Shown here piece after piece: positions 1-64,000 of a stretch of DNA of 64,000 nucleotides. Positions within the stretch are counted from its first letter, which is position 1, and each line of letters opens with the position of its first letter. Below the pieces are notes generated by a model. That model made no database searches. It was not told where the DNA came from and worked only from the letters and a program-made list of their open reading frames with translations. The translations under genes and the position numbers were made by a program. The DNA comes from an uncultured Cohaesibacter sp. (GTDB taxonomy: Bacteria; Pseudomonadota; Alphaproteobacteria; Rhizobiales; Cohaesibacteraceae), in assembly GCF_963664735.1 (NCBI RefSeq), contig NZ_OY761553.1:3097001-3161000 (forward strand), in the 5' to 3' direction.

Positions 1-2
1 GG

Positions 3-431
3 AATAACAACTATGCAGACGATCCCAACAAATGCGTCTGCACCCATTGCTCCAATTATCCAAAGAGCTTCATGGGCAACGATCTGGAAATCGGCAACCT
101 CGATGTTCTTGGCACTGTCATGGACAAGGAAACCTGCTTCGGGGCTGTAAAAGGCCATGTAGCCCCAGGACCAATGACCTATTTCCGCCTGTCCACCGAC
201 GATGTCATGGGAGAAATCCGCGCCTATGTTGGCGAGGGAAAATTCACCGATGATGCGTTCGGCATGGACGGAGGTATTGCAGTTTGTCAGGTGGATGGGT
301 TACGAAGCCTCTTGAGTTACATCTGCAAAAATGGATTCGAACACCATGTCGCCATGGTGCGCGGCACTGTTGGAGATGTTGTAGAAGATGCCATTTCAAA
401 CTATCTGAACTGGGATCTTTATAGCCACTGA
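3..431 (+). CDS. Sugar isomerase, L-fucose/L-arabinose isomerase superfamily (C-terminal part)
   Basis: The gene enters from the left edge, so only its last 142 residues are visible. The reading frame is open from base 3 and ends with TGA at 429-431. The visible part has a Cys-rich stretch (CVCTHCSNYPKSF) followed by EIGNLDVLG, GHVAPGPMTYFRLSTDD and FEHHVAM, the layout of the C-terminal domain of fucose/arabinose-type ketol isomerases. The HH pair is where this superfamily places active-site or metal-proximal residues. Such enzymes convert an aldose to a ketose with a divalent metal in the cytoplasm. The DeoR gene starts 17 bases later on the same strand, so the two are probably co-transcribed. 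The exact sugar cannot be read from this fragment. The FGGY kinase and split transketolase nearby suggest the product is phosphorylated and cleaved by a transketolase. Confidence 0.75.
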   Translation, partial: NNNYADDPNKCVCTHCSNYPKSFMGNDLEIGNLDVLGTVMDKETCFGAVKGHVAPGPMTYFRLSTDDVMGEIRAYVGEGKFTDDAFGMDGGIAVCQVDGLRSLLSYICKNGFEHHVAMVRGTVGDVVEDAISNYLNWDLYSH

Positions 432-447
432 TCAGACGGATAATGCA

Positions 448-1233
448 ATGAAGTTGGACAAGAAACCTCTGCTCGGCGAACAGCGTCGCCAAAAGATGCT
501 GGATCTTCTTATGGAAGAGGGTAGCGCCAGAGTCGCCAAGTTGAGCGAAATGTTTCATGTTTCTGAGCCAACGATCAGGCAGGATTTGGAGAAACTGGAA
601 GCCGAAGGGCACATCATTCGAGAGCATGGTGGCGCTTTCTCCAAATCCATTTCCAAGCAGGTCCAGCAGCTGGCGCTACAGCATCTGGAGAATCTGGACA
701 AAAAAGAAGCCATTGGTCGCAAAGCTGCCGAGTTGGTTGAAGATGGAGACACCATCATCCTTGATGCTGGTTCGACCACGACAATGCTCGCCAATCAGCT
801 GATCGATAAACGTCGCCTCAGGGTCATGACCAATGCACTCAACATTGTTTTCATTCTGGGGCGGGAACCATCAAATTCGGTTCTGGTCACCGGCGGTGAG
901 TTCAAAGCCCCCACTCTTTCCTTGTCCGGCGAGAAAGCGGGCGCCTTCTTTGAAAATATGTTTGCTCCTAAGCTCTTTCTGGCAGTGGGCGGCGTTTCCT
1001 TTGAGGCTGGCCTGACTTATCCTGGCTTCAATGATCTCCACGTAAAATCGGCCATGATAAAATCTGCCGCACATGTATATCTGCTGGCGGATTCAACCAA
1101 ACTTGGCGAAGTTTCCTTCGCATCGCTCGGCAGCGTGGATCTGGTGCACACGATCATCATCGATGCTGGCATTTCGACGGAAGACACAAAACGTTTCGAA
1201 GAGCTGGGTATCGAAGTTATTATCGCCAAATAA
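448..1233 (+). CDS. DeoR/GlpR-family transcriptional regulator
   Basis: This 261-residue protein has the family's usual length and two-domain layout. Residues about 8-60 form a winged helix-turn-helix (VAKLSEMFHVSEPTIRQDLEKL is its core, followed by the wing with REHGGA). Residues about 75-240 form the DeoRC sensor, including DGDTIILDAGSTTTM and LADSTKLG, which in this family bind a phosphorylated sugar that relieves repression. The ATG follows the isomerase stop by 16 bases, and the ribosome site is weak (GGAT). The gene converges with the ABC transporter operon, and a hairpin separates them. It is a candidate for binding the 13-nt sites at 5160 and 9910, as is the SorC protein. Family assignment is firm; the effector is unknown. 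Confidence 0.9.
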   Translation: MKLDKKPLLGEQRRQKMLDLLMEEGSARVAKLSEMFHVSEPTIRQDLEKLEAEGHIIREHGGAFSKSISKQVQQLALQHLENLDKKEAIGRKAAELVEDGDTIILDAGSTTTMLANQLIDKRRLRVMTNALNIVFILGREPSNSVLVTGGEFKAPTLSLSGEKAGAFFENMFAPKLFLAVGGVSFEAGLTYPGFNDLHVKSAMIKSAAHVYLLADSTKLGEVSFASLGSVDLVHTIIIDAGISTEDTKRFEELGIEVIIAK

Positions 1234-1372
1234 TCTCTGAAATCAGTTCAGAATTTCCTGCAATCCGCTTCGGCTCACGTTGGCGGCAGGTTGCATTTGT
1301 GGCCTGTTGGCATGATGCGGAGAAGTTATTTTTGTCCGTTGAGCAAGACAAATTGCATGCCGTGCAGAATGG

Positions 1373-1399
1373 AGCAAAGCGGAATATATCCGCTTTGCT
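1373..1399. terminator. Bidirectional hairpin between convergent genes
   Basis: Perfect 11-bp arms (AGCAAAGCGGA and TCCGCTTTGCT) enclose a 5-base loop. It lies between the ends of the convergent deoR gene and ABC permease gene. Neither side has a long T run, so it is a weak intrinsic terminator or a 3'-end stabilising structure. Confidence 0.55.
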
Positions 1400-1409
1400 A
1401 TTGGTGCTG

Positions 1410-2399
1410 TTATCTTTTGCGCCGGAACAGATCGACCAGAATTGCGATCATGACTACAATGCCAATGATGACGCGTTCCCAGTAACCGGATACGTTCATC
1501 AGAACGATGCCGTTGGCCAAAACAGCCATCAGCAAGGCACCAAAGATGGTTCCGATGATGGATCCCTGACCACCGCTAAGGCTCGTACCGCCAATAATGG
1601 CAGCCGTGATGGCCCCCATGAGCCAGCCCTCACCAACAGAAGGTTGCCCGGAATCCATGCGGCTGGCATATAGGATGCCAGCCAGAGCAGCACACATTCC
1701 AGCCAAGCCAAAGACGATGAACTGAACCTTCCAAACACGGATACCGACCAGCGTCGCCGCATCCGCATTGCCGCCGATTGCATAAATATTGCGACCGAAC
1801 CGCGTGCGGATCAAAACAAAGCTCAAAACCGCGCCGACCAGCAAAAAGATGATCACGGGAACAGGCACACCAAAAACAGTGCCCTGTCCGAACACACGGA
1901 AGGTTTCGCCCAGAGGTCTGATTGGATACCCCTTTGTGATCACGAGCGTTGCACCAGCAAAGACCTCACCGGACGCAAGAGTCACGATGAACGGATTAAG
2001 CTTGAGCTTGGCGATGAAAAAGCCGTTGATGCAGCCAATCAGAAAGCCAAACCCTGCGGTAAGAGGCAACACCAGATAGGGGTGTATTCCTGTCGAGGTG
2101 AGCATCAGGGAGCCGACGATAGCCGACAGGCCCGCTGCGGTTCCTACCGAAAGATCAATGCCGCCAATCAGCAAAACAAGGGTCTGACCAAGGGCAACGA
2201 GCCCCACAAAAGACGCCTGTCGCGCAACAACGCTGAGGTTATATTGTGATAAAAAGGAAGGGGTTGCCAGTGAGAGAATAACGCAAAGGACAATCAAGGC
2301 GACCAGAATGCCGCTTGCTTCCCAGTTCCAGAATTTGAGCAACGGAGTCTTCCAGCTAAAGCCTTCCTGACGTGCCGTTGACGAAGCTGCTTCGTTCAT
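1410..2399 (-). CDS. Ribose-type sugar ABC transporter permease (RbsC-like)
   Basis: This 329-residue, very hydrophobic protein has the size and segment pattern of the BPD_transp_2 permeases of CUT2 sugar importers, with about 8-10 membrane segments. Characteristic stretches are LALGQTLVLLIGGIDLSVG near residue 75 and a late glycine-rich loop (IIGGTSLSGGQGS) that contacts the ATPase. The protein forms the inner-membrane channel of the importer. The ATG is preceded by GGAGG at good spacing. It is the last gene of the operon that runs binding protein, ATPase, permease on the minus strand, 14 bases after the ATPase stop. With one permease gene the channel is probably a homodimer. Substrate is not deducible, but it is likely the sugar handled by the neighbouring isomerase, kinase and transketolase. 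Confidence 0.92.
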   Translation of the reverse strand: MNEAASSTARQEGFSWKTPLLKFWNWEASGILVALIVLCVILSLATPSFLSQYNLSVVARQASFVGLVALGQTLVLLIGGIDLSVGTAAGLSAIVGSLMLTSTGIHPYLVLPLTAGFGFLIGCINGFFIAKLKLNPFIVTLASGEVFAGATLVITKGYPIRPLGETFRVFGQGTVFGVPVPVIIFLLVGAVLSFVLIRTRFGRNIYAIGGNADAATLVGIRVWKVQFIVFGLAGMCAALAGILYASRMDSGQPSVGEGWLMGAITAAIIGGTSLSGGQGSIIGTIFGALLMAVLANGIVLMNVSGYWERVIIGIVVMIAILVDLFRRKR

Positions 2400-2413
2400 T
2401 TTGTTTCCTCCAA

Positions 2414-3898
2414 TCAGCTCATAGCCAACGCAAGCAAAGACTCCTGCGTAGCTTCGTTAGCACGAACTGTTCCTTTGGCGTGTCCTTCGTGCATGACAAG
2501 AATACGATCCGAGACGTCGAGAACTTCCTGTAGCTCGGATGAGATATAGACAATTGACAAGCCTTCATCGGCCAGTTCGCGCAGCAGCGTCTGGATTTCC
2601 AGCTTTGCGTTGACGTCGATGCCGCGGGTCGGCTCATCCAGAATGAGAATACGGCTTTCTCCCATAAGCCATCGAGCGAGAATGACTTTCTGCTGGTTAC
2701 CACCGCTCAGGCTTGTGATCAGGTCACTGGTTTGGCCAATCTTGATGGGAATCCTTTTGACGTAGAAATCCACTTCTTTGAGCATTTCGCCAAATTTAAT
2801 GCCCAGAAGTCCGCGCCACTTCTCTAGCGTGCCGATCCCCATATTTTCCGCAATCGCCATATAGGGAAAGATACCGTCCTGTTTGCGCTCTTCAGGCAAA
2901 TAGACCAGCCCAGAGGCAATCGCATCTGCAGGGTGTTTGAAATTTGTTTTCTTTCCGAAAACTTCGACTGTTCCTTCCGATGATTTGGTAACCCCGAAAA
3001 GACACCGCCCGAGCTCTGTACGCCCTGATCCGACCAAGCCAGCCACGCCAAGAACCTCTCCTTGACGCAATTCCAGGCAAATATCCGAGAACTCACCCGG
3101 CCTGCTTAACTTGTCAACGCGCAGAACAACATCCCCTTTAGGCACGTCTTTGCGCTTGATGACACGACCACCAACTTCGCGACCGGCCATGAAGTTGACC
3201 ATTTCATCTTTGTTGGTGAGTTTAGGATCCAGCTCTCCGACATATTGGCCGTCTCGCAGCACGGATATTCGGTCCGAAAGGGCCAGAATTTCGTCAAGGC
3301 GGTGAGAGATGTAGAAGATCGACCCTCCATCGGCGCGAAACTGATGGATAAACTCGAACAGGCGATCAGACTCCCTCTTCGTAAGAGCCGCCGTCGGTTC
3401 ATCAAAAATGAGAATTTCGGCATTTGTCGCAACGGCACGCGCAATCTGCACAAGCTGTTGTTGGGCCTTGCTCAAGGTATTGACGGCAGCATCCGGATTG
3501 ATCGTCTCATCGATTTTGTTGAGACTTGCAATGGCAAGCTCCCGTGTCTTGGCCCAGTTGATGACAGAGCTGTCCGTCACCTGAGCGCCAAGCAAAACAT
3601 TCTCGGCAACGCTGAGCAGTGGAACAAGGTTGATTTCCTGGGGGGCTATGGCGATACCGGCATCCTGCGATTCCATTGGCGTGACAAATTGCACTTTGGC
3701 GCCATTTCTGAAGAGCTCGCCGGATGTCGGCAAAAAGCGACCGCAGAAGAGATTCATCAGCGTACTTTTGCCAGCCCCATTTTCTCCAATTATTGCATGC
3801 ACTTCGCCGGGATAAATGCCAAGAGACACATCCGTCAGGGCCTTCACAACGCCAAAAGATTTGGAGACATTGCGCGCTTCAAAACAAAACTGCTGCAT
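2414..3898 (-). CDS. Sugar ABC transporter ATP-binding protein (RbsA-like, two ATPase domains)
   Basis: This 494-residue protein is a fused double ATPase of the CUT2 type. The first half has Walker A GENGAGKST, the signature region LSKAQQQLVQIARA and Walker B ILIFDEPTAAL. The second half has a degenerate Walker A (GLVGSGRTELG), signature LSGGNQQKVILARWL and Walker B ILILDEPTRGIDV. The unequal pair is normal for RbsA, AraG and MglA relatives, where only one site is fully catalytic. It powers import of a monosaccharide from the cytoplasmic face of the membrane. A good ribosome site (AGAGGAT) precedes the ATG. It sits between the binding-protein and permease genes. Confidence 0.94.
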   Translation of the reverse strand: MQQFCFEARNVSKSFGVVKALTDVSLGIYPGEVHAIIGENGAGKSTLMNLFCGRFLPTSGELFRNGAKVQFVTPMESQDAGIAIAPQEINLVPLLSVAENVLLGAQVTDSSVINWAKTRELAIASLNKIDETINPDAAVNTLSKAQQQLVQIARAVATNAEILIFDEPTAALTKRESDRLFEFIHQFRADGGSIFYISHRLDEILALSDRISVLRDGQYVGELDPKLTNKDEMVNFMAGREVGGRVIKRKDVPKGDVVLRVDKLSRPGEFSDICLELRQGEVLGVAGLVGSGRTELGRCLFGVTKSSEGTVEVFGKKTNFKHPADAIASGLVYLPEERKQDGIFPYMAIAENMGIGTLEKWRGLLGIKFGEMLKEVDFYVKRIPIKIGQTSDLITSLSGGNQQKVILARWLMGESRILILDEPTRGIDVNAKLEIQTLLRELADEGLSIVYISSELQEVLDVSDRILVMHEGHAKGTVRANEATQESLLALAMS

Positions 3899-3957
3899 AA
3901 CTATCCTCTAATCCGTAGCATGGCGGATTGACCGCCATGCAAATTTGATGGACGTGA

Positions 3958-4917
3958 TTAGTCTTTGAGCAGGTCTTTTGTCAGGATCTGCGAACCGGTT
4001 GCATGCACATGGGGCACGGTGTGATTCTGGTTCTTGGCAACCAGATATTTGACGCACCAATAACCGATCTCCCACTGACGCTGAGCCTTGACACCGTCGA
4101 TGACGCCGTCTTTGACGAACTGCAGAGTTTCAGGCAGGTCATCCATTCCGACAACAGCAACTTCACCAGCTTTGCCAGCATTAGCCACAGCACGAGCAGC
4201 ACCAATCGGGTTGGAAGCATTGGCACCGAAGATACCAGCCAGATCAGGGTTAGCCTGCAATGCGTTTTCGGTGAGGGTCACTGCTTTTTCCAGATCGTCG
4301 TCGTCAGGCTGTTCGAAGACCACTTTGATGTCTGGGTATTTAGCAATTTCCTCCTTGAAACCACGCACGCGGGATGCATGGTTTTCTGCGGTAAGGCTAC
4401 CTGCCAGAATACCAATCTTGCCCTTTTCGCCAATGCGTTTGGCAAGGAAGTCGGCCAGATCGCGCCCGTCCTGAGCGTCGCCCTTATGTCCGACAAAATC
4501 AAAATCGTCAGAGCAGAATGTGTCGAAGGTTTCGACATTCACACCTGCAGCAACAGCTTCTTTCAAAATCTGGACGTTCGTTGATGGATCAAGGCAGGAA
4601 ACAGCCAGACCGTCTGGATGACGGCCAATATTGGTTTCAATGCGGCGGTTATGGTCAGCAACGTCGGCTTGTGGTGGCTCATCCCAACGAACCTCGATGT
4701 TGATATTCTGGGCCTTGAACTCATCGACAGCAGCCTGTGCACCAGCCTTCACGACTTCATACCATGGATGGATGACTTTCGGGATGAAAACGAAGGTGAG
4801 TGGTTTATCGATTGGCTTGATCAAGTCAGCCTGATCGAATGCCACGGCTGAGTTGGCGACCACAGCGACACAGGAAGCCATCAGACCAGCTGAGGCCCAT
4901 TTGGCGAACTTATTCAT
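3958..4917 (-). CDS. Periplasmic sugar-binding protein of ribose-type ABC importer
   Basis: The 319-residue protein starts with a typical signal peptide (MNKFAKWASAGLMASCVAVV, cleaved near the AVAF site). A Peripla_BP_4-type fold follows, with FVFIPKVIHPWYEVVKAG as the first strand-helix and repeated Asp/Asn-rich loops (FGANASNPIGA, VVGMDDLP) that usually bind sugar hydroxyls. It captures substrate in the periplasm and delivers it to the permease encoded downstream. A strong ribosome site (GGGAGGAATATGC before ATG) fits high expression of a binding protein. It is the first gene of the operon, and two copies of a putative operator lie upstream at 4976 and 5160. Confidence 0.93.
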   Translation of the reverse strand: MNKFAKWASAGLMASCVAVVANSAVAFDQADLIKPIDKPLTFVFIPKVIHPWYEVVKAGAQAAVDEFKAQNINIEVRWDEPPQADVADHNRRIETNIGRHPDGLAVSCLDPSTNVQILKEAVAAGVNVETFDTFCSDDFDFVGHKGDAQDGRDLADFLAKRIGEKGKIGILAGSLTAENHASRVRGFKEEIAKYPDIKVVFEQPDDDDLEKAVTLTENALQANPDLAGIFGANASNPIGAARAVANAGKAGEVAVVGMDDLPETLQFVKDGVIDGVKAQRQWEIGYWCVKYLVAKNQNHTVPHVHATGSQILTKDLLKD

Positions 4918-4975
4918 GCATATTCCTCCCTTGCATGGCGGATCTTTACGAAAACACGTAGTTTGCCCAATAAGA

Positions 4976-4986
4976 ATATTTATTCA
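4976..4986 (+). promoter_or_regulatory. Putative operator copy 1 (ATATTTATTCA)
   Basis: Eleven bases identical to the core of the sites at 5160-5172 and 9910-9922. It lies about 59 bases upstream of the binding-protein start codon, where a repressor could block transcription. Confidence 0.45.
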
Positions 4987-5159
4987 GCATGAGCGATTTT
5001 ATTATTTTCGCGTAAATTGGTCCGTTCGTCAAGTTTATACATTCAAAAACTCCCGCTAACAGCGCGCGCTATAAATCATATTATTTCGCCGAAAATGTCG
5101 CATTTTTAGTCATTTATTTGCGATCCCCGATGAATGGGAACAAAAATAACCAAATAAAT

Positions 5160-5172
5160 GCATATTTATTCA
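5160..5172 (+). promoter_or_regulatory. Putative operator copy 2 (GCATATTTATTCA)
   Basis: Thirteen bases that recur exactly, on the other strand, at 9910-9922 in front of the transketolase operon. With the preceding bases it forms an AATAAAT-GCAT-ATTTATT dyad (about 5155-5171). A DeoR or SorC site is the simplest reading. Chance recurrence in AT-rich DNA is the alternative. Confidence 0.5.
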
Positions 5173-5523
5173 TTTATTTATAAATATATTGGTTGTATTG
5201 AATTTGCTATATATTACTGATTGAATCATCGTCCATTAATTCAAACTAAAAAAATAATAGGCGGACAGTTTGTTAGGGGAAGATTCTACTGTGACTATGC
5301 GTCTTCCACAGAAGCCATTGCAAAAAGGCCAACCAACCTGACATCCGAAAAACCGAACGACGGGTTCAAAAGCGTATCGATAAGCAGCTTAGATAGAATC
5401 TGACTAATTGAAATTGTAAAATGAAACTGGGGCATTCAGGCGAACTGGCAGGCGAGCTGGCGAGGTCGTTTTAATATTCGACCCCTAATCTGCATCGATA
5501 ATATGACCGGCGAGAAATCGGAT

Positions 5524-6528
5524 CTAAGGTCGACCGAAATGCTCAAGGATGTGCATTTCATCTGCTTGCTTGCCATCATCATTTAGCAAACGTTCCGCGG
5601 TGAAATTGTCGGTGATCAGGATGTCGAGGCATCCGGTTCTGAGCGCGCCGTGGATGGCTTCGGTCTTGGTTGCCCCACCGGCAAGAGCAATCACCCGATC
5701 AACCTTTGCCAATGCATCCAGCGGCATGCCGATGACGCGATCATCAAGTGGTGTCTTGATGATGGTTCCATCGCGATCGAAAAAGCGAAGGCTCATGTCG
5801 CCAACGGCACCAGCCTCGGTCAGCTCGGCCAACTCTTTTGGCGAGAAGATATTGCCACTGCGCGCCAGCATGGAGGACGGCTCCGTGGCACCGATGCCGA
5901 CAATCGCCAGCGTTATCTTGTCAAACAGTTCCATCGTTTCGCGGATGTAGGAATCCCCCAGCAGAACCAGTCTGGCTTCGCGGGACTGGGCAACGCCGGG
6001 CGCTGTCAGCAAGCGGGCTTCGGCCCCGGTCAGGCGCGCCAGACGCGAAGTCAGCTGCGTGGCATGGGTCTGCACCGTCGGATCGCCCATGCCGCCCAAG
6101 GTTTGAACCACATATTTCACCCGGTCAGACCGCATGGGGTGGATATTCTCCACCATGCGCAAAATCGTCTCGCTCCAGCTGGAAACGCCGATCACTTCAT
6201 TTTGTTGCAGCGAAACTTCCAGAAAATGCGCGGCCGATTCACCGATCCGTTCCATGATGGTGCTCTGGCGATCTTCCGAGGCTTCCACGACGATCGCTTC
6301 GGCCAACCCATATTTGTCGCGCAGCCCGTTTTCCAACTCCACGAAGGTGCCCGACGGCGCGACGATGGTGGTTCTGACGATCTCTTCTTCCTGCGCTTTC
6401 TTCAGCAGGCGCGAAATGGTCGCCTGGGAAATGCGCAAATGCTTGGCTATGTCCGCCTGTCTGCGACCCTCGACGTGATACATTTGAGCCACGCGTGCGA
6501 TAAGACGCAGTTCGTTTACTCTTGCCAA
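5524..6528 (-). CDS. SorC-family (DeoR-type sugar-binding) transcriptional regulator
   Basis: The 334-residue protein has an N-terminal helix-turn-helix (residues about 15-50, with RRQADIAKHLRISQATISR) and a C-terminal SorC-type sugar-binding domain, an NagB-like fold (about 60-330, with VVQTLGGMG, GIGATEPSSML and LAGGATK). Family members are tetrameric regulators whose effector is a phosphorylated sugar. The start is TTG at 6526-6528, chosen because GGAGG lies 7 bases upstream and the conserved HTH follows at once; no in-frame ATG fits. It is the last gene of the transketolase-kinase operon, 57 bases after the kinase stop, so it probably autoregulates that operon. It may also regulate the ABC operon through the repeated 13-nt site. 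Confidence 0.9.
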   Translation of the reverse strand: MARVNELRLIARVAQMYHVEGRRQADIAKHLRISQATISRLLKKAQEEEIVRTTIVAPSGTFVELENGLRDKYGLAEAIVVEASEDRQSTIMERIGESAAHFLEVSLQQNEVIGVSSWSETILRMVENIHPMRSDRVKYVVQTLGGMGDPTVQTHATQLTSRLARLTGAEARLLTAPGVAQSREARLVLLGDSYIRETMELFDKITLAIVGIGATEPSSMLARSGNIFSPKELAELTEAGAVGDMSLRFFDRDGTIIKTPLDDRVIGMPLDALAKVDRVIALAGGATKTEAIHGALRTGCLDILITDNFTAERLLNDDGKQADEMHILEHFGRP

Positions 6529-6585
6529 CGGACATCCTCCAATGCAGATAATTCGCGCACGATACTATCCTGAAAGGTTGCTGAG

Positions 6586-8049
6586 TCAAAGCAGCGTTCG
6601 CTTTATCGCCAGCCGCCATTTCGATAGCTCGGATAATCGCCTGTCACTGGCCATGGTTGGCTTGATCTCCTGACCATGATCTCCCAAGGCACTGATCGCA
6701 TCGAGATCGCTCCAGAAGCCCGTTGCCAGACCTGCCAGATAAGCGGCCCCTTGTGCCGACGCTTCCGGGCTTTCACCTCGAATGATCGAATGGTCGACAA
6801 AATCGGCCACCATGGCCATGAGGAACGGGTTCTGACTTGGCCCGCCATCGACAAACAGCTTGCCGATGCCATGACCGGAGTTTTTGAGGATGATTTCGAA
6901 AACGTCCTGAACCTGGAAGGCGATGCTCTCTGCGGCAGCACGAGCAACATGCGCCTTGTTGCTGGCAAAGGATAGACCGCACATCAACCCTCTTGCGGTT
7001 GAATTCCAGTGAGGCGCACCAAGGCCAACATGGGCAGGCACCAGCACGACACCAAGCGTATCTTCCACGGTCTGAGCCAGATCCAGCAATTCTGCCACAT
7101 CCTGCTGACCCAAAAGATCTGCTGTCCATGGCAGAATGGATGCGCTCACCAAAATGTTGCCTTCAAAGGCATAGGTTGGTTTGCCACCAAGCGACCATGC
7201 TATTGTTGTGGTTACCCCGCGAGGCGGCACAACAAACTCCGGCATGGTGGTCATGATCGATGATCCGGTTCCAAATGTTACCTTGCCATCACCAAGACCA
7301 TAGGCCCCATGGCCAAAGAGCGCGCCGTGGGAATCTCCGATTGCAGAAGCAACGGGAATGCCATCTGGCAATCCGGGAACGCCTTTGGTATGGGTAAAGA
7401 TGCAAGAGGAATCCTTCACCTCTGGCAACACAGCCTTGGGAACGCCGAATAGTTGGCAAAGATCATCATCCCAGCAAGCTTCGGATATATTGAAAAGCTG
7501 GGTTCTGGCGGCGTTGGATGCATCGCATGCATGTAAGAGACCTCCGGAGAAGTTCCAGATCAACCAGGAATCAACGGTGCCGATGCAGATTTCTTCGGTA
7601 GCCTTGTCCTTGTTGCAATTATCCAGAAGCCAGCGAATCTTGGTCGCGGGAAAGAGGGGGTCAAGCGGCAGGCCCGTACGCTGGATTACGTCTTCTTCAT
7701 GCCCGCCAGCCTTGAGGCTTTCGCAGGCATCCGAGGTTCGGCGGCATTGCCATGTAACCACAGGGCCAAGCGCCTTTCCCGTTGAACGATCCCAGGCGAG
7801 GACAGATTCCCGCTGGTTGGAAATGCCTATCGCGTCCAACTCAACGTCCGGACCTGCCGCCAGACAATCTGCAATGGCTTTCAGGGTGCTATTCCAGATG
7901 GTTTCCGCATCCTGCTCAACCCAACCGGACTGTGGGTGATTGATTGGTACAGGACAGGATCCTCTGGAGAGAATTTCTCCATTTTGGGAAACCAATATGG
8001 CCTTACTGTTTGTTGTGCCTTCATCAATGGCCAGTACTACCCTTTGCAT
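6586..8049 (-). CDS. FGGY-family carbohydrate kinase (glycerol-kinase-like)
   Basis: The 487-residue protein has the full FGGY layout. The N-terminal half begins with the phosphate-binding loop DEGTTNSKA and continues with ISNQRESVLAWDRSTG and GTVDSWLIWNFSGG. The C-terminal half has GTGSSIMTTMP and the adenine-side motif FVDGGPSQNPFLMAMVADF. It transfers phosphate from ATP to a sugar or polyol in the cytoplasm. It looks closest to the glycerol kinase branch, but family branches do not map cleanly onto substrates. The flanking isomerase and transketolase argue for a ketose, such as an apulose- or xylulose-like sugar, rather than glycerol. The start ATG has an AAGGAGG site 6 bases upstream. The gene lies 74 bases after the transketolase C-terminal gene, with a hairpin between them. 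Confidence 0.9.
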   Translation of the reverse strand: MQRVVLAIDEGTTNSKAILVSQNGEILSRGSCPVPINHPQSGWVEQDAETIWNSTLKAIADCLAAGPDVELDAIGISNQRESVLAWDRSTGKALGPVVTWQCRRTSDACESLKAGGHEEDVIQRTGLPLDPLFPATKIRWLLDNCNKDKATEEICIGTVDSWLIWNFSGGLLHACDASNAARTQLFNISEACWDDDLCQLFGVPKAVLPEVKDSSCIFTHTKGVPGLPDGIPVASAIGDSHGALFGHGAYGLGDGKVTFGTGSSIMTTMPEFVVPPRGVTTTIAWSLGGKPTYAFEGNILVSASILPWTADLLGQQDVAELLDLAQTVEDTLGVVLVPAHVGLGAPHWNSTARGLMCGLSFASNKAHVARAAAESIAFQVQDVFEIILKNSGHGIGKLFVDGGPSQNPFLMAMVADFVDHSIIRGESPEASAQGAAYLAGLATGFWSDLDAISALGDHGQEIKPTMASDRRLSELSKWRLAIKRTLL

Positions 8050-8065
8050 CTTTTCCTCCTTAAGA

Positions 8066-8098
8066 CCCCTGCTGCCCGGTTCTCCCCCCGCGCAGGGG
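8066..8098. other. Intercistronic hairpin between transketolase and kinase genes
   Basis: The 7-bp arms CCCCTGC and GCAGGGG enclose a C-rich 19-base loop. It lies just upstream of the kinase ribosome site. It may stabilise the upstream transcript or set the ratio of the two products; no T run follows on the operon strand. Confidence 0.35.
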
Positions 8099-8123
8099 TT
8101 TTGTAAGCGACTAGTGCGGTAAC

Positions 8124-9080
8124 TTAAGCTTTTCTTTTGATGAGCTCTTTGGCGCTGGAGGCGAGACCTTCCGGCGACATGCCAAATTCATCGAGCAGGA
8201 AGCTTGCTGTACCTGTTGGTACAAAGATGCCCGGAACACCAAGCCGCGTCATTGGCACAGGGACAGTCTCCACAACTACTTCTGCAATTGCGCTACCTAA
8301 TCCACCGAAAATTGTATGTTCTTCACATGTCAGGATCGCACCGGTTTCACTGGCTGCGGCGACAATTGCGTCACGGTCGATCGGGCGGACGGTGGCCATG
8401 TTGACGACACGGGCAGAGATCCCTTCAGCTTCCAGCAACTGGGCCGCCTTCATGGCGCGGACGGTCAAAATGCCGTTGGCCATAATCGTAACGTCGGTAC
8501 CTTCTTTCAGCGTAACAGCCTTGCCAAGCTCGAACTGATAGTCAGCAGGCAAGAGGTCCGGCACCCCTTCGCGCGACAAACGCAGGAAGATTGCTCCGGT
8601 ATGCTCTACGGCAAAGGCTACGGCGGCGGCCGTTTCAATCGAGTCGCACGGCGCCACGATCGGCACATTTGGCAGCGCACGAATCCATGCAAAATCTTCA
8701 GTTGAGTGATGGGTCGGACCAAGAGGTCCATAAGCCATGCCGGAACTGATGCCGACCAACTTCACATTGGTGTTGGAGTAGGCCACGTCGGCCTTGATCT
8801 GCTCCAATGCGCGCCCGGTCAGAAAGCAGGCTGCGCCACAGACAAACGGAATTTTTCCGCCATTTGCCAATCCGGCGCCAACGCCGATCATATTCTGCTC
8901 GGCAATGCCGACATTGACCAAACGTTCCGGAAATTTATCCCTGAAGCTGTTCAGCTTTGAGGAGCCGACAGAATCATTGCAAACAGCGACGATCTCCTGA
9001 TTTTCGGCGGCCATTGCTTCAAGCGTTTGGGTGAAAGCATCACGGCAATCATGGAGTTTTGCTTCTGATATATTGCTCAT
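8124..9080 (-). CDS. Transketolase, C-terminal subunit (split enzyme)
   Basis: The 318 residues match the pyrimidine-binding and C-terminal domains of transketolase. The catalytic glutamate region is VNVGIAEQNMIGVGAGLA (Glu near residue 81), which activates thiamine diphosphate. GMAYGPLGPTHHSTEDFAWIRALPN-type sequence follows, and then a transketolase C domain ending with VPGIFVPTG. It works only as a complex with the N-terminal subunit encoded just upstream. Their genes overlap by four bases (ATGA), so they are translationally coupled. Split transketolases are common in sugar-catabolism clusters. Here the partner kinase and isomerase suggest the enzyme transfers a two-carbon unit from an unusual ketose phosphate. 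Confidence 0.93.
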   Translation of the reverse strand: MSNISEAKLHDCRDAFTQTLEAMAAENQEIVAVCNDSVGSSKLNSFRDKFPERLVNVGIAEQNMIGVGAGLANGGKIPFVCGAACFLTGRALEQIKADVAYSNTNVKLVGISSGMAYGPLGPTHHSTEDFAWIRALPNVPIVAPCDSIETAAAVAFAVEHTGAIFLRLSREGVPDLLPADYQFELGKAVTLKEGTDVTIMANGILTVRAMKAAQLLEAEGISARVVNMATVRPIDRDAIVAAASETGAILTCEEHTIFGGLGSAIAEVVVETVPVPMTRLGVPGIFVPTGTASFLLDEFGMSPEGLASSAKELIKRKA

Positions 9081-9898
9081 AATACGGCTTCCTCCAACTC
9101 TGCCATGGCCTGTTTATACTGCTCTTCGTTCGGAACCTTGTGGTGCCAGGCAACATTATCAGACATAAAAGAAATGCCATTTCCCTTATTGGTGTGCGCA
9201 ACGATGCAGCGGGGCTTGTCGGCAACAACTTTACTGGCATCAAGAGCCGCGCAGATTTCTTCCATGTCGTTGCCATTGATCTCGTCAACGACCCAGCCGA
9301 ATGCTTCAACCTTGGGTGCGATAGGAATAATGTTGTTGGTGTCAGCCAAGCGAGCACCCTGCTGCAAGCGGTTGTGGTCGATAATCAGGGTAAGATTGTC
9401 CAGTTTGAACTGGGCTGCGGCCATGATCGCTTCCCAGTTGCTCCCTTCCTGCATTTCCCCGTCGCCAGTGATAACCACGGTGCGCCATGCTTCTGCACTC
9501 AGTTTGGCGGCCTTTGCCATGCCCACAGCAATGGGCAATCCGTGTCCGAGTGGACCGGTGTTTGTCTCAACGCCCGGCACCTTGTTGCGGTTGGGGTGAC
9601 CATTCAGCCGAGAATGGGGTTTGAGGAAGGTCGAGATTTCTTCTTCATCAAAAAAGCCCCGCTTGGAAAGCGTAACGTAGAGCGCCAGCGCTGCATGGCC
9701 TTTGCTGAGAATAAATCTGTCTCTCTTGGGGTTCTTGGGATTTTCCGGGTCAATGTTCAAGACTCGAAAATAAAGAGCCGTAAGGAGATCTGTTACTGAC
9801 ATTTCTCCGCCGATATGTCCGGCGCCCGCCTCAAAGACAGCGCGAAGGTCTCTCCTTCGAATTTCATTGGCCATCTTTTTCAGTTCTAAGATATCCAT
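9077..9898 (-). CDS. Transketolase, N-terminal subunit (split enzyme)
   Basis: The 273-residue protein carries the thiamine-diphosphate-binding domain: the GDGEMQEGSNWE motif near residue 143 with the matching IDHN about 28 residues on, plus the conserved His residues in SKGHAALALY and TGPLGHGLPIAVG. It pairs with the C-terminal subunit. The ATG at 9896-9898 has AAGGGAC as its ribosome site. It is the first gene of the operon (transketolase N, transketolase C, kinase, sorC). The exact 13-nt operator candidate lies 12-24 bases upstream of the ATG, touching the ribosome-binding region, so a bound repressor could block transcription or early elongation. Confidence 0.93.
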   Translation of the reverse strand: MDILELKKMANEIRRRDLRAVFEAGAGHIGGEMSVTDLLTALYFRVLNIDPENPKNPKRDRFILSKGHAALALYVTLSKRGFFDEEEISTFLKPHSRLNGHPNRNKVPGVETNTGPLGHGLPIAVGMAKAAKLSAEAWRTVVITGDGEMQEGSNWEAIMAAAQFKLDNLTLIIDHNRLQQGARLADTNNIIPIAPKVEAFGWVVDEINGNDMEEICAALDASKVVADKPRCIVAHTNKGNGISFMSDNVAWHHKVPNEEQYKQAMAELEEAVL

Positions 9899-10354
9899 GA
9901 TTTGTCCCTTGAATAAATATGCTATAAAGATTAAACATCCATTTTATTTGTTTGTCAAGATTGTGCATAGCTGAACAGGAGGATAAGCCGCAGACTCGTC
10001 GGCCCCCATAGTCATGCAATTGCTTTTTCGAAATAGAATGCTCGTAACCGTCCGGCAACGCCCCGCAAAAGGAATGACGTACTGCCGGTTCTGCTTGGCA
10101 AAAAGCGTCAGGCACAAGAGTGAATGAAAGTGCGGTTTCTACTGCAAAGCCCTGTTGGATAGCCGTTTCTTTCGAGTAATGATAGGAACCGCAGACACCA
10201 ATTCGCCTAGGGATCAAGAAGTAAATATCTGCGATATTATTCTCAAGTATGAATTTTCTTTCACCATACACCCAAGTGCGCTGACGACGGCTTATCGTTC
10301 AATGGACCATTTCGATATATAGACGACTGCCAGCAGCCCTGGCGAGTGATTGGC
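9899..10354. other. Intergenic region upstream of transketolase operon
   Basis: This is 456 bases without a credible gene. It must carry the promoter of the minus-strand transketolase operon and the 3' end of the glycan gene that stops at 10355. Apart from the operator copy, no repeat, terminator or RNA gene was recognised. Confidence 0.5.
9910..9922 (-). promoter_or_regulatory. Putative operator copy 3 upstream of the transketolase operon
   Basis: TGAATAAATATGC on the plus strand is the exact reverse complement of the 13-mer at 5160-5172. It lies immediately in front of the first gene of the second operon of the same locus, which makes a shared regulator likely. Confidence 0.5.
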
Positions 10355-11653
10355 CTATATCCAAGGATCGGTACAGGTTTCTGAATGCAAGATATTGCCT
10401 GCCAGCTTTTGGGGGGCAGATGCATAGCTGAGGGCTCCGGAGTGCCCCTCATACTGATATAAATAATATTTCAGAAGCAAAGCAACATGGCGCACCCAAG
10501 CTGCCTGTTGCTCTGCAGTAAGGCCATGTTTCAGCGCCGATGCAATCGCGCTCTCTATTTGCTCTTCCCGCTCAACCTGATAGTGGGCTCCCTTGCCGCG
10601 AAGCTGGTTATAGCCAAGCATCACAAGGGGTTTCTTGCGGATCAGGGAAACGTAACTCACCTGAGAGAGAACCGTGACGACACAATTTGCCAGGTCGATG
10701 CAGCTGTTTATGTCCACGTCGCCGATCGTTATAAGGTGATCTGTATCCTTTACATTCTGCGTTCGGGCGGCAAACGGGTGTGGCTTGTAAATCATCAGCC
10801 AATTATTCTTTTCGGCTATATGTGCCAGATAGTTGGCAGTATCCGCAGAGCTACCGAATATGGGAGAATGCCATTCTCTTGCCGTATCATCGTAGGGCAC
10901 AATTCCAGACGCATGATCGTTGTGGCCAGCCAGCAGTATGATCGGGCGCTCTTGGGCTTTTTCCTTGATCTCCTGCTTGAGCTCCCCCAAAGCGGCCTGT
11001 TTGCGCCGATTGGTGCCACGACTGCGTATCTCAGAAAGCGCAATTTCTGCTTTTTCTATTTCGCCAGAACTGACAGGAAGGTCGTTGAAGCGCTCGGGAA
11101 AACGTGAAACCGCGCTCTGTCCCATCTGTCCCAGATAATCGAAATTCAACGTACCGGGCAATAGACCATATTCAATAAAGCCGACAGGAATATTTGCCAT
11201 TTTTGCTGCCCGCAGGGCGACTGTCGACAGCGGATGAAACTGGTTCCAGAGGATAATCTGGGATGGCTCCATTTGCTTCAATACGCTCTGACAATATTCG
11301 AAGGCAGATTGAAGATTGTATAAGGCCGCATCTTCACCAAGCTTCTTGTTTGCCTCATAAGCAAGCGAACACATGCGAGGCACGAGGTCTTTGACATGAT
11401 GACGGCAAGTGGGGTCAGGCCGATTCAATCGACTGTCGTAAAACCGTCGAAATCTGGATGAACGATAAATCGCTTTTGGCGGCTTTATAAAGTGAATGGA
11501 TTTTTGCGCAGCTTCAGATAAGCCGTCTTTCGCGCCATAGAAGCCATCAACGACGACCAGTTTGTCGGGCTCAATGCCTTGAGAAAAATCAGATAGAAAT
11601 CCGTATTTATCTTTTATACGACAAAAATCAATCAGGAGGATGGAAGATTTCAT
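10355..11653 (-). CDS. Capsule-polysaccharide-synthesis-like glycosyltransferase
   Basis: The 432-residue protein resembles the Capsule_synth/KpsC-S and CDP-glycerol-transferase-like GT-B proteins. Its C-terminal half holds a KPHP motif (LMIYKPHPFAARTQ, near residue 290), then VVTVLSQVSYVSLIRKKPLV and a closing helix VRHVALLLKYYLYQYEG. The same order of motifs (FKPHPN, VTLLSSLAYISLAHDKPTV, VRHIAALLKGYLFPYGD) occurs at the C-terminus of the 1384-residue protein two genes upstream, so the two are paralogues. No signal peptide or membrane segment is seen, so it acts in the cytoplasm or at the inner face. It lies five bases after the FkbM gene and is the last gene of the minus block. The sugar transferred is unknown. 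Confidence 0.75.
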   Translation of the reverse strand: MKSSILLIDFCRIKDKYGFLSDFSQGIEPDKLVVVDGFYGAKDGLSEAAQKSIHFIKPPKAIYRSSRFRRFYDSRLNRPDPTCRHHVKDLVPRMCSLAYEANKKLGEDAALYNLQSAFEYCQSVLKQMEPSQIILWNQFHPLSTVALRAAKMANIPVGFIEYGLLPGTLNFDYLGQMGQSAVSRFPERFNDLPVSSGEIEKAEIALSEIRSRGTNRRKQAALGELKQEIKEKAQERPIILLAGHNDHASGIVPYDDTAREWHSPIFGSSADTANYLAHIAEKNNWLMIYKPHPFAARTQNVKDTDHLITIGDVDINSCIDLANCVVTVLSQVSYVSLIRKKPLVMLGYNQLRGKGAHYQVEREEQIESAIASALKHGLTAEQQAAWVRHVALLLKYYLYQYEGHSGALSYASAPQKLAGNILHSETCTDPWI

Positions 11654-11658
11654 ACCGG

Positions 11659-13407
11659 CTAAACGAATGCTTCTACGCGATAGTCTTGGCGTTCTGGAGG
11701 CACATAAAAGACTTGACCTGATTGCGGCAACTCATTTTCCGTCTCTACGGCATGAAGCTTGATGCCGCTTTTCTTGTCATGCATCAGGGTATAGACTGTC
11801 CAATCACTATTCTTGAAGCTTCGGAACATATCGGCCGAGCTACTATCGCCGTTCTCTTGCAATCTTTCTATTTCTACGATGATGATCGGTCTTAAGCCGT
11901 ATTCGCCAGAAAGCAGCTTCCCGCCACCTTGCAGAACACTCAATATGCTACCATTTGTATCCAGCTTGAGAACCGCAACATCTTTCAATTCCTGCGTTTG
12001 GCAAAGACTGTCCAATGATATTGTTCGAACTTTTGTCGCCCTGCGTAGAAACGCCTTAACATCATCACGTTTATTGCTCAGAGCAACAACCGCACGCTTC
12101 TGAATCCCCTTCAAAATTACCAGCAATTCGTCTTCGGGAAGCCCATCTACAAGTGTTGAAGCCCCCAGATCGCCCTGAAGGACTTCCAGAAACAGCAAAG
12201 ATTCATTTGCCTGGCTGTGCAGGACCGCAGGCAAAACATTCACATTGTTCTCAACTCCATTCAGCCGAGAATTCTCAAGCAGGCGCTCACTCATCGACGC
12301 GCTGGCTTCTATCGCCTGAGCCTTCGCCCCATAACCAGCCGCAGCAATGGAAAAGACCCCATATCCAGCGCCGGCTTCAATAACGATTTCATTGGACTGG
12401 ATAAAGCGCTCAAGCCATTCAATCAAATCATTTTCATGATTGCCACTCAGCAGGATTTTGCGACCCAGGACAGTATCTTGTGAAACATTTACAGAAATCA
12501 AGGCACCCGAAGTCATGCGAACCGCAATATCATTTGTGATTTCGCGCCTGTTGACCAATGCATCAATCGTAAAATCTCTAACCTTGACTGCAGTTGTATC
12601 TTTGGGATTTTTCCAGCGCCGCATAAACGCTTTTGATGCAAGAATATCGAACAGAGTTTCCGTCGTTCGCGTATTGACCCAGCGTAAAAGCTTGATTCTC
12701 TTGTGTCGATTCTTAATGGCTTTAGCGTAGCTTTTGTCGAGCGGTGCAGTCATGCTCGTTATGCAGAAGCCCTTTTGCTCCAGCCTGACTTCAATTTCAG
12801 CTTCAGGCGAGCGGCTTGGCAGATCTCCGACATATTCCCACCCCAAATCAAATCGGCCCAGCCAAGGGAAGGACTTGTAAACGTCAATACGGTGAAGTTT
12901 TGTCTTGGCCGTGCCGAGACGTTGACCAAGGAAATAAACGCCGACGGAAGGTCTCCCACTACCACCTCCCCACCAACCGGAAATCCGAAACGTCTCGGTT
13001 TCGTGATCAATTTTAATTTGACTGATCACCAAGCGAGGAAGACTAACATCTTCAAAGAGAGCCAGAGGGATGGAAAGAGTGGAAATGACTTCTTGCGGCA
13101 TACCATAAAGAGACGTCCGCAAGCTCAACAGCACCTCAAAATCGAGCGACACTTCATCGGGTAGCGGCAACTCAATCGTCCAGCACAGGCCCTGCTCTCG
13201 CAATTCGCAGATTTCTTCTCCAGAAGATGATGTCTGCTGATTTTCAGTCAGCTCCAAATAGACGCGCTCAACGGCTCCTTCAAGTTCGGCATCAATGCAA
13301 TAGGTGCCAGCTGGCGCAATTAGCCAGCCTGTCAGAGTGATCTGTTTTTTCCAGCGATCAAGAGCAAAACGCTGTCCGAATAGAGTTGCGGAGCTAGTGG
13401 TTGTCAT
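11659..13407 (-). CDS. FkbM-family methyltransferase with N-terminal beta-sandwich modules
   Basis: The protein has 582 residues. The C-terminal part (about 330-550) is a FkbM-type SAM methyltransferase with the SAM loop IEAGAGYGVFSIAAAGYGA and the later VAVLKLDTNGSILSVLQGGG and PIIIVEIE strands. The first 200 residues are not methyltransferase. They contain stretches such as ITLTGWLIAPAG and FRISGWWGGGSG...LGTAKTKLHRIDV that match the recurring module in the neighbouring large glycosyltransferases. FkbM enzymes O-methylate sugars or natural products, so capping or decoration of the glycan is likely. It starts eight bases after the double glycosyltransferase gene. The fused modules suggest the protein is held on the growing polymer or in a complex with its neighbours. 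Confidence 0.83.
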   Translation of the reverse strand: MTTTSSATLFGQRFALDRWKKQITLTGWLIAPAGTYCIDAELEGAVERVYLELTENQQTSSSGEEICELREQGLCWTIELPLPDEVSLDFEVLLSLRTSLYGMPQEVISTLSIPLALFEDVSLPRLVISQIKIDHETETFRISGWWGGGSGRPSVGVYFLGQRLGTAKTKLHRIDVYKSFPWLGRFDLGWEYVGDLPSRSPEAEIEVRLEQKGFCITSMTAPLDKSYAKAIKNRHKRIKLLRWVNTRTTETLFDILASKAFMRRWKNPKDTTAVKVRDFTIDALVNRREITNDIAVRMTSGALISVNVSQDTVLGRKILLSGNHENDLIEWLERFIQSNEIVIEAGAGYGVFSIAAAGYGAKAQAIEASASMSERLLENSRLNGVENNVNVLPAVLHSQANESLLFLEVLQGDLGASTLVDGLPEDELLVILKGIQKRAVVALSNKRDDVKAFLRRATKVRTISLDSLCQTQELKDVAVLKLDTNGSILSVLQGGGKLLSGEYGLRPIIIVEIERLQENGDSSSADMFRSFKNSDWTVYTLMHDKKSGIKLHAVETENELPQSGQVFYVPPERQDYRVEAFV

Positions 13408-13414
13408 TGAAAAT

Positions 13415-16400
13415 CTACTTTTTTGAGGCAGCTCTGGAGCTGCTTAATCCCATCATGTCGCACAACTTGTCGGCACAATCTTGCGTGGACAGCATAGAAA
13501 AATCGGTCATATCGCCATAAGGGAAGAGATATCCCTTCAAAAGGGCAGCAATATGTCTAACGTAACGCTCCATTCGTTCTTCGTGATCGGCATTTGCCAA
13601 AGCGGCTGACATACATTTTTCAAGATCATCAAAGTCGTCCATCTCATAGGCAGCATGAACACCTGAAAGCGTATTTCGTCCCATCAAAACAGTTGGCTTG
13701 TCGTGCGCCAGAGAAATATAGGCCAGCGACGAGAGCAATGTCACCGTGACATCTGCAGCATTTACACAGTCGGTTGCATTGGCCTCACGCACATAAATGA
13801 GACGATCATGAGAAATCTCGAGCGGTCGGGGAAACAGATTGGGATGTGGTTTGAACAGGACCTGAAAGTCCAGTTTATCTGCAACATCCAGCAAATATTT
13901 CAACCCCTCGAACGTATCAACATAGTGAGGAGAGTGAATTTGCGCACGAGGATGATCTGCGGGCAAATTACCGGACTGCCAATCGTTCACACCAGCGTAA
14001 AAGACCGTTTTGATGCCCTTGGCCTTGCATTGCTCAAGAAGCTGTGTGGCTGCGGGCGTTCCTGCGTGAGGCTTTCTATCCAGACCTTTGCTGGAAATTT
14101 CCTCAATAACATACCGGGCCTTGCTGAAGTAAGCTTCGTCTTCAGGGCCATTTGTTTCAAGAGCAACCCCTGTGCAGTCAGATTCTGCCATCATGCCAAT
14201 GGCATCAAGGGTCATCGTGCCAGGCAGCATGCCTTCATGGATAACAGCACTCGGAATGCCTCTGCGCTCGGCAAGAGCGCGTGTTAAAATCATGAGGCTA
14301 TTCCACTGGTGCCAGACCAGAACCAAAGAAGGCTTTACGGCGCTAATGGCCGCTTCGACCTTGGCGACCTCCTCATTGGTCTGGCTTTCGACTTTCTCCC
14401 AAGCAAAGGGTCTTCTATTGAGAGCGTGCGAGAAGCCATAAAGCATGCGGCGTGCGTAATCCAAATCATAAGGATCGACCAGCCAGTTCCCCCCCTGTTG
14501 GTCAGTGGGCATCGAGGCGCTGTGTCTTGTCGCGGTTTTGTCCTTTTTGCGCGCCAAGATACTGCCTGATTTGGCATTCTGATTTTCCAGCAAGTAGCGG
14601 GCACTGAGATCTTCCAGATCATCACTAAAGAAATTGATTTCCGGAATGGCGCAACCTGCAGCTTGTTTGGCATGATGCAGGCAAATTAGCTCAATGTTGC
14701 GACGGTTCAGCTCTTGACGCAGTTGCTCAAGTGCGCGTCGTTTTTCTCCTCGCTCAATGGCATTGAGATTATGGATAACAAGCAGGATGCGCTGTTTGGC
14801 ATCCCGGATCGGCTTTTCACCCCAATATTCAATATTATTGAGCGGAGCCAGACCCTTAGCATATCTCAAAGCTTCATCTTCCTGAGACGCGATCGCACCA
14901 TTCTGCGCTTGTCCTACCGGAACCCGATATTTGATACGACGATGAACCTTATCTTGTGCGCCAGCCTTGATTAGCAGCTCTTCACCCGGTCTTGGCGCCT
15001 CATTCACAAGACTTTCTACTCTCCATTTATAGAAGAGCTTGCCGTCTGGACGAAATTTTTCATCAATGGCAGCTTTGGCAATAATCTGATTATTCCGCAA
15101 AACCTCCAGACTTTCCAGCTTGGTATCATCAGCCTGAAAACTTCCGCGCATCCAAAGAATGTGCCATTGATCATCGTAGCGATAATCATCGACCTTGAGC
15201 TGCGTGCTTTGCTTAATGTTAATGCTCTCGACAAATTTCTGAAAAATGCAGGTTTTTCCGTGCATGAGTTTAATAACGACACCCCAGTTTAGTTCACCGT
15301 CATAAGGCTGGCGGTATTCGAACCCGAAATCATCTCGACCCAAAACATTCAGGTCCTTGGCCACGTCCGGGCGAGCAAGGCCATTTTGCGCCTTGCCAAG
15401 CAATTGAAAATCCTGACTCCACACCTCGATGGTCAGTTTTCCAGGTAGCGTTATCCAGCCATCTACAACGAGCTCACCGCTATCTTCTTCATAATCGACG
15501 CTACTGACTACCCATTTAACTTCTGCGCCATCAATCGTTATCTGATCTGCTTGATCTCTGTTTGGTCGAGGGTAGAAAAGCCGATAGATGTAAAGGCCTG
15601 CTCCTTCAGCAAAGCTCTTGAGAACGCCCTTTTTACGAATGAGTGGAGCGCAAAAGCTCTCCCCAGAAAGAGCCGAGCTTGTCGGCTGCAAAAGGACAGG
15701 TTTACTACTCTCATTTGCTGATGTCTGCTTTTCATTTTCAAAGAGGCTATGCGGCTGGGCTATATCGCAAAGAGCGTCACTTGCGTCGCTTTCTTTTCCG
15801 ATCACAGGATAGTCTTGCGCCTTTTCGAACGCACCAGACAGGCTCAAACGGCCCTTCGCAATCACCTTGCCGTTTCGGACCAAAATCAGTCGCAAGAAAT
15901 TGGGATCAAAATCGGAATATCCCAGAGTATCACTAATGAAGCCACAAAAGGCTTTGACATCTCCGAAGTTGGATTTCTTGAACCGTTCATTCTTGATGCC
16001 AGCCTGTAGCCTTACCACCCTATCCTTGCGATCCATAAGGAAAAGGGTGTCATAAGATTTTCGAGGAAATACCCAACCGGAGATAATGAATTTGTCGTTA
16101 TAGCTGAATAATTTGTCAACGCCATATGCCTTGGCCGACAGCCAGGGAACCCGACAAAATGGCCGCTTCAGCTCCGAAAGCGGAAGGGTCAGCCGTTGCC
16201 CATCATGGGTAATCAGTTCCAGCTTTTGGCCGTTGATGAGCTTAAGAGCATTCTTGTTGGCAAAAGAAATAATTATGTCATAGCGCCAAGCCCCCTCATG
16301 CCAAGGCCCCTTGATGACCTGCGCAGAGAGGATATCTTTGCAATCGGATGTGACGGAGCAGAGATCTTGATCCGTCGTGAGATTGAACAACAGGTGTGGG

Positions 16401-17569
16401 CGACTATTGACAAAAATAGTCGACGCAGGGGTGATTTGACATTGATCAGCAAAGGATGAATGGGAGGCAGCCTTCAAGGAAAGGCGTTTCATCGCGTAGC
16501 CCTTGATGACTTCCTCCAATGCCTTTCCTCGTTCATCAACATCCGTCAGATAAATGACTTTTGGATCCTGCGATGTTCTTTGAGGCTCCCTTTCAAGAGC
16601 TGAAAGCAACGCTTTCTGCAAAGCCTTGATATCACCGACCGGGGCATATTCGATCAGATCCCCGCAATTCTCCCTTATAACCGGCAGATCATATGCAACG
16701 CACGGCGTGTCGCAAGCCAAAGCTTCCAGCGGAGGATAGCCGTAGCCCTCAAAATAGGACGGAAAGACCACAGCCGAAGCGCGCTTGAGAAGAACAAATT
16801 TATGAATGTCAGATAAACCGAAATAAGGTTCGATTTCGATGTCGTGCTGCTTGCCGCGATCTTTAAGCTCCCGGATAAAGGACTCCGACTGCTGCGGGTT
16901 GCCTATAATCAGACCAATCTTGTAACCGGACAATTCCGGCCCGATCAGATCCGCAATATCGCCTCCCCCTTTGTGCTTGTCGCTGGGGCGAGAGAAAAAG
17001 ACGATAAGCTTCTCGCGCGGCTGCTCCGGAACAGCCGCGCATGCAACGCTGTTTATGCTAGGCTGCCACACATCGAATGATGCTGTATACGGCAAGTCGA
17101 CATAGTAGTCTTTTGCATATTTCATGGATTCATAAGCACTGCTCAGAACCATCGCACCTTCTTTGGCGAGAAACATCCATTCACGCCATTTTTCTTCAGG
17201 GCGCTTCACCGGCGAATATGCGTTAAACCAATTGGCCGCTTCATAATTGATGAGAAAAAGCTGCGCTCCGGATTCTCGCGCAAAACGGACTGCATTCTTA
17301 TAGAGGCGCGGAAAGAAGGACATTTGAGGAGCGACAAACACCGCGTCAAAAGAGCCATCAGCTCCGACATCGAATTCCTCGTCAATTACAACCCTTACTG
17401 GATTTTCGCTACTTATTGGCGCAAGATCCTGAGCAAATATCGGCTCGTTGTTCGTTACGAAATAACAAGTATGGCCGCGGCGCGCAAGGACATGGGCAAT
17501 CATCATCGCGTGGTATCGCCCACCTGAGAAGGCGTTCTTCGGGCAGGTTGAAAAGACAGCTATTTTCAC
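13415..17569 (-). CDS. Giant bifunctional glycosyltransferase: GT4 domain + repeat modules + capsule-synthesis domain
   Basis: This is one 1384-residue chain. Residues 1 to about 380 form a GT-B glycosyltransferase of the GT4 type, opening with KIAVFSTCPKNAFSGGRYH and ending with VFPSYFEGYGYPPLEALACD, the donor-site E-x7-E region. The middle (about 400-960) has no catalytic motif but holds repeated beta-strand modules near residues 490 (FIISGWVFP) and 700 (LVVDGWITLPG...ARPDVAKD). The end (about 1000-1370) is a capsule-synthesis-like GT with FKPHPN, paralogous to the 432-residue neighbour. I place the start at the GTG at 17567-17569 because the conserved first strand begins there. An in-frame extension to 17683 exists but encodes an unlikely 38-residue leader. 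It may add two linkages in one pass. It is the first gene of the minus block. Confidence 0.82.
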   Translation of the reverse strand: MKIAVFSTCPKNAFSGGRYHAMMIAHVLARRGHTCYFVTNNEPIFAQDLAPISSENPVRVVIDEEFDVGADGSFDAVFVAPQMSFFPRLYKNAVRFARESGAQLFLINYEAANWFNAYSPVKRPEEKWREWMFLAKEGAMVLSSAYESMKYAKDYYVDLPYTASFDVWQPSINSVACAAVPEQPREKLIVFFSRPSDKHKGGGDIADLIGPELSGYKIGLIIGNPQQSESFIRELKDRGKQHDIEIEPYFGLSDIHKFVLLKRASAVVFPSYFEGYGYPPLEALACDTPCVAYDLPVIRENCGDLIEYAPVGDIKALQKALLSALEREPQRTSQDPKVIYLTDVDERGKALEEVIKGYAMKRLSLKAASHSSFADQCQITPASTIFVNSRPHLLFNLTTDQDLCSVTSDCKDILSAQVIKGPWHEGAWRYDIIISFANKNALKLINGQKLELITHDGQRLTLPLSELKRPFCRVPWLSAKAYGVDKLFSYNDKFIISGWVFPRKSYDTLFLMDRKDRVVRLQAGIKNERFKKSNFGDVKAFCGFISDTLGYSDFDPNFLRLILVRNGKVIAKGRLSLSGAFEKAQDYPVIGKESDASDALCDIAQPHSLFENEKQTSANESSKPVLLQPTSSALSGESFCAPLIRKKGVLKSFAEGAGLYIYRLFYPRPNRDQADQITIDGAEVKWVVSSVDYEEDSGELVVDGWITLPGKLTIEVWSQDFQLLGKAQNGLARPDVAKDLNVLGRDDFGFEYRQPYDGELNWGVVIKLMHGKTCIFQKFVESINIKQSTQLKVDDYRYDDQWHILWMRGSFQADDTKLESLEVLRNNQIIAKAAIDEKFRPDGKLFYKWRVESLVNEAPRPGEELLIKAGAQDKVHRRIKYRVPVGQAQNGAIASQEDEALRYAKGLAPLNNIEYWGEKPIRDAKQRILLVIHNLNAIERGEKRRALEQLRQELNRRNIELICLHHAKQAAGCAIPEINFFSDDLEDLSARYLLENQNAKSGSILARKKDKTATRHSASMPTDQQGGNWLVDPYDLDYARRMLYGFSHALNRRPFAWEKVESQTNEEVAKVEAAISAVKPSLVLVWHQWNSLMILTRALAERRGIPSAVIHEGMLPGTMTLDAIGMMAESDCTGVALETNGPEDEAYFSKARYVIEEISSKGLDRKPHAGTPAATQLLEQCKAKGIKTVFYAGVNDWQSGNLPADHPRAQIHSPHYVDTFEGLKYLLDVADKLDFQVLFKPHPNLFPRPLEISHDRLIYVREANATDCVNAADVTVTLLSSLAYISLAHDKPTVLMGRNTLSGVHAAYEMDDFDDLEKCMSAALANADHEERMERYVRHIAALLKGYLFPYGDMTDFSMLSTQDCADKLCDMMGLSSSRAASKK

Positions 17570-18172
17570 AATGAACTCGATTAGATAAAGAAAATCAGAT
17601 TTAAACAAATAATAGCTAAAGAAATTCAGGCAGAATTGCAACAGAGTGTTTTTTGAGCAGTTTTGTTGAAATATGCCCCCCAAAAGATGGTTTTTCCAAG
17701 ATTACTTGATACTTTGAAATTGCGGAATTTCGGCTATACCAGGCCGAGCGTCACCCGGCCTAAACATTGAGTATTTTACATAAAATCTTTTATCGTTTGT
17801 CTCACATGTTTGCGTTTGGAGTCAACAAATCCTGACACCAATCAGCCACGCACGTTTTAAGGGAAAGTCAATCGGATTACCACTGAAACCTGCTGGCCCG
17901 GCATAGTAATTTCAAGTCCACTTTCAGTCTGATGCCAGAATACACAAATCTACTGCGTCAATTTGGTTATTATTATTGCTGGAAAATCCATTTTGACACC
18001 TATAAAGTCCATCTAAATGCATCATACGAATGTATTAGATTACATTTTGCCGCTGGAAATAGATGCAACTCGACGTTTAATCCGGCGCGGAAATTGGGTC
18101 TTGTAAAAGCCACATAAATCGCCTAAACCAAAATTCACTTGCCTTCCCCGTATTTTAGATAAAGTTGTTTTC
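17570..18172. other. Divergent promoter region of the glycan locus
   Basis: About 600 bases separate the start of the minus glycan block from the first plus-strand gene. Both transcription units must start here. The stretch is AT-rich, and no clear -35/-10 pair, operator dyad or RNA gene could be assigned with confidence. Short reading frames inside it lack ribosome sites and family resemblance. Confidence 0.5.
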
Positions 18173-19105
18173 ATGAAAAGAGTCCTTGTTTCCAATATTA
18201 TGATGTTGAAGGAAAAACCTCGCTTTGACACCGAATTGAAGGCCATAGGATATGAGCCTGTATGGGCTGATGTCAGTCAGTTTTTAACCGAGGCAGACTG
18301 CCTCAAACTTGTTGGCGACATTGACGGCTGGCTGGCCGGCGACGACAAAATAACACACAAGGTTTTCGAGAAAGCTGGTCCACGGCTGAAAGTAATCGCA
18401 AAGTGGGGCACCGGCATTGACAGTATAGACCGAGAAGCCGCAAAAGAATTCGATGTTCCCGTTTTGAATAGTCCCGGAGCTTTTGCCAATACTGTAGCGG
18501 AAGTGGCAATACACTATATGCTTTCTCTGGCTCGCAGTCTGGTAACCATTGATCGCTCCATCCGGCGCAACGAATGGCCCAAATTTCAGGGCATCGAACT
18601 GGGAAGCGCCAAGGTCGGCGTGATTGGTTTTGGCGCCATTGGCCGTCGCATTGGCCAGCTGAGTTCTTGTTTCGGCTCTGAAGTCCATTTCTACGATCCG
18701 ATGGTCAAGGAAGTCATTTCGTTCAATGGCAAAGACATGACCCCTAGCAGCCTGGACGATATCGCCCAAAATTCCGACTTTGTCTGCTTGGCCTGTAACT
18801 ACAGCCAAGAGAGCCATCATATGATCGGAGCCGAGTTTCTTGAAAAAATGAAACCATCCGCATTTCTGGTCAATGTTGCCCGAGGCCCGCTGGTAGATGA
18901 AACAGCTCTTGTGGCCGCGCTTGAAGCAAAGAAAATCGCAGGCGCAGGCCTTGACGTTTTCGAGCAAGAGCCTCTTCCTGCAGACAGCAAATTTAGATCT
19001 ATGGAAAATGTAGTTCTGGGTAGTCATAACGCAAACAATAGCCTGACAGCTGTTGAATATGTTCATGCGAATACCTTGAAAAATCTTCAAAGTATTCTCG
19101 GCTAA
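18173..19105 (+). CDS. D-3-phosphoglycerate-dehydrogenase-like 2-hydroxyacid dehydrogenase
   Basis: The 310-residue protein has the complete D-isomer-specific 2-hydroxyacid dehydrogenase fold. The catalytic domain surrounds an NAD domain with GVIGFGAIGRRIGQ (near residue 143). The active-site Arg is in LVNVARGPLVDE, the Glu in GAGLDVFEQEPLP and the His in VLGSHNANNS. It is shorter than SerA because it lacks an ACT domain, so it is not the regulated serine-pathway enzyme. It interconverts a 2-hydroxy acid (often a sugar-acid or its phosphate) and a 2-oxo acid with NAD(P). It is the first gene of the plus block and, with the following oxidoreductase and isomerase, probably builds a sugar precursor. 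The ribosome site is weak. Confidence 0.85.
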   Translation: MKRVLVSNIMMLKEKPRFDTELKAIGYEPVWADVSQFLTEADCLKLVGDIDGWLAGDDKITHKVFEKAGPRLKVIAKWGTGIDSIDREAAKEFDVPVLNSPGAFANTVAEVAIHYMLSLARSLVTIDRSIRRNEWPKFQGIELGSAKVGVIGFGAIGRRIGQLSSCFGSEVHFYDPMVKEVISFNGKDMTPSSLDDIAQNSDFVCLACNYSQESHHMIGAEFLEKMKPSAFLVNVARGPLVDETALVAALEAKKIAGAGLDVFEQEPLPADSKFRSMENVVLGSHNANNSLTAVEYVHANTLKNLQSILG

Positions 19106-19137
19106 AGCCCGGTTTTATTTTTAAAAAGGTTTTACAT

Positions 19138-20157
19138 ATGAAGTACGGAATTATTGGTTATGGCAAAATGGGCATGATCCGCCATAACGCCATGCAAGCG
19201 GTTGGGGCTGGTCCTGCAAGCAAACTTTTTGAAATTAATGCAATCAACGAATATCAGGATTTATTGGTCAGCAATAGCGACGAGATCATCAACGATCCTG
19301 ACCTGGATGCGGTAATTATTTGTACGCCCAATTTCATGAACAAAAACCTTGCCATTGCCGCGTTGAACGCTGGCAAGCATGTTTTCTGCGAGAAGCCGCC
19401 TGCATTCAACGGCACAGAGATGCGCGAAATTATCGCTGCAGAAGAAAAAACTGACCGCATTCTGATGTATGGCTTCAACCACCGCCACCATGGTGGGTCC
19501 ATGAAAATGAAAGAAGAGATCGATAGCGGCAAGTTCGGTCGCGTTTTGTGGATGCGTGGTCGTTACGGCAAGTCGGTCGATGATGGATATTTCTCCGAGT
19601 GGCGTGCCGATCCAAAGCTGTCCGGTGGCGGCATCATGCTGGATCAGGGCATTCATATGCTGGATCTGTTTTTGCAGGTTGGCGGCGATTTCGATGAAAT
19701 GCATGCCTTCGTATCGAATATTTACTGGAATCTGCCGGGCATCGAAGACAACGTTTTTGCTATTTTCCGTAATTCCCAAACCGGCATGGCCGCTTCCTTG
19801 CATTCCACCATGACCCAATGGCGGCATCTGTTCTCCTTCGAAGTCTTCCTTGAACGCGGCTACATGGTTCTCAATGGCCTGAAAACCCCGTCCGGTACAT
19901 ATGGGGCAGAAAAGCTGACTATTGCTCAAAACCGCTCGAAAGCACCAGCGGCAACATGGGAAGACGAAGTATCCCATGTGTTCGAAGTCGACCACTCCTG
20001 GGAACATGAAATGAGGAACTTCGTGAACGCCATCGAGTCTGGCAAGGTTCCTGAGAAACGAGATTCTCACGAAGCGCTCCGCGTGATGGACATGATTGAT
20101 CGAATTTACAAAGAAGAACGTCATTCAAGTAACAATTTGCACGACAAACTCATTTGA
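19138..20157 (+). CDS. Gfo/Idh/MocA-family oxidoreductase
   Basis: The 339-residue protein starts directly with the NAD-binding strand and loop (KYGIIGYGKMGMIRHN). It has the family's catalytic-lysine motif CEKPPAF near residue 85, and the C-terminal-domain signature GGGIMLDQGIHMLDLF near residue 163, whose Asp and His complete the active site. These enzymes oxidise or reduce a sugar, inositol or nucleotide-sugar carbon with tightly bound NAD(H). The gene lies 32 bases after the hydroxyacid dehydrogenase and 23 before the SIS isomerase, so all three are in one operon. A paired dehydrogenase and Gfo/Idh enzyme is often seen in modified-sugar biosynthesis. The substrate is unknown. Confidence 0.88.
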   Translation: MKYGIIGYGKMGMIRHNAMQAVGAGPASKLFEINAINEYQDLLVSNSDEIINDPDLDAVIICTPNFMNKNLAIAALNAGKHVFCEKPPAFNGTEMREIIAAEEKTDRILMYGFNHRHHGGSMKMKEEIDSGKFGRVLWMRGRYGKSVDDGYFSEWRADPKLSGGGIMLDQGIHMLDLFLQVGGDFDEMHAFVSNIYWNLPGIEDNVFAIFRNSQTGMAASLHSTMTQWRHLFSFEVFLERGYMVLNGLKTPSGTYGAEKLTIAQNRSKAPAATWEDEVSHVFEVDHSWEHEMRNFVNAIESGKVPEKRDSHEALRVMDMIDRIYKEERHSSNNLHDKLI

Positions 20158-20180
20158 TTTAGTGATCGGAGATCGTAGTA

Positions 20181-20762
20181 ATGTCTGAGAAAATTAAGGA
20201 TTTTCTTGAGCCATACTTTGCAGAATATCAGAAGTTGGCTTTTGAACCCTCGATTTACCCAACCATTGAAGCTTTTGCTGAACTCGCCATCAAAACTCGG
20301 GAGTCCGGTAACAAGATGATGTTCGCCGGCAACGGCGCGAGCGCTTCCATCTCCGAGCATGGCGCAGTCGACTTTACCAAACAGGGTAAAGTGCGCGGGG
20401 TTACATTCCACGACCCGAACCTCATGACTTGTTTTGCCAATGACTTTGGCTATGACCATTGGGTTGCCAAAGCGGTTGAGCATTATGCTGATGACGGAGA
20501 CGTTGTCGTGCTGACGAGCGTCAGCGGCGAATCTCCCTCGGTCGTCAATGCTGCGATTTATGCAAAAAAGCGCGGCTTGAAGGTCGTCACATTCACAGGC
20601 CGCAAGCCAGACAACTCTCTGGCCTCCTACGCTGATATCAGCTTCTTTGTTGCTTCCGATGCCTATAATGTTGTCGAAAATGTTCACAGCATCTGGCTGA
20701 CCACAACCGTAGACGTTGTTATCGGCAAAGCCGTTTATGAAACCCGCGCTGTGATTTCCTAA
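20181..20762 (+). CDS. SIS-domain sugar-phosphate isomerase (GmhA-like)
   Basis: The 193 residues form a single SIS domain of the size of sedoheptulose-7-phosphate isomerase. The phosphate-binding loop is FAGNGASASISEHGAVDF, followed by TCFANDFGYDHW and the second SIS motif VLTSVSGESPSVVNAA. It lacks CBS domains, so it is unlike KdsD-type arabinose-5-phosphate isomerases. It likely isomerises a ketose phosphate to an aldose phosphate in the cytoplasm as an early step in making an activated sugar. The heptose pathway partners (HldE, GmhB) are absent from this window, so a heptose product is possible but not shown. Confidence 0.87.
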   Translation: MSEKIKDFLEPYFAEYQKLAFEPSIYPTIEAFAELAIKTRESGNKMMFAGNGASASISEHGAVDFTKQGKVRGVTFHDPNLMTCFANDFGYDHWVAKAVEHYADDGDVVVLTSVSGESPSVVNAAIYAKKRGLKVVTFTGRKPDNSLASYADISFFVASDAYNVVENVHSIWLTTTVDVVIGKAVYETRAVIS

Positions 20763-20842
20763 TTCCATAATCAAACTGTGATGGTTCGATTGTTCTCCGA
20801 CTGTATCATTGATATAGTCGGAGATGTTTTTGTTGTGAGAAT

Positions 20843-21652
20843 ATGTCTATGTCAGAAACCACTCATGGTATTTATGTTCGCAAAGAATTGACGCCACTAT
20901 CTCCAGTAGAGCTTCAAAAGGAAAACCTCTTTCCATCTCTTGCTGAGGCCTATGCCGCTGTCCTTGATGAAACATCATCGGACCAAGACTTTGGCGCAGC
21001 ATGGAAGCTGGGGGGCACAACGCCAACAACCCGCGCCGCATTCTCGGTCGAGAAATTATATTTCGGCCCCTTGCACAAAAGCGAAGTGTTGACCGCTCCC
21101 ACCAAGGCTCCGGGGTTCAAACTCTTTGAACTGAAGGGTGAGGCAGAAATTGGCCTGCGCATTGCGGAAAAAGCACAATCCTTGCTGCAAAAAAAAGATA
21201 AGCAGGCAATTCTGAATTGCCCGCTGGAAGAACTGTTTGATGCCTGGTGTGTAACCTTGGAGCTGCCGTCTTCCCCCATTACCAATTTGTCTGCATGTGG
21301 GGTGAATGCTCTCATTGCCGACCGCTGTGCACCCGGAGCAATCGTGCTGAGCCAAGCAAAGCCAATCTCAAATGATGTGCTGCAAGCATGGCAGACTTCT
21401 TCCCTGAAGATCGTCATGAATGGTCAGGCCATTGCCAATGGCGATGTTGCAGTCCTTGTCGATACACCGCAAGACTGCGCTCGCAAATTCATTGTTGAAG
21501 CCCTTGAGAACGGATTTGCGCCTGCGGCTGGTCAATGGATCTCAACTGGCGGCATCACACCATGCGTTCCTCTGGAACTCGGTGCAAAGGTTCAGGTCCA
21601 CCTTAACGAACTCGTCGTCATCGAATTCGAGGTTGGGGATGGCGCCAAATGA
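20843..21652 (+). CDS. 2-keto-4-pentenoate hydratase-like (FAH-superfamily) enzyme
   Basis: The 269 residues resemble MhpD/2-oxopent-4-enoate hydratase and decarboxylase relatives. AAWKLGGTTPTTRAAF and YFGPL appear early, an acidic metal-site stretch FELKGEAEIGLRI follows, and the second half carries GVNALIADRCAPGAIVL and WISTGGITPCVPL, the usual end of the fold. The family binds Mg2+ or Mn2+ and hydrates, decarboxylates or cleaves 2-oxo acids. In this operon of sugar enzymes it probably acts on a deoxy 2-keto sugar acid rather than on an aromatic breakdown product. It overlaps the next gene by four bases (ATGA), a sign of coupling. Two nearby ATGs (20843 and 20849) are possible starts. Confidence 0.75.
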   Translation: MSMSETTHGIYVRKELTPLSPVELQKENLFPSLAEAYAAVLDETSSDQDFGAAWKLGGTTPTTRAAFSVEKLYFGPLHKSEVLTAPTKAPGFKLFELKGEAEIGLRIAEKAQSLLQKKDKQAILNCPLEELFDAWCVTLELPSSPITNLSACGVNALIADRCAPGAIVLSQAKPISNDVLQAWQTSSLKIVMNGQAIANGDVAVLVDTPQDCARKFIVEALENGFAPAAGQWISTGGITPCVPLELGAKVQVHLNELVVIEFEVGDGAK

Positions 21653-22422
21653 GCGAACTGACCGAAAAACTGGCGCTTGTCATGCAAGAGGCAAAAACTC
21701 TTATTGAGCAGCTGGAGCCAACATCCATTGAAGTGAAGTCCAAGCTTGATTACGTCACCAATGTTGATCGCAAGCTGGATGAGTTCCTTACGAGCAGATT
21801 GCCGCAACTCACGCCCGGCATATCGGTGTTGAGTGAAGAACGTCCATTCGAGCTTGGCAAAGAAGATTTCTGGATCATCGATCCCATTGACGGTACGCAC
21901 AACATGATGACGGGCGTGCCGTTTTTTGCGGTTTGCGCCGCATTGTTCGATAAAGACGGAGCGAAACTCAGCGCTGTGTTGGACGTTGTGCCAGGCGATA
22001 TTTATGTTGCCGAGCGCGGCAAGGGAGCGACGGTTAATGGGCAACCGCTCAAACTGGAGCGACAGGCTTCGACGCTTCTGGCAGTTTCCTCAGGCGCACT
22101 GGATGCAATGAATGGTCGTCCTGAAATCTATCAGCCATTTCGAAAACTTGGCAAACTGCGCAATCTGGGAAGCCAGGCTTTGCAATTGGTCTATGTTGCA
22201 AATGGGAAATTTGGTTGTGCACTATCACAAGAAGCATGCTTTTGGGATGATGCGGCTGCGCGGCTTATTGCTCAAGAAGCCGGAGCACTTTATCACAGTT
22301 TTGCAGCGGAAAACGACGCTGACTATATGAAGCTCTGTATGTCAAAGTCACCGTTAAAGAGCCTTTGCGCCCACCCGGACCTATTCAAAGAGCTGGTTAA
22401 ACTGTTGTCGCCTCTTTGGTGA
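21649..22422 (+). CDS. Inositol-monophosphatase/CysQ-type sugar phosphatase
   Basis: The 257-residue protein shows the Mg2+-phosphatase signatures of the family: SVLSEERPFELG (metal-binding Glu), IIDPIDGTHNMMTGVPFFA (the DPIDGT motif) and a later CFWDDAAARLIAQEAGA (the WD-x-AA motif). It hydrolyses a phosphate monoester from a sugar or nucleotide in the cytoplasm. Its place just before the CMP-sugar synthetase suggests it removes phosphate from the sugar acid before activation, the role of KdsC in the Kdo pathway and of sialic-acid 9-phosphatases, although those are HAD enzymes. It is coupled to the previous gene by overlap and followed by the synthetase after 12 bases. Confidence 0.85.
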   Translation: MSELTEKLALVMQEAKTLIEQLEPTSIEVKSKLDYVTNVDRKLDEFLTSRLPQLTPGISVLSEERPFELGKEDFWIIDPIDGTHNMMTGVPFFAVCAALFDKDGAKLSAVLDVVPGDIYVAERGKGATVNGQPLKLERQASTLLAVSSGALDAMNGRPEIYQPFRKLGKLRNLGSQALQLVYVANGKFGCALSQEACFWDDAAARLIAQEAGALYHSFAAENDADYMKLCMSKSPLKSLCAHPDLFKELVKLLSPLW

Positions 22423-22434
22423 GGAATAATTGAA

Positions 22435-23124
22435 TTGGAAACGTCCATGTCTGAAAACAAGCTTATTGCCATGATCCCGGCTCGCCTCGGATCTCAACGT
22501 CTCAAAAAGAAAAACCTTGCCCCTTTGAAGGGCTCTCCACTCATCGCTCACGCCATCCGCAAATGCTTTGAAGCAAACTGTTTTGATGAAGTCTGGGTCA
22601 ACTCGGAAAGCGAAGAGATCGGAGAAATCGCACGCGCAGAAGGTGCACATTTCCATCCGCGTCCTGATGAACTGGCCAATAACGTTGCAACTTCGGAAGA
22701 TTTTGTCGCCGAGTTTTTTCAGAAACATGAATGCGAGGCCATGTTCCAAGTCCACTCGATTGCCCCTTTGTTGACTGCGCAAGAGGTCGAGGGATTTGTC
22801 GATTTCTATAAGAAAAACGAGTATGACGTCCTGCTTTCCTGCATCAATGACCAAATCGAAGTCGCCTATGAAGGCAGACCGGTCAACTTCACCTTTGCAG
22901 AAAAGACCAACAGTCAGGATCTGAAGCCTCTTCAGCGCATTACATGGTCCATTACAGCATGGCGCCGGTCCGTTTTCCTTGATGCCATTGCCAAGGGTGA
23001 GACAGCCACCTATCAGGGGCGCATCGGTTTCTATCCGGTTGGCCCTGCTTCCGGCCATGTCATCAAGACCCAACTTGATCTTGATATTGCCGCAGCACTC
23101 ATGAGTGTGACCGGTCAGGCTTAA
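22435..23124 (+). CDS. Acylneuraminate/Kdo-type cytidylyltransferase (CMP-sugar synthetase)
   Basis: The 229 residues match NeuA/KdsB-like nucleotidyltransferases. The N-terminal CTP loop is IPARLGSQRLKKKNLAPLKG, followed by PLIAHAIRKC. FQVHSIAPLLTAQEVEGF carries the second motif, and the sequence ends with KTQLDLDIAAALM. It makes a CMP-activated 2-keto sugar acid from CTP. TTG at 22435 has GAGGA 9 bases upstream; ATG at 22447 has GGAA 6 bases upstream, so both starts are possible. No NeuB-type condensing enzyme is visible in the window, so the acid may be produced elsewhere or by the unusual enzymes encoded upstream. Confidence 0.85.
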   Translation: METSMSENKLIAMIPARLGSQRLKKKNLAPLKGSPLIAHAIRKCFEANCFDEVWVNSESEEIGEIARAEGAHFHPRPDELANNVATSEDFVAEFFQKHECEAMFQVHSIAPLLTAQEVEGFVDFYKKNEYDVLLSCINDQIEVAYEGRPVNFTFAEKTNSQDLKPLQRITWSITAWRRSVFLDAIAKGETATYQGRIGFYPVGPASGHVIKTQLDLDIAAALMSVTGQA

Positions 23125-23146
23125 AAACCAATCAGGGAGCTTTGCT

Positions 23147-23854
23147 GTGTTAGGCGCAAACATCAAAGAACATCAATTTGATACTTCGCTTGATGCAGCA
23201 AGCGCTCTTGCTGCAACAGTGGCCGCCAATCTGAAGCAGGCTCTGGCAGAAAAAGACAATGCCATTCTGGCGGTGTCCGGAGGCCGGACACCGGAACTGT
23301 TGTTCAAGGCCCTGTCAGAGATTGACCTCGCTTGGGAAAAAGTCACTGTTACGCTGGTTGACGAACGGTTCGTACCAGACAGTTCTGAACGCTCCAACGC
23401 ACGATTGGTGAAAAGCGCGCTTTTGCAGAATAAAGCGCGGGGTGCCAAATTGGTTCCGTTGTACCAAGACGGCGTAGAAGCAGAAGATGTCGCAAGAAAC
23501 CCTTCATCTGACTTGCAATTCATTCTGGATAAAGGCTTCGATGCTGTCGTTCTGGGGATGGGGCCAGATGGTCACACCGCATCTTTCTTCCCGGGCGGCG
23601 ACAATCTGGAAGAAGCCACGAACCCGGAAAATCCACCAGCAATATTTGCTATGCATGCAGAGGGTGCAGGTGAGCCAAGGCTGACCTTTTCCGCGTCCGC
23701 TCTGCTCATAACCCGCAGCCTATTTTTGCAACTTGAAGGGCAAGAAAAGCAGGCAGTCTTTCAAAAAGCCATACAAGCTGGTTCAGTCTTGGATATGCCA
23801 ATTCGTGTATTCATCCACCAAGCACACAAATGCCTGGAAGTTTTCAAATGCTGA
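23147..23854 (+). CDS. 6-phosphogluconolactonase-like protein (NagB/Pgl fold)
   Basis: The 235-residue protein has the Pgl signatures VTLVDERFVPDSSERSNARL and VVLGMGPDGHTASFFPGGD, and ends with a typical Pgl tail. Pgl normally hydrolyses 6-phosphogluconolactone in the pentose phosphate pathway. Here no glucose-6-phosphate dehydrogenase or gluconate dehydrogenase is nearby. The gene sits inside a glycan operon, so it may instead open a sugar-lactone made by the Gfo/Idh oxidoreductase. The start is GTG with AGGGAG about 8 bases upstream. Its 3' end overlaps the start of the HAD gene, so translation is coupled. Confidence 0.85.
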   Translation: MLGANIKEHQFDTSLDAASALAATVAANLKQALAEKDNAILAVSGGRTPELLFKALSEIDLAWEKVTVTLVDERFVPDSSERSNARLVKSALLQNKARGAKLVPLYQDGVEAEDVARNPSSDLQFILDKGFDAVVLGMGPDGHTASFFPGGDNLEEATNPENPPAIFAMHAEGAGEPRLTFSASALLITRSLFLQLEGQEKQAVFQKAIQAGSVLDMPIRVFIHQAHKCLEVFKC

Positions 23855-25215
23855 ATTGGACGCGGCGCCATGACTTTATCAGTTTGGCGTGCCAGGCGAT
23901 CGATGATCCGGACATAACAGTCGTCAGCTTCGACATTTTCGACACGTTGCTGACGCGGCCGGTTCTGGAGCCATCGGACTTGTTCTATCTCATCGAAAAG
24001 CAGGTCAAAAGCAAAGGGCTATTGGACGATTTCGTCATCGTTCGAAAAACGGCCGAGAAAGATGCTCGGCAACAAATGCGAAAAGATGATCCTCTGTGCG
24101 AGGAACCTTCGCTTGATCAGATTTACGACTGCTTGCAAGTAAACACTGGCATTTCAAAGGTCGTATCTGAGGCAATCAAGGACATTGAAATCGAAACAGA
24201 AGCCCAATGCCTGCAATGTCGCTGGGCGATGAAGGACGTTTATGCCCATGCGCGCGCGAAGAACAAACGCATAGTCGCTGTTTCTGACAGTTATTTCTCC
24301 AAAGATTTTCTAATCAAGATCACCACTGAAGCAGGCTTTGTAGAGTTCGAGCATTTTTTTGTTTCCTCAGAATATAAACGGACAAAATCGAGTAAAAACC
24401 TCTATCCCCTGATGCTGGAAGATCTCGGCGTATCTCCTCAGCAAATTCTCCACATCGGCGACAATCTCAAGTCGGACTTCAATAACGCTCGCAAAGCGGG
24501 AATGAAAGCACTGCGCATTCCGAGCGCCGCCTACTTGTTTTTCACGCAATCCGTAAAGATTACCCCTTGGCTAATGGAAAAGACCAGCATGTCACCAGAC
24601 TATCGAGCCATGCTTGGTATGGTGATCAACAACCGCTTTGATGGTCTGCAACAAAAAAAGTGGCAAGCAAATAGTGCATTTAATAATGATGCCGAACTAT
24701 TCGGCTATCTGGTCGCGGGACCATTGCTCTATATGGGCCAACTGGGAGAAAGCCTGCTCCGTAAGGAAAGCCCCACGAACCAGTCAGAGCAACCAGATAT
24801 CTCTCAGTCATTTTCACGCGAAAACAATCCGCAGACAAACATCAAAATCCAACGCGGAGCGAAATCCTGTTTGCGCGACATGCAAACTTTGTTTCCAACG
24901 AAGCTGGATTTAGATCCCCAACTTCTATATACATTTATGGGTTATGCGATCTCGCACGGAACTCGCAAGGAGCGAAAAATTGTCAAAGAATTTGTAGCTT
25001 CTAATTCCTTGACGGATCACTTGGACGAAGCTTTCAGTTCTTACTTCCTTTTGTATCGGTGGTGCGAGCTAACAGTTTTACAACCCTTTGTTAATGCGAA
25101 CCAATATCTGCGTCTCATATATGCAGCACCGATTTTTTTTGAACAAAATGAGCATCCAATGCTAAAGCCGTTTAAGATGTTCAGAGCCATCCTTAATAGA
25201 TTACATTTGCGATAG
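23848..25215 (+). CDS. HAD-superfamily hydrolase-like protein with C-terminal helical extension
   Basis: The chain is 455 residues from ATG 23848, chosen because GGAAG lies 7 bases upstream; an earlier ATG (23830) would overlap the previous gene more deeply. The HAD motifs are visible: FDIFDTLLTRP (first nucleophile Asp, residue about 30), AVSDSYFSKDF (motif II), and HIGDNLKSDFNNARKAGM (acidic motif, residue about 203). The last 200 residues are helical and poorly recognised. This resembles the COG5610-type HAD proteins found next to glycosyltransferases, where the HAD domain may act as phosphatase or regulator of glycan assembly. It begins the second part of the plus block, before the WcbI-GSCFA fusion. 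Confidence 0.78.
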   Translation: MLNWTRRHDFISLACQAIDDPDITVVSFDIFDTLLTRPVLEPSDLFYLIEKQVKSKGLLDDFVIVRKTAEKDARQQMRKDDPLCEEPSLDQIYDCLQVNTGISKVVSEAIKDIEIETEAQCLQCRWAMKDVYAHARAKNKRIVAVSDSYFSKDFLIKITTEAGFVEFEHFFVSSEYKRTKSSKNLYPLMLEDLGVSPQQILHIGDNLKSDFNNARKAGMKALRIPSAAYLFFTQSVKITPWLMEKTSMSPDYRAMLGMVINNRFDGLQQKKWQANSAFNNDAELFGYLVAGPLLYMGQLGESLLRKESPTNQSEQPDISQSFSRENNPQTNIKIQRGAKSCLRDMQTLFPTKLDLDPQLLYTFMGYAISHGTRKERKIVKEFVASNSLTDHLDEAFSSYFLLYRWCELTVLQPFVNANQYLRLIYAAPIFFEQNEHPMLKPFKMFRAILNRLHLR

Positions 25216-25247
25216 TATTAGTAACTTCAAATAGGCGTTTTTTCTGA

Positions 25248-27365
25248 ATGAAAAGTCTTAAGAAATTTATTGGATTGGGAAAGATGCTCAACAGCAATAA
25301 AATGAGCGACAGTGGCATGGCTTTGAATGGATCAGTAATTTCAGTTATTGGAAATTGCCAAACAGATAGCATTGCCAAGTATATCTCTATTCTTAATCCC
25401 CATCATAAGGTTCATCACTTTTCTTATGTTGAAGCTCTTGATCAGAAAAAGCGAAAAGAGAACGAAAAGTTACTGGAAGAATCTGACTATGTTATCGCTC
25501 AGCCGTTGCGCAGCGATAGTTTCGGGAAATTCTCCTACGATGCACTGAAGGACCGTGAGGGTTCCATTTTCATCAATGCATTTTCATTTGCAGGTTTCCA
25601 GCCGGACTGTGTTTATCTCGGTCAAAAGAAGGCGATCAACCGCTCTTCGCCCGTGGGCGATTATAATTCATCAATTGCCGTCTATGCCTATTTGAATGGG
25701 GCAAGCGTTCAAGAGACCTTGCAGCTTTACAATGAGAAGACCTACAGAAAACTGGGATTCTTTGATGTTTGGGAAGCGAATAAAACTTCGCTGATAGCGC
25801 GTAACAAGGCCTTGGGGATCGACCTGACCGATCTATTTGACACCTGGATAAAAGGCGGCCTGTTCATGCATACCGTCAATCATCCTTACGCTCATGTTTT
25901 AAGTGATATTGCTCGTCTGATCCTTGATAAAGCCAACATTGAACATAAGGATTTCAATCCGACCAAATTTCTCACGGACAACGGTGCCAATGATATTGTC
26001 TGGCCCGTTTACCCGGAAATCGGCGAGGCACTTGGGCTTGAAGGCGAGATGGTTTTCAAGGCATCCGACCGCTGGACCCCGGCCAATGAACGTCCCAAAC
26101 TTTTTGATTTGGAAGAGTTCGTTCAGAAGAGCTTCGATATTTACAATACTATCCCACGCGAAAAGATTGTCTGTCGCAGTATCGCAATGAGCCACGATGA
26201 ATCTGTCGAGATTATCGGTAATATTGTGAGCGACTATCGTCGGGCAAATGCTTCAACAAACAAACGGCAAGTCTCTTCAAGGACGAAAAATCCATATGCA
26301 GGACTTCCAGCCCACCAGTTCTGGCGCAAAAGCATTTCGCGCGTTTCCATCGCAGATGTTGATCCCGTCGTCTCAATGCCTTTCACCATTTCGACAACGG
26401 ACAGGGTTGCCACTGCGGGAAGTTGCTTTGCTCAACACATAGCTTCAAGGCTGCAGCAGCAGGACTTCAATTATTTTGTCACGGAAACGGCCCCCGAAGG
26501 CATGTCTGAAGAGCAGGCCCGCAAGCGGAACTATGGCGTATTCTCAGCACGATATGGCAACCTTTATACCACTAGACAGCTTCTGCAGCTATTTGACCGT
26601 GTCTATGGCAATTTCACTCCGATCGATAGCGTGTGGGATGGTGCAAAAGGCGGTTTTGTAGACCCGTTCCGCCCCCAGATCGAACCTGATGGATTTGCTT
26701 CCCCAGACGACGTTCTGAAGGCTCGCGAGGAGCATTTTTCAGCTGTTAGAAAAATATTCGAAGAATGCGAGATCTTCGTATTCACATTAGGGCTAACGGA
26801 AGCATGGCGCTCATCGAGGGATGGTGCCGTTTTTCCGCTTGCGCCGGGTGTTGCCGGAGGTCATCCCGGTGATGACTATGAGTTTGTAAATTTCTCGGCA
26901 GATGAAGTAACTGCGGATTTGAAACAGTTCATTGAAAAACTCAGAACAGTCAATCCAACCTGCCGCGTCTTGCTAACAGTTTCGCCCGTTCCATTGATCG
27001 CGACTTACGAGCCTCGACATGTTCTGGTATCAACGACATACAGCAAATCAGTCCTGAGAGTCGCTGCAGAAGAAGCCTGTAACAGTTTTGATAGAGTCCA
27101 TTATTTCCCGTCCTACGAAATTATTGTCGGGAACTATAATAAGGGTATCTATTATGATGACGACATGCGGTCTATTCGCAAAGAGGGCGTGGACCATGTG
27201 ATGCGCTTGTTCTTCAAACATCTTACCGATGCAGAACAAACGTCTCAGTCAGTCCCTCAACCGGAGAAGACAGAGCCTCTTGCAGAAAAGCCATCAACCA
27301 GTATGGAAGATCGTATCAGTGCTCTTGATGCTGTTGTTTGTGATGAAGAAGCGATAGATTCATAG
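25248..27365 (+). CDS. WcbI-like + GSCFA-domain fusion protein
   Basis: The 705-residue protein has two parts. Residues about 25-270 match the WcbI type of capsule protein, opening with ISVIGNCQTDSIAKYI and carrying VNHPYAHVLSDIA. Residues about 380-640 are a GSCFA domain, with TAGSCFAQHIASRL at the start, FTLGLTEAW in the middle, and VSPVPL...YSKSVLR and HYFPSYEI at the end. Both families are thought to be SGNH-like acyl-ester or acyltransfer enzymes linked to capsule assembly, but their exact reactions are poorly known. The Ser-Cys of GSCFA is the likely nucleophile region. There is no signal peptide. A similar GSCFA domain appears in two separate genes downstream, so this is the largest of three related proteins in one operon. 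Confidence 0.8.
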   Translation: MKSLKKFIGLGKMLNSNKMSDSGMALNGSVISVIGNCQTDSIAKYISILNPHHKVHHFSYVEALDQKKRKENEKLLEESDYVIAQPLRSDSFGKFSYDALKDREGSIFINAFSFAGFQPDCVYLGQKKAINRSSPVGDYNSSIAVYAYLNGASVQETLQLYNEKTYRKLGFFDVWEANKTSLIARNKALGIDLTDLFDTWIKGGLFMHTVNHPYAHVLSDIARLILDKANIEHKDFNPTKFLTDNGANDIVWPVYPEIGEALGLEGEMVFKASDRWTPANERPKLFDLEEFVQKSFDIYNTIPREKIVCRSIAMSHDESVEIIGNIVSDYRRANASTNKRQVSSRTKNPYAGLPAHQFWRKSISRVSIADVDPVVSMPFTISTTDRVATAGSCFAQHIASRLQQQDFNYFVTETAPEGMSEEQARKRNYGVFSARYGNLYTTRQLLQLFDRVYGNFTPIDSVWDGAKGGFVDPFRPQIEPDGFASPDDVLKAREEHFSAVRKIFEECEIFVFTLGLTEAWRSSRDGAVFPLAPGVAGGHPGDDYEFVNFSADEVTADLKQFIEKLRTVNPTCRVLLTVSPVPLIATYEPRHVLVSTTYSKSVLRVAAEEACNSFDRVHYFPSYEIIVGNYNKGIYYDDDMRSIRKEGVDHVMRLFFKHLTDAEQTSQSVPQPEKTEPLAEKPSTSMEDRISALDAVVCDEEAIDS

Positions 27366-27373
27366 TTTTTCTT

Positions 27374-27399
27374 GGCTGATTTAGCTTTCCAGATCAGCC
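27374..27399. other. Hairpin after the WcbI-GSCFA gene
   Basis: Perfect 7-bp arms GGCTGAT and ATCAGCC enclose a 12-base loop shortly after the stop codon. There is no T run, so it may only stabilise the transcript end; attenuation before the DUF115-like gene is possible. Confidence 0.3.
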
Positions 27400-27618
27400 C
27401 GGCGAACTATTACTCTAGTGTCAATGAAAAGATTAGAGATTCAAGTCATGTAAGTATCTTGGACCATAAGTTTTGAGACATTTCAATTTGTTGTATTGGG
27501 ATCCAGTGTCATTTTCATTTTGCACAGATCAAATTTAATATGATTAATTCAGCAAATATCAGATCCACCTCAAAAACTTGATTGCGTTTCCAAATAGCCA
27601 TGTGAGAGGAGTTTTAGA

Positions 27619-28440
27619 TTGTCCTTTTTTAGTGATGAAAAATTAAATAAAATCCGCAATTTGGCTGACCAGGAAGCCAAGATTAATGCACTTAGCGGTT
27701 TAGGCAAGAATGAAACTTGCTATATTCTTGCAAGCGGGCCGTCCTTGAAGGAATATACTCCTGACGAACTTCAGAAATTACTGAAAGGCAAGCTTGTTAT
27801 TGTATTGAAACAAGCGTTTCAATATGTACCATCGGTTTGCGACTTCTTGATCTTGAACAGTTGGAATTTTCAGCGCTACGACTATTCGGAGCGTTATCCT
27901 CTGGTCGTACGTGAAGAGGGACCAAACGATCCGCCGGTATTTGGCGGTGAAGACGTGCTGCTCAAACTTGCCAATGTTAATGATATAACCGAGCAGTTGG
28001 CACGAAAGAAAAACTTCGACGATTACGTGTTCTCCAAACAACTCGAACGACCTTGGGGACCTGGTGTACTTTATGAAATCGGCTTTTATTTAGCCGTGCA
28101 TTTAGGGGTCAAGAAGATTGTAACACTTGGCTGGGATGTCGGCGTCAAGTCCTCTCCCGTCATGCCGCATTTTTACGAGACAAGAGACTCCAAGCGCACA
28201 CGATTATTGGCTAAAGCGAAAACTATCGTGGATCTCAAGGAACGAAATCTGTTTTTGCACGAAAATGATATTCTCTACAATAAACCGAGAATTATTCCGG
28301 AAGAGGTTGATGTCTGTGCTGCAGTCAGTGGCGATTGGTATCATTGGTTGACAAAGCTCGGGATTGCATTGGAAGTGGTTTCAACCCAGTCTATGGTAAG
28401 CGAAGAAATTCCACGCACCCGTCTCGAAGATACAATTTAG
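27619..28440 (+). CDS. DUF115/MptE-like protein
   Basis: The 273 residues show an N-terminal ETCYILASGPSLKEYTPDELQ motif, which resembles the GPSL motif of the MptE/DUF115 (6-hydroxymethylpterin pyrophosphokinase-like) family, and later IVTLGWDVGV. DUF115 proteins occur in flagellar or surface-glycan clusters and are often glycosyltransferase-like. I select the TTG start at 27619 because GAGAGGA lies 8 bases upstream and no ATG fits. It sits between the WcbI-GSCFA protein and the broken glycosyltransferase. A role in glycan assembly is inferred from place only. Confidence 0.6.
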   Translation: MSFFSDEKLNKIRNLADQEAKINALSGLGKNETCYILASGPSLKEYTPDELQKLLKGKLVIVLKQAFQYVPSVCDFLILNSWNFQRYDYSERYPLVVREEGPNDPPVFGGEDVLLKLANVNDITEQLARKKNFDDYVFSKQLERPWGPGVLYEIGFYLAVHLGVKKIVTLGWDVGVKSSPVMPHFYETRDSKRTRLLAKAKTIVDLKERNLFLHENDILYNKPRIIPEEVDVCAAVSGDWYHWLTKLGIALEVVSTQSMVSEEIPRTRLEDTI

Positions 28441-28465
28441 TCTCTATTGAATAGGTTTATTGCTC

Positions 28466-30172
28466 ATGACTGACGACATACATGAAAAGAAAACGGGTCA
28501 GACCGCAGGCACAGCCTCTTTTTCCAAAACCGATAAGCCAGACAATCGAGGAGCCATATCTAGCGCTTTTAAAATCGAGTCTTTTGGTACGGACGATGTT
28601 TATGTTCAAATACGTGGATGGTACTCCAATCCATCGATAATTAAAAAAATTGAATTTCGAGACGATAAAAACAACCTGATCGGAGAGAGCTCTTTTAATG
28701 AAGCGCGGCCTGACGTCGTCAAGAATGAGAAAACCGAAGGGACTGTGCTCTGTGGATTCAATTTTGTTACACATTCAATCGCAAGCGAATTTGAAATATT
28801 CACGGTAGATTTTGTTAGCAACGAAGGCAAAGTTCTCTCTCGCCTGAAAGGGCAGGCAGTCAAGCTGGCTGATTTTCAACTTCAAAGCATGGAGTTTGAC
28901 GAACCAACGCGCCGTTTAACCTATGTTGGACGTTTCAGCCCAAGCACCGCTTGTCGTTCTGCTGCCATCAAAACCAAAGATAAAGAATTCCCCGTCTCCA
29001 ATCTTTTTGAATCCAATCCGGATACCGGGACGGGGCGGTTTGATTGGTTTTATGGCTCTATGCAGCCAGTCAACCCTATCGATGTTCATAAGCTTCAATT
29101 CATTTTCACATTAATTGATGGCAAAAAATACTTTATCGACATTTCAAATGTCGATGTGATCCGCAATCCCCCGATGCTTGAGATTGAAGCTATTCAATTC
29201 GATTACTTGCGGAATTCGCTTCATATAGCTGGCTGGTATCGCTCATTTAGTGAAGCCTCCCACTTATCGTTCAGCCTTGGCGATCAAACAATTTACTGCA
29301 TGCCCACAACAGGTTTTGCAAAGCGGATTCAGGATAAGGAACATTTCAAAGGACCGCAGCCTTGCGGTTGGGAAGTTTCTACAAAGATTGATGCATCGCT
29401 GAAAGAACCAAGCACCATCCTTTCGGGTGAGCGCCCGGTTCTGAAGGTGACACTTTGGGAGAAGGACAATCGGCTCATTGAGAAAAAGCAGATTGTTAAA
29501 GACGAGAATGTTGTTTGGGCCTCAGTCGACCTTTGCTTGTTCAATCAAAATACCAGTCAGATAACGCTGTTTGGTCGAGCATCGAACATACTCGCGGATC
29601 AGGTGAAGCTTAGTCGGCGCGGACAAACCATTGCAAAAATCAAGCTGCATTCGTCATTCCGAGATCTGGTGGATCCCGATGGGTTCGATCCGTGGGACTG
29701 GTTTGCCAGCGCTGAAATCAATGGCCGAATGAATCCGGGCGAAGTTCTGAATCTTGAATTCTTTGATGAAAAGGGCAATTCGCTCAACAAAGACGGGGCC
29801 ATCAAGTCTGACGTTCCTGTCCTGCTGTCAACAGCAGCCGGTTTTATCGAGGGCCATCCAAGAATAGCGGAACTTGTTTTCAGCATGGCTTCGCATGAGC
29901 GGCGTTCAGAGTTACCTCTGATGGTATTGTCCTATCCTGGAAGCATGGCAAAGCATGGCGGTGGTGGAAATACCCGTTTGCGCCAACTGCTTTCCTTCGT
30001 CAAGGAAATCGGCTTCCAGGTTTGTCTTATCGACCGGAGTGAATTGTGGGATATAGCCAGCTATTCGGATAACTATAGCAGACTTATGGAAGAGGTTGAC
30101 TTCCACATCCCTCTCCCTCCGAGCATGGCAAAAGGCATCGCAAATTACGCCCTTGAGGCTCTTTCAGATTAA
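28466..30172 (+). CDS. Glycosyltransferase, N-terminal part of an interrupted gene, with repeat modules
   Basis: About 568 residues run from ATG 28466 (a TTG at 28460 is also in frame). The first 450 residues contain four recurring beta modules: VQIRGWYSNPS...ARPDVVKN near residue 49, a second near 150, LHIAGWYRSFS near 255 and ITLFGRASN near 367. The last 100 residues are the acceptor half of a GT4-like glycosyltransferase, with YPGSMAKHGGGGNTRLR as the glycine-rich N-terminal loop. A TAA at 30170-30172 then stops the chain. The reading frame stays open and in the same frame through the donor half of the same fold, so this appears to be one gene of about 908 codons broken by a nonsense codon. 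If not read through, the product lacks a donor-binding domain and is inactive as a transferase. Confidence 0.75.
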   Translation: MTDDIHEKKTGQTAGTASFSKTDKPDNRGAISSAFKIESFGTDDVYVQIRGWYSNPSIIKKIEFRDDKNNLIGESSFNEARPDVVKNEKTEGTVLCGFNFVTHSIASEFEIFTVDFVSNEGKVLSRLKGQAVKLADFQLQSMEFDEPTRRLTYVGRFSPSTACRSAAIKTKDKEFPVSNLFESNPDTGTGRFDWFYGSMQPVNPIDVHKLQFIFTLIDGKKYFIDISNVDVIRNPPMLEIEAIQFDYLRNSLHIAGWYRSFSEASHLSFSLGDQTIYCMPTTGFAKRIQDKEHFKGPQPCGWEVSTKIDASLKEPSTILSGERPVLKVTLWEKDNRLIEKKQIVKDENVVWASVDLCLFNQNTSQITLFGRASNILADQVKLSRRGQTIAKIKLHSSFRDLVDPDGFDPWDWFASAEINGRMNPGEVLNLEFFDEKGNSLNKDGAIKSDVPVLLSTAAGFIEGHPRIAELVFSMASHERRSELPLMVLSYPGSMAKHGGGGNTRLRQLLSFVKEIGFQVCLIDRSELWDIASYSDNYSRLMEEVDFHIPLPPSMAKGIANYALEALSD

Positions 30173-31189
30173 GGCGACGCTCTCTCCAAGAAACTGCATT
30201 CCAGTTTGTCAAAAGCGATTGATACCGGTCGCGATAAGGAAGCAAAGTCCCTGATTACTCGCCGCACTGACGACTTATTCAATCAGCTGGTTGCCTATTT
30301 TGTGAACCTTCACAACCCAAGTATCTTCATTTCATCCTTTGCCTGGACGGCAAACTCATTTGATTATATCGCGCCAGGGATAACACGCTTCCTTGATGCA
30401 AATGACGTGCAGAGTGAGCGTTCCAAGTCCTTCAAAAAGGCCCAAAAGCTGTATGGTGAAGATGCCATTACAGAGCAAGAAGTTGCTTCTTATTGGGAAG
30501 ATCCAAAGGAAGAGGCCCAAATCCTTAACAAGGCCGATGTTGTTTTGGCAATTTCACCTTCTGAAGCGCAGGTCATGACCGATATGATCGGCACACACAA
30601 GGTTTTGAACGCAGGCTTCGCCCTGTCTGAAATCTCACCAATGGAGCATGTGCCAAATACAAAGAGAATTCTGTTTGTAGGAAATGAATACGCCCCAAAC
30701 AATTTGGCCATTCAAGAGTTTATAGACGTCGTATTCCCGAAAATCCTCGATAGCCACCCCAGCGCTGAATTGCGCATTTGCGGCTCTGTTTGCAATAGCC
30801 TAAATGTTGATGCCGCCCATTCCAATAATGTCATCTTATGTGGTTTTGTTGAGAACCTGAATGACGAATATGCTTCTGCGGCAATTGTTGTCAATCCAGT
30901 GCAGTTCGGTTCGGGATGTAGCATCAAAACGCCTGAAGCGCTTGGTTTCGGCAAAGCTGTTGTCTGCACACCCTATATCAGGGATTCTCTGCCCAATTTG
31001 GAAGACGCTGGGGCTGTTGTTGTATCGACAACAGACAAGATGCACACGGCGATCTCATCCCTTCTTTCAAAACCCAATGAAAGGCAGGCGCTTGAGACAC
31101 GAGCTGCGCAATATGCACGCAACTATCTGACGAATGAAGTTGTACTTATAGATTTATTAAACATCATCGAAACCAAGGTTTTTTACTAA
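30173..31189 (+). pseudogene. Glycosyltransferase, C-terminal part after an in-frame stop
   Basis: The frame continues directly after the TAA with GDALSKKLHSSLSKAID and then the donor half of a GT4-type enzyme: TRFLDANDVQSERSKSF, ILFVGNEYAPNNLAIQEF, LCGFVENLNDEYASAAIVV and NPVQFGSGCSIKTPEALGFGKAVV (the phosphate- and sugar-binding region). This is exactly what the preceding gene lacks. The first possible start is a TTG at 30206 with no visible ribosome site, so independent translation is doubtful. A single base change, a sequencing error, or rare readthrough could explain the arrangement. The sequence shows no other decay, which suggests the break is recent or artefactual. Confidence 0.7.
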
Positions 31190-31378
31190 CATATGTTAAA
31201 ACTCAAAAGAAATCAGGACTGAGTTTGACAGTATTGGGCGGTTGGTTTTGTTCTTGCCACTGCGGTATTGTGTGAATCGGAATTCATGAGGATAACAAAT
31301 ATGGCAATGCCTATGGTTGCTATTTGCGTGAATGGCTTGATTAAATGCTTGGAACCCAGGAATTGAAGGAGAATTCTC

Positions 31379-32362
31379 ATGAACGAAGCAGATAAGTATT
31401 TTGTCTGGTCCAGGGGGCTCGAACCGAAATGGGAAACAGAAGGTCATGCCGAGTTTGACGCGGCAACTCGCTTGCTCAACGCTGACTTTGTTGACATTTA
31501 CCATGAACCCAAATTCAAGCTTTCTCCGCAATCCTCATATTTCATGATTGGTTCCTGCTTTGCCAGAAACATGGAACACATCTTGTCAGCTTCTGGCAAA
31601 AATGTGTTGTCGGCTAAGCTGGACCTGCCCGAGGACGTGGCTCAGGCAGTAGGGGCCTCAACGACGGTTCTTACCAAATTTACGACCAACTCGATGCTCA
31701 CAGAACTAAAGATGGTTCTGGAAGGTTTGGAATTCCCCGATTATGGTTTGATCGAGCTTTCAGAAGGAAAATTCTGGAACCCGCAACTCCATAAGATCGG
31801 AGCCTTGGAACGAAGCCGCGCTGTCGAAGTTCATCAACTCGTTCATAACACGATTGAGACGATTAAGGATGCTGACGTCGTTTTGATCACATTGGGCCTG
31901 ACCGAAGAATGGTGGGACACTGTTCTGGACGTACCGCTCAATGGTACTCCGATCGATTGGCGTTTTGCGAAAAAGACCGGGCGTTTTGAGTTCCGAAATT
32001 CCGGCTTTGATGAAAACCGGCAGCGGGTTGAAGAACTCGTCAATATTATCAAGACCCATAGCAACCGCGATGTCCGCGTTGTCCTGACCGTATCGCCGGT
32101 TCCTCTTCAGAGAACGTTTTCGAAGACTGACATTATCGTAGCCAATAGCTACTCAAAATCTGTCTTGCGTTCGGCCGCACAGGAAGTCTCGAGCAAGTAT
32201 GACTGGGTTGATTATTATCCAAGTTTTGAAATGGTTATGTATTCGCCAAGAGCAGAAAGCTGGCGACACGATCAACGCCATGTTCGTTATGAGCAGGTGC
32301 AAAAAATCTTGCAGAAATTCCACTCTATTTACATAGAAGAAGGGCTCCCCGGCGATGAGTGA
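31379..32362 (+). CDS. GSCFA-domain protein (SGNH-like), copy 2
   Basis: The 327-residue single-domain protein opens with a conserved N-terminal stretch and YFMIGSCFARNMEHIL near residue 57. Later come VLITLGLTEEWWD, VVLTVSPVPLQRTF, VANSYSKSVLRSAAQE and VDYYPSFEMV, all shared with the other two GSCFA proteins of the operon. GSCFA domains are predicted SGNH-hydrolase-like enzymes, but no biochemical role is firmly established. A strong ribosome site (AAGGAGA) is 8 bases before the ATG. The stop overlaps the start of the next gene, so it is coupled to the TPR-FkbM methyltransferase. Confidence 0.82.
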   Translation: MNEADKYFVWSRGLEPKWETEGHAEFDAATRLLNADFVDIYHEPKFKLSPQSSYFMIGSCFARNMEHILSASGKNVLSAKLDLPEDVAQAVGASTTVLTKFTTNSMLTELKMVLEGLEFPDYGLIELSEGKFWNPQLHKIGALERSRAVEVHQLVHNTIETIKDADVVLITLGLTEEWWDTVLDVPLNGTPIDWRFAKKTGRFEFRNSGFDENRQRVEELVNIIKTHSNRDVRVVLTVSPVPLQRTFSKTDIIVANSYSKSVLRSAAQEVSSKYDWVDYYPSFEMVMYSPRAESWRHDQRHVRYEQVQKILQKFHSIYIEEGLPGDE

Positions 32363-33938
32363 ATTGCCGGAACACAAGTCGCCATTCTCGATAGAAGACC
32401 AGAGAGAAGCCAAAACTCAAGCAAGAAACTTGTTTGTAAATGGCGACTTTGAGAAAGCCGGAAAGGCGTTTCGCGCCTTGATAGACGTTGATCCAGGATG
32501 GGCTTGGAATGGATTGGGCGGCATAGAAGAAAGACAAAAAAATTGGTCTGAAGCCAAGACATGCTATTTGCATGCCATTGAATTCTCACCCAATGAAATT
32601 AACTTCCATTTACGTCTTTATCATATGTATCGCCAGCTTGGGGAGATGCCTGCTTCGACAGCCGTCATTGGCACCATCACCGAACACTGGCCGGACAACC
32701 CTGCTGCGCTTCACATAGAAGCATATGATGACCTGATAAATTCTCGTCTTCCGGATGCGCGAAAAAAGCTTCAAGTTGCTTGCGAAAAATTCCCCGAGAA
32801 TACAAACCTGTTGCGCCTTGCATCTATTGTTGCCGAAAGACTTGGCTTCTTGAAAGAGGCCTGCGAGAAGCAAGAGCAACTGGTTGAAATGATCCCGGAT
32901 GATATCTCTGAGAGATTGAAGCTGATCAAGTTCCTTCGAAGACTTGACGATCAAGAGAATGTCGAAAATCAAGTCTCATGGTTTCAGGAAAACGCGCCTG
33001 ATAACCATGATTTCTTAATGTGGCAAAAAGAGGAATTGCGCAGCCAGAGCACCCGTATGTATGCGCAGGCATTGGTATATGACGTATATACAGCTCTGTT
33101 CCCGTTTCTCGATGATGCTACAAAATCCGGGCTCGACATCAAGTCAATCAAAGATAACGTCAAGACTGAAAAAGACGTTTGGAAACCCTTACTAAATAAA
33201 CTCTCGAATGATGAAACAATTCGCCTATTAGGCGGGGATTTCCACTTTGTCAGCGCCAGTGACATTCCCGTATTGCTTACAGAAATCCTCGTTGATGAAG
33301 ACTATTATTTCGAAACTCAGAATGATGCGCCATATATAATTGATTGTGGCGCCAATATCGGCCTTGGGATTTACTATCACAAAAGGCGCTTCCCCAAGAG
33401 CACAATTCTTGCATTCGAACCCGGACGACGCACTTTCAAAATTCTCAGCAAGAATGCCGAGACCATGAATTGGAGTAACGTCGAGCTGCTTCCATATGCG
33501 ATTAGTGACTGCGAAGCCGAGTTGTCATTTTTTGATCCCGATACAATGCCCATGGCAGGATCATTGACCAACCGCATGACAGATCGCAATTTCGACGGTG
33601 CCAGTTATATTGTGGAGACGAAAAAACTCAGTTCCTATATCGACCGGCAAGTTGATTTTCTCAAGTTGGATATCGAAGGAGCAGAATTACCGGTTCTCAG
33701 GGAAGTTCGCTCGAAGTTGAATTTTGTGAAATTTCTATTTTGTGAGGTTCACTTTAACTACAAAGGTGACATGACCTACGATCCCTTGCGGGAAATACTT
33801 CAAATATTGGAAGAGTGCAATTTTGATATTCTCATAACACCCGCTGCGATTAATAGGACAGGAACAAAAAGAACCTTCAGAAGTGTTGGATCCCGTACCT
33901 CACTGAATCTTTGGGCTAAAAATAGATCAGTCAGTTAA
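32355..33938 (+). CDS. TPR-repeat FkbM-family methyltransferase
   Basis: The 527-residue protein has an N-terminal half of tetratricopeptide-like helices (about 10-200, with NLFVNGDFEKAGKAFRALI and KTCYLHAIEFSPNE) that probably bind a partner protein. The C-terminal half (about 320-500) is a FkbM SAM-methyltransferase with YIIDCGANIGLGIYYHKRRF (the SAM-binding loop), ILAFEPGRRTFKIL and QVDFLKLDIEGAELPVL. It overlaps the previous gene by eight bases. TPR-methyltransferase fusions are found in capsule and flagellin-glycan clusters. It probably O-methylates a glycan sugar, and the TPR part may hold it to the GSCFA proteins or the polymerase. Confidence 0.82.
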   Translation: MSELPEHKSPFSIEDQREAKTQARNLFVNGDFEKAGKAFRALIDVDPGWAWNGLGGIEERQKNWSEAKTCYLHAIEFSPNEINFHLRLYHMYRQLGEMPASTAVIGTITEHWPDNPAALHIEAYDDLINSRLPDARKKLQVACEKFPENTNLLRLASIVAERLGFLKEACEKQEQLVEMIPDDISERLKLIKFLRRLDDQENVENQVSWFQENAPDNHDFLMWQKEELRSQSTRMYAQALVYDVYTALFPFLDDATKSGLDIKSIKDNVKTEKDVWKPLLNKLSNDETIRLLGGDFHFVSASDIPVLLTEILVDEDYYFETQNDAPYIIDCGANIGLGIYYHKRRFPKSTILAFEPGRRTFKILSKNAETMNWSNVELLPYAISDCEAELSFFDPDTMPMAGSLTNRMTDRNFDGASYIVETKKLSSYIDRQVDFLKLDIEGAELPVLREVRSKLNFVKFLFCEVHFNYKGDMTYDPLREILQILEECNFDILITPAAINRTGTKRTFRSVGSRTSLNLWAKNRSVS

Positions 33939-33987
33939 TTTCCGTGCGCACAATGGTGTTTTGGAGCATGAAACACGGCACGGATGA

Positions 33988-35040
33988 ATGGAGTATTTTA
34001 TTATGAGAGTTATTTCCGGAGAAGATGCTTACGCTTCTTTCAAAAAAAATAAACGCTTTCGTTGGACACAGCATAAGCCAAGCCAGTTCAAAGGGATTTC
34101 CAGAACCAGGCAGCTTGTGATGCTCCCGCAAGTCAAACCAAAATTTCAACTGGTTGAAGGGGAAAAGATCTTCACCATAGGTTCCTGCTTCGCAAGGCAT
34201 GTGGAGCATGTTCTTGAACAGTACGGATATCAGTTCGAAACACGCAATCGCAACAATTTCGTTGAACCTGACGAATGTACTTCCCCTAACGGCTTTTTCA
34301 ATAAGTTTACAACAGCTTCTATGCTTAATGAAGTGCGCTGGGCGCTTTCTTCCGATGAGGCATTTCCAGAATCGGCCTTTGTAGAATCCACGAATGGTCG
34401 ATGGGAAGATGGCCAGCTACCAGCCAGTTTTGGCTCGCTTGAACGCGCAAAAGAGATCCGCGCAAGAGTGACCTCGGTTATGAAAAACATCACAAGCTCA
34501 CAGCTGCTTGTCCTGACCTTGGGACTGGTTGAATGTTGGTATGACGAGGAGAACGATCTTTATCTGAATGTTGCACCATCTGCCGGTGTCATTAAGAAAT
34601 ATCCGGGGCGCTTCCATGTTCATGTGCTCGATTACAAGAGCAATTTGGCATCACTCAATGAATTGTATGAGCGGGTGAAGGCGAGCAATCCGCAGACCAA
34701 ACTTCTGGTAACATTGTCTCCTGTTCCGCTTGGTGCCACTTTCACCGGCGACGACATCGTGGTTGCAAATAATTACTCCAAGTCAACTTTAAGATCTGTT
34801 GCGGCCGATTTTTGCGATGGCAAAGAAGACGTTGATTATTTTCCAAGTTTTGAGGCTGTAACAGAATCGGCGCCTAACGCAGCATGGATGGAAGATTGCA
34901 TTCATGTCCAATTGAACCTTGTTCAATGCGTTATCGGTCATTTTATCAAGCAATATGGCTATCCGGCTTTGTCGGAAAAAGTCGATATGGAAAAACTGCT
35001 TCAGACATTGGCAGACAGCCCATATGTCAAAGAAAGCTGA
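33988..35040 (+). CDS. GSCFA-domain protein (SGNH-like), copy 3
   Basis: The 350-residue protein has IFTIGSCFARHVEHVLEQYG near residue 65, then LLVLTLGLVECWYDEE, LVTLSPVPLGATF, VANNYSKSTLRSVAADF and VDYFPSFEAVTES, the same chain of motifs as its two relatives in this operon. Two in-frame ATGs (33988 and 34003) are possible starts; the second has GGAG 9 bases upstream. It is the last gene of the glycan plus block. The presence of three divergent copies suggests different acceptors or different positions are modified rather than redundancy. Confidence 0.82.
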   Translation: MEYFIMRVISGEDAYASFKKNKRFRWTQHKPSQFKGISRTRQLVMLPQVKPKFQLVEGEKIFTIGSCFARHVEHVLEQYGYQFETRNRNNFVEPDECTSPNGFFNKFTTASMLNEVRWALSSDEAFPESAFVESTNGRWEDGQLPASFGSLERAKEIRARVTSVMKNITSSQLLVLTLGLVECWYDEENDLYLNVAPSAGVIKKYPGRFHVHVLDYKSNLASLNELYERVKASNPQTKLLVTLSPVPLGATFTGDDIVVANNYSKSTLRSVAADFCDGKEDVDYFPSFEAVTESAPNAAWMEDCIHVQLNLVQCVIGHFIKQYGYPALSEKVDMEKLLQTLADSPYVKES

Positions 35041-35283
35041 GCTCGAACATTCTCTATATTGCATTAAATAGCAAAGTTTTCAGTCATTCACGGTCCAGAG
35101 GTTCGACACCTGATCGTGAATGGCAAGTTTGCAAGCTAAGAACGATGGAAGAAGAAAAATTTCAAGCTTGCTCTTGCGCCTTAGAACAGCATAGCGCCCG
35201 TTGAAATATAGTCGTGCGTTCACCTGCCGATTCCAAACAGCTTCATATTGACATTAAACTTTAGATGGAGAAAATGGCGCTTA
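35041..35283. other. Intergenic region between glycan block and riboswitch
   Basis: About 240 bases without a gene. Around 35085-35122 it holds nested inverted repeats (CATTCACG...CGTGAATG enclosing AGGT...ACCT) that could form a stem at the 3' end of the glycan transcript, but there is no T run. The promoter of the riboswitch transcript must lie here. Confidence 0.4.
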
Positions 35284-35465
35284 TCGGTTTCCTTATGGAA
35301 TGAAAAAGGGAATCCGGTGCACGTCGGGCTTTGGCCTGCCGTAACTCCGGAGCTGTCCCCGCAACTGTAAGTGAAGAGTAGTCCCCGTTATGCCACTGAA
35401 CCCAAGTCGGTTCGGGAAGGTGGAAGACTACAGTGACGCACGAGCCAGGAGACCTGCCGATAGTT
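35284..35465 (+). ncRNA. Cobalamin riboswitch
   Basis: The stretch carries all main conserved pieces of the B12-sensing RNA in order: CCGGTGC (35314), TCCGGAGCTGTCCCCGCAAC (35346-35365), GCCACTG...GGGAAGG (35392-35420) and the B12 box GAGCCAGGAGACCTGCC (35442-35458). Adenosylcobalamin binding usually lowers expression of the downstream gene. The next gene, 410 bases on, is an SLC13-type permease, so the riboswitch probably makes that permease sensitive to vitamin B12 supply. No clear terminator follows the aptamer, so control may be through ribosome access. Confidence 0.95.
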
Positions 35466-35871
35466 TGTTCAACCAACCCGGGCGGGGCGTCCTGGAAGAG
35501 GGTCACATGGCAGTTCTCTTAAATCCACTTGCCACCATGGCAAGCCAATATGATTGTTCCATACCCGCCTCCACCTGCCTTGCTGCATCAGGAGCACGGG
35601 ATTATGCTCAATTTCACCACCTCTCCCCCCAAATATCATCGCGAAAGATCGGCCTCTCGTCTGCGCGCCTCGGATGACCAACAGCTAGTCGTTGGTCCCA
35701 CTTCATCGCGGCAGATAGAGCCCCATCTGTAAAACAGATGCTTCACCTCTGTTTGCTTTGCAATCCGACCTTGGGACAGCCTCCATCCTTTGATGGGGTC
35801 GATATTGTGCGCTTTGCCGAACTGCGGCAAAGACCTGCTGTCCTGCACCTTCCTTCCAACGGAATTATTCT
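35466..35871 (+). other. Long structured leader between riboswitch and SLC13 gene
   Basis: Four hundred bases without a convincing gene, but with three compact perfect hairpins on the transcript strand: GACCAAC...GTTGGTC (35676-35697), CATCTGT-AAA-ACAGATG (35724-35740) and CTTTGCCG...CGGCAAAG (35812-35832). None has a T run. They may form part of the expression platform or a second control element. Confidence 0.4.
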
Positions 35872-37698
35872 ATGTCCTGGGAAATGATCTTTACCTTCAT
35901 CGTGCTTGGCGCTGCGGTGATCCTGTTTTTGGCCGACAAATTGCGCCTTGATCTTGTCGCCATTATCGTCATGCTCGCTCTTGGTCTGAGCGGCGTTCTT
36001 ACCCCTTCAGAGATGCTCTCCGGCTTCGGCTCAACTGTCGTTATCTTGATCGCTGGTCTATTCATTGTTGGCGAAGCCTTGGCACAGACTGGCATTTCAT
36101 ACGCCGTGGGTGACAAGATTGTTCAAATGGCCGGTGAAAAGGAATGGAAACTGATTGTCTTGTTGATGCTGGCCGTAGCCTCGCTCGCCTCGGTCATGAG
36201 CGTTACAGGGTCAGGAGCCATTTTCATCCCGATTGCCATTCGTCTAGCCAACCGCGCGTCTATCTCGCCATCCAGATTGCTCCTGCCCTTGGCTTATGGC
36301 GCACTCATTGGCGGCATGTTGACCCTCATTGGCACACCGCCAAACCTTGTTGCCAATGCCGAATTGCAGAAAGCTGGTATGGAGCCTTTCAACTTCTTTA
36401 TCTTTACGCCAATCGGTCTTCTCATGCTGACCATGGCCATCGTGCACATGCTTGTCTATGGGCGCTTTCTGCTACCGGCCAAGAGCTGCAACAACACAAT
36501 CACGACCAAGGGCCGCAGAACTCTTCAAAGCCTGCTCAAGACCTATGACATTGAAGACAAGATCGTGCGCTTGGTAATAACGCCCGGTTCCCGACTGATC
36601 GGCGAAACGGTGGTCAGCGCAAAACTGCGCCGAGAGGCGGGCTTGACCCTGTTTGCTCTGGAGAGAAGGGAGAACGATCACAACGCTATTTCGGTCGATA
36701 CTGAAACCATTTTCCAAGCAGGCGACATTCTTTTTGGCGTTGTAGACGCCCCCATGTCGGAAGAAAGTGCAGCCTCTCTCGGTGTCGAAATAACAAAGAT
36801 CGGGGAAGAGGATCACCATCTTTCTGCCCGCGAGTTGGGCATGGCCGATCTGGTTATCCCGCAGGAATCTAGTCTTGTTGGTCGCACCATTTCCGGCGCG
36901 GGCTTCCGCACAAAACATCGGCTGAGTGTCGTTGGAGCCATGCGGCAAGGCAAACCAATCCACGATAGCTTTGGCAATACAGAACTGGAATTCGGCGATC
37001 AGCTGCTCGTGGTTGGAGACTGGGAGTGCATTCGCAAACTGAGGGCCTATCGTGAGAATTTTCTTCTCCTGTCCTTCCCTGAGGAGATGGAAAACTACCT
37101 CCCAAGACGCAAGTTTGCTCCCCTTGCCCTTGGAATTCTCGCCATCATGCTGGCTCTTATCATTTTCCGCATCGTGCCAAGCGTAACAGCAGTGGTTCTG
37201 GCGGCAACCGCCATGGTCTGTGCGGGGTGCGTTTCACCGAAGCGCGCCTATGAGTCAATCAACTGGCCTAGTCTTGTGCTGATTGCCGGAATGATCCCGA
37301 TGGCAACTGCACTCGACAAAACTGGCGGTCTGGCGCTGCTCGTGGACAATATCGTGGCTTTGATCGGCGACAATTCACCCTACGTCATGTTGGTTGCCCT
37401 GTTCTTGCTCACGTCTATCTTCAGCCAGTTCACCTCCAACACGGCAACCGCCGTGCTGATTGCACCGGTCGCCTTTCAGGTTGCCGGTATCATGGGCGTT
37501 CGGCCTGAACCCATGCTCATGAGCGTTGCGATTGCTGCTTCAACGGCCTTTTGCACGCCGGTCGCCTCGCCCATCAATACGCTCGTCATGGGACCGGGCA
37601 ATTATCGCTTTATGGATTATGTCCGCATCGGCGTGCCGCTGCAGATTCTGTCCATTATCGTGGCGGCCCTCATTATTCCGGTTTTCCTGCCGTTTTGA
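35872..37698 (+). CDS. SLC13-family permease with two RCK_C (TrkA-C) domains
   Basis: The 608-residue protein has membrane segments at both ends (about residues 1-200 and 415-608) around a soluble middle (about 215-410) with two TrkA-C-like domains, for example VRLVITPGSRLIGETVVS and LVIPQESSLVGRTISG. This is the layout of SLC13/DASS-type carriers such as the citT/ArsB-like permeases. The membrane part has SVTGSGAIFIPIAIRLANR and NTATAVLIAPVAFQVAG, the SNT-like substrate loops. These carriers move anions such as dicarboxylates or sulfate, coupled to Na+. The B12 riboswitch upstream is unexpected. It may mean the protein imports a cobalt-related compound or a B12 precursor, or supports B12-dependent metabolism. 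Confidence 0.85.
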   Translation: MSWEMIFTFIVLGAAVILFLADKLRLDLVAIIVMLALGLSGVLTPSEMLSGFGSTVVILIAGLFIVGEALAQTGISYAVGDKIVQMAGEKEWKLIVLLMLAVASLASVMSVTGSGAIFIPIAIRLANRASISPSRLLLPLAYGALIGGMLTLIGTPPNLVANAELQKAGMEPFNFFIFTPIGLLMLTMAIVHMLVYGRFLLPAKSCNNTITTKGRRTLQSLLKTYDIEDKIVRLVITPGSRLIGETVVSAKLRREAGLTLFALERRENDHNAISVDTETIFQAGDILFGVVDAPMSEESAASLGVEITKIGEEDHHLSARELGMADLVIPQESSLVGRTISGAGFRTKHRLSVVGAMRQGKPIHDSFGNTELEFGDQLLVVGDWECIRKLRAYRENFLLLSFPEEMENYLPRRKFAPLALGILAIMLALIIFRIVPSVTAVVLAATAMVCAGCVSPKRAYESINWPSLVLIAGMIPMATALDKTGGLALLVDNIVALIGDNSPYVMLVALFLLTSIFSQFTSNTATAVLIAPVAFQVAGIMGVRPEPMLMSVAIAASTAFCTPVASPINTLVMGPGNYRFMDYVRIGVPLQILSIIVAALIIPVFLPF

Positions 37699-37720
37699 TA
37701 CCGCAATAAAAAGGTGCAGA

Positions 37721-37750
37721 AAGGCCGGTTTTCAGAAACCGGCCTTTTTT
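37721..37750 (+). terminator. Intrinsic terminator after the SLC13 permease gene
   Basis: An 11-bp stem (AAGGCCGGTTT / AAACCGGCCTT) with a short TCAG loop is followed by a run of Ts. It ends the riboswitch-controlled transcript before the sit operon. Confidence 0.9.
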
Positions 37751-37886
37751 ATACTCGCAACAATGGCGATGCAGGCCTCCTCCAATTTTGAAGCCAAGGC
37801 TACATTTCCCGTATTTTCCCCAATTTTCTATCTATACGGAGCCTTATAGACTTGCAAATATCAAAGATATAGCGCCTACTTGCTAT

Positions 37887-37901
37887 TGCAAGTCATTTGC
37901 A
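37887..37901 (+). promoter_or_regulatory. Mur/Fur-like operator dyad upstream of sitABCD
   Basis: TGCAA-N5-TTGCA is an exact inverted repeat 36 bases before the sitA start codon. Alphaproteobacterial manganese regulators of the Fur family (Mur) bind TGCAA/TTGCA-type dyads upstream of sit operons, which fits well here. A further partial copy (TTGCAAATA) lies near 37852. Confidence 0.55.
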
Positions 37902-37936
37902 TTTAGAAATTATGCCTATCAGGCAGGAGCCCTGCA

Positions 37937-38863
37937 ATGCCCTTTTCAAGGAACTACTTCAAAGCAGCGATCTTATCTTCCCTCTATGCCGCTTTGCTAA
38001 GTGCCGGGACGCTGTCTGCCGTGAGTGCCGCTGAAAAAATGAAAGTGGTGACCACCTTCACTGTGCTGGCGGATATGGCCGCTAATGTTGCGGGTGACGC
38101 TGCAGACGTTGTTTCCATCACCAAGCCGGGAGCCGAAATTCATGGGTATGAACCGACCCCACAAGACATCGTGCGGGCGCATAATGCGGATCTTATTCTC
38201 TGGAATGGCCTTAATCTGGAACGATGGTTCGAGCAATTTGTAAAGCAGCTGGGAGACGTGCCCTCAGCAACCTTGACGAAAGGTATAGAGCCGATTTCGA
38301 TTGCAGAAGGCGAGTATGAGGGTAAACCGAACCCTCACGCCTGGATGGGCCTCGACAATGCTCTCATCTATATCGACAATATTCTTGCGGCATTCGTTGA
38401 ACATGACCCAGACAATGCGTCGATTTATGCCCGTAACGCAGCAGCTTACAAAGATCAATTGCGCAGCACGCTAGAGCCTTTACGAGATGTGGTCTCCAAG
38501 ATCCCTGAAGACAAACGATGGCTTGTGACCTGCGAAGGTGCGTTTAGTTATCTGGCTCGCGACTTCCACATGAAAGAGCTTTATCTCTGGCCAATAAATG
38601 CCGATCAGGTCGGCACCCCAAAGCAGGTCAAGAAAGTGATTGATGGCGTCAAGGATCACAACATTCCGGTCGTCTTTTGTGAAAGCACTGTCAATACCTC
38701 TCCGGCCAAGCAGGTGGCGCACGAGACCGGCAGTCACTATGGCGGTGAGCTTTACGTCGATTCCTTGAGCAAGAAGGGCGGCCCTGTACCAACCTATCTT
38801 GATCTACTCCGCGTCACATCGAGCACCGTGGCCAACGGGCTGACCGCTCAAACATCGAAGTGA
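37937..38863 (+). CDS. sitA: Periplasmic manganese/iron-binding protein SitA
   Basis: The 308-residue protein starts with a signal peptide (about residues 1-30, ending near SAVSAAEK). It is a cluster A-I metal-binding protein. The four usual ligands can be seen: His in [14 protein letters not shown], His in [13 protein letters not shown], Glu in [15 protein letters not shown] and Asp in [14 protein letters not shown]. The string [16 protein letters not shown] is typical of SitA/MntC relatives rather than ZnuA, because there is no His-rich loop. It delivers Mn2+ (or Fe2+) to the SitBCD transporter encoded immediately downstream. The genes overlap or abut. A Mur-like dyad lies upstream. Confidence 0.9.
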
Positions 38864-39819
38864 TGTTCCCCATCACCCCTGCCCTCCCTTTAGGTCACAC
38901 AATAAGAAAGCGCCAAGCCAGCATGATGATCCAAAAGCCGCACCGACACCGCAATCATTTGGACGATCAGTCCGAGGGCATTCGGGCTCGCGGCGTGACG
39001 GTTACATACCGCAATGGTCACACAGCGCTGCATGATGCATCCTTCGAAACGCCGAAAGGCACGATCACCGCTTTGGTTGGTGTGAACGGCTCAGGCAAAT
39101 CAACGCTTTTCAAGGCCATCATGGGCTTTGTGCCCGTGGCCACCGGGGAGATTTCCCTTTGGGGCCTGAGCGTCAAACAGGCGCTCAAGCGCAACCTCGT
39201 TGCTTATGTGCCCCAAGCCGAGGAAGTGGATTGGGCCTTCCCCGTGCTGGTGGAAGATGTGGTCATGATGGGGCGATATGGGCATATGGGCTTTCTGCGC
39301 CGTCCCCAAAAGGCCGATCATGACGCCGTGAATGCCGCGCTAGATCGAGTCAATATGCAGGATTTTCGCAAGCGGCAGATCGGGGAGCTTTCAGGCGGTC
39401 AGCGCAAACGGGTGTTTCTGGCTAGGGCTCTCGCCCAGAATGGAATGGTCATATTGCTAGACGAGCCCTTCACCGGCGTTGATGTCAAAACCGAAGACCA
39501 GATCATCGCTCTTCTGCGCGAACTGCGCGAGGAAGGAAGGGTGATGCTGGTCTCTACCCATAACCTCGGGTCTGTGCCTGAATTCTGCGACCGGACCGTG
39601 CTGGTCAAGGGCACGGTGCTGGGCTATGGGCCAACCGCAACCACGTTCACCCGCACGAACCTGGAACAAGCCTTTGGTGGCGTGCTGCGACATTTCACGT
39701 TGGGTGGCCAAAACTTGCATGAGGATAAAGACGGGCGAGAGGTTACCATTCTTTCTGATGACGAACGACCCTTTGTGCAATATGGACAGAAGACAATGAT
39801 AAGTGAGGAAGAGCAATGA
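38863..39819 (+). CDS. sitB: Manganese/iron ABC transporter ATP-binding protein SitB
   Basis: The protein is 318 residues if it starts at ATG 38863, which overlaps the sitA stop by one base (TGATG); an ATG at 38923 or 38926 would also leave the core intact. Motifs: Walker [15 protein letters not shown]-loop [12 protein letters not shown], signature [17 protein letters not shown], Walker [14 protein letters not shown] and the H-loop [10 protein letters not shown]. The family-specific [20 protein letters not shown] is typical of SitB. It powers uptake of manganese or ferrous iron together with the two permeases. It overlaps sitC by four bases. Confidence 0.93.
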
Positions 39820-40706
39820 TTGCGATCCTTCTGGAGCCCTTTGGCTACGCTTACATGACAAACGCCATGTGGGTTTCAGCCCTTGTGGGGTGCGTCTGTG
39901 CCTTCCTGTCCGCCTTTCTCATGCTCAAGGGCTGGTCGCTGATCGGGGATGCCTTGTCCCACTCCGTTGTGCCCGGCGTGGCGGGCGCTTATATGCTTGG
40001 TCTGCCCTTCGCGCTTGGAGCCTTCATCGCCGGAGGGCTTGCCGCAGGCAGCATGCTCTTTCTCTCCGAACGATCGGGCCTCAAGATCGATGTGATCATC
40101 GGCCTGATTTTCACGTCCTTCTTCGGGCTTGGCCTGTTCATGGTATCCATCAACCCGATGACCATCAGCATCCAGACCATCACCATGGGCAACATTCTTG
40201 CCATCACGCCGGAAGATACCCTGCAGCTTGCGCTCATCGGCATCATCTCGCTGATCATTCTGACGGCCAAATGGAAAGACTTGATGGTCACCTTCTTTGA
40301 TGAAAGCCACGCACGTACCATCGGTCTCAATCCGTCATTGCTCAAGGCGATCTTCTTTGTGCTGCTCTCTGCTTCGGTGGTGGCGGCAATGCAGACGGTT
40401 GGGGCTTTTCTCGTAATCGCCATGGTCGTCACCCCCGGTGCAACGGCCTATCTTTTCTGTGATCGCTTCGAACGGCTCATCATCACCGCAATCGTGATCG
40501 GAGCGCTTACCGGCTTCTTTGGCGCCTATATCAGTTATTTTCTGGATGGTGCGACGGGAGGGGTGATCGTCACTTTGCAAACGTTGCTTTTTCTAATGGC
40601 GTTCGTTTTCGCCCCAAAACATGGACTGCTCGCCGCCCGCAGAAAAGCTCGACTGGCACTCGCCAAGCACCCAAAACAGCTAGCTCCTAAGCAGAAGGAA
40701 GCATGA
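39816..40706 (+). CDS. sitC: Manganese/iron ABC transporter permease SitC
   Basis: The 296-residue protein has about eight hydrophobic segments and belongs to the ABC-3 permease family. [20 protein letters not shown] near residue 45 and [19 protein letters not shown] near residue 195 are the usual family motifs. The ATG overlaps the sitB stop (ATGA). The two permeases SitC and SitD pair in the inner membrane to form the metal channel. The basic C-terminal tail ([14 protein letters not shown]) is probably cytoplasmic. Confidence 0.93.
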
Positions 40707-40707
40707 C

Positions 40708-41565
40708 ATGAGCCTTGAAACATTGCTCCTGCCTTTCCAGTTTGGTTTCATGCAGAACGCCTTTCTCATTGCGCTGATTGTCTCCGTGCCGGCAGCTCTT
40801 CTGTCTTGCTTTCTTGTCTTGAAAGGCTGGGCGTTGATGGGCGATGCTGTCAGCCATGCGATTTTGCCCGGCATCGTTCTGGCCTATATTTTCAGCTTTC
40901 CGCTCCTATTGGGAGCCTTTGGCGCAGGGATGGTCTGTGCGCTTTCTACCGGATATCTTTCCTCAAACAGCCGCATCAAGCAGGACACCGTCATGGGTGT
41001 CGTCTTTTCCGGCATGTTTGCAATCGGCATTGTTCTTTATGTTTCGATCCATAGCAATGTGCATCTGGATCACATTCTTTTCGGCAACATGTTGGGCGTG
41101 GACCAAAGCGATCTTCTCAACGCTGGCGTTATTTCTCTCATTGTTGCTGCCAGTTTGCTCGTCAAATGGAAGGACCTACTGTTGCATAGCTTCGATCCGG
41201 CTCAGGCGCGTGTCTCCGGCCTGCCGGTCAATCTGTTGCATTATGGCTTGCTGACGCTCCTCTCGCTCACCATTGTGGCAACACTCTCGGCTGCCGGGCT
41301 GATCCTGGCCGTTGGCCTGCTCATAGCTCCGGGAGCCATTGCCTTTTTGTTGGTACGCAAATTCAGCACAATGCTCCTGGTCGCTGTTGCTGTTTGCATG
41401 AGCGCGATGCTTGTTGGCACTTATCTGAGCTTCTTCCTTGATAGCGCCCCGGCTCCAACCATTATCCTGATTTTGACAGCGCTGTTTCTCGTGGCCTTCA
41501 TCCGCAAGATTATCATCATCAAAACCAACTCGGTACAAACCGCTTCAGTTGCGTCTAATTTGTAG
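40708..41565 (+). CDS. sitD: Manganese/iron ABC transporter permease SitD
   Basis: The 285-residue protein is a second ABC-3 permease, paralogous to SitC: WALMGDAVSHAILPGIVLAY and SAAGLILAVGLLIAPGAIAFL line up with the SitC motifs. About eight membrane segments are visible. The start ATG lies one base after the sitC stop, so translation is coupled. It closes the sit operon; no intrinsic terminator for it is obvious before the hairpin at 41805. Confidence 0.93.
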   Translation: MSLETLLLPFQFGFMQNAFLIALIVSVPAALLSCFLVLKGWALMGDAVSHAILPGIVLAYIFSFPLLLGAFGAGMVCALSTGYLSSNSRIKQDTVMGVVFSGMFAIGIVLYVSIHSNVHLDHILFGNMLGVDQSDLLNAGVISLIVAASLLVKWKDLLLHSFDPAQARVSGLPVNLLHYGLLTLLSLTIVATLSAAGLILAVGLLIAPGAIAFLLVRKFSTMLLVAVAVCMSAMLVGTYLSFFLDSAPAPTIILILTALFLVAFIRKIIIIKTNSVQTASVASNL

Positions 41566-41866
41566 CAAGCAGCGCTGAACGATCAAATTTGCATAGAAAA
41601 GTCAAACGAAAGCTGTGGCAACCCTCGTTGACCGGACGACGTTGCAACACGAGTGAAATGGGTACAATTCATCAGCGGTTTGATCAAGCGCGGAAAAGGA
41701 ACCTTCCATTTCAGGGTGAGGAGCCGGAAAATTCGGTGTTGCAGAGCGACAGAGATCGATTGTCATGAGGATTATCACGGGGATTGCCCTGAAGATGCCA
41801 AATAAAAAGCTGGTCACAAAGAACCAGCTTTTGCTCAATATTTATAATCTATAGCTCTATGAGAAA
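41566..41866. other. Intergenic region between convergent sitD and choV
   Basis: Three hundred bases between two convergent units. A short minus-strand frame (41602-41838) has no family resemblance and no ribosome site. The only element recognised is the hairpin listed next. Confidence 0.5.
41804..41832 (-). terminator. Intrinsic terminator after choV (bidirectional)
   Basis: 10-bp arms AAAAGCTGGT and ACCAGCTTTT enclose an 8-base loop. On the minus strand the stem is followed by a T run (TTTTTATT), so it ends the choXWV transcript. It may also stop sitD transcription in the other direction. Confidence 0.8.
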
Positions 41867-42904
41867 TCAGCTGTCGTCACCCAAATGTCCCGAGAGAAAC
41901 TTAAGGACTTTCTTGGCTGTCAATTCTCCGATGACCTCTCCATTGCGAACGACACCCAAAGGTTTGTCATTTTCCGCCAGGATATCCAGCATATCGGCCA
42001 GAAGCGTTGACGCCGATACCGTGTGATCGTAAGACGAAGCTTTCGGTTTCATCATTGCGTCAACGGCTCGAAGCACTCCAAGAGGATTCATGTGAGCGAC
42101 AAAGTCAGAGACATAATCATCGGCAGGCTTTGAGAAGATATTCTGTGGCGTACCGATCTGACTGATATGCCCTCCTTCCATGATTGCAATACGGTTACCG
42201 AGTTTGAAGGCCTCATCCAGATCATGACTAACAAACAAAATGGTCCGCTTGAGCTTATGCTGAAGATCAAGTAGCTCATCCTGCAACTTGGTGCGTATTA
42301 GAGGATCAAGCGCGGAGAATGGCTCATCCATCAACAAAATGGGAGCATCTGTAGCAAAGGCACGCGCCAGGCCTACCCTCTGCTGCATGCCGCCAGACAG
42401 CTCGCTGACTTTGTTGTCCGCCCAGTCTTCGAGCCCCACCATGGCCAATTGTTCGAGTGCTTTTTCGCGCCGTTGTTTTTTGGGAATGCCCGACAGCTCG
42501 AGACCCAGACCAACATTCTGAACAACCGTGCGCCACGGCAGGAGGCCAAATTGCTGGAAGACCATAGCAACACGTTGACTGCGGATAAAGCGGAGGTCGG
42601 AGCCTGATGCTTCGGTTATGTCAATCATCCGATCCCCGGTATTGACACGCACAGCACCTCGCACAACCGGATTGAGGCCGTTCACGGCACGCAACAAAGT
42701 GGATTTGCCGGACCCGGAAAGCCCCATCAGAACGAAAATCTCGCCTTCCTTGACCTCGAAGGAACAGTCATGAACACCCATGACCTGATCCGTCTGCTCC
42801 TGAATAGCAGATCGATCCAACCCCTGATCCATCAAGGGCAATGCTGTCTCTGGCTTGTTGCCAAACACAATCGATACTTTTTCAAATTTGATGGCGGCCG
42901 TCAC
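41867..42904 (-). CDS. choV: Choline/quaternary amine ABC transporter ATP-binding protein ChoV
   Basis: The 345-residue protein is a ProV/OpuAA-type ATPase: Walker A LMGLSGSGKSTLL, signature LSGGMQQRVGLARAFA, Walker B ILLMDEPFSALDP and H-loop LFVSHDLDEAF. The long N-terminal leader (about 55 residues before Walker A) and a C-terminal CBS-like extension (about 275-345, ending KVLKFLSGHLGDDS) are typical. The family couples ATP to uptake of choline or betaines. It overlaps the choW gene by four bases and is the last of the operon; a terminator follows. The adjacent betIBA genes make choline the best substrate guess. Confidence 0.93.
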   Translation of the reverse strand: MTAAIKFEKVSIVFGNKPETALPLMDQGLDRSAIQEQTDQVMGVHDCSFEVKEGEIFVLMGLSGSGKSTLLRAVNGLNPVVRGAVRVNTGDRMIDITEASGSDLRFIRSQRVAMVFQQFGLLPWRTVVQNVGLGLELSGIPKKQRREKALEQLAMVGLEDWADNKVSELSGGMQQRVGLARAFATDAPILLMDEPFSALDPLIRTKLQDELLDLQHKLKRTILFVSHDLDEAFKLGNRIAIMEGGHISQIGTPQNIFSKPADDYVSDFVAHMNPLGVLRAVDAMMKPKASSYDHTVSASTLLADMLDILAENDKPLGVVRNGEVIGELTAKKVLKFLSGHLGDDS

Positions 42905-43746
42905 TGTTCACTCTTCCTGTTCAAAATACGATCCAACATGATGGCAACAACGACGATCACAAATCCGCTCTCGAAACCAAGGCTGGTATTGACCTGATTA
43001 AGCGCCCTGACCACCGGTACCCCCAACCCGTCTGCGCCGACGAGCGCAGCAATGACCACCATGGAAAGCGCCAGCATGATGGTCTGGTTGAGACCGGCCA
43101 TTATTTGCGGCATTGCATAGGGAAGCTCGGCCTTGAAGAGCACATCCCGATTGTTCCCGCCAAAAGCTCTTACAGCTTCAACCAGACGCTCTGGCGTGGA
43201 AGAAATGCCCAGTTGTGTAAGCCTTATCGGTGCTGGCAGGACAAAAACAACAGTGGCAATAAGCCCCGGCACCATACCAATCCCGAAAAAAACGATTGCG
43301 GGAATAAGATACACAAACGTCGGCAAGGTCTGCATCAGATCCAGAATGGGGCGCATGACCGCATATAGACGTGGCCTGTGGGCCGCTGCAATGCCGATCG
43401 GCACTCCAATGATCATACAAACTGCACATGATGAAAGAACAAGGGTAAGGCTTTCCGTTGTTTCTTCCCAATATCCCTGATTGAGAATGAAGAGAAAACC
43501 AAGCCCGACCAACAGGCAGATTTTCCAACTACGTTGCAACAACCATGTAATTGCCACAAATACAGCAACGACGATCAATGGATGTGGCGTATGAAGCAGC
43601 CACAAAAGCCCATCAATGGTGTTTTCCAGAATAAGATTTAAAACGTCGAGAGCACCCTCTGCGTGGGTGCGAATCCATTCAAATACTATGCTCGCAAAGT
43701 CCCCAATGGGAATCTTATGCTCGTAGAGCCAATCCACAACAAGCAT
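42901..43746 (-). CDS. choW: Choline ABC transporter permease ChoW
   Basis: The 281-residue membrane protein has a ProW-like layout: a first soluble-looking segment (residues 1-60), then about six membrane spans, with the BPD_transp_1 loop around MQTLPTFVYLIPAIVFFGIG and ELPYAMPQIMAGLNQTIM, the EAA-like contact with the ATPase. It is encoded between choX and choV, overlapping choV (ATGA-type coupling). A GC-rich hairpin lies in the gap between it and choX, which may lower permease expression relative to the binding protein. Confidence 0.93.
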   Translation of the reverse strand: MLVVDWLYEHKIPIGDFASIVFEWIRTHAEGALDVLNLILENTIDGLLWLLHTPHPLIVVAVFVAITWLLQRSWKICLLVGLGFLFILNQGYWEETTESLTLVLSSCAVCMIIGVPIGIAAAHRPRLYAVMRPILDLMQTLPTFVYLIPAIVFFGIGMVPGLIATVVFVLPAPIRLTQLGISSTPERLVEAVRAFGGNNRDVLFKAELPYAMPQIMAGLNQTIMLALSMVVIAALVGADGLGVPVVRALNQVNTSLGFESGFVIVVVAIMLDRILNRKSEQ

Positions 43747-43793
43747 TCCTTCTTAAGTGGTGGCGTCAGCAACTGGGGGCTGCCAACAGAAAA

Positions 43794-43811
43794 CCCCGCT
43801 TTGCGGCGGGG
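43794..43811 (-). terminator. Attenuator-like hairpin between choX and choW
   Basis: On the minus strand CCCCGC-CGCAAA-GCGGGG is followed by TTTTC. It lies 24 bases downstream of the choX stop, and is a likely partial terminator that lets the binding protein be made in excess over the permease. Confidence 0.65.
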
Positions 43812-43834
43812 CCAGTTTTTGGAAAGAGGACAAA

Positions 43835-44755
43835 CTAAAGTCCCAAAGCAGCTTTCACAGCAGGCAACGCAGCCTGACCATCTTTGGTCGTTACCCCGTC
43901 AAGCCAACCGTCCAAAACAGCAGGATTGGCTTTTAGCCATTCGAACGCGGCTTTATCGGCTTTCTGACCGTCATTGAGGATTTTACCCATGATCTCATTC
44001 TCCATTTTAAGAGAGAATTCGAGATTGTTCAGCAGCTTGCCTACATTGGGACATTCCTTGACATACCCGGCTCGCACATTGGTATAGACTGTCGCCCCAC
44101 CAAAATCGGGACCAAAATAGTCATCTCCACCATTCAGGTAGGTAAGGTCAAAATTGGCATTCATTGGGTGTGGTTCCCAGCCCAGAAAGACAATTGGTTT
44201 ATCACGCTTAGACAAGCGTTGAACCTGACTGAGCATGCCTTGCTCGGAGCTTTCCCGGACAGAGAAGTCCTTAAGACCAAAGGCATTTTTCTCAATCATG
44301 TCCATGATGAGACGGTTGCCGTCATTGCCCGGTTCGATGCCATAGATAACGCTTTTCAGCTCTTTTGCATGTTTTGCAATCGAGGCAAAATCAGTGATAC
44401 CCAATTTCGCGCCTACAGAATTGGTTGCCAGGGTATATTTCGCCCCATGCAGATTGGCTCGTACAGTCTCTACAGAGCCTTTCTCCCGATAAGGTTTGAT
44501 ATCAGCTTCCATTGTGGGCATCCAATTGCCCAAAAAGACATCCACATCCCCTTCCTCAAGGGAAATATAGGTGACGGGTACGGAAAGAACTCGGGTGTCT
44601 GTCTTGTAGCCCAAGGCATCCAGCACAGTCGTTGTTGCAGCCGTCGTTGCAGTAATGTCAGTCCAACCCACATCAGAGAAGGTAACGGACGAGCAGTCGG
44701 CAACAGCTGCACTGGTAGACAGGGCAAGGATGGATGCGGCAACAGCCAGTTTCAT
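43835..44755 (-). CDS. choX: Periplasmic choline-binding protein ChoX
   Basis: The 306-residue protein starts at ATG 44753-44755, where a clear signal peptide begins (MKLAVAASILALSTSAAVAD, cleavage before CSSV). A longer in-frame extension upstream is not needed. It is an OpuAC-type binding protein, and the aromatic cage of ChoX can be followed: DVGWTDI (Trp and Asp), FLGNWMPTME (Trp) and FLGWEPHPMN (Trp). In the Sinorhizobium protein these surround the trimethylammonium group. It binds choline (less well acetylcholine or betaine) in the periplasm and passes it to ChoW. It is divergent from betI across a 30-bp palindrome, so it is likely choline-induced. Confidence 0.93.
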   Translation of the reverse strand: MKLAVAASILALSTSAAVADCSSVTFSDVGWTDITATTAATTTVLDALGYKTDTRVLSVPVTYISLEEGDVDVFLGNWMPTMEADIKPYREKGSVETVRANLHGAKYTLATNSVGAKLGITDFASIAKHAKELKSVIYGIEPGNDGNRLIMDMIEKNAFGLKDFSVRESSEQGMLSQVQRLSKRDKPIVFLGWEPHPMNANFDLTYLNGGDDYFGPDFGGATVYTNVRAGYVKECPNVGKLLNNLEFSLKMENEIMGKILNDGQKADKAAFEWLKANPAVLDGWLDGVTTKDGQAALPAVKAALGL

Positions 44756-44794
44756 AACGGATCTCGCTTTCAAATAGCTAGGTGTGATTTTCAA

Positions 44795-44824
44795 ATATTT
44801 ATTGATTGACTGATCAATAAATAT
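44795..44824. promoter_or_regulatory. BetI operator palindrome between choX and betI
   Basis: A perfect 12-bp inverted repeat, ATATTTATTGAT-N6-ATCAATAAATAT, lies between the two divergent start codons. BetI repressors bind TTGATTG...ATCAA-type dyads in bet promoters. This site would control both the import and the oxidation genes. Confidence 0.85.
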
Positions 44825-44867
44825 CAGGCTAAGAGGAATTTGCAACCCATCTTGAGGAAAACCTGCT

Positions 44868-45515
44868 TTGGTTAGAAAAGCCGAACACGAAAGACGAGCC
44901 GAATTGATCGCCGCAACGATCCGTGAGATCGCGGCCACCGGCTCTCTCAATGTAACCACCAGCCAGATCGCCAAGAGCGCTGGCGTGTCATCCGGGCTTG
45001 CTTTTCACTATTTCAAAGACAAGGATAGCCTGTTTCTCGCAGCGATGCGTGAGATTCTCAAAGACTATGGCGCAGAAGTCCGCGCGGGTCAGGCAAAAGC
45101 CAGAACCCCGCGCGAGCGCCTTGCAGCCATTGCTGCGGGCAGCTTCGGCCAGGGCAACTTCCGCCGCCAGACCATCGCCGCATGGCTGAACTTTTACACC
45201 TTGGCGCTCAAGTCCCGGGAAGCCCGCAAGCTTCTCTATGTCTATCAACGCCGGTTGCACAGCAACCTCGTGCATGATTTACGCCCCCTAATCGGCGAGA
45301 GGGCTCCGGATGTTGCGCGACGAGTCGCAGGCCTCATCGACGGTCTCTATCTGCGTTATGCGCTGGACGAAACCGATAGCGACGGCCACGAAGGGGCAGA
45401 ACATATCCTGCGCGCCATTACCGCCGAATGCACCGAAGTGCATGAAAATGATGATATTTCCATCGAAGATGTCGACCCGTCTCCGATGGATCCGATTGCC
45501 AAACCACAGGAGTGA
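44868..45515 (+). CDS. betI: TetR-family repressor BetI
   Basis: The 215-residue protein has the BetI N-terminal helix-turn-helix (residues about 10-55, with [24 protein letters not shown]) and the C-terminal choline-sensing half with [15 protein letters not shown] and [11 protein letters not shown], and ends with [14 protein letters not shown]. It represses bet genes and is released by choline. I choose TTG at 44868 because GAGG lies 10 bases upstream and the protein begins there in homologues. It is the first gene of betIBA, five bases before betB, and it faces the operator and choX. Confidence 0.92.
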
Positions 45516-45520
45516 CATTG

Positions 45521-46981
45521 ATGACGTCGGTCTACCAGCCGCAAGCAAGCCATTTCGTGAACGGGCGCTATATTGAAGACAAGGCAGGAGCCGAGATTCC
45601 GGTCATCTATCCCGCCACTGGCGAGACCATCGCCACTGTTTATAGCGCAACGCCCGCCATCATCGAAGAAGCCATAACCTCGGCCAGATCAGCCCAAAAA
45701 GAATGGGCCATGTTGAGCGGCACCGAACGCGGTCGCATTCTCACCAGCGCCGCCCATCTGATGCGGGAGCGCAATCGTGTATTATCAGAGCTGGAAACTC
45801 ACGACACCGGCAAGCCTCTTTCCGAAACCCTGATCGCAGATGCCGCGTCCGGAGCAGATGCGCTTGAATATTTCGGCGGCCTCGCAGGCACGCTGACTGG
45901 CGAACAGATTCCTGTTGCGGGCGGTGATTTCGTCTATACCCGCCGAGAGCCGCTCGGCGTTTGTGTTGGCATCGGCGCTTGGAACTATCCCATTCAGATC
46001 GCCTCATGGAAAGCAGCCCCGGCCCTTGCCTGTGGCAACGCCATGATCTTCAAACCCTCGGAAATGACGCCTCTTTCAGCCCTCAAGCTGGCTGAAATTC
46101 TCATCGAAGCGGGCGCACCGGCTGGCCTGTTCAACGTGGTTCAAGGCTATGGCGACGTGGGCGCATCTCTTGTCGCCGACCCGCGCACAGACAAGGTGTC
46201 CCTGACTGGCTCTGTTCCAACCGGACAGAAGGTCTATGCCAGCGCCGCTGCCGGTCTCAAGCACGCCACCATGGAATTGGGAGGCAAATCGCCCATCATC
46301 ATCTTTGATGACGCCGATCTGGACAATGCTGTCTCCGCCGCGATCAACGGCAACTTCTATTCAACCGGCCAGATCTGCTCGAACGGCACCCGCGTCTTCG
46401 TGCAGGAAAGCATCAAGCAGGCCTTTCTGGATCGCCTCACCGCGCGCATGAAGGGAGCCGTCATCGGCGACCCGATGGACGAGGCCACCACCATCGGCCC
46501 CATGGTCTCAGCCAAGCAGCGCGACATCGTGCTGGGCTATATCGCCAAGGGGATCGAAGAAGGCGCAACTCTTGTAACTGGCGGCAAAAGCATCGAAGGC
46601 AAAGGCTTTTACATGGACCTGACCGTCTTTGCCGATGTCGAAGATGACATGACCATCGCACGCGAAGAGATTTTCGGCCCCGTCATGTCCGTCCTCAGCT
46701 TCACCGATGAAGACGAAGCCATCAGGCGCGCCAATGACACCGCCTTCGGGCTGGCCGCCGGTGTCTTCACCAACAATCTGGCCCGCGCCCATCGCGTGGC
46801 AGCACGCTTTGAGGCGGGCACCTGTTACATCAACACCTACAACCTGACCCCCGTCGAAGCCCCCTTTGGCGGCAGCAAAATGTCCGGTGTGGGAAGAGAA
46901 AACTCAAAAGCAGCTATAGAACACTATAGCCAACTGAAATCCGTTTATGTGTGTTTGGGCGACACGGAGGCGCCATTCTGA
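45521..46981 (+). CDS. betB: Betaine aldehyde dehydrogenase BetB
   Basis: The 486-residue aldehyde dehydrogenase has a catalytic Cys in [15 protein letters not shown], a general-base Glu in [13 protein letters not shown] and the NAD motif [17 protein letters not shown]. The string [20 protein letters not shown] is characteristic of BetB. It oxidises betaine aldehyde to glycine betaine with NAD(P)+ in the cytoplasm. ATG 45521 is preferred because AGGAG is 8 bases upstream; a GTG at 45512 overlaps betI. It ends on the start codon of betA (TGATG), so translation is coupled. Confidence 0.95.
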
Positions 46982-48636
46982 TGCAAGCTGATTATGTAAT
47001 TATCGGATCCGGTTCCGCAGGCAGCGCAACCGCTTATCGCCTCGCAGAAGCTGGCAAAAGTGTTATCGTCATCGAACAGGGTGGCACCGATATCGGTCCC
47101 TTCATCCAGATGCCGGGCGCCCTCTCCTACCCCATGAACATGCCCATCTATGACTGGGGCTTTGCCTCCGAGCCGGAACCTCATCTGGGCGGACGCAGCC
47201 TTGTCACACCGCGCGGCAAGATCATCGGCGGCACTTCATCCATCAACGGCATGGTCTATGTGCGCGGCCACGCCTGCGACTATGACCACTGGGAAGAAAG
47301 CGGCGCGACCGGCTGGTCCTACAAGGATGTCCTACCCTATTTCAAGCGCATGGAAAATTGGCATGAAGGCGGCCATGGCGGCGACGCCAGCTGGCGCGGC
47401 ACCAAGGGTCCTTTGCATGTCAGCCGTGGTACGCGTAAAAACCCGCTGATCAAGGCCTTCGAAGGCGCTTGCGAGCAGGCAGGCTACAGCCGCACCGACG
47501 ACTATAACGGCGAAAAACAGGAAGGCTACGGCCCCCTTGAGGCGACAATCTGGAAGGGTCAGCGCTGGTCCTGCGTCAAAGCTTATCTGAAACCGGCCAT
47601 TAACACGGGCCGCTGCGAACTGGTCAAAGCCTTCGCCCAGAAGATTGTGATTGAGAATGGCAAGGCAACCGGCGTTGAAGTCAAACGCAAGGGCCGCATC
47701 GAGACGATCAGTGCCAATTGCGAAGTGATCGTCGCAGCATCCTCCATCAACTCGCCAAAGCTTCTGATGCTCTCAGGCATCGGCCCTGCGGCCGAGTTGA
47801 AAGAGCACGGCATCGATGTTGTTGCGGACCGTCCCGGCGTCGGCAAGAATTTGCAAGACCATCTTGAGCTTTATATTCAGCAGGCCTGCACCCAGCCGAT
47901 CACCCTCTATAAATATTGGAACCTGTTCGGCAAGGCTCTTGTTGGGGCACAATGGCTCTTTACCAAAACCGGCCACGGAGCGTCCAACCAGTTTGAAAGC
48001 GGCGCCTTCCTGCGCTCGGCCGCTGGCATCAAATATCCGGACATCCAGTATCACTTCCTGCCGATTGCGGTGCGTTATGACGGGCAGGCAGCCGCCGAGG
48101 GCCACGGGTTCCAGGCCCATGTCGGCCCGATGCGCTCAAAGTCCCGCGGTGAGGTCACCCTTCGTTCGGCAGATCCGAAACAGGATCCAAAAATCCTGTT
48201 CAACTATCTCTCGCATGAAGAAGACATGCGCGATTTCCGCATCTGCATTGAAATGACCCGCGAGATCTTCGGACAGGCAGCATTCGATCCATACCGTGGC
48301 AAGGAAATCCAGCCCGGTAGCCATGTTACGTCCGTGGAAGATCTCGACAGCTTCATCCGCGCCAATGTGGAAAGCGCCTTCCACCCTTGCGGCACCTGCA
48401 AGATGGGCGCGAAAGACGACCCGATGGCCGTTGTCGACCCGGACCTCAAGGTCATCGGCGTGGAAGGCCTGCGCGTCGCAGACAGTTCCATCTTCCCGCG
48501 CATCAACAACGGCAACCTCAATGCGCCGTCCATTCTGGTGGGCGAGAAAGCCGCCGACCACATCCTCGGCAATATGCTGCCGCAGGATCTCTCCCAGCCA
48601 TGGATCCATCCAGACTGGCAGAACAGCCAGCGCTAG
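46981..48636 (+). CDS. betA: Choline dehydrogenase BetA
   Basis: The 551-residue GMC flavoenzyme opens with the FAD-binding loop [19 protein letters not shown], has the GMC signature region [20 protein letters not shown], and near the end the active-site His in [16 protein letters not shown] and the closing [20 protein letters not shown]. It oxidises choline to betaine aldehyde, which BetB then converts. ATG 46981 shares a base with the betB stop; GGAGG lies 10 bases upstream. This completes the choline-to-glycine-betaine route and links to the ChoXWV importer. Confidence 0.95.
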
Positions 48637-48646
48637 AGGGAACATA

Positions 48647-48672
48647 TTGAAGGCGCAATCTTGCGCCTTCAA
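48647..48672 (+). terminator. Hairpin after betA
   Basis: TTGAAGGCGCAA-TC-TTGCGCCTTCAA has perfect 12-bp arms shortly after the betA stop. It is a strong stem, but without a good T run, so it could be a weak terminator or an RNA-stabilising end. Confidence 0.6.
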
Positions 48673-48734
48673 ATCAGAAAGAGTTTCTGGGATATTTCCA
48701 ATGTTTGGGAATATGGAAAATCCGACATTTGGCA

Positions 48735-49010
48735 CCAGACTTTGTCTCACCCAGAATGCAGTGATCGTAGCCAACGCGACTGCGGACAGAAATTTTCTGG
48801 CGAGTTTGTCATAACGGGTTGCAAAGGGGCGGGCCGATAGCCGGATTTTTCGCCCCCTTTTCCGCCATGGGCAGAGCGGTGAACCTTGACATAGATGTTA
48901 TCAATAGCCGTACTTTTGGTCACGGCATCTAAGGTTGCCAGAGCTTCGATCAATCTGCCTCGGGCAAATCGCACCCCATGGAATCCCTTTAGAAAAGCTC
49001 GAAAGCTGCC
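48735..49010 (-). pseudogene. IS5-family transposase remnant, internally deleted
   Basis: On the minus strand one frame reads ...FLKGFHGVRFARGRLIEA and AIDNIYVKVHRSAHGGKGGE, the region around the first catalytic Asp of IS5-type (DDE) transposases. The code then jumps to another frame with RPFATRYDKLARKFLSAVAL, the C-terminal end of the same proteins. The middle of the gene is missing, and the join is frameshifted, so it is dead. No inverted repeats or target duplication could be recognised. It lies between betA and the dehydratase gene and marks an old insertion. Confidence 0.75.
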
Positions 49011-49051
49011 CCTTCATAAGGCTCCAAGATCATTTGTATCTCGGTTGAGAC

Positions 49052-49903
49052 CTACCTGATAATGACTGCTGCGGCTTCCATCGCCAAGGCCCCATCCTCT
49101 CTTCTTGCCCAAAGCTTGAAGGTCTTGCCATCTGCTTCCGGTTTACCGTGCACAGAGAAGGTCTCGGTGTCAAAAATGGTTGCTACAGCCTTGAAATCAA
49201 ACCTTATCACCACGGCTTCGGGAAACTCCCGTCTCAACAGATCAAGAAGCAGGGTCGCAATCAGTGGCCCATGCACAACCAGCCCCTTGTACCCCTCAGA
49301 ACCGACACAGAAAGGATGGTCATAATGAATGCGGTGCCCGTTGAATGTGAGGGCAGAATAGCGAAACAGCAGCACCGGGTCGGGATTGATCTCACGAGAA
49401 AATGTGCTGTCTTTCTGGGCCATCCGTGGAGGCGGCTGTGTTGCGCCAGGAACAGCGTCTTCTCGATAGACGATGTCATGTTCCTCATCAATACCGAGGC
49501 GCTCCCCATCAAACACCTGATGGCCAACAGTCACGAAGACCAACTGCCCGGATCGCCCTTTCTTAGCCTTGACTGACTTGATGGTAGAGACCTTTCGAAG
49601 TCGTCGGCCAATCGGCATCGGTTCCAGAAAGGACAGTCGGCTACCCGCCCACATGCGGCGTGGCAAAGGAACTGGAGGCAAGAAGCCCCCAAGGGCAGCA
49701 TGTCCGTCATATCCTGCGTCGGAGAGCTTGAAGATGGGCAAAAAATAGAGCCAATGCCAAAGAGGTGGCAAAGCAGTGCCTTCTTTGTATTCAGGATCAT
49801 CGCGGTTCAGCGTGGCAGCAAGGGCATTGGCAGGAAAAGGTGAAATATCGTCTTCTCTACACTCTGTCTTGCCAATCCATTCATCAAGGTGCGCCTGATC
49901 CAT
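49052..49903 (-). CDS. HTD2/MaoC-like acyl-thioester dehydratase
   Basis: The 283-residue protein has the double hot-dog layout of FAS1-like/mesaconyl-CoA-hydratase-type dehydratases. The N-terminal half runs to about residue 150, with PPLWHWLYFLPIFKLSDAGY and GGFLPPVPLPRRMWAGSRL. The C-terminal half contains the active-site stretch FRYSALTFNGHRIHYDHPF (Asp and His). It hydrates or dehydrates a 3-hydroxyacyl thioester, possibly a CoA ester of a short dicarboxylic acid. There is a ribosome site (GGGAGA) before the ATG. It is transcribed away from the GDSL gene, with about 215 bases between the starts. No neighbours suggest a specific substrate. Confidence 0.75.
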   Translation of the reverse strand: MDQAHLDEWIGKTECREDDISPFPANALAATLNRDDPEYKEGTALPPLWHWLYFLPIFKLSDAGYDGHAALGGFLPPVPLPRRMWAGSRLSFLEPMPIGRRLRKVSTIKSVKAKKGRSGQLVFVTVGHQVFDGERLGIDEEHDIVYREDAVPGATQPPPRMAQKDSTFSREINPDPVLLFRYSALTFNGHRIHYDHPFCVGSEGYKGLVVHGPLIATLLLDLLRREFPEAVVIRFDFKAVATIFDTETFSVHGKPEADGKTFKLWARREDGALAMEAAAVIIR

Positions 49904-50118
49904 CGCGTTCTCCCGTCTTCCGCTTCATGAAATTTCGTTTCTGCTTTTCCAGCCCACCCCAAAGATATATACCGTTTTTTCTGTGAGGGCAGACAATTTT
50001 CTGTAAGCTTTTCAACGCCACAGGTCTCGCCTGTTGCCATTTTTACTTTCGGTCATAGCACTTCCAATGCTAAGCCAGCTCAAGCCCCTGTCCATTTATC
50101 ATCGCCAAGGAGAAACAC

Positions 50119-50772
50119 ATGCGCCGTGTCTGTTTTGTCGGAGCTTCCAATATTGAAGGTATGGGCGATGAGGACGGTCTGGGGTGGCCCTTGCGTTTGT
50201 GGCAAAAATACAAGGGAACGGATAACGAATTCGTTTGCTACAATCTGGGCATTCGTGGGCAGACCATGAACCAGTTCCTTAAACGAGCAGAGCACGAATG
50301 TGAGCAGAGATTTCATCGCACCTCACACCCGATCATCGTTCTGGGAACCGGAGCAAATGACCTCAGCCGTTTTGCTGAAGGTGAGTTTGCAGGCAAGCCG
50401 CGCACCCCTCAGACCTCCCTGCTCAGAACCTTTCGTGCATTGCTCAGTGAGCTCAGTTCGATCGCCACTCTTCTGGTGATTGGCCCGCCGGTGATTGATG
50501 CAGACAGAATGCCCTTCAAGATGGCCAAACTGCCAACGCTTGACTTCAGAAACGAGGACATCGAAACCTTTAGCCAGATCTATCAGGATATTTGCTGTGA
50601 GGCCAATATCCCATTCTTCAATCTCTATGCGGCATTGAGCCAAAACCAACTCTATGGCCGCTCGTTAAAAGCAGGTGTCGATGGACTGCACCCAACAGGC
50701 CTCGGCTATCAAGAGATCGCAGAGCATATCCGGGCATGGGATGCCTGGCGGCAGACGATTGAAACTGACTAA
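50119..50772 (+). CDS. SGNH/GDSL-type hydrolase
   Basis: The 217-residue protein has the four SGNH blocks. VGASNIEGMG at the start carries the Ser (block I). NLGIRGQTMNQF gives the Gly (block II) and GTGANDLSRF the Asn (block III). DGLHPTGLGYQEIAEHI gives the Asp and His (block V). It is an esterase, lipase or thioesterase that acts on an acyl chain. No signal peptide is seen, so it probably works in the cytoplasm. AAGGAGA lies before the ATG. The divergent dehydratase suggests an acyl-CoA context, but a true link is only a guess. Confidence 0.82.
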   Translation: MRRVCFVGASNIEGMGDEDGLGWPLRLWQKYKGTDNEFVCYNLGIRGQTMNQFLKRAEHECEQRFHRTSHPIIVLGTGANDLSRFAEGEFAGKPRTPQTSLLRTFRALLSELSSIATLLVIGPPVIDADRMPFKMAKLPTLDFRNEDIETFSQIYQDICCEANIPFFNLYAALSQNQLYGRSLKAGVDGLHPTGLGYQEIAEHIRAWDAWRQTIETD

Positions 50773-51158
50773 ATTTGATCTTAAATGGGCAGAAAATGAT
50801 CGCGCAGGCGGAGGTCAAGAGACCTCAGCGACATTCATAAACAAGACCAAAAGCAGATGAGAGCGGCGGAGCAAAATCAGACCACGGTCGCGCCGTCGCG
50901 TTGACGGTGGGGCGTGTTTTGTCCTCACAAAAGCGCAGGGTGCATTGCCTCCTCGCATGGACCAACAGACGCTCCCTCTTCTCTTCACATCATAAAACCG
51001 GTTGGCACCATAACCAAACAGTCTTGGAGCCCATTTCCCGCCAGTATTATGCTTTGCTTGTATCGGCTTTTCCACTTGCCATTAGTCAATATCCGCATAC
51101 GGAAAAGCTGATCGACAAGCATTATAATCTCCAATCCCGGAGCTCGGGAGGAAAAACC
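50773..51158. other. Intergenic region before glutamate dehydrogenase
   Basis: About 385 bases without a convincing gene. It must hold the promoter of the dehydrogenase gene. A GC-rich stretch near 50880-50930 can fold, but no known element could be named. Confidence 0.45.
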
Positions 51159-52574
51159 GTGCCCAATATTTCTGAGAACTCGATACTACACAGTGTCGAC
51201 AAGCTATTCGATCATTCATCCTCTTTGTGCCACTTGGAAGATGGCATTAAAGAGCGCATCAAGTCCTGCAATCTGACCGTAACAATCCGCTTCGGTGTCA
51301 GACTCCGTGGGCGGGTATACAGCTTTGTCGGCTGGCGTTCCGTTCACAGCGAGCATCAGCATCCGGCCAAAGGCGGCATTCGATATGCAATGAACGTTGA
51401 TCAAGATGAGGTTGAAGGTCTGGCTGCTCTGATGACCTACAAGTGCGCCCTGATCGGCATCCCATTTAGCGGCTCCAAAGGCGCATTGCAGATCAATCGC
51501 AACGACTGGGAACCGCACGAACTGGAGCGCATCACGCGCCGCTTCACACAGGAATTGGCCAAACGAAATCTGATCGGCCCCAGCCAGAATGTTCCTGCTC
51601 CCGATATGGGTACGAGCGAAGTGGAAATGGCATGGATTGCGGATGAATACCAACGGCTCAATCGGTTGGACATCAACGCGGCTGCATGCGTGACTGGTAA
51701 ACCCCTAAGCTCAGGTGGCATTGAGGGACGCATTGAGGCAACCGGACGCGGCACCCAATATGCCGTTCAGGAGTTCTTCCGCTCTTGGCCAAGTCTAGAA
51801 AAATCAGGCCTGACGCCCGAATTGAAAGGCAAACGGATCATTATTCAGGGATTGGGCAATGTGGGCTACCATGCGGCAAAGTTCCTGTCAGAAGAAGACG
51901 GTTGTCTCATTCAGGGTATCATTGAGCGGGACGGAGCAATCTATCGCGAACAAGGGCTTCGGGTCGATGAAGTCCGTGCTCACATGAACCGCACTGGAGG
52001 AGTGCGCGGTTTCCCTGATGCCGACTATATCGAGCACGGTCAGAGCCTGTTGGAAAAGGAATGCGACATCCTTCTGCCTGCAGCTATGGAGAATGTCATC
52101 ACTTCGGAGAATGCCCCCCGCATCAAGGCGCCAGTCATCGTGGAAGCGGCCAATGGCCCGACCACCTATGACGCGGACAAGATCCTCAAAGAACGCGGCG
52201 TCGTCATTCTGCCAGACATCTATGTCAACTCCGGCGGTGTCACGGTCAGTTATTTCGAGTGGATCAAAAATCTTGGCCATATGCGACTGGGGCTTCTCGA
52301 TCATCAACGTCAGGAATCCCAAAACCGCCAGATCGCCGAAATGCTTGAATCCATGACGGGCGTAAAGATTCCGGAAGAACAGTGGAAAGCCTTTGTTCGT
52401 GGAAGCGAAGAAATTGACCTCGTGCGCTCTGGCCTTGAGGAAATGATGCGCAAGGCCTTTGGCCGCATGCTGTCTGTCTATCAGGAACGCAAAGGCGTGG
52501 ATGATTTGCGCACCGCGGCTTATGTGCTGGCCATCGAAACGGTGGCCAATGCCTATAAGTCTAGCGGCATCTGA
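51159..52574 (+). CDS. NAD-type glutamate dehydrogenase (Glu/Leu/Phe/Val family)
   Basis: The 471-residue chain begins at GTG 51159, selected because GGGAGG lies 7 bases upstream. A longer in-frame extension to 50901 has no conserved residues. Motifs: HPAKGGIRYAMNVDQDEVEG (the Gly-Gly and substrate Lys region), MTYKCALIGIPFSGSKGAL (Lys and Gly), PAPDMGTSEVEMAWI (Asp), the Rossmann loop IIIQGLGNVGYHAAKFL and PVIVEAANGPTTYDAD. It converts glutamate and 2-oxoglutarate with ammonia exchange in the cytoplasm. It is slightly longer than typical GudB proteins. A terminator follows. Its placement near an aminotransferase and a carboxylase gene island may link it to amino acid breakdown. Confidence 0.9.
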   Translation: MPNISENSILHSVDKLFDHSSSLCHLEDGIKERIKSCNLTVTIRFGVRLRGRVYSFVGWRSVHSEHQHPAKGGIRYAMNVDQDEVEGLAALMTYKCALIGIPFSGSKGALQINRNDWEPHELERITRRFTQELAKRNLIGPSQNVPAPDMGTSEVEMAWIADEYQRLNRLDINAAACVTGKPLSSGGIEGRIEATGRGTQYAVQEFFRSWPSLEKSGLTPELKGKRIIIQGLGNVGYHAAKFLSEEDGCLIQGIIERDGAIYREQGLRVDEVRAHMNRTGGVRGFPDADYIEHGQSLLEKECDILLPAAMENVITSENAPRIKAPVIVEAANGPTTYDADKILKERGVVILPDIYVNSGGVTVSYFEWIKNLGHMRLGLLDHQRQESQNRQIAEMLESMTGVKIPEEQWKAFVRGSEEIDLVRSGLEEMMRKAFGRMLSVYQERKGVDDLRTAAYVLAIETVANAYKSSGI

Positions 52575-52600
52575 TCTGGTGCTAAAGTGGTGAAGCGGAT

Positions 52601-52634
52601 CGGAGGCCGAAGAGAAATTCCGGCCTCCGTTTTT
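52601..52634 (+). terminator. Intrinsic terminator of the glutamate dehydrogenase gene
   Basis: CGGAGGCCG / CGGCCTCCG forms a 9-bp stem followed by five Ts, 26 bases after the stop codon. Confidence 0.9.
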
Positions 52635-52767
52635 ATTCCCAATCCACTCTTCCCCCTCTTCCCTCTCTTCTCTTCCCTAATTTCTTTCTCCACGTTTGGA
52701 AGCAGGCTTCCTTTATGCGGGCGATTTGCCACAAATGAGCTGGCAACCGGGAATAAAGCAGATACAG

Positions 52768-52799
52768 AAAAGCCCCGGCCCATATTGGACCGGAGCTTC
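52768..52799 (-). terminator. Terminator after the minus-strand hydroxyacid dehydrogenase gene
   Basis: On the minus strand AAGCTCCGG...CCGGGGCTTTTC folds into a stem with one mismatch and a short T run, 39 bases past the stop of the dehydrogenase gene. It ends the long catabolic operon that starts at the SDR gene. Confidence 0.7.
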
Positions 52800-52837
52800 G
52801 TTGCCTTTAACTCAGGGAAGTGTCTTCAGCAACAACC

Positions 52838-53785
52838 TCAAAGTACCGGAGTTGGCAGAGGTTTCTTGTCAAACTGGGCTGCAAGGTTGTCATAAACAAG
52901 CTTGCCCATCGCTTTGCGGGTCTCAATTGTGCCGCTGGCGTGATGGGGCTGCAGCAGGACATTGTCCAGAGCAATAAACCGTGGATCGACATCCGGCTCT
53001 CCGTCAAACACGTCCAGACATGCAAAGCCAAGAGTTTTGCTCTCCAGAGCATCCAGCAGAGCGGCTTCATCAATATTCGATGCACGGGAGATGTTGATCA
53101 ACATGCCTTCCGGCCCAAGGGCTTCAATTACATTTTTGCCCACGATTCCCTTGGTCGCCGGGCCGCCAGTGAGGGTTACAAAGAGAAAATCGACCTTCTC
53201 GGCCAACTCGACCGGATTTGCTACAAAGCTCCAGTCTTTGGCAAAATCACGCGCTTCCAGGTCGCTATAATGAATATCCATGTCAAAAGCTGCACAGCGA
53301 CGCGCAACTTCGTAACCGATGCGCCCCAACCCCAGAATGCCAACTTTCTTTCCAAAGACCCTACTCTTCAATGGATAGAGCCCCTTGTCTTTCCAACTGC
53401 CCGTGCGGACCCAGTCTTCAGCACCGATGACGCCTCTTGAGGCAGCTAGCATCATGGCCAAACCAAGATCGGCTACATCCTTGGTCAGCACATCGGGCGT
53501 ATTGGTAACACGCACCCCGGCTGCCTTGGCTGCCTCCAGATCAACGGCATCATAACCCACACCATATACCGAGATTATCTCAAGATTAGGCAAAGCCTCA
53601 ATCAGGCTCTTGTCTGCCCCGAGCTCACCGCGTGTTGCAATACCTCTGATTTGTGGAGCGCATTCAGACAGATAAGCTGCTTTATCTTCCGCTTCGAAAT
53701 AGCGGTGCATGACAAACCGTTGCTCCAGCCTCTCCATATCCCAGTCCGGATAGGGTCCAATTTGCAAAATATGTGGTTTTTCCAT
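52838..53785 (-). CDS. D-isomer 2-hydroxyacid dehydrogenase (glyoxylate/hydroxypyruvate reductase type)
   Basis: The 315-residue protein has the NAD loop KVGILGLGRIGYEVARR, the active-site Arg in LINISRASNIDEAALL, the Glu in LDVFDGEPDVDP and the His in LLQPHHASGTIETRKAMG. It is of the GhrB/hydroxypyruvate-reductase type rather than SerA, as it has no ACT domain and a long N-terminal lobe. It reduces glyoxylate, hydroxypyruvate or another 2-oxo acid. GGAGGAATAAAATC precedes the ATG. It is the last gene of the minus catabolic operon, with the aminotransferase as neighbour, so it may recycle the oxo acid released by transamination or aldol cleavage. Confidence 0.88.
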   Translation of the reverse strand: MEKPHILQIGPYPDWDMERLEQRFVMHRYFEAEDKAAYLSECAPQIRGIATRGELGADKSLIEALPNLEIISVYGVGYDAVDLEAAKAAGVRVTNTPDVLTKDVADLGLAMMLAASRGVIGAEDWVRTGSWKDKGLYPLKSRVFGKKVGILGLGRIGYEVARRCAAFDMDIHYSDLEARDFAKDWSFVANPVELAEKVDFLFVTLTGGPATKGIVGKNVIEALGPEGMLINISRASNIDEAALLDALESKTLGFACLDVFDGEPDVDPRFIALDNVLLQPHHASGTIETRKAMGKLVYDNLAAQFDKKPLPTPVL

Positions 53786-53979
53786 GATTTTATTCCTCCT
53801 GAAATCCAGACCTTCTCGACCTGGATCATTGTCCCGAAGGGCACCCCCAAGAGGCGCACCCAGAGCCCGCTTGCAACGCGGTATTGCTTAGAATGAGAGA
53901 CGAGCACCCCGTGGCAAAAAGAATTGGAGCCAGCATTTGGAATAGGGCTGCTAAGCTGGCTCCAATTACAAGTTGGCGA

Positions 53980-55191
53980 TCACTGGGATAGCGCACCACA
54001 TGCCTTGATGATTCTTTCGCATCCGTCGCGGATCACAGCTTCGCTGGTGGCAACAGAGATCCGGAAGTAAGGTGACAAGCCGTATGCTGTGCCTGCGATA
54101 ACGGCGACGCCTTCGCTTTCCAGCAGGTAAAGCACGAAGTCGCCGTCATCCTTGATCACCTTGCCATCCGGGGTTTTCTTCCCGATGACACCGGCACAGT
54201 TAGGATAAACATAGAAAGCGCCATCAGAACTGCGGCAGCTGAGACCGGGAGCTGTATTAAGCAACTCGACAGCCAATTCGCACCGTTTCCGATAAACCTT
54301 CAACCACTCGCCCACTTCCTTCTGATCGCCGGTCAGTGCGGCCACTGCAGCTGCCTGGCTCACGGATGAGGCACAGGAAGCCATCTGTGACTGAAGCGTG
54401 TTGATGGCTTTGACAAGCGGAGCTGGCCCAACGCCATAGCCGATACGCCAGCCAGTCATGGCATAGGTCTTGGACACGCCATTGATCAGGAAGGTGCGAT
54501 CGACAAGACCTGGTTCAACAGAAACCGGGCTGGCAATGGCGGCGTCGGTGAAGACGATTTCGTCATAGATATCGTCGGTGAGAAGCCACACTTGCGGATG
54601 GCGCATCAGGACGTCGGTCACCGTCTTGAGATCTTCAGCCGTATAGACCGCCCCGGTGGGATTGCTTGGCGAATTGAGGATAAGCCAGCGGGTGTTCGGC
54701 GTGATGGCCGCTTCCAGAGCTTCAGCCGTCAGCTTGAAACCATTTTCCTCAATGCACGGAATGATCACCGGATTGCCACCACAGGCCAGCACCATATCCG
54801 GATAGGAAACCCAGAATGGTGCCGGAATGAGCACATCATCCCCCTTGCCAACAGTCGCCATCAATGTGTTGAAGATAACCTGTTTGCCACCATTGCTGAC
54901 GGTAATCTGGTCCAGACCATAATCAACCCCCGTGCGCTGCTTCATACGGGCTGCGATAGCCTTGCGCAGCGGCACAGTGCCGGGAACTGCGGTATATTTC
55001 GTTTCCCCTGCCATGATGGCGGCACAAGCGGCTTCCTTGATCGACTGAGGGGTATCGAAATCCGGCTCCCCAACGGTTAGGTTTACGATATCGCGCCCCT
55101 CTTCACGCAGCTGACGGGCTCGATCTGCAGCAGCCGTGCTGGGGGAGGGTTTAATGCGCTGGATGCGCGCAGCAAGCTTGAGTTCAGACAT
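53980..55191 (-). CDS. Class I/II PLP-dependent aminotransferase (AspC-like)
   Basis: The 403-residue protein belongs to fold-type I aminotransferases of the Ib/AspC type. It has VNLTVGEPDFDTPQSIKEAA at the N-terminus, TVSNGGKQVIFNTLMA, LILNSPSNPTGAVYTAEDL (Asn and the substrate loop) and the PLP lysine in INGVSKTYAMTGWRIGYGVG. The Arg that binds the substrate carboxylate lies in PYFRISVATSE. It moves an amino group between an amino acid and a 2-oxo acid. It sits in the TRAP-transport operon between the transporter genes and a 2-hydroxyacid dehydrogenase, which suggests that the imported compound is or becomes an amino acid. Confidence 0.9.
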   Translation of the reverse strand: MSELKLAARIQRIKPSPSTAAADRARQLREEGRDIVNLTVGEPDFDTPQSIKEAACAAIMAGETKYTAVPGTVPLRKAIAARMKQRTGVDYGLDQITVSNGGKQVIFNTLMATVGKGDDVLIPAPFWVSYPDMVLACGGNPVIIPCIEENGFKLTAEALEAAITPNTRWLILNSPSNPTGAVYTAEDLKTVTDVLMRHPQVWLLTDDIYDEIVFTDAAIASPVSVEPGLVDRTFLINGVSKTYAMTGWRIGYGVGPAPLVKAINTLQSQMASCASSVSQAAAVAALTGDQKEVGEWLKVYRKRCELAVELLNTAPGLSCRSSDGAFYVYPNCAGVIGKKTPDGKVIKDDGDFVLYLLESEGVAVIAGTAYGLSPYFRISVATSEAVIRDGCERIIKACGALSQ

Positions 55192-55219
55192 GATGTCCTC
55201 CGATTACGTGGCGGTTCAA

Positions 55220-56524
55220 TCAGCCATACAGGACTGAGGGCAGCCACATGACAAATTCAGGGAAGATGGCGAGAAAGGCGATAAAGGCCAGCATCAAGGC
55301 GACGAATGGCAAGGTCACTCGGGTAATATAGCCGATGCCATCGCCAGTAACCCCTTGAATAATGAAGAGATTGAATCCAACAGGCGGCGTAATCTGAGCC
55401 AGCTCGACGACGATCACGAGGAAAACACCAAACCAGACCTTGTCGAACCCTGCAGCTGTTACCAAAGGCAGCACCACCGGCAGCGTCGTCACGATCATGG
55501 AAAAGCCCTCAAGAAAACATCCGAGCAGCAGATAGACGCATGTCAGGACGAAAATCAGCATAAAAGGAGAAAGCTGGAGTTCGGAAACGAAGCTGGCCAT
55601 AAAGTTTGGAATGCCCAGGAACGATGTGACATTACCCAAGATGGTCGCGCCAACGATGATCAGGCCGATCATGCTGCAAGTCTGCATGGAACTGAGCGCA
55701 ACATCGCGGACAGCTTTCACACTCAAACCACCTTGGAGTGCCGCAACAAAAACGGCACCGAAGACACCAACAGCAGCAGCCTCGGAAGGGGTGGCCAGGC
55801 CGCCATACATCGAGCCCAAAACAACCAGGATGAGAAATAGTGCCGGGGCCAATTCCTTAAGCGCATAGATCCTTTCGGCCATGGACACATGGCGCAAGCG
55901 TTTTTCAGCTTCCGGAATTGCATCTTTATTGATGGCTGTTCTGATCATGATCACAGCCATGAACAACAGCGCAAGCAACATTCCAGGCAGAAAACCTGCA
56001 GTGAAAAGCTTCAAAACGGATTCCTCAGCCAGCACACCATAAATGATCATCACAGTGCTGGGAGGAATGAGGAAGCCCAAAGTGCCGGCTCCCGCGAGAC
56101 TGCCGATGGCAATGTCACGAGAATATCCGCGGCGCAGCAGTTCCGTCAGGGAGATACGCCCGACAACCTGAGTGGTCGCCGCAGAAGATCCTGAAATGGC
56201 AGCAAAAATTGAGCATCCAACGATATTTACATGCAACAATCTTCCAGGAAGCAAGCCCATCCAAGGCGCTAGACCATTGAAGAGAGCGCGGGACAGTTTC
56301 GTGCGAAAGAGGAATTCGCCCATGATGACGAACAGGGGCAGAGCAACCAATTCACTCGTAGTCAGAATATTGAAGACATATTGGGGGAGTAGTTTGTCGA
56401 TCGGGATATCACGGAACAGAGAGATTACAGTCACCCCGGTTCCCATCAGAGAAAGGCCCACCCATATCCCAGAGCCAAGAACGACCAGTAGAGTAAGAAG
56501 CAATGTTGTTATAATTACACTCAT
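55220..56524 (-). CDS. TRAP transporter large permease (DctM-type)
   Basis: The 434-residue membrane protein has about 12 hydrophobic segments and the DctM layout: a first segment starting MSVIITTLLLTLLVVLG, LLPGRLLHVNIVGCSIFAAISGSSAAT and LAGAGTLGFLIPPSTVMIIYG, motifs of the family's core, and the conserved PPVGFNLFIIQG near the end. ATG 56524 follows the small-permease stop by four bases and is preferred to a longer extension to 56623. Together with the small permease and the binding protein it imports a carboxylate, driven by a sodium gradient. Confidence 0.93.
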   Translation of the reverse strand: MSVIITTLLLTLLVVLGSGIWVGLSLMGTGVTVISLFRDIPIDKLLPQYVFNILTTSELVALPLFVIMGEFLFRTKLSRALFNGLAPWMGLLPGRLLHVNIVGCSIFAAISGSSAATTQVVGRISLTELLRRGYSRDIAIGSLAGAGTLGFLIPPSTVMIIYGVLAEESVLKLFTAGFLPGMLLALLFMAVIMIRTAINKDAIPEAEKRLRHVSMAERIYALKELAPALFLILVVLGSMYGGLATPSEAAAVGVFGAVFVAALQGGLSVKAVRDVALSSMQTCSMIGLIIVGATILGNVTSFLGIPNFMASFVSELQLSPFMLIFVLTCVYLLLGCFLEGFSMIVTTLPVVLPLVTAAGFDKVWFGVFLVIVVELAQITPPVGFNLFIIQGVTGDGIGYITRVTLPFVALMLAFIAFLAIFPEFVMWLPSVLYG

Positions 56525-56528
56525 GTGA

Positions 56529-57134
56529 TCAGTCCTTCTTGATATCAAGATCGTGCGACGAAACCACCCTGAGACCATGGATTTCGAGTTCCAGCCCAAA
56601 GAGGCAACGGATGAGGCGTTCAATGAGTGCCAACGTCAGGAATAGGGCGCCAACCGCAATAGCAGCCTGGGGAATCCAGAGTGGTGTATAGCTGGCAAAG
56701 GACACATTGCCATCCTGGAATGATCTGAATGCAGCAGCTATGAGCGCGTAGGAAAGAAAAGCGGAGAACAGCATACCAATCGTTGTTGTGAAACATTCAA
56801 TGATATGCCGGACCCTTGGCGTCAGAGTTCCGATGAGAGCCGTAACGCGCACATGTCCTCCAGCGCGCATGGTTATAGACGACCCCAACATGAAGGCCGC
56901 ACCCATCAGATACCCACTATATTCCCAGGCAACAGGGATATCTGCATGCATTGCCGGAAAAATCTTTGTCCAGGCAGAGAGCAGAACTTCCGTGAAAACG
57001 AGGAACGTTAGAATGACAAGACATAGCGTGGCGAGAACCCCCCCAACTATGGCGAGCCAATGAACGACCCGCACATAGAAGGTGAATATTCCCGGAATCT
57101 TTGTCTCACTTGAGCAAGTTTCCGGTGCTGACAT
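56529..57134 (-). CDS. TRAP transporter small permease (DctQ-type)
   Basis: The 201-residue protein has four membrane segments, with WEYSGYLMGAAFMLGSSITMR as the family's recognisable second-to-third segment and RAGGHVRVTALI following it, and then a cytoplasmic tail. It is the membrane partner that holds the large permease. The gene lies between the binding-protein gene (two bases away) and the large permease gene (four bases), so the three form one transport unit. Confidence 0.9.
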   Translation of the reverse strand: MSAPETCSSETKIPGIFTFYVRVVHWLAIVGGVLATLCLVILTFLVFTEVLLSAWTKIFPAMHADIPVAWEYSGYLMGAAFMLGSSITMRAGGHVRVTALIGTLTPRVRHIIECFTTTIGMLFSAFLSYALIAAAFRSFQDGNVSFASYTPLWIPQAAIAVGALFLTLALIERLIRCLFGLELEIHGLRVVSSHDLDIKKD

Positions 57135-57136
57135 TC

Positions 57137-58141
57137 TTAGTCTCTCCCGAGCTCAGCAAGATAGGCATCTACAATCGGCTTTGCAGAAGGAACTCGCTCG
57201 AGATATTCGTCCAGCAGAACTTTGGCTTTTGCCCGCATTTCAGCAAACATTTCCGGAGAAATCGTTACAAGCTCCATTCCATGCTCCTGCATGGTTGAAA
57301 CGCTCTGCATGTCTTTATCGCGAGCCACATCCCAGAAGCTTGGCTCTAGAGAGACAGCGATTTTCTGAACGGTCTCTTGATCTTCCTTGGAAATGGAATT
57401 CCATGCATCCAGATTGATGGATACTATGTTGCTGCCCCAGGTATGATTGGACGGGTAGATGTACTGAAGGAACTCCCAGAATTTACCATCCACACCGGAA
57501 GTAGCTGAAGTAGCCACACCATCAACACGGCCAGAAGCGAGCGCCGGAATCAATTCACCCCAAGGGATCTGAACACCTGCCATACCAATTGATTTCATGG
57601 TATCAACCGTGGTCTTGTCTGCGCCACGAATTTTGATTCCCTGAAGCTGATCAACAGAATCTGCTTTTATTTTCAGATACATGTACTGCTTCGGAGATGG
57701 CACATAGAACAGAAATTTCTGATTGTACTTTTCAGCAACTTTCTCAATTTCCGGGCGCCAGAACTTATGAAGCACATGAAGGTCTTCCATGGACGACACC
57801 AGGAACGGAACATTTTCCAGACCAAAGAGCGGTTGATCGCCGATCTGCTGACTCCCCAGGACATCGGCCATAGGAACAAGGCCATCACGCACAGCGCGCA
57901 GATGCTCAGGCCCCTTGAAGCCAAGAGCTCCACCGGCATGAACCTGAATGTCGACACGTCCGTCCGTTGCTTTTCTGACAGCGTCAGCGAATTTCTTGAC
58001 ATTCTGTGTGCCAAAGTTGGATTCTGGCATCACCTCTGACAAGTCAAACGTCGCGGCATGAGATACCGAAACCGGATTAAATGCGGTAACAGCCAGAATG
58101 GCGACTGCACCGTATGCAATATTTCTAAATGCCTTAAGCAT
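57137..58141 (-). CDS. TRAP transporter solute-binding protein (DctP-type)
   Basis: The 334-residue protein begins with a signal peptide (MLKAFRNIAYGAVAILAVTA..., cleavage near SHAATFD). The ATG at 58141 has GAGGG upstream; a longer extension is not supported. The core is the DctP fold, with EHLRAVRDGLVPMADVLGSQ, the conserved Arg-containing KIRGADKTTVDTMKSIGM (the carboxylate anchor) and SNHTWGSNIVSINLDAWNS. It binds a carboxylic acid in the periplasm and hands it to DctQM. The neighbouring SDR, aminotransferase and carboxylase genes make an amino or hydroxy acid a likely ligand. Confidence 0.92.
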   Translation of the reverse strand: MLKAFRNIAYGAVAILAVTAFNPVSVSHAATFDLSEVMPESNFGTQNVKKFADAVRKATDGRVDIQVHAGGALGFKGPEHLRAVRDGLVPMADVLGSQQIGDQPLFGLENVPFLVSSMEDLHVLHKFWRPEIEKVAEKYNQKFLFYVPSPKQYMYLKIKADSVDQLQGIKIRGADKTTVDTMKSIGMAGVQIPWGELIPALASGRVDGVATSATSGVDGKFWEFLQYIYPSNHTWGSNIVSINLDAWNSISKEDQETVQKIAVSLEPSFWDVARDKDMQSVSTMQEHGMELVTISPEMFAEMRAKAKVLLDEYLERVPSAKPIVDAYLAELGRD

Positions 58142-58257
58142 ATTTTTTCCCTCGAACTTATGGTGATTGGTTGCGGTTTTGTTTCCCGTCATTATAGCTC
58201 CTCCAGCTTGCTTTCCTCCTCGACCCCGGGACACAATTATCCCGACATCAATCCGCT

Positions 58258-59004
58258 TTACTTTGCGGTGTAACGCTCGAATCTCAGGCCTCCTTCAACC
58301 TGAAAAGTCGAAAACACTTCGATATAGCTGACATTCACATGGGATGGCGCATCAACAGCATTAGCGACTGCATCCGAGATGTCCTGCGGCTGCAAAATTT
58401 CATATCCATCAACAAAGTCCTTTTGGGTTTGCTCAGGATTGCCATGTACCTTACCGAAGATTTCTGTTGCAACACGTGCAGGGCAAAGCTCTGTTACACG
58501 GATGCGTTTTCCATAGACATCGTGACGAAGATTGTTCGTCAAAGCGCGCACACCGGCTTTGGTGGCGTGATAAATCGTGTTGCTAGGAAATGAATAGGCC
58601 GCCGCAATCGACGTGGTATTGATGATGTGGCCACGATCGCGTTCGATCATGCCCGGCAGCGCAGCAGAAATACCATGGAGCACGGCTCTGAAGTTGATAT
58701 CAACCTGGGCATCAATCTGATCTACGCTAAGAGTATGGATGGACCCTTTGTGGTCGATACCGGCGTTATTGACCATGACATCAACACCCAGAGACGCAAC
58801 AAGGTCACGATAAGCTTCGGTATCAGCAATATCGATTGCGTGAGCAACACAGCCGCAACGGTCAGCCAGTTCATCGAGCTTCTCTTTGTTGCGGCCGACC
58901 GCATGAACAGTCAAACCTTCTTTTGCAAAACGCTCGGCAATAGCCCCACCGATACCACCCGATGCTCCGGTAACCAGTGCGACCTTGTAATCTGAAAATG
59001 CCAT
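58258..59004 (-). CDS. Short-chain dehydrogenase/reductase (YdfG-like hydroxy acid dehydrogenase)
   Basis: The 248-residue protein has the SDR NADP loop VTGASGGIGGAIAERF, the NNAG motif and the catalytic triad (Ser in INTTSIAAAYS, Tyr and Lys in TIYHATKAGVRAL). The sequence resembles YdfG/serine 3-dehydrogenase enzymes that oxidise 3-hydroxy acids such as L-allo-threonine or serine. ATG 59004 was chosen because AGG lies 5 bases upstream and the fold starts there. It opens the minus operon, followed by the TRAP genes. A LysR-type dyad lies upstream. Confidence 0.88.
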   Translation of the reverse strand: MAFSDYKVALVTGASGGIGGAIAERFAKEGLTVHAVGRNKEKLDELADRCGCVAHAIDIADTEAYRDLVASLGVDVMVNNAGIDHKGSIHTLSVDQIDAQVDINFRAVLHGISAALPGMIERDRGHIINTTSIAAAYSFPSNTIYHATKAGVRALTNNLRHDVYGKRIRVTELCPARVATEIFGKVHGNPEQTQKDFVDGYEILQPQDISDAVANAVDAPSHVNVSYIEVFSTFQVEGGLRFERYTAK

Positions 59005-59092
59005 TATGACCTCGTATAAAACTAGTGTTTTTTGAGATCGTAGTTCGAGGGGCATCATGTGAAAAAGAGTATTTCATTCTACCTATAAAAGA

Positions 59093-59115
59093 TTCGGATA
59101 TATTTCATTTCCGAA
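59093..59115. promoter_or_regulatory. LysR-type operator dyad (TTCGGA-N11-TCCGAA)
   Basis: The 6-bp arms are perfect and the spacing of 11 matches the T-N11-A rule for LysR binding sites. It is between the SDR and lysR start codons, so it can control both divergent operons. Confidence 0.8.
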
Positions 59116-59227
59116 CAAGCCGTGTATGCTTGCTACAATTCGGCAGATTGACTAACTTCAAGCCCTGCGCCGGTGAGTAAAAGCTTCTCTTTATTTTAAG
59201 TTGCATAAACCGCCAGAAAGGTAATCA

Positions 59228-60166
59228 ATGGACACCAAAAGGTTGAGCTATTTCATCAAGATTATCGACAAAGGCAGCCTGACCCGCGCGGCCGATGCTC
59301 TGAACATTGCTCAGCCCGCACTCAGCCAGCATTTGATCGGCCTTGAAGCGCATTTCAAACAGCAACTTGTTATCCGAAGTCGACATGGAGTGACCCCAAC
59401 CGAAGCCGGAAATGCCCTTTATCGACATGCACAAATCATCTTGAAGCAGATGGATTTCATGAGCGCCGACGTTTGCGCTGCTGCCAAGATTATTTCTGGT
59501 AGCGTTTCTGTTGGTCTGGCTCCCTACAGCACGACATCAACGCTTTCCTTGTCACTGCTCAAGGAAGTAAAGCGCAAGTATCCAGAGATTACGCTGCACA
59601 TCAATGATAACTTTGGCAGCATCTTCAGTGAATTGGTCATGAATGGCCGCATGGACCTTGCTCTCATCTACGATCCGGGCATGATGCGGGGTGTCAATTT
59701 TCAGCAGGTGGCCGTAGAAGAGCTGTTCCTGATCTCGCATCGTTCGCTCCTGAATGCCAAAGACGGCGCAACGGAAATCTCGTTCAAATCGATTGCAAAT
59801 ATCCCCCTCTTGCTGCCCAGCAAGATCCATCTGTTGCGCGCACTCGTTGATAACGCCTTCGAGAAGGTGCAGGTAACACCCAATATTGTTGCCGAAATCG
59901 AATCCATGGAAACGCTCGGCATGGCGATTTCCGAAGGCATGGGGTCAACCATCCTGCCCTGGTCAGCCGCCAGCCGCATGTCCGACTTCAAGCAACTGAT
60001 CCTGTTGCCACTCAAAGAGCCAAAAATCGAGGCATCCATCTCGATCTGTGTGTCGGATTCCATTCCCCTCTCCGAGCCTGCCATGGCCGTTCACGACATC
60101 CTTTTCAAACTGGTTCGCGAGCTGATCGCCTCCAATCAATGGCCGGGAGTACGCCCTCCCCAATAG
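59228..60166 (+). CDS. LysR-family transcriptional regulator
   Basis: The 312-residue protein starts with a LysR HTH (residues 1-60, with LTRADAALNIAQPALSQHL-like sequence) and continues with the usual inducer-binding domain (about 90-300, with SVGLAPYSTTSTLSL and MGSTILPWSAASR). It has a normal size for the family. It probably regulates the divergent SDR-TRAP operon and the downstream carboxylase genes through the dyad at 59093, with the imported substrate or a derived oxo acid as the inducer. It begins the plus operon. Confidence 0.93.
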   Translation: MDTKRLSYFIKIIDKGSLTRAADALNIAQPALSQHLIGLEAHFKQQLVIRSRHGVTPTEAGNALYRHAQIILKQMDFMSADVCAAAKIISGSVSVGLAPYSTTSTLSLSLLKEVKRKYPEITLHINDNFGSIFSELVMNGRMDLALIYDPGMMRGVNFQQVAVEELFLISHRSLLNAKDGATEISFKSIANIPLLLPSKIHLLRALVDNAFEKVQVTPNIVAEIESMETLGMAISEGMGSTILPWSAASRMSDFKQLILLPLKEPKIEASISICVSDSIPLSEPAMAVHDILFKLVRELIASNQWPGVRPPQ

Positions 60167-60271
60167 CTTCCATAAGGCGAATTGATCACCCCATTTTCTA
60201 TTAATGTTGGTCGTGGGGTGATGTTTGGACCTACCCTTTCCGCAAGATTTCTAAAAGGAAAGGACGTCCAA

Positions 60272-60946
60272 ATGGTCCATGTGATTAAGAATATCAAACG
60301 CCCTGATGCCGCAGACATTGAGGCAATTTCTCAGTTCACACCCGCAACTTTGCATGAAGCTCAGGGGCGCAAGGGTGCTTTATCCTCAAAGATCAAACCG
60401 ATCTACAATGGCATGACCGTTTGCGGTCCGGCCATCACCATCAAATCCCACCCTGGCGACAACATGATGCTCCAGCTTGCGATCAGCATCGCAAAGCCAG
60501 GGGATGTGTTGGTATTTGCAACCGATGGCTCCAGCGAACAGGGCTGCTTCGGTGAGGTACTGGGAACATGGTGTCAGGCTCGCGGCATCGCAGGTCTCGT
60601 AACTGACAGCGGCGTGCGCGATGGACCGGCCCTGAACAACAACGGCTTCTCTGTTTTCAGCCCAGGCCTGTGCATCAAAGGCACCGTCAAGGAAACCCTC
60701 GGCTATGTAAACCGTCCGGTATCGTTCGGTGGTGAAATCATCAACCCGGGAGACATCATCGTTGGCGACGACGACGGGCTCGTTGTTGTGCGTCCGGAAG
60801 ATGCCAAGTGGGTGGCGAAGGAATCTCGCAAAAGAGATGACGCCGAAGCCAAGTTGATGAAAGAACTCAAAGAGGGTGTAAATCTTCTGGAGGCAGTGGG
60901 GATGGACAAGCGAGCCCTCAGCAAAGGCTGCGAGTTCGAAAGCTAA
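60272..60946 (+). CDS. RraA-family aldolase-like protein (HMG/CHA aldolase type)
   Basis: The 224-residue protein has the RraA/HMG aldolase signature GLVTDSGVRDGPALNNNGF (Arg and Asp at the metal-binding site) and LHEAQGRKGAL near the start. Members of the class II group (4-hydroxy-4-methyl-2-oxoglutarate aldolases) cleave branched or hydroxy 2-oxo acids to pyruvate, using Mg2+. Other members inhibit RNase E. Here the neighbours favour an aldolase. The ATG at 60272 was chosen because homologues start there; GGAAAGGA lies upstream and the longer frame to 60182 adds unrelated residues. It lies close to the LysR gene and accB. Confidence 0.8.
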   Translation: MVHVIKNIKRPDAADIEAISQFTPATLHEAQGRKGALSSKIKPIYNGMTVCGPAITIKSHPGDNMMLQLAISIAKPGDVLVFATDGSSEQGCFGEVLGTWCQARGIAGLVTDSGVRDGPALNNNGFSVFSPGLCIKGTVKETLGYVNRPVSFGGEIINPGDIIVGDDDGLVVVRPEDAKWVAKESRKRDDAEAKLMKELKEGVNLLEAVGMDKRALSKGCEFES

Positions 60947-60982
60947 TCCTCCCAGAAAAAGGCCATGCGAGAAAGAAGACTG

Positions 60983-61435
60983 ATGATTAATCTGGATCGA
61001 CTGAAATGTCTGATTGACTTGGCGTCAGACCCGCGCGTCGCCGAGCTAGAGGTAAACCAGGATGATTTTCACCTGAAAATCACCATGGACCGAACGGCAG
61101 ATGCACCTGTCGAAAGCTCATCAAAATCAGCTTCAGCCGACCTCCAGCATGACCCGGATTCCGAACGTGTCTCCCTCCGTGCGCATTCCGAATCCGATAT
61201 TGTCATCCAGTCTCCCTTGTATGGCCTTTTTCATGCCACGGCCTCTCCCGATGAGCCTGCATTTGTCGAGCTTTCAGCGCGTGTTTCTGAGGGCGATACG
61301 CTCGGCATGGTCGAATCGATGAAACTGCTCCATCCAATAGTCGCCCCTCATAACGGCACGATCACCCAGATTCTGGTTCAAGACGAGGCCGATATCGTTG
61401 CAAATCAACCTCTTTTCACTCTGAGGCCGGAATGA
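60983..61435 (+). CDS. Biotin carboxyl carrier protein (AccB-like)
   Basis: The 150-residue protein has an N-terminal helix-strand (MINLDRLKCLIDLASDPRVA) of the AccB type, a linker rich in Ser and Asp, and a biotinyl domain ending with the Lys-containing DTLGMVESMKLLHPI (the modified Lys follows Met). ATG 60983 is selected because AGAAG is upstream and the AccB start matches; ATG 60965 is an alternative. It carries biotin for the carboxylase encoded next. It is probably not the acetyl-CoA carboxylase carrier, as it sits with aldolase and PxpBC genes. Confidence 0.88.
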   Translation: MINLDRLKCLIDLASDPRVAELEVNQDDFHLKITMDRTADAPVESSSKSASADLQHDPDSERVSLRAHSESDIVIQSPLYGLFHATASPDEPAFVELSARVSEGDTLGMVESMKLLHPIVAPHNGTITQILVQDEADIVANQPLFTLRPE

Positions 61436-62778
61436 TGTTCAAGCGCATACTCATCGCAAACAGAGGTGAAATCGCGGTTCGCATTATCAAGGCCTGCCAA
61501 TCAATGGGAATTTCCGCCGCAGTTGTGCACTCCACAGCCGATGCTGAAGCGGCCTATGTAAAAATGGCGGATGAAGCAATTTGCATTGGCCCTGCCTCTG
61601 CTGCGAAAAGCTATCTGAATATCCCTGCCCTACTCTTCGCCGCAGAGAGCTGCAAAGCAGATGCCATCCATCCGGGATACGGTTTTCTGTCGGAAAGCGC
61701 GGACTTTGCTCGACAAGTGGAAGAAGCGGGATTTGTTTTCATAGGCCCTTCACCGAACGCCATCAGCACGATGGGTGACAAGATCATGGCAAAGCAATCC
61801 ATGATCAAAGCCGGTATCCCGTGCATACCGGGCTCTGAAGGCAGCCTGCCGGACGATCTGCACCAAATTCGCTCCATGGCGGAGGAAATTGGCTATCCGG
61901 TCATGATCAAGGCAGTATCCGGAGGCGGTGGACGGGGTATGCGCGTTGTGGCCGATCCAAGCGCTCTGGACGCGGCGATTACAGTAACCCGAGAAGAAGC
62001 ACGCAGCGCCTTTGGCAATCCGGCCCTTTACATGGAGCGCTACCTGCAAAAACCAAGGCATGTGGAAATCCAGGTGTTGTGCGATAGCCATGGCAATGCC
62101 TTCTGGGTCGGCGACAGGGATTGTTCCTTGCAGCGCAGGAACCAGAAGGTGATCGAAGAATCGCCCGCAATCGAAATCGACCGCAGCCAGATCGCAGAAA
62201 TAGGAAATCTATGCGTCGCGGCCTGCCAGCGCATCGGTTACAGAGGCGTTGGCACTTTTGAATTCCTTTATGAGGATGGCGGCTTTTTCTTTGTTGAAAT
62301 GAACACGCGCCTTCAAGTCGAGCATCCCGTCACCGAGCTGACTTCGGGTCTTGACCTGGTTGAAGAGCAAATCCGTGTGGCCCAAGGCGAGGCCCTACGG
62401 CTCAAACAGAAAAAGGATCCGATTCAAGGTCACGCCATCGAATGCCGCTTGAACGCCGAGGATCCGGAAACATTTGCGCCCTGTCCGGGGACGATTTCTC
62501 TATGGCAAATCCCGGATTACAACTGGCTGCGCATAGATACCCATATTCACACCGGCCACACCGTGCCTCCCTATTACGATTCCCTCATCGCAAAAATCAT
62601 CACCTATGGGGCTGACCGAGACCAGGCCCTTGCCCGGATGGAAAAGGCCCTTGGTGAGATCACGATTGAAGGCGTGAAAACCAATCTTCCGCTTCTTTTG
62701 ACCCTGGTGAAAGATCCTGCGGTTCAAAGAGGTGCTGTGGACATTCACTTTATCCAGAACAGGTCAATTGAAACATGA
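61432..62778 (+). CDS. Biotin carboxylase (AccC-like)
   Basis: The 448-residue protein has the complete biotin carboxylase fold: FKRILIANRGEIAVRIIKAC at the start, the ATP-grasp glycine loop VSGGGGRGMRVV, the CO2-side FFFVEMNTRLQVEHPVTE and the closing VKTNLPLLLTL. It carboxylates biotin on the carrier with ATP and bicarbonate in the cytoplasm. The start overlaps the accB stop by four bases. As there is a full KipI/KipA pair next to it, it probably forms a carboxylase distinct from acetyl-CoA carboxylase. Confidence 0.92.
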   Translation: MMFKRILIANRGEIAVRIIKACQSMGISAAVVHSTADAEAAYVKMADEAICIGPASAAKSYLNIPALLFAAESCKADAIHPGYGFLSESADFARQVEEAGFVFIGPSPNAISTMGDKIMAKQSMIKAGIPCIPGSEGSLPDDLHQIRSMAEEIGYPVMIKAVSGGGGRGMRVVADPSALDAAITVTREEARSAFGNPALYMERYLQKPRHVEIQVLCDSHGNAFWVGDRDCSLQRRNQKVIEESPAIEIDRSQIAEIGNLCVAACQRIGYRGVGTFEFLYEDGGFFFVEMNTRLQVEHPVTELTSGLDLVEEQIRVAQGEALRLKQKKDPIQGHAIECRLNAEDPETFAPCPGTISLWQIPDYNWLRIDTHIHTGHTVPPYYDSLIAKIITYGADRDQALARMEKALGEITIEGVKTNLPLLLTLVKDPAVQRGAVDIHFIQNRSIET

Positions 62779-63461
62779 GCATACGCTTCTCTGCTTTCAG
62801 CAAGTCGAAAGACCAAGCCAACATCAGCCTACTGGGCACCACCGCAATGCTTTTTGAGGCGCCAGGAGCCTTCGAGCTCCCCACTCAAAAACGTATCTGG
62901 GCTCTGGCCAACGAAGTTCAGGGCTGGGACAATGTCAAGGAAGCCATTCCGGGCATGACAAACCTGATGCTTACCTTCAGGTCTCCATGCGAAGACCCCT
63001 CCGAACTCAGGAACCGCCTGATCGCGGCGTGGGAGAAGGCCACAGATTGGAAAATCGAAGGCAAACTCATTGAAATTCCCGTCATCTATGGCGGCGAGCT
63101 TGGCCCGCATCTTCATGACGCAGCAAAGTTAACCAACATGTCCGTCGATGAACTGGTCTCCGTGCATGCAAACCGCGACTATTCGGTTTTTGCTCTGGGC
63201 GCCCACCCGGGACTGGGTTATCTGGGCATCACAGACGAACGCATCTGGGTTCCCCGGCGCGAAGTGCCCGTGCTGAGCATTCCTGCCGGGTCCGTTTCAA
63301 TCGGCGGCATGCAAACCGCTGTATCCGCATCTCCGGGAGCCAGTGGCTGGCACACGCTGGGGCACACAGATGTGGAATTTTTCTTCCCTCACAAGGAAAA
63401 CCCTACCCTTCTATCCCCCGGCGACACCGTCCGTTTTAGAGTTGAAAGGATCATCTCATGA
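62775..63461 (+). CDS. pxpB: PxpB (KipI-like) subunit of a 5-oxoprolinase/carboxylase complex
   Basis: The 228-residue protein shows the PxpB/KipI motifs EIPVIYGGELGPHLHDAA, VFALGAHPGLGYLG (the loop normally written PGFxYL) and VSIGGMQTAVSASPGASGWHTLG near the end. It pairs with PxpC to form the ATP-dependent enzyme that opens 5-oxoproline or a similar lactam. The gene overlaps accC and pxpC by four bases each, so all are tightly coupled. Confidence 0.85.
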   Translation: MSIRFSAFSKSKDQANISLLGTTAMLFEAPGAFELPTQKRIWALANEVQGWDNVKEAIPGMTNLMLTFRSPCEDPSELRNRLIAAWEKATDWKIEGKLIEIPVIYGGELGPHLHDAAKLTNMSVDELVSVHANRDYSVFALGAHPGLGYLGITDERIWVPRREVPVLSIPAGSVSIGGMQTAVSASPGASGWHTLGHTDVEFFFPHKENPTLLSPGDTVRFRVERIIS

Positions 63462-64000
63462 TCAAAATTTCCTATACCATCGGATTGTCGACCATTCAGG
63501 ATCTCGGGCGCGATGAAAACTATCGCCATGGTGTCAGTATTGGCGGCGCAATGGATCGTCTTGCCCTGCAAATGGGGAATGCGCTTCTGGGTAATGCCAA
63601 AACGGCTGCCGCGATCGAAGTAACCCTTTTTCCGATCAAGTTCGAAATTCTCTCCAGCGTCAACATCGCCGTTACCGGCGCGGATTGCGCCATCGAGCTG
63701 GACGGCAAGCAAATCAACCCCAATTGGGCGTTTCATGCCGAGAAGGGGCAGACCCTTTCCCTGAGCAAACTAAACTCTGGCTCTTTCGCCTATGTTCATC
63801 TTGCTGGCGGCATTGACGTTCCCGAGGTGCTGGGGTCTCGCAGCACTTACCTGCGCTGCGCCTTTGGCGGCCTTAACGGGCGCATGCTGCAAAATGGAGA
63901 TATGATCAAGTCTCTGCCCGAAGCAGACCCCTTCCCGCCGATTGCTCCGGGTGGGTTCGGAGCCATTTCTCCGGCCCTTGCCCTGCCGCAACCTTCGCAT
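63458..64000 (+). CDS. pxpC: PxpC (KipA-like) subunit, cut by the window edge
   Basis: The frame starts at ATG 63458, overlapping the pxpB stop (ATGA), and stays open to the last base. The 181 visible residues include TIGLSTIQDLGRDENYRHG at the start and FAYVHLAGGIDVPEVLGSRS, then LRCAFGGLNGRML, which match the N-terminal part of the biotin-dependent carboxyltransferase-like PxpC/KipA. A full-length member is about 310-330 residues, so roughly half is missing. A PxpA (LamB/YcsF) gene would be expected just beyond the edge. Confidence 0.87.
   Translation, partial: MIKISYTIGLSTIQDLGRDENYRHGVSIGGAMDRLALQMGNALLGNAKTAAAIEVTLFPIKFEILSSVNIAVTGADCAIELDGKQINPNWAFHAEKGQTLSLSKLNSGSFAYVHLAGGIDVPEVLGSRSTYLRCAFGGLNGRMLQNGDMIKSLPEADPFPPIAPGGFGAISPALALPQPSH

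Follow-up and report, generated by a model that had tools for sequence, protein, structure and literature searches.

The window, by which we mean the whole 64-kb stretch of DNA that was analysed, carries at 18173..23854 seven open reading frames, all of them present at the coordinates given in Table 1 and free of internal stops. From the dehydrogenase gene through the 6-phosphogluconolactonase (Pgl) gene, the gaps between them are 32, 23, 80, -4, 12 and 22 bp, in that order, and the 3' end of Pgl shares 25 bp with the gene that follows (23830). An earlier note on this DNA had described the seven as tightly packed and partly overlapping: the packing is indeed tight (-4 to 80 bp), but the only overlapping pair within the set is FAH/IMPase. 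For the cytidylyltransferase, alignment with relatives points to the ATG at 22447 as the likelier start. By Pfam and NCBIfam, the families represented are 2-Hacid_dh, GFO_IDH_MocA, SIS, Inositol_P, CTP_transf_3 and Glucosamine_iso/Pgl.

Table 1. The gene set and its neighbours in the window
Feature	Position	Strand	Basis
432-aa conserved neighbour, no Pfam match	10355..11653	-	conservation
1422-aa protein with GT4-type glycosyltransferase domain	13415..17683	-	PF00534
D-2-hydroxyacid dehydrogenase (HADH)	18173..19105	+	PF02826/PF00389
Gfo/Idh/MocA oxidoreductase (GFO)	19138..20157	+	PF01408/PF22725
SIS-domain sugar-phosphate isomerase, GmhA-like (SIS)	20181..20762	+	PF13580
Predicted MhpD/NahK-like FAH-superfamily protein (P0004, FAH), hydratase/tautomerase type; optional member	20843..21652	+	profile and model
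IMPase-family phosphatase	21649..22422	+	PF00459
CMP-sugar-synthetase-fold cytidylyltransferase (CMP)	22435..23124	+	PF02348, 82.7 bits (cut-off 22.6)
6-phosphogluconolactonase (Pgl), accessory lactonase	23147..23854	+	TIGR01198, 167.9 bits (cut-off 124.45)
HAD-hydrolase-like conserved neighbour	23830..25215	+	PF00702
WcbI and GSCFA fusion, conserved neighbour	25248..27365	+	PF18588, PF08885
Possible Maf_flag10/MptE-like glycosyltransferase (weak)	27619..28440	+	PF01973, 24.5 bits (cut-off 34.6)

The comparison set consisted of the 33 loci that carry a close cytidylyltransferase, and 30 module genomes served for genome-wide checks. All six genes (HADH, GFO, SIS, FAH, IMPase and CMP) are found in 22 of the 33 loci and the five other than FAH in 26, so that the idea of a conserved gene set around a CMP-sugar-synthetase-fold enzyme stands. 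Pgl, which had been counted as a member, falls outside this conserved core of six, a Pgl-type gene being present in only 5 of the 33 loci. The expected conservation of gene order in relatives holds in part: the order of the window recurs in S. fredii (L002), Pseudovibrio, Rubrimonas and partly in Labrenzia, the window-type order comprising four loci (the window itself, L002, L034 and L065), but the roseobacters have kept the module genes in a different order. The pairwise distances of the six gene families are correlated in all 15 pairs (Mantel rho 0.64-0.87, to which shared species history contributes), none of 500 permutations matching the observed value for any pair. Given this correlation and the recurrence in other taxa, the grouping of these genes is not due to chance. 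The six genes are a portable module, recurrent in unrelated, mostly marine bacteria; in 17 other genomes of the same genus, no copy of the module cytidylyltransferase was found.

None of the six core proteins attains an NCBIfam cut-off. The best NCBIfam match of HADH is PGDH, under every cut-off, with GhrB and PdxB weaker still; its PDB matches include phosphoglycerate dehydrogenase, glyoxylate reductase and a probable 2-ketogluconate reductase, and R239, E268 and H287 (script numbering) are invariant in 30 loci. In GFO, the EKP lysine and the DQGIH motif are invariant in 28 loci. The SIS protein scores 75.9 bits against the GmhA equivalog TIGR00441, under the cut-off of 209.45, and 13 of its 17 PDB matches are named phosphoheptose isomerase. 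E65, D80, D83 and D202 of the IMPase (script numbering) are invariant in 31 loci. P0004 has no Pfam and no NCBIfam match, but its alignment profile matches MhpD (2-keto-4-pentenoate hydratase) at 1.4e-31 and its AlphaFold model (pLDDT 94.4) matches MhpD, NahK and HpcG in Foldseek, at identities of at most 20% to the structures listed. FAH K55, E100, E102, E140 and D160 are invariant across 29 rows, the Glu residues presumably being the metal ligands of the MhpD/FAH superfamily; fold and conserved Glu residues thus place P0004 in that superfamily, as a predicted MhpD/NahK-like protein of hydratase/tautomerase type.

The cytidylyltransferase is under all NCBIfam cut-offs, including those of the best KdsB models (56.4 and 52.7 bits; cut-offs 255 and 193) and of PseF (77.2 bits; cut-off 205.7). 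Its model (pLDDT 93.7) has CMP-sialate and CMP-Kdn synthetases as best Foldseek matches, with a TM score of 0.83 to murine CMAS, and its predicted fold is nearest to these two groups of enzymes.

Kdo, sialic, legionaminic and pseudaminic routes to CMP-sugar acids join PEP to an aldose. The claim that no NeuB/KdsA-type enzyme accompanies the gene set is confirmed: a search of the 64-kb window and the 33 close loci turned up no member of the NeuB, KdsA or DHDPS families, and the single NeuB match of the locus survey belongs to a SAR11 locus (L063), a distant relative outside the 33. As for a condensing enzyme elsewhere in the genome, NeuB is absent from the whole window genome, whereas one KdsA-type gene (PF00793) is present at 645 kb, about 2.5 Mb from the module. 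NeuB is likewise absent from 21 of the 30 module genomes; in the remaining nine its contig differs from the module's in length, though separate contigs in draft genomes or MAGs are no proof of distance. The Reichenbachiella faecimaris genome has neither NeuB nor KdsA over the cut-off.

We tentatively propose, as a reading somewhat short of probable, that the product of the module is a CMP-activated ulosonic acid (a 2-keto sugar acid) for a surface glycan, formed oxidatively and not through a condensation. What is observed are the gene families and their conservation, the absence of NeuB and KdsA from the loci, the recurrence of lactonases and the conserved motif residues. The SIS isomerase would convert a ketose phosphate into an aldose phosphate, most likely sedoheptulose-7-P into heptose-7-P because the enzyme is GmhA-like. 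The Gfo/Idh enzyme would then oxidise C1 of the aldose(-phosphate) to an aldonolactone, which Pgl (in the window), SGL (in roseobacters) or spontaneous hydrolysis would open to the aldonate. HADH would oxidise C2 of the aldonate(-phosphate), giving the 2-keto acid that the MhpD-like enzyme, where present, may tailor by tautomerisation, C3 epimerisation or dehydration. The IMPase would take off the phosphate before CMP transfer, and the cytidylyltransferase would form the CMP sugar, which a Maf-like, KpsS-like or other transferase would then use. The net change would be from ketose CH2OH-CO- to COOH-CO-; what we infer is each single reaction, the sequence of the steps, and the substrate along with its chain length. 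A more specific version, possible but on balance doubtful, is that this widespread, horizontally moved module turns a ketose phosphate into a CMP-activated non-3-deoxy ulosonic acid, e.g. a sedoheptulose-configured heptulosonic acid, through an isomerisation and two oxidation steps that bypass PEP-dependent condensation, a Lys replacing the catalytic metal site.

Several observations favour the oxidative route, among them the conservation of the module, the absence of NeuB from most module genomes and the predicted fold of the cytidylyltransferase. HADH is distantly related to GhrB, PdxB and the probable 2-ketogluconate reductase, and D-2-hydroxyacid dehydrogenases of the PdxB/2-ketogluconate reductase type act on aldonate phosphates or 2-keto-aldonates. 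The PDB matches of GFO are distant, the best being 1,5-anhydro-D-fructose reductase, and also include glucose-fructose and aldose-aldose oxidoreductases, which oxidise C1; against the route, Gfo/Idh enzymes often oxidise C3, not C1. The FAH paralogue of the window genome sits among sugar-acid genes. In R. faecimaris the arrangement is SIS-GFO-HADH-YhcH-IMP...CMP-Pgl, with the hydratase missing, Pgl overlapping CMP and the module enzyme being the sole clear CTP_transf_3 of the genome. Lactonases of two kinds accompany the module, Pgl in 5 and SGL in 17 of the 33 loci and never both together, while the density of Pgl-family genes in the window genome, which has two further PF01182 genes, at 1693332 and 173936, predicts about 0.4 of them across 33 loci of 20 kb. 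This recurrence suggests a lactonase role in the module, of which the earlier note made no use. It must be set against the 11 loci with no lactonase in view and the fact that all 17 SGL loci are roseobacter-type, two of them from one species, so that they are not independent.

Maf_flag10-type proteins are present in 25 of the 33 loci by our own HMMs, their representatives lying partly over and partly under the Pfam cut-off, and Maf enzymes have CMP-nonulosonates as substrates (PMC11339370). By the same HMMs, no Maf-type protein was found in the window, L002, L034 or L065 loci, nor was one found by Pfam in the genomes of the window, L034 and L065 (a PF01973 profile search of the window genome gave no match). 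This counts against the route, and the Maf link thus rests on other branches. In R. faecimaris the YhcH-family gene lies between HADH and IMPase; in E. coli, YhcH is a ring-opening enzyme for cyclic Neu5Ac and KDN (PMC8141875). In S. fredii a Capsule_synth protein is encoded immediately 5' of the module, and four neighbours from the window have counterparts there: 3' of the module the HAD-like protein (33% identical) and the WcbI and GSCFA fusion (58%), and adjoining it the 1422-aa GT4-type protein (48%) and the 432-aa protein (46%). We take the Capsule_synth protein to be of the KpsS/C type. The KdsC model is not among the NCBIfam matches of the HAD-like neighbour.

The earlier note had given the C-C chemistry normally done by NeuB or KdsA to the MhpD/FAH-type hydratase. 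The retained MhpD-type fold with its conserved Lys and Glu residues, the presence of FAH in 27 of the 33 loci and the ability of some FAH-superfamily enzymes to cleave C-C bonds would agree with this, but we now consider it extremely unlikely: FAH is missing from L056 (with L089), L058 and L061, where the other five genes are present, and the genomes of L056 and L058 (the latter a MAG whose completeness is not known) yielded no homologue, that of L061 having a single distant match (56.9 bits). Such FAH-less modules, e.g. that of R. faecimaris, argue against the hydratase as the missing condensing enzyme. FAH also ranks last among the six families in invariant columns (10), its module rows are 18-49% identical to P0004 and the gene is divergently transcribed in roseobacters. 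It is likewise unlikely, if less so, that the module takes up a housekeeping condensation product (Kdo-8-P from KdsA, DAHP from DAHP synthase or KDPG from Edd), which it would oxidise, isomerise or epimerise before the IMPase step and then CMP transfer. DAHP and KDPG are common metabolites, the IMPase would fill the role of KdsC, Pgl suits the KDPG branch, and KdsA is above its family cut-off in 29 of the 30 module genomes, which speaks against the oxidative route and leaves R. faecimaris (KdsA-family matches of at most 31.1 bits) as the only argument against a Kdo-8-P origin. However, GmhA-like isomerases act on ketose and aldose phosphates, not on 2-keto acids, and the roseobacter SGL in place of Pgl favours a general lactone step over the KDPG branch.

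A different question is posed by the acceptor of the transferase, which might be a phosphate or another group on the sugar acid, leading to a CDP-linked or otherwise CMP-linked product, with the invariant Lys replacing Mg-A. IspD, a phosphate-acceptor enzyme, is among the Foldseek matches from rank 40 downward, all KdsB and PseF cut-offs are missed, and I109 and K211 are invariant (36/36) and align with Asp in the two KdsB-like proteins of the window genome. The KdsB-type aspartates D95 and D219 of A. aeolicus, which coordinate Mg-A, believed to be the ion that activates the C2-OH (PMC3149649), are not kept. Their replacement makes a C2-OH acceptor insecure, to the detriment of the oxidative route, and the Lys at a metal-binding Asp position suggests that the acceptor may be unusual. 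We nonetheless find such an acceptor improbable, since in structure and sequence the transferase comes closest to CMP-sialate, CMP-Kdn and CMP-Pse synthetases, the IMPase suggests phosphate removal before activation, and the Maf-like, Capsule_synth and YhcH neighbours found in relatives speak for 2-keto acid sugars. Finally, the module enzymes come from common families and could form a known nucleotide-sugar pathway, unrecognised here or described outside the open literature; this seems very unlikely, as 0/6 core proteins reach an NCBIfam cut-off and no title or abstract opening among the PMC full-text matches listed describes the gene set.

If true, the condensation-free route would be an added way of making CMP sugars and a second entry into CMP-sugar-acid metabolism, perhaps with a hitherto undescribed surface sugar in roseobacters and other marine bacteria as its product. 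Genomes like that of R. faecimaris, in which a CMP-sugar-synthetase-like gene is present but neither NeuB nor KdsA passes the cut-off, would also be accounted for, and the steps of the route are few and separately testable. With the Kdo pathway (KdsD-KdsA-KdsC-KdsB) the module shares a SIS isomerase, a phosphatase, a CTP_transf_3 enzyme and CMP activation after dephosphorylation; unlike it, the module has no KdsA, a GmhA-like SIS enzyme, an IMPase instead of the HAD-type KdsC, two additional dehydrogenases and lactonases, and I109/K211 for the KdsB aspartates. The nonulosonic acid pathways (sialic, legionaminic, pseudaminic) resemble it in the NeuA/PseF-like cytidylyltransferase fold and in the Maf_flag10-type proteins that adjoin many module copies, but differ in their NeuB and in UDP-amino-sugar steps, none of which were noticed in the module. 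P0004 shares the fold, the conserved Lys and three Glu with the MhpD/NahK hydratase-decarboxylase family, whereas no aromatic catabolism genes were noticed near it. The GmhA-like isomerase recalls the heptose pathway and makes a C7 sugar phosphate plausible, but the module has a CTP_transf_3 enzyme in place of a heptose kinase and a GDP/ADP-heptose enzyme. The proposed C2 oxidation, lastly, would draw on the same D-2-hydroxyacid dehydrogenase family as PdxB and 2-ketogluconate reductase chemistry (vitamin B6 and ketogluconate metabolism); in contrast to PdxB and GhrB, the module HADH falls under both family cut-offs and is linked with a cytidylyltransferase and with genes for surface polysaccharides.

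Of the seven open reading frames gathered in the earlier note, all without stops (see the table), Pfam and NCBIfam name a 2-hydroxyacid dehydrogenase (HADH), a Gfo/Idh oxidoreductase (GFO), a SIS isomerase (SIS), a member of the IMPase family (IMPase), a CTP_transf_3 cytidylyltransferase (CMP) and a 6-phosphogluconolactonase (Pgl). The remaining protein, P0004 (FAH), is given no family by Pfam or NCBIfam and is recognised only by profile (MhpD, E 1.4e-31) and by structure, its model (pLDDT 94.4) having MhpD/NahK/HpcG and a related decarboxylase-hydratase as top matches. Pgl alone among the seven passes the NCBIfam cut-off; thus, none of the six core genes of the module is a recognised orthologue in that collection. 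The G+C content of the region is 0.45-0.49, below flanks at 0.52-0.53, which is consistent with an acquired surface-polysaccharide island. The two-subunit transketolase encoded before the seven genes was rejected as a part of the system: it keeps company with sugar-catabolism genes and its split pair is found in no relative locus. A cobalamin riboswitch also lies in the window, and the transporter gene that follows it is an unexpected one for B12 switch control.

Features of the window and KdsB-like genes elsewhere in its genome
Feature	Position	Strand	Remarks
Sugar-catabolism locus	1410-9898		split transketolase beside FGGY kinase, sugar-binding-domain regulator and ABC sugar transporter
Split transketolase pair	8124-9898		
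1422-aa protein	13415-17683	-	Pfam recognises one GT4-type region only; 48% identical relative beside the S. fredii module
Seven ORFs	18173-23854	+	
FAH (P0004)	20843-21652	+	
CMP	22435-23124	+	
GSCFA-domain protein	25248-27365		fused to WcbI; three GSCFA proteins in one polysaccharide island
PF01973 candidate	27619-28440		weak
GSCFA-domain protein	31379-32362		
GSCFA-domain protein	33988-35040		
Cobalamin riboswitch	35268-35475	+	120.7 bits; also upstream of a ZnuA-type metal ABC transporter
CitMHS/TrkA_C transporter gene	35872-37698		downstream of the riboswitch
Second KdsB-like gene	L080 1387-2169 (~4787 kb)		neighbour resembles histidine phosphatase (by eye)
Other KdsB-like gene	2516 kb		

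When plasmids were searched by tblastn with P0004 as query, the set turned up in Sinorhizobium fredii SMH12 and Leisingera aquaemixtae. The grouping is real and more than chance. In S. fredii the six genes keep the window's order (51-83% identity) and Pgl is missing; the HAD-like and WcbI-GSCFA genes of the window have relatives after that module, and two other window proteins have relatives before it. An alignment of three CMP sequences served for a single scan of 84,980 species genomes, which yielded 33 loci, more distant copies being missed as it relied on two peptide patterns only; adding the window, S. fredii and L003 and removing three SAR11 loci gave the 33 close loci (3.8 to 31 kb) counted here. 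HADH is present in 30, GFO in 28, SIS in 28, FAH in 27 and IMPase in 31, with contig edges rather than absences at L033 (HADH; GFO cut), L035 and L047 (FAH) and L055. Twenty-two of the 33 have all six genes; if FAH is disregarded, 26 have the other five. Gaps within loci do occur: HADH is not found at L049 nor SIS at L054, and L045 has the cytidylyltransferase alone, save a 39-bit GFO match. Among the hosts are roseobacters and further Alphaproteobacteria, SAR86, Reichenbachiella and an Opitutaceae MAG. Distances between sequence pairs correlate across the six families (Mantel test, rho 0.64-0.87; 0/500 permutations for each of the 15 pairs; L003 left out as it is one species with L036, both being within the 33), as expected for co-travelling genes, and shared species history contributes. 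With CMP as the only query (E <= 1e-30), the gene was not found in 17 other genomes of the genus, one of them 64% complete, and was found in 2 of 101 genomes searched overall. The gene set appeared in no title or abstract start among the matches listed in searches of the open PMC full text.

The earlier note counted Pgl in its seven-enzyme set, but it is found in only 5/33 loci (the window, L034, L054, L056 and L059) and we rejected it as a core gene. It lies directly 3' of CMP in the window and overlaps CMP in Reichenbachiella faecimaris (L056). The five proteins share 25-47% identity and that of the window has its nearest relative (34%) in a Pgl-family protein encoded elsewhere in the same genome, so the genes look, from their sequences, separately recruited; given how dense Pgl-family genes are in this genome, chance would place about 0.4 of them in 33 loci. 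An SGL/SMP-30 lactonase (PF08450; 223 bits in one representative) occurs in 17/33 loci, all roseobacter-type and hence not independent. Pgl and SGL occur together in none of the 33 loci and 11 have neither. That lactonases of two kinds accompany one and the same module speaks for an intermediate in lactone form, and hence for oxidation at C1.

What carries out the carbon chemistry normally left to a condensing enzyme? The earlier note suggested the hydratase. Half of that interpretation stands: the set is conserved, and a search of the 64-kb window for NeuB, KdsA and DHDPS-family genes found none. The substitution itself does not, and we reject it as a general mechanism, because FAH is absent from L056 (55 kb viewed), L058 and L061, modules with the other five genes (GFO and SIS of L056 lying just upstream of the fetched locus). 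No FAH homologue was found in the genomes of L056, L058 and L045, and that of L061 has one distant match. The R. faecimaris locus has a YhcH-family gene (PF04074) between those for HADH and IMPase; in E. coli, YhcH acts on the cyclic forms of 2-keto acids, Neu5Ac and KDN among them, and opens the ring (PMC8141875). The window genome encodes an FAH paralogue, 39% identical to P0004, with relatives in 8/17 other genus genomes; its neighbours are a 2-keto-3-deoxy-galactonokinase, a PfkB kinase and another 2-hydroxyacid dehydrogenase. Given the modules without FAH, the YhcH gene and the paralogue among sugar-acid genes, the best reading of FAH is that it tailors 2-keto sugar acids and is not a condensing enzyme.

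A condensing enzyme might also lie elsewhere in the genome. The whole window genome lacks NeuB (PF03102), but a KdsA-type gene is present: the one PF00793 member, at 645 kb, which we take as a housekeeping KdsA because it is 72.5% identical to KdsA of a Maricaulis genome. NeuB occurs in 9/30 module genomes, its contig differing in size from that of the module in 9/9, many genomes being drafts or MAGs. KdsA is above cut-off in 29/30; the exception is R. faecimaris, in which the search returned two weak pieces only (31.1 and 26.3 bits, in one 386-aa frame). That genome has no NeuB, apparently no Kdo pathway, and the module's gene as its one clear CTP_transf_3 gene, plus a marginal 22.4-bit match. 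In one genome, thus, the module cytidylyltransferase occurs without a recognisable NeuB or KdsA; a possible alternative there is a DAHP synthase, or an unrelated aldolase, encoded elsewhere.

The simplest scheme using the recurring genes is oxidative. SIS would convert a ketose phosphate to an aldose phosphate, which GFO would oxidise to a lactone; Pgl, SGL or spontaneous opening would give the aldonate, HADH the 2-keto-aldonate, and IMPase would remove the phosphate before CMP transfer. PdxB and 2-ketogluconate reductases provide a precedent for the HADH step and are distant HADH matches (NCBIfam, PDB). SIS is GmhA-like, which suggests a C7 substrate. Every reaction being predicted from gene families, we consider the scheme tentative, if quite possible.

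Candidate users of the sugar accompany the module. Maf_flag10/MptE-family proteins, detected with our own HMMs built from multi-domain proteins, occur in 25/33 loci, and representatives match PF01973, some above and some under cut-off. Flagellin Maf transferases belong to this family and their donors are CMP-nonulosonates (PMC11339370). A Maf-type protein over cut-off is found anywhere in the genome in 21 of 25 genomes examined versus 4/14 control genomes, all archaea; the PF01973 search found none in the genomes of the window, L034 and L065. A methyltransferase-like protein, its Pfam match below cut-off, is present in 21/33 loci. In S. fredii a Capsule_synth protein is encoded just upstream of the module. 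Known chemistry of the SMH12 capsule was sought as a direct test, and a section of the table of KPS structures in PMC4881576 does not list this strain.

Distant cytidylyltransferase relatives (30-36% identity) in the SAR11 loci L062, L063 and L064, excluded from all 33-locus counts, sit in another recurring gene set, which includes an aminotransferase, an FAD oxidoreductase of DAO type and an Ldh_2 dehydrogenase; L063 also has NeuB and a second, NeuA-like gene. This set is possibly another uncharacterised CMP-sugar route.

Close to its N terminus the cytidylyltransferase has R17, S20, R22, K26 and N27, all invariant in 36/36 sequences; I109 and K211 are equally invariant. The latter two align with aspartates of the window genome's two KdsB-like proteins, which we take, by alignment, to be the ones that bind Mg-A in Aquifex aeolicus KdsB (D95 and D219, PMC3149649). 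Either the lysine takes the place of the metal or the enzyme has a different acceptor, and these two residues are the main caution on calling the product a CMP-ulosonate. The closest structural matches of the CMP model (pLDDT 93.7) are murine CMAS and the synthetases for CMP-NeuAc of Vibrio cholerae, for CMP-Kdn (PpNeuA) and for CMP-Pse of A. caviae.
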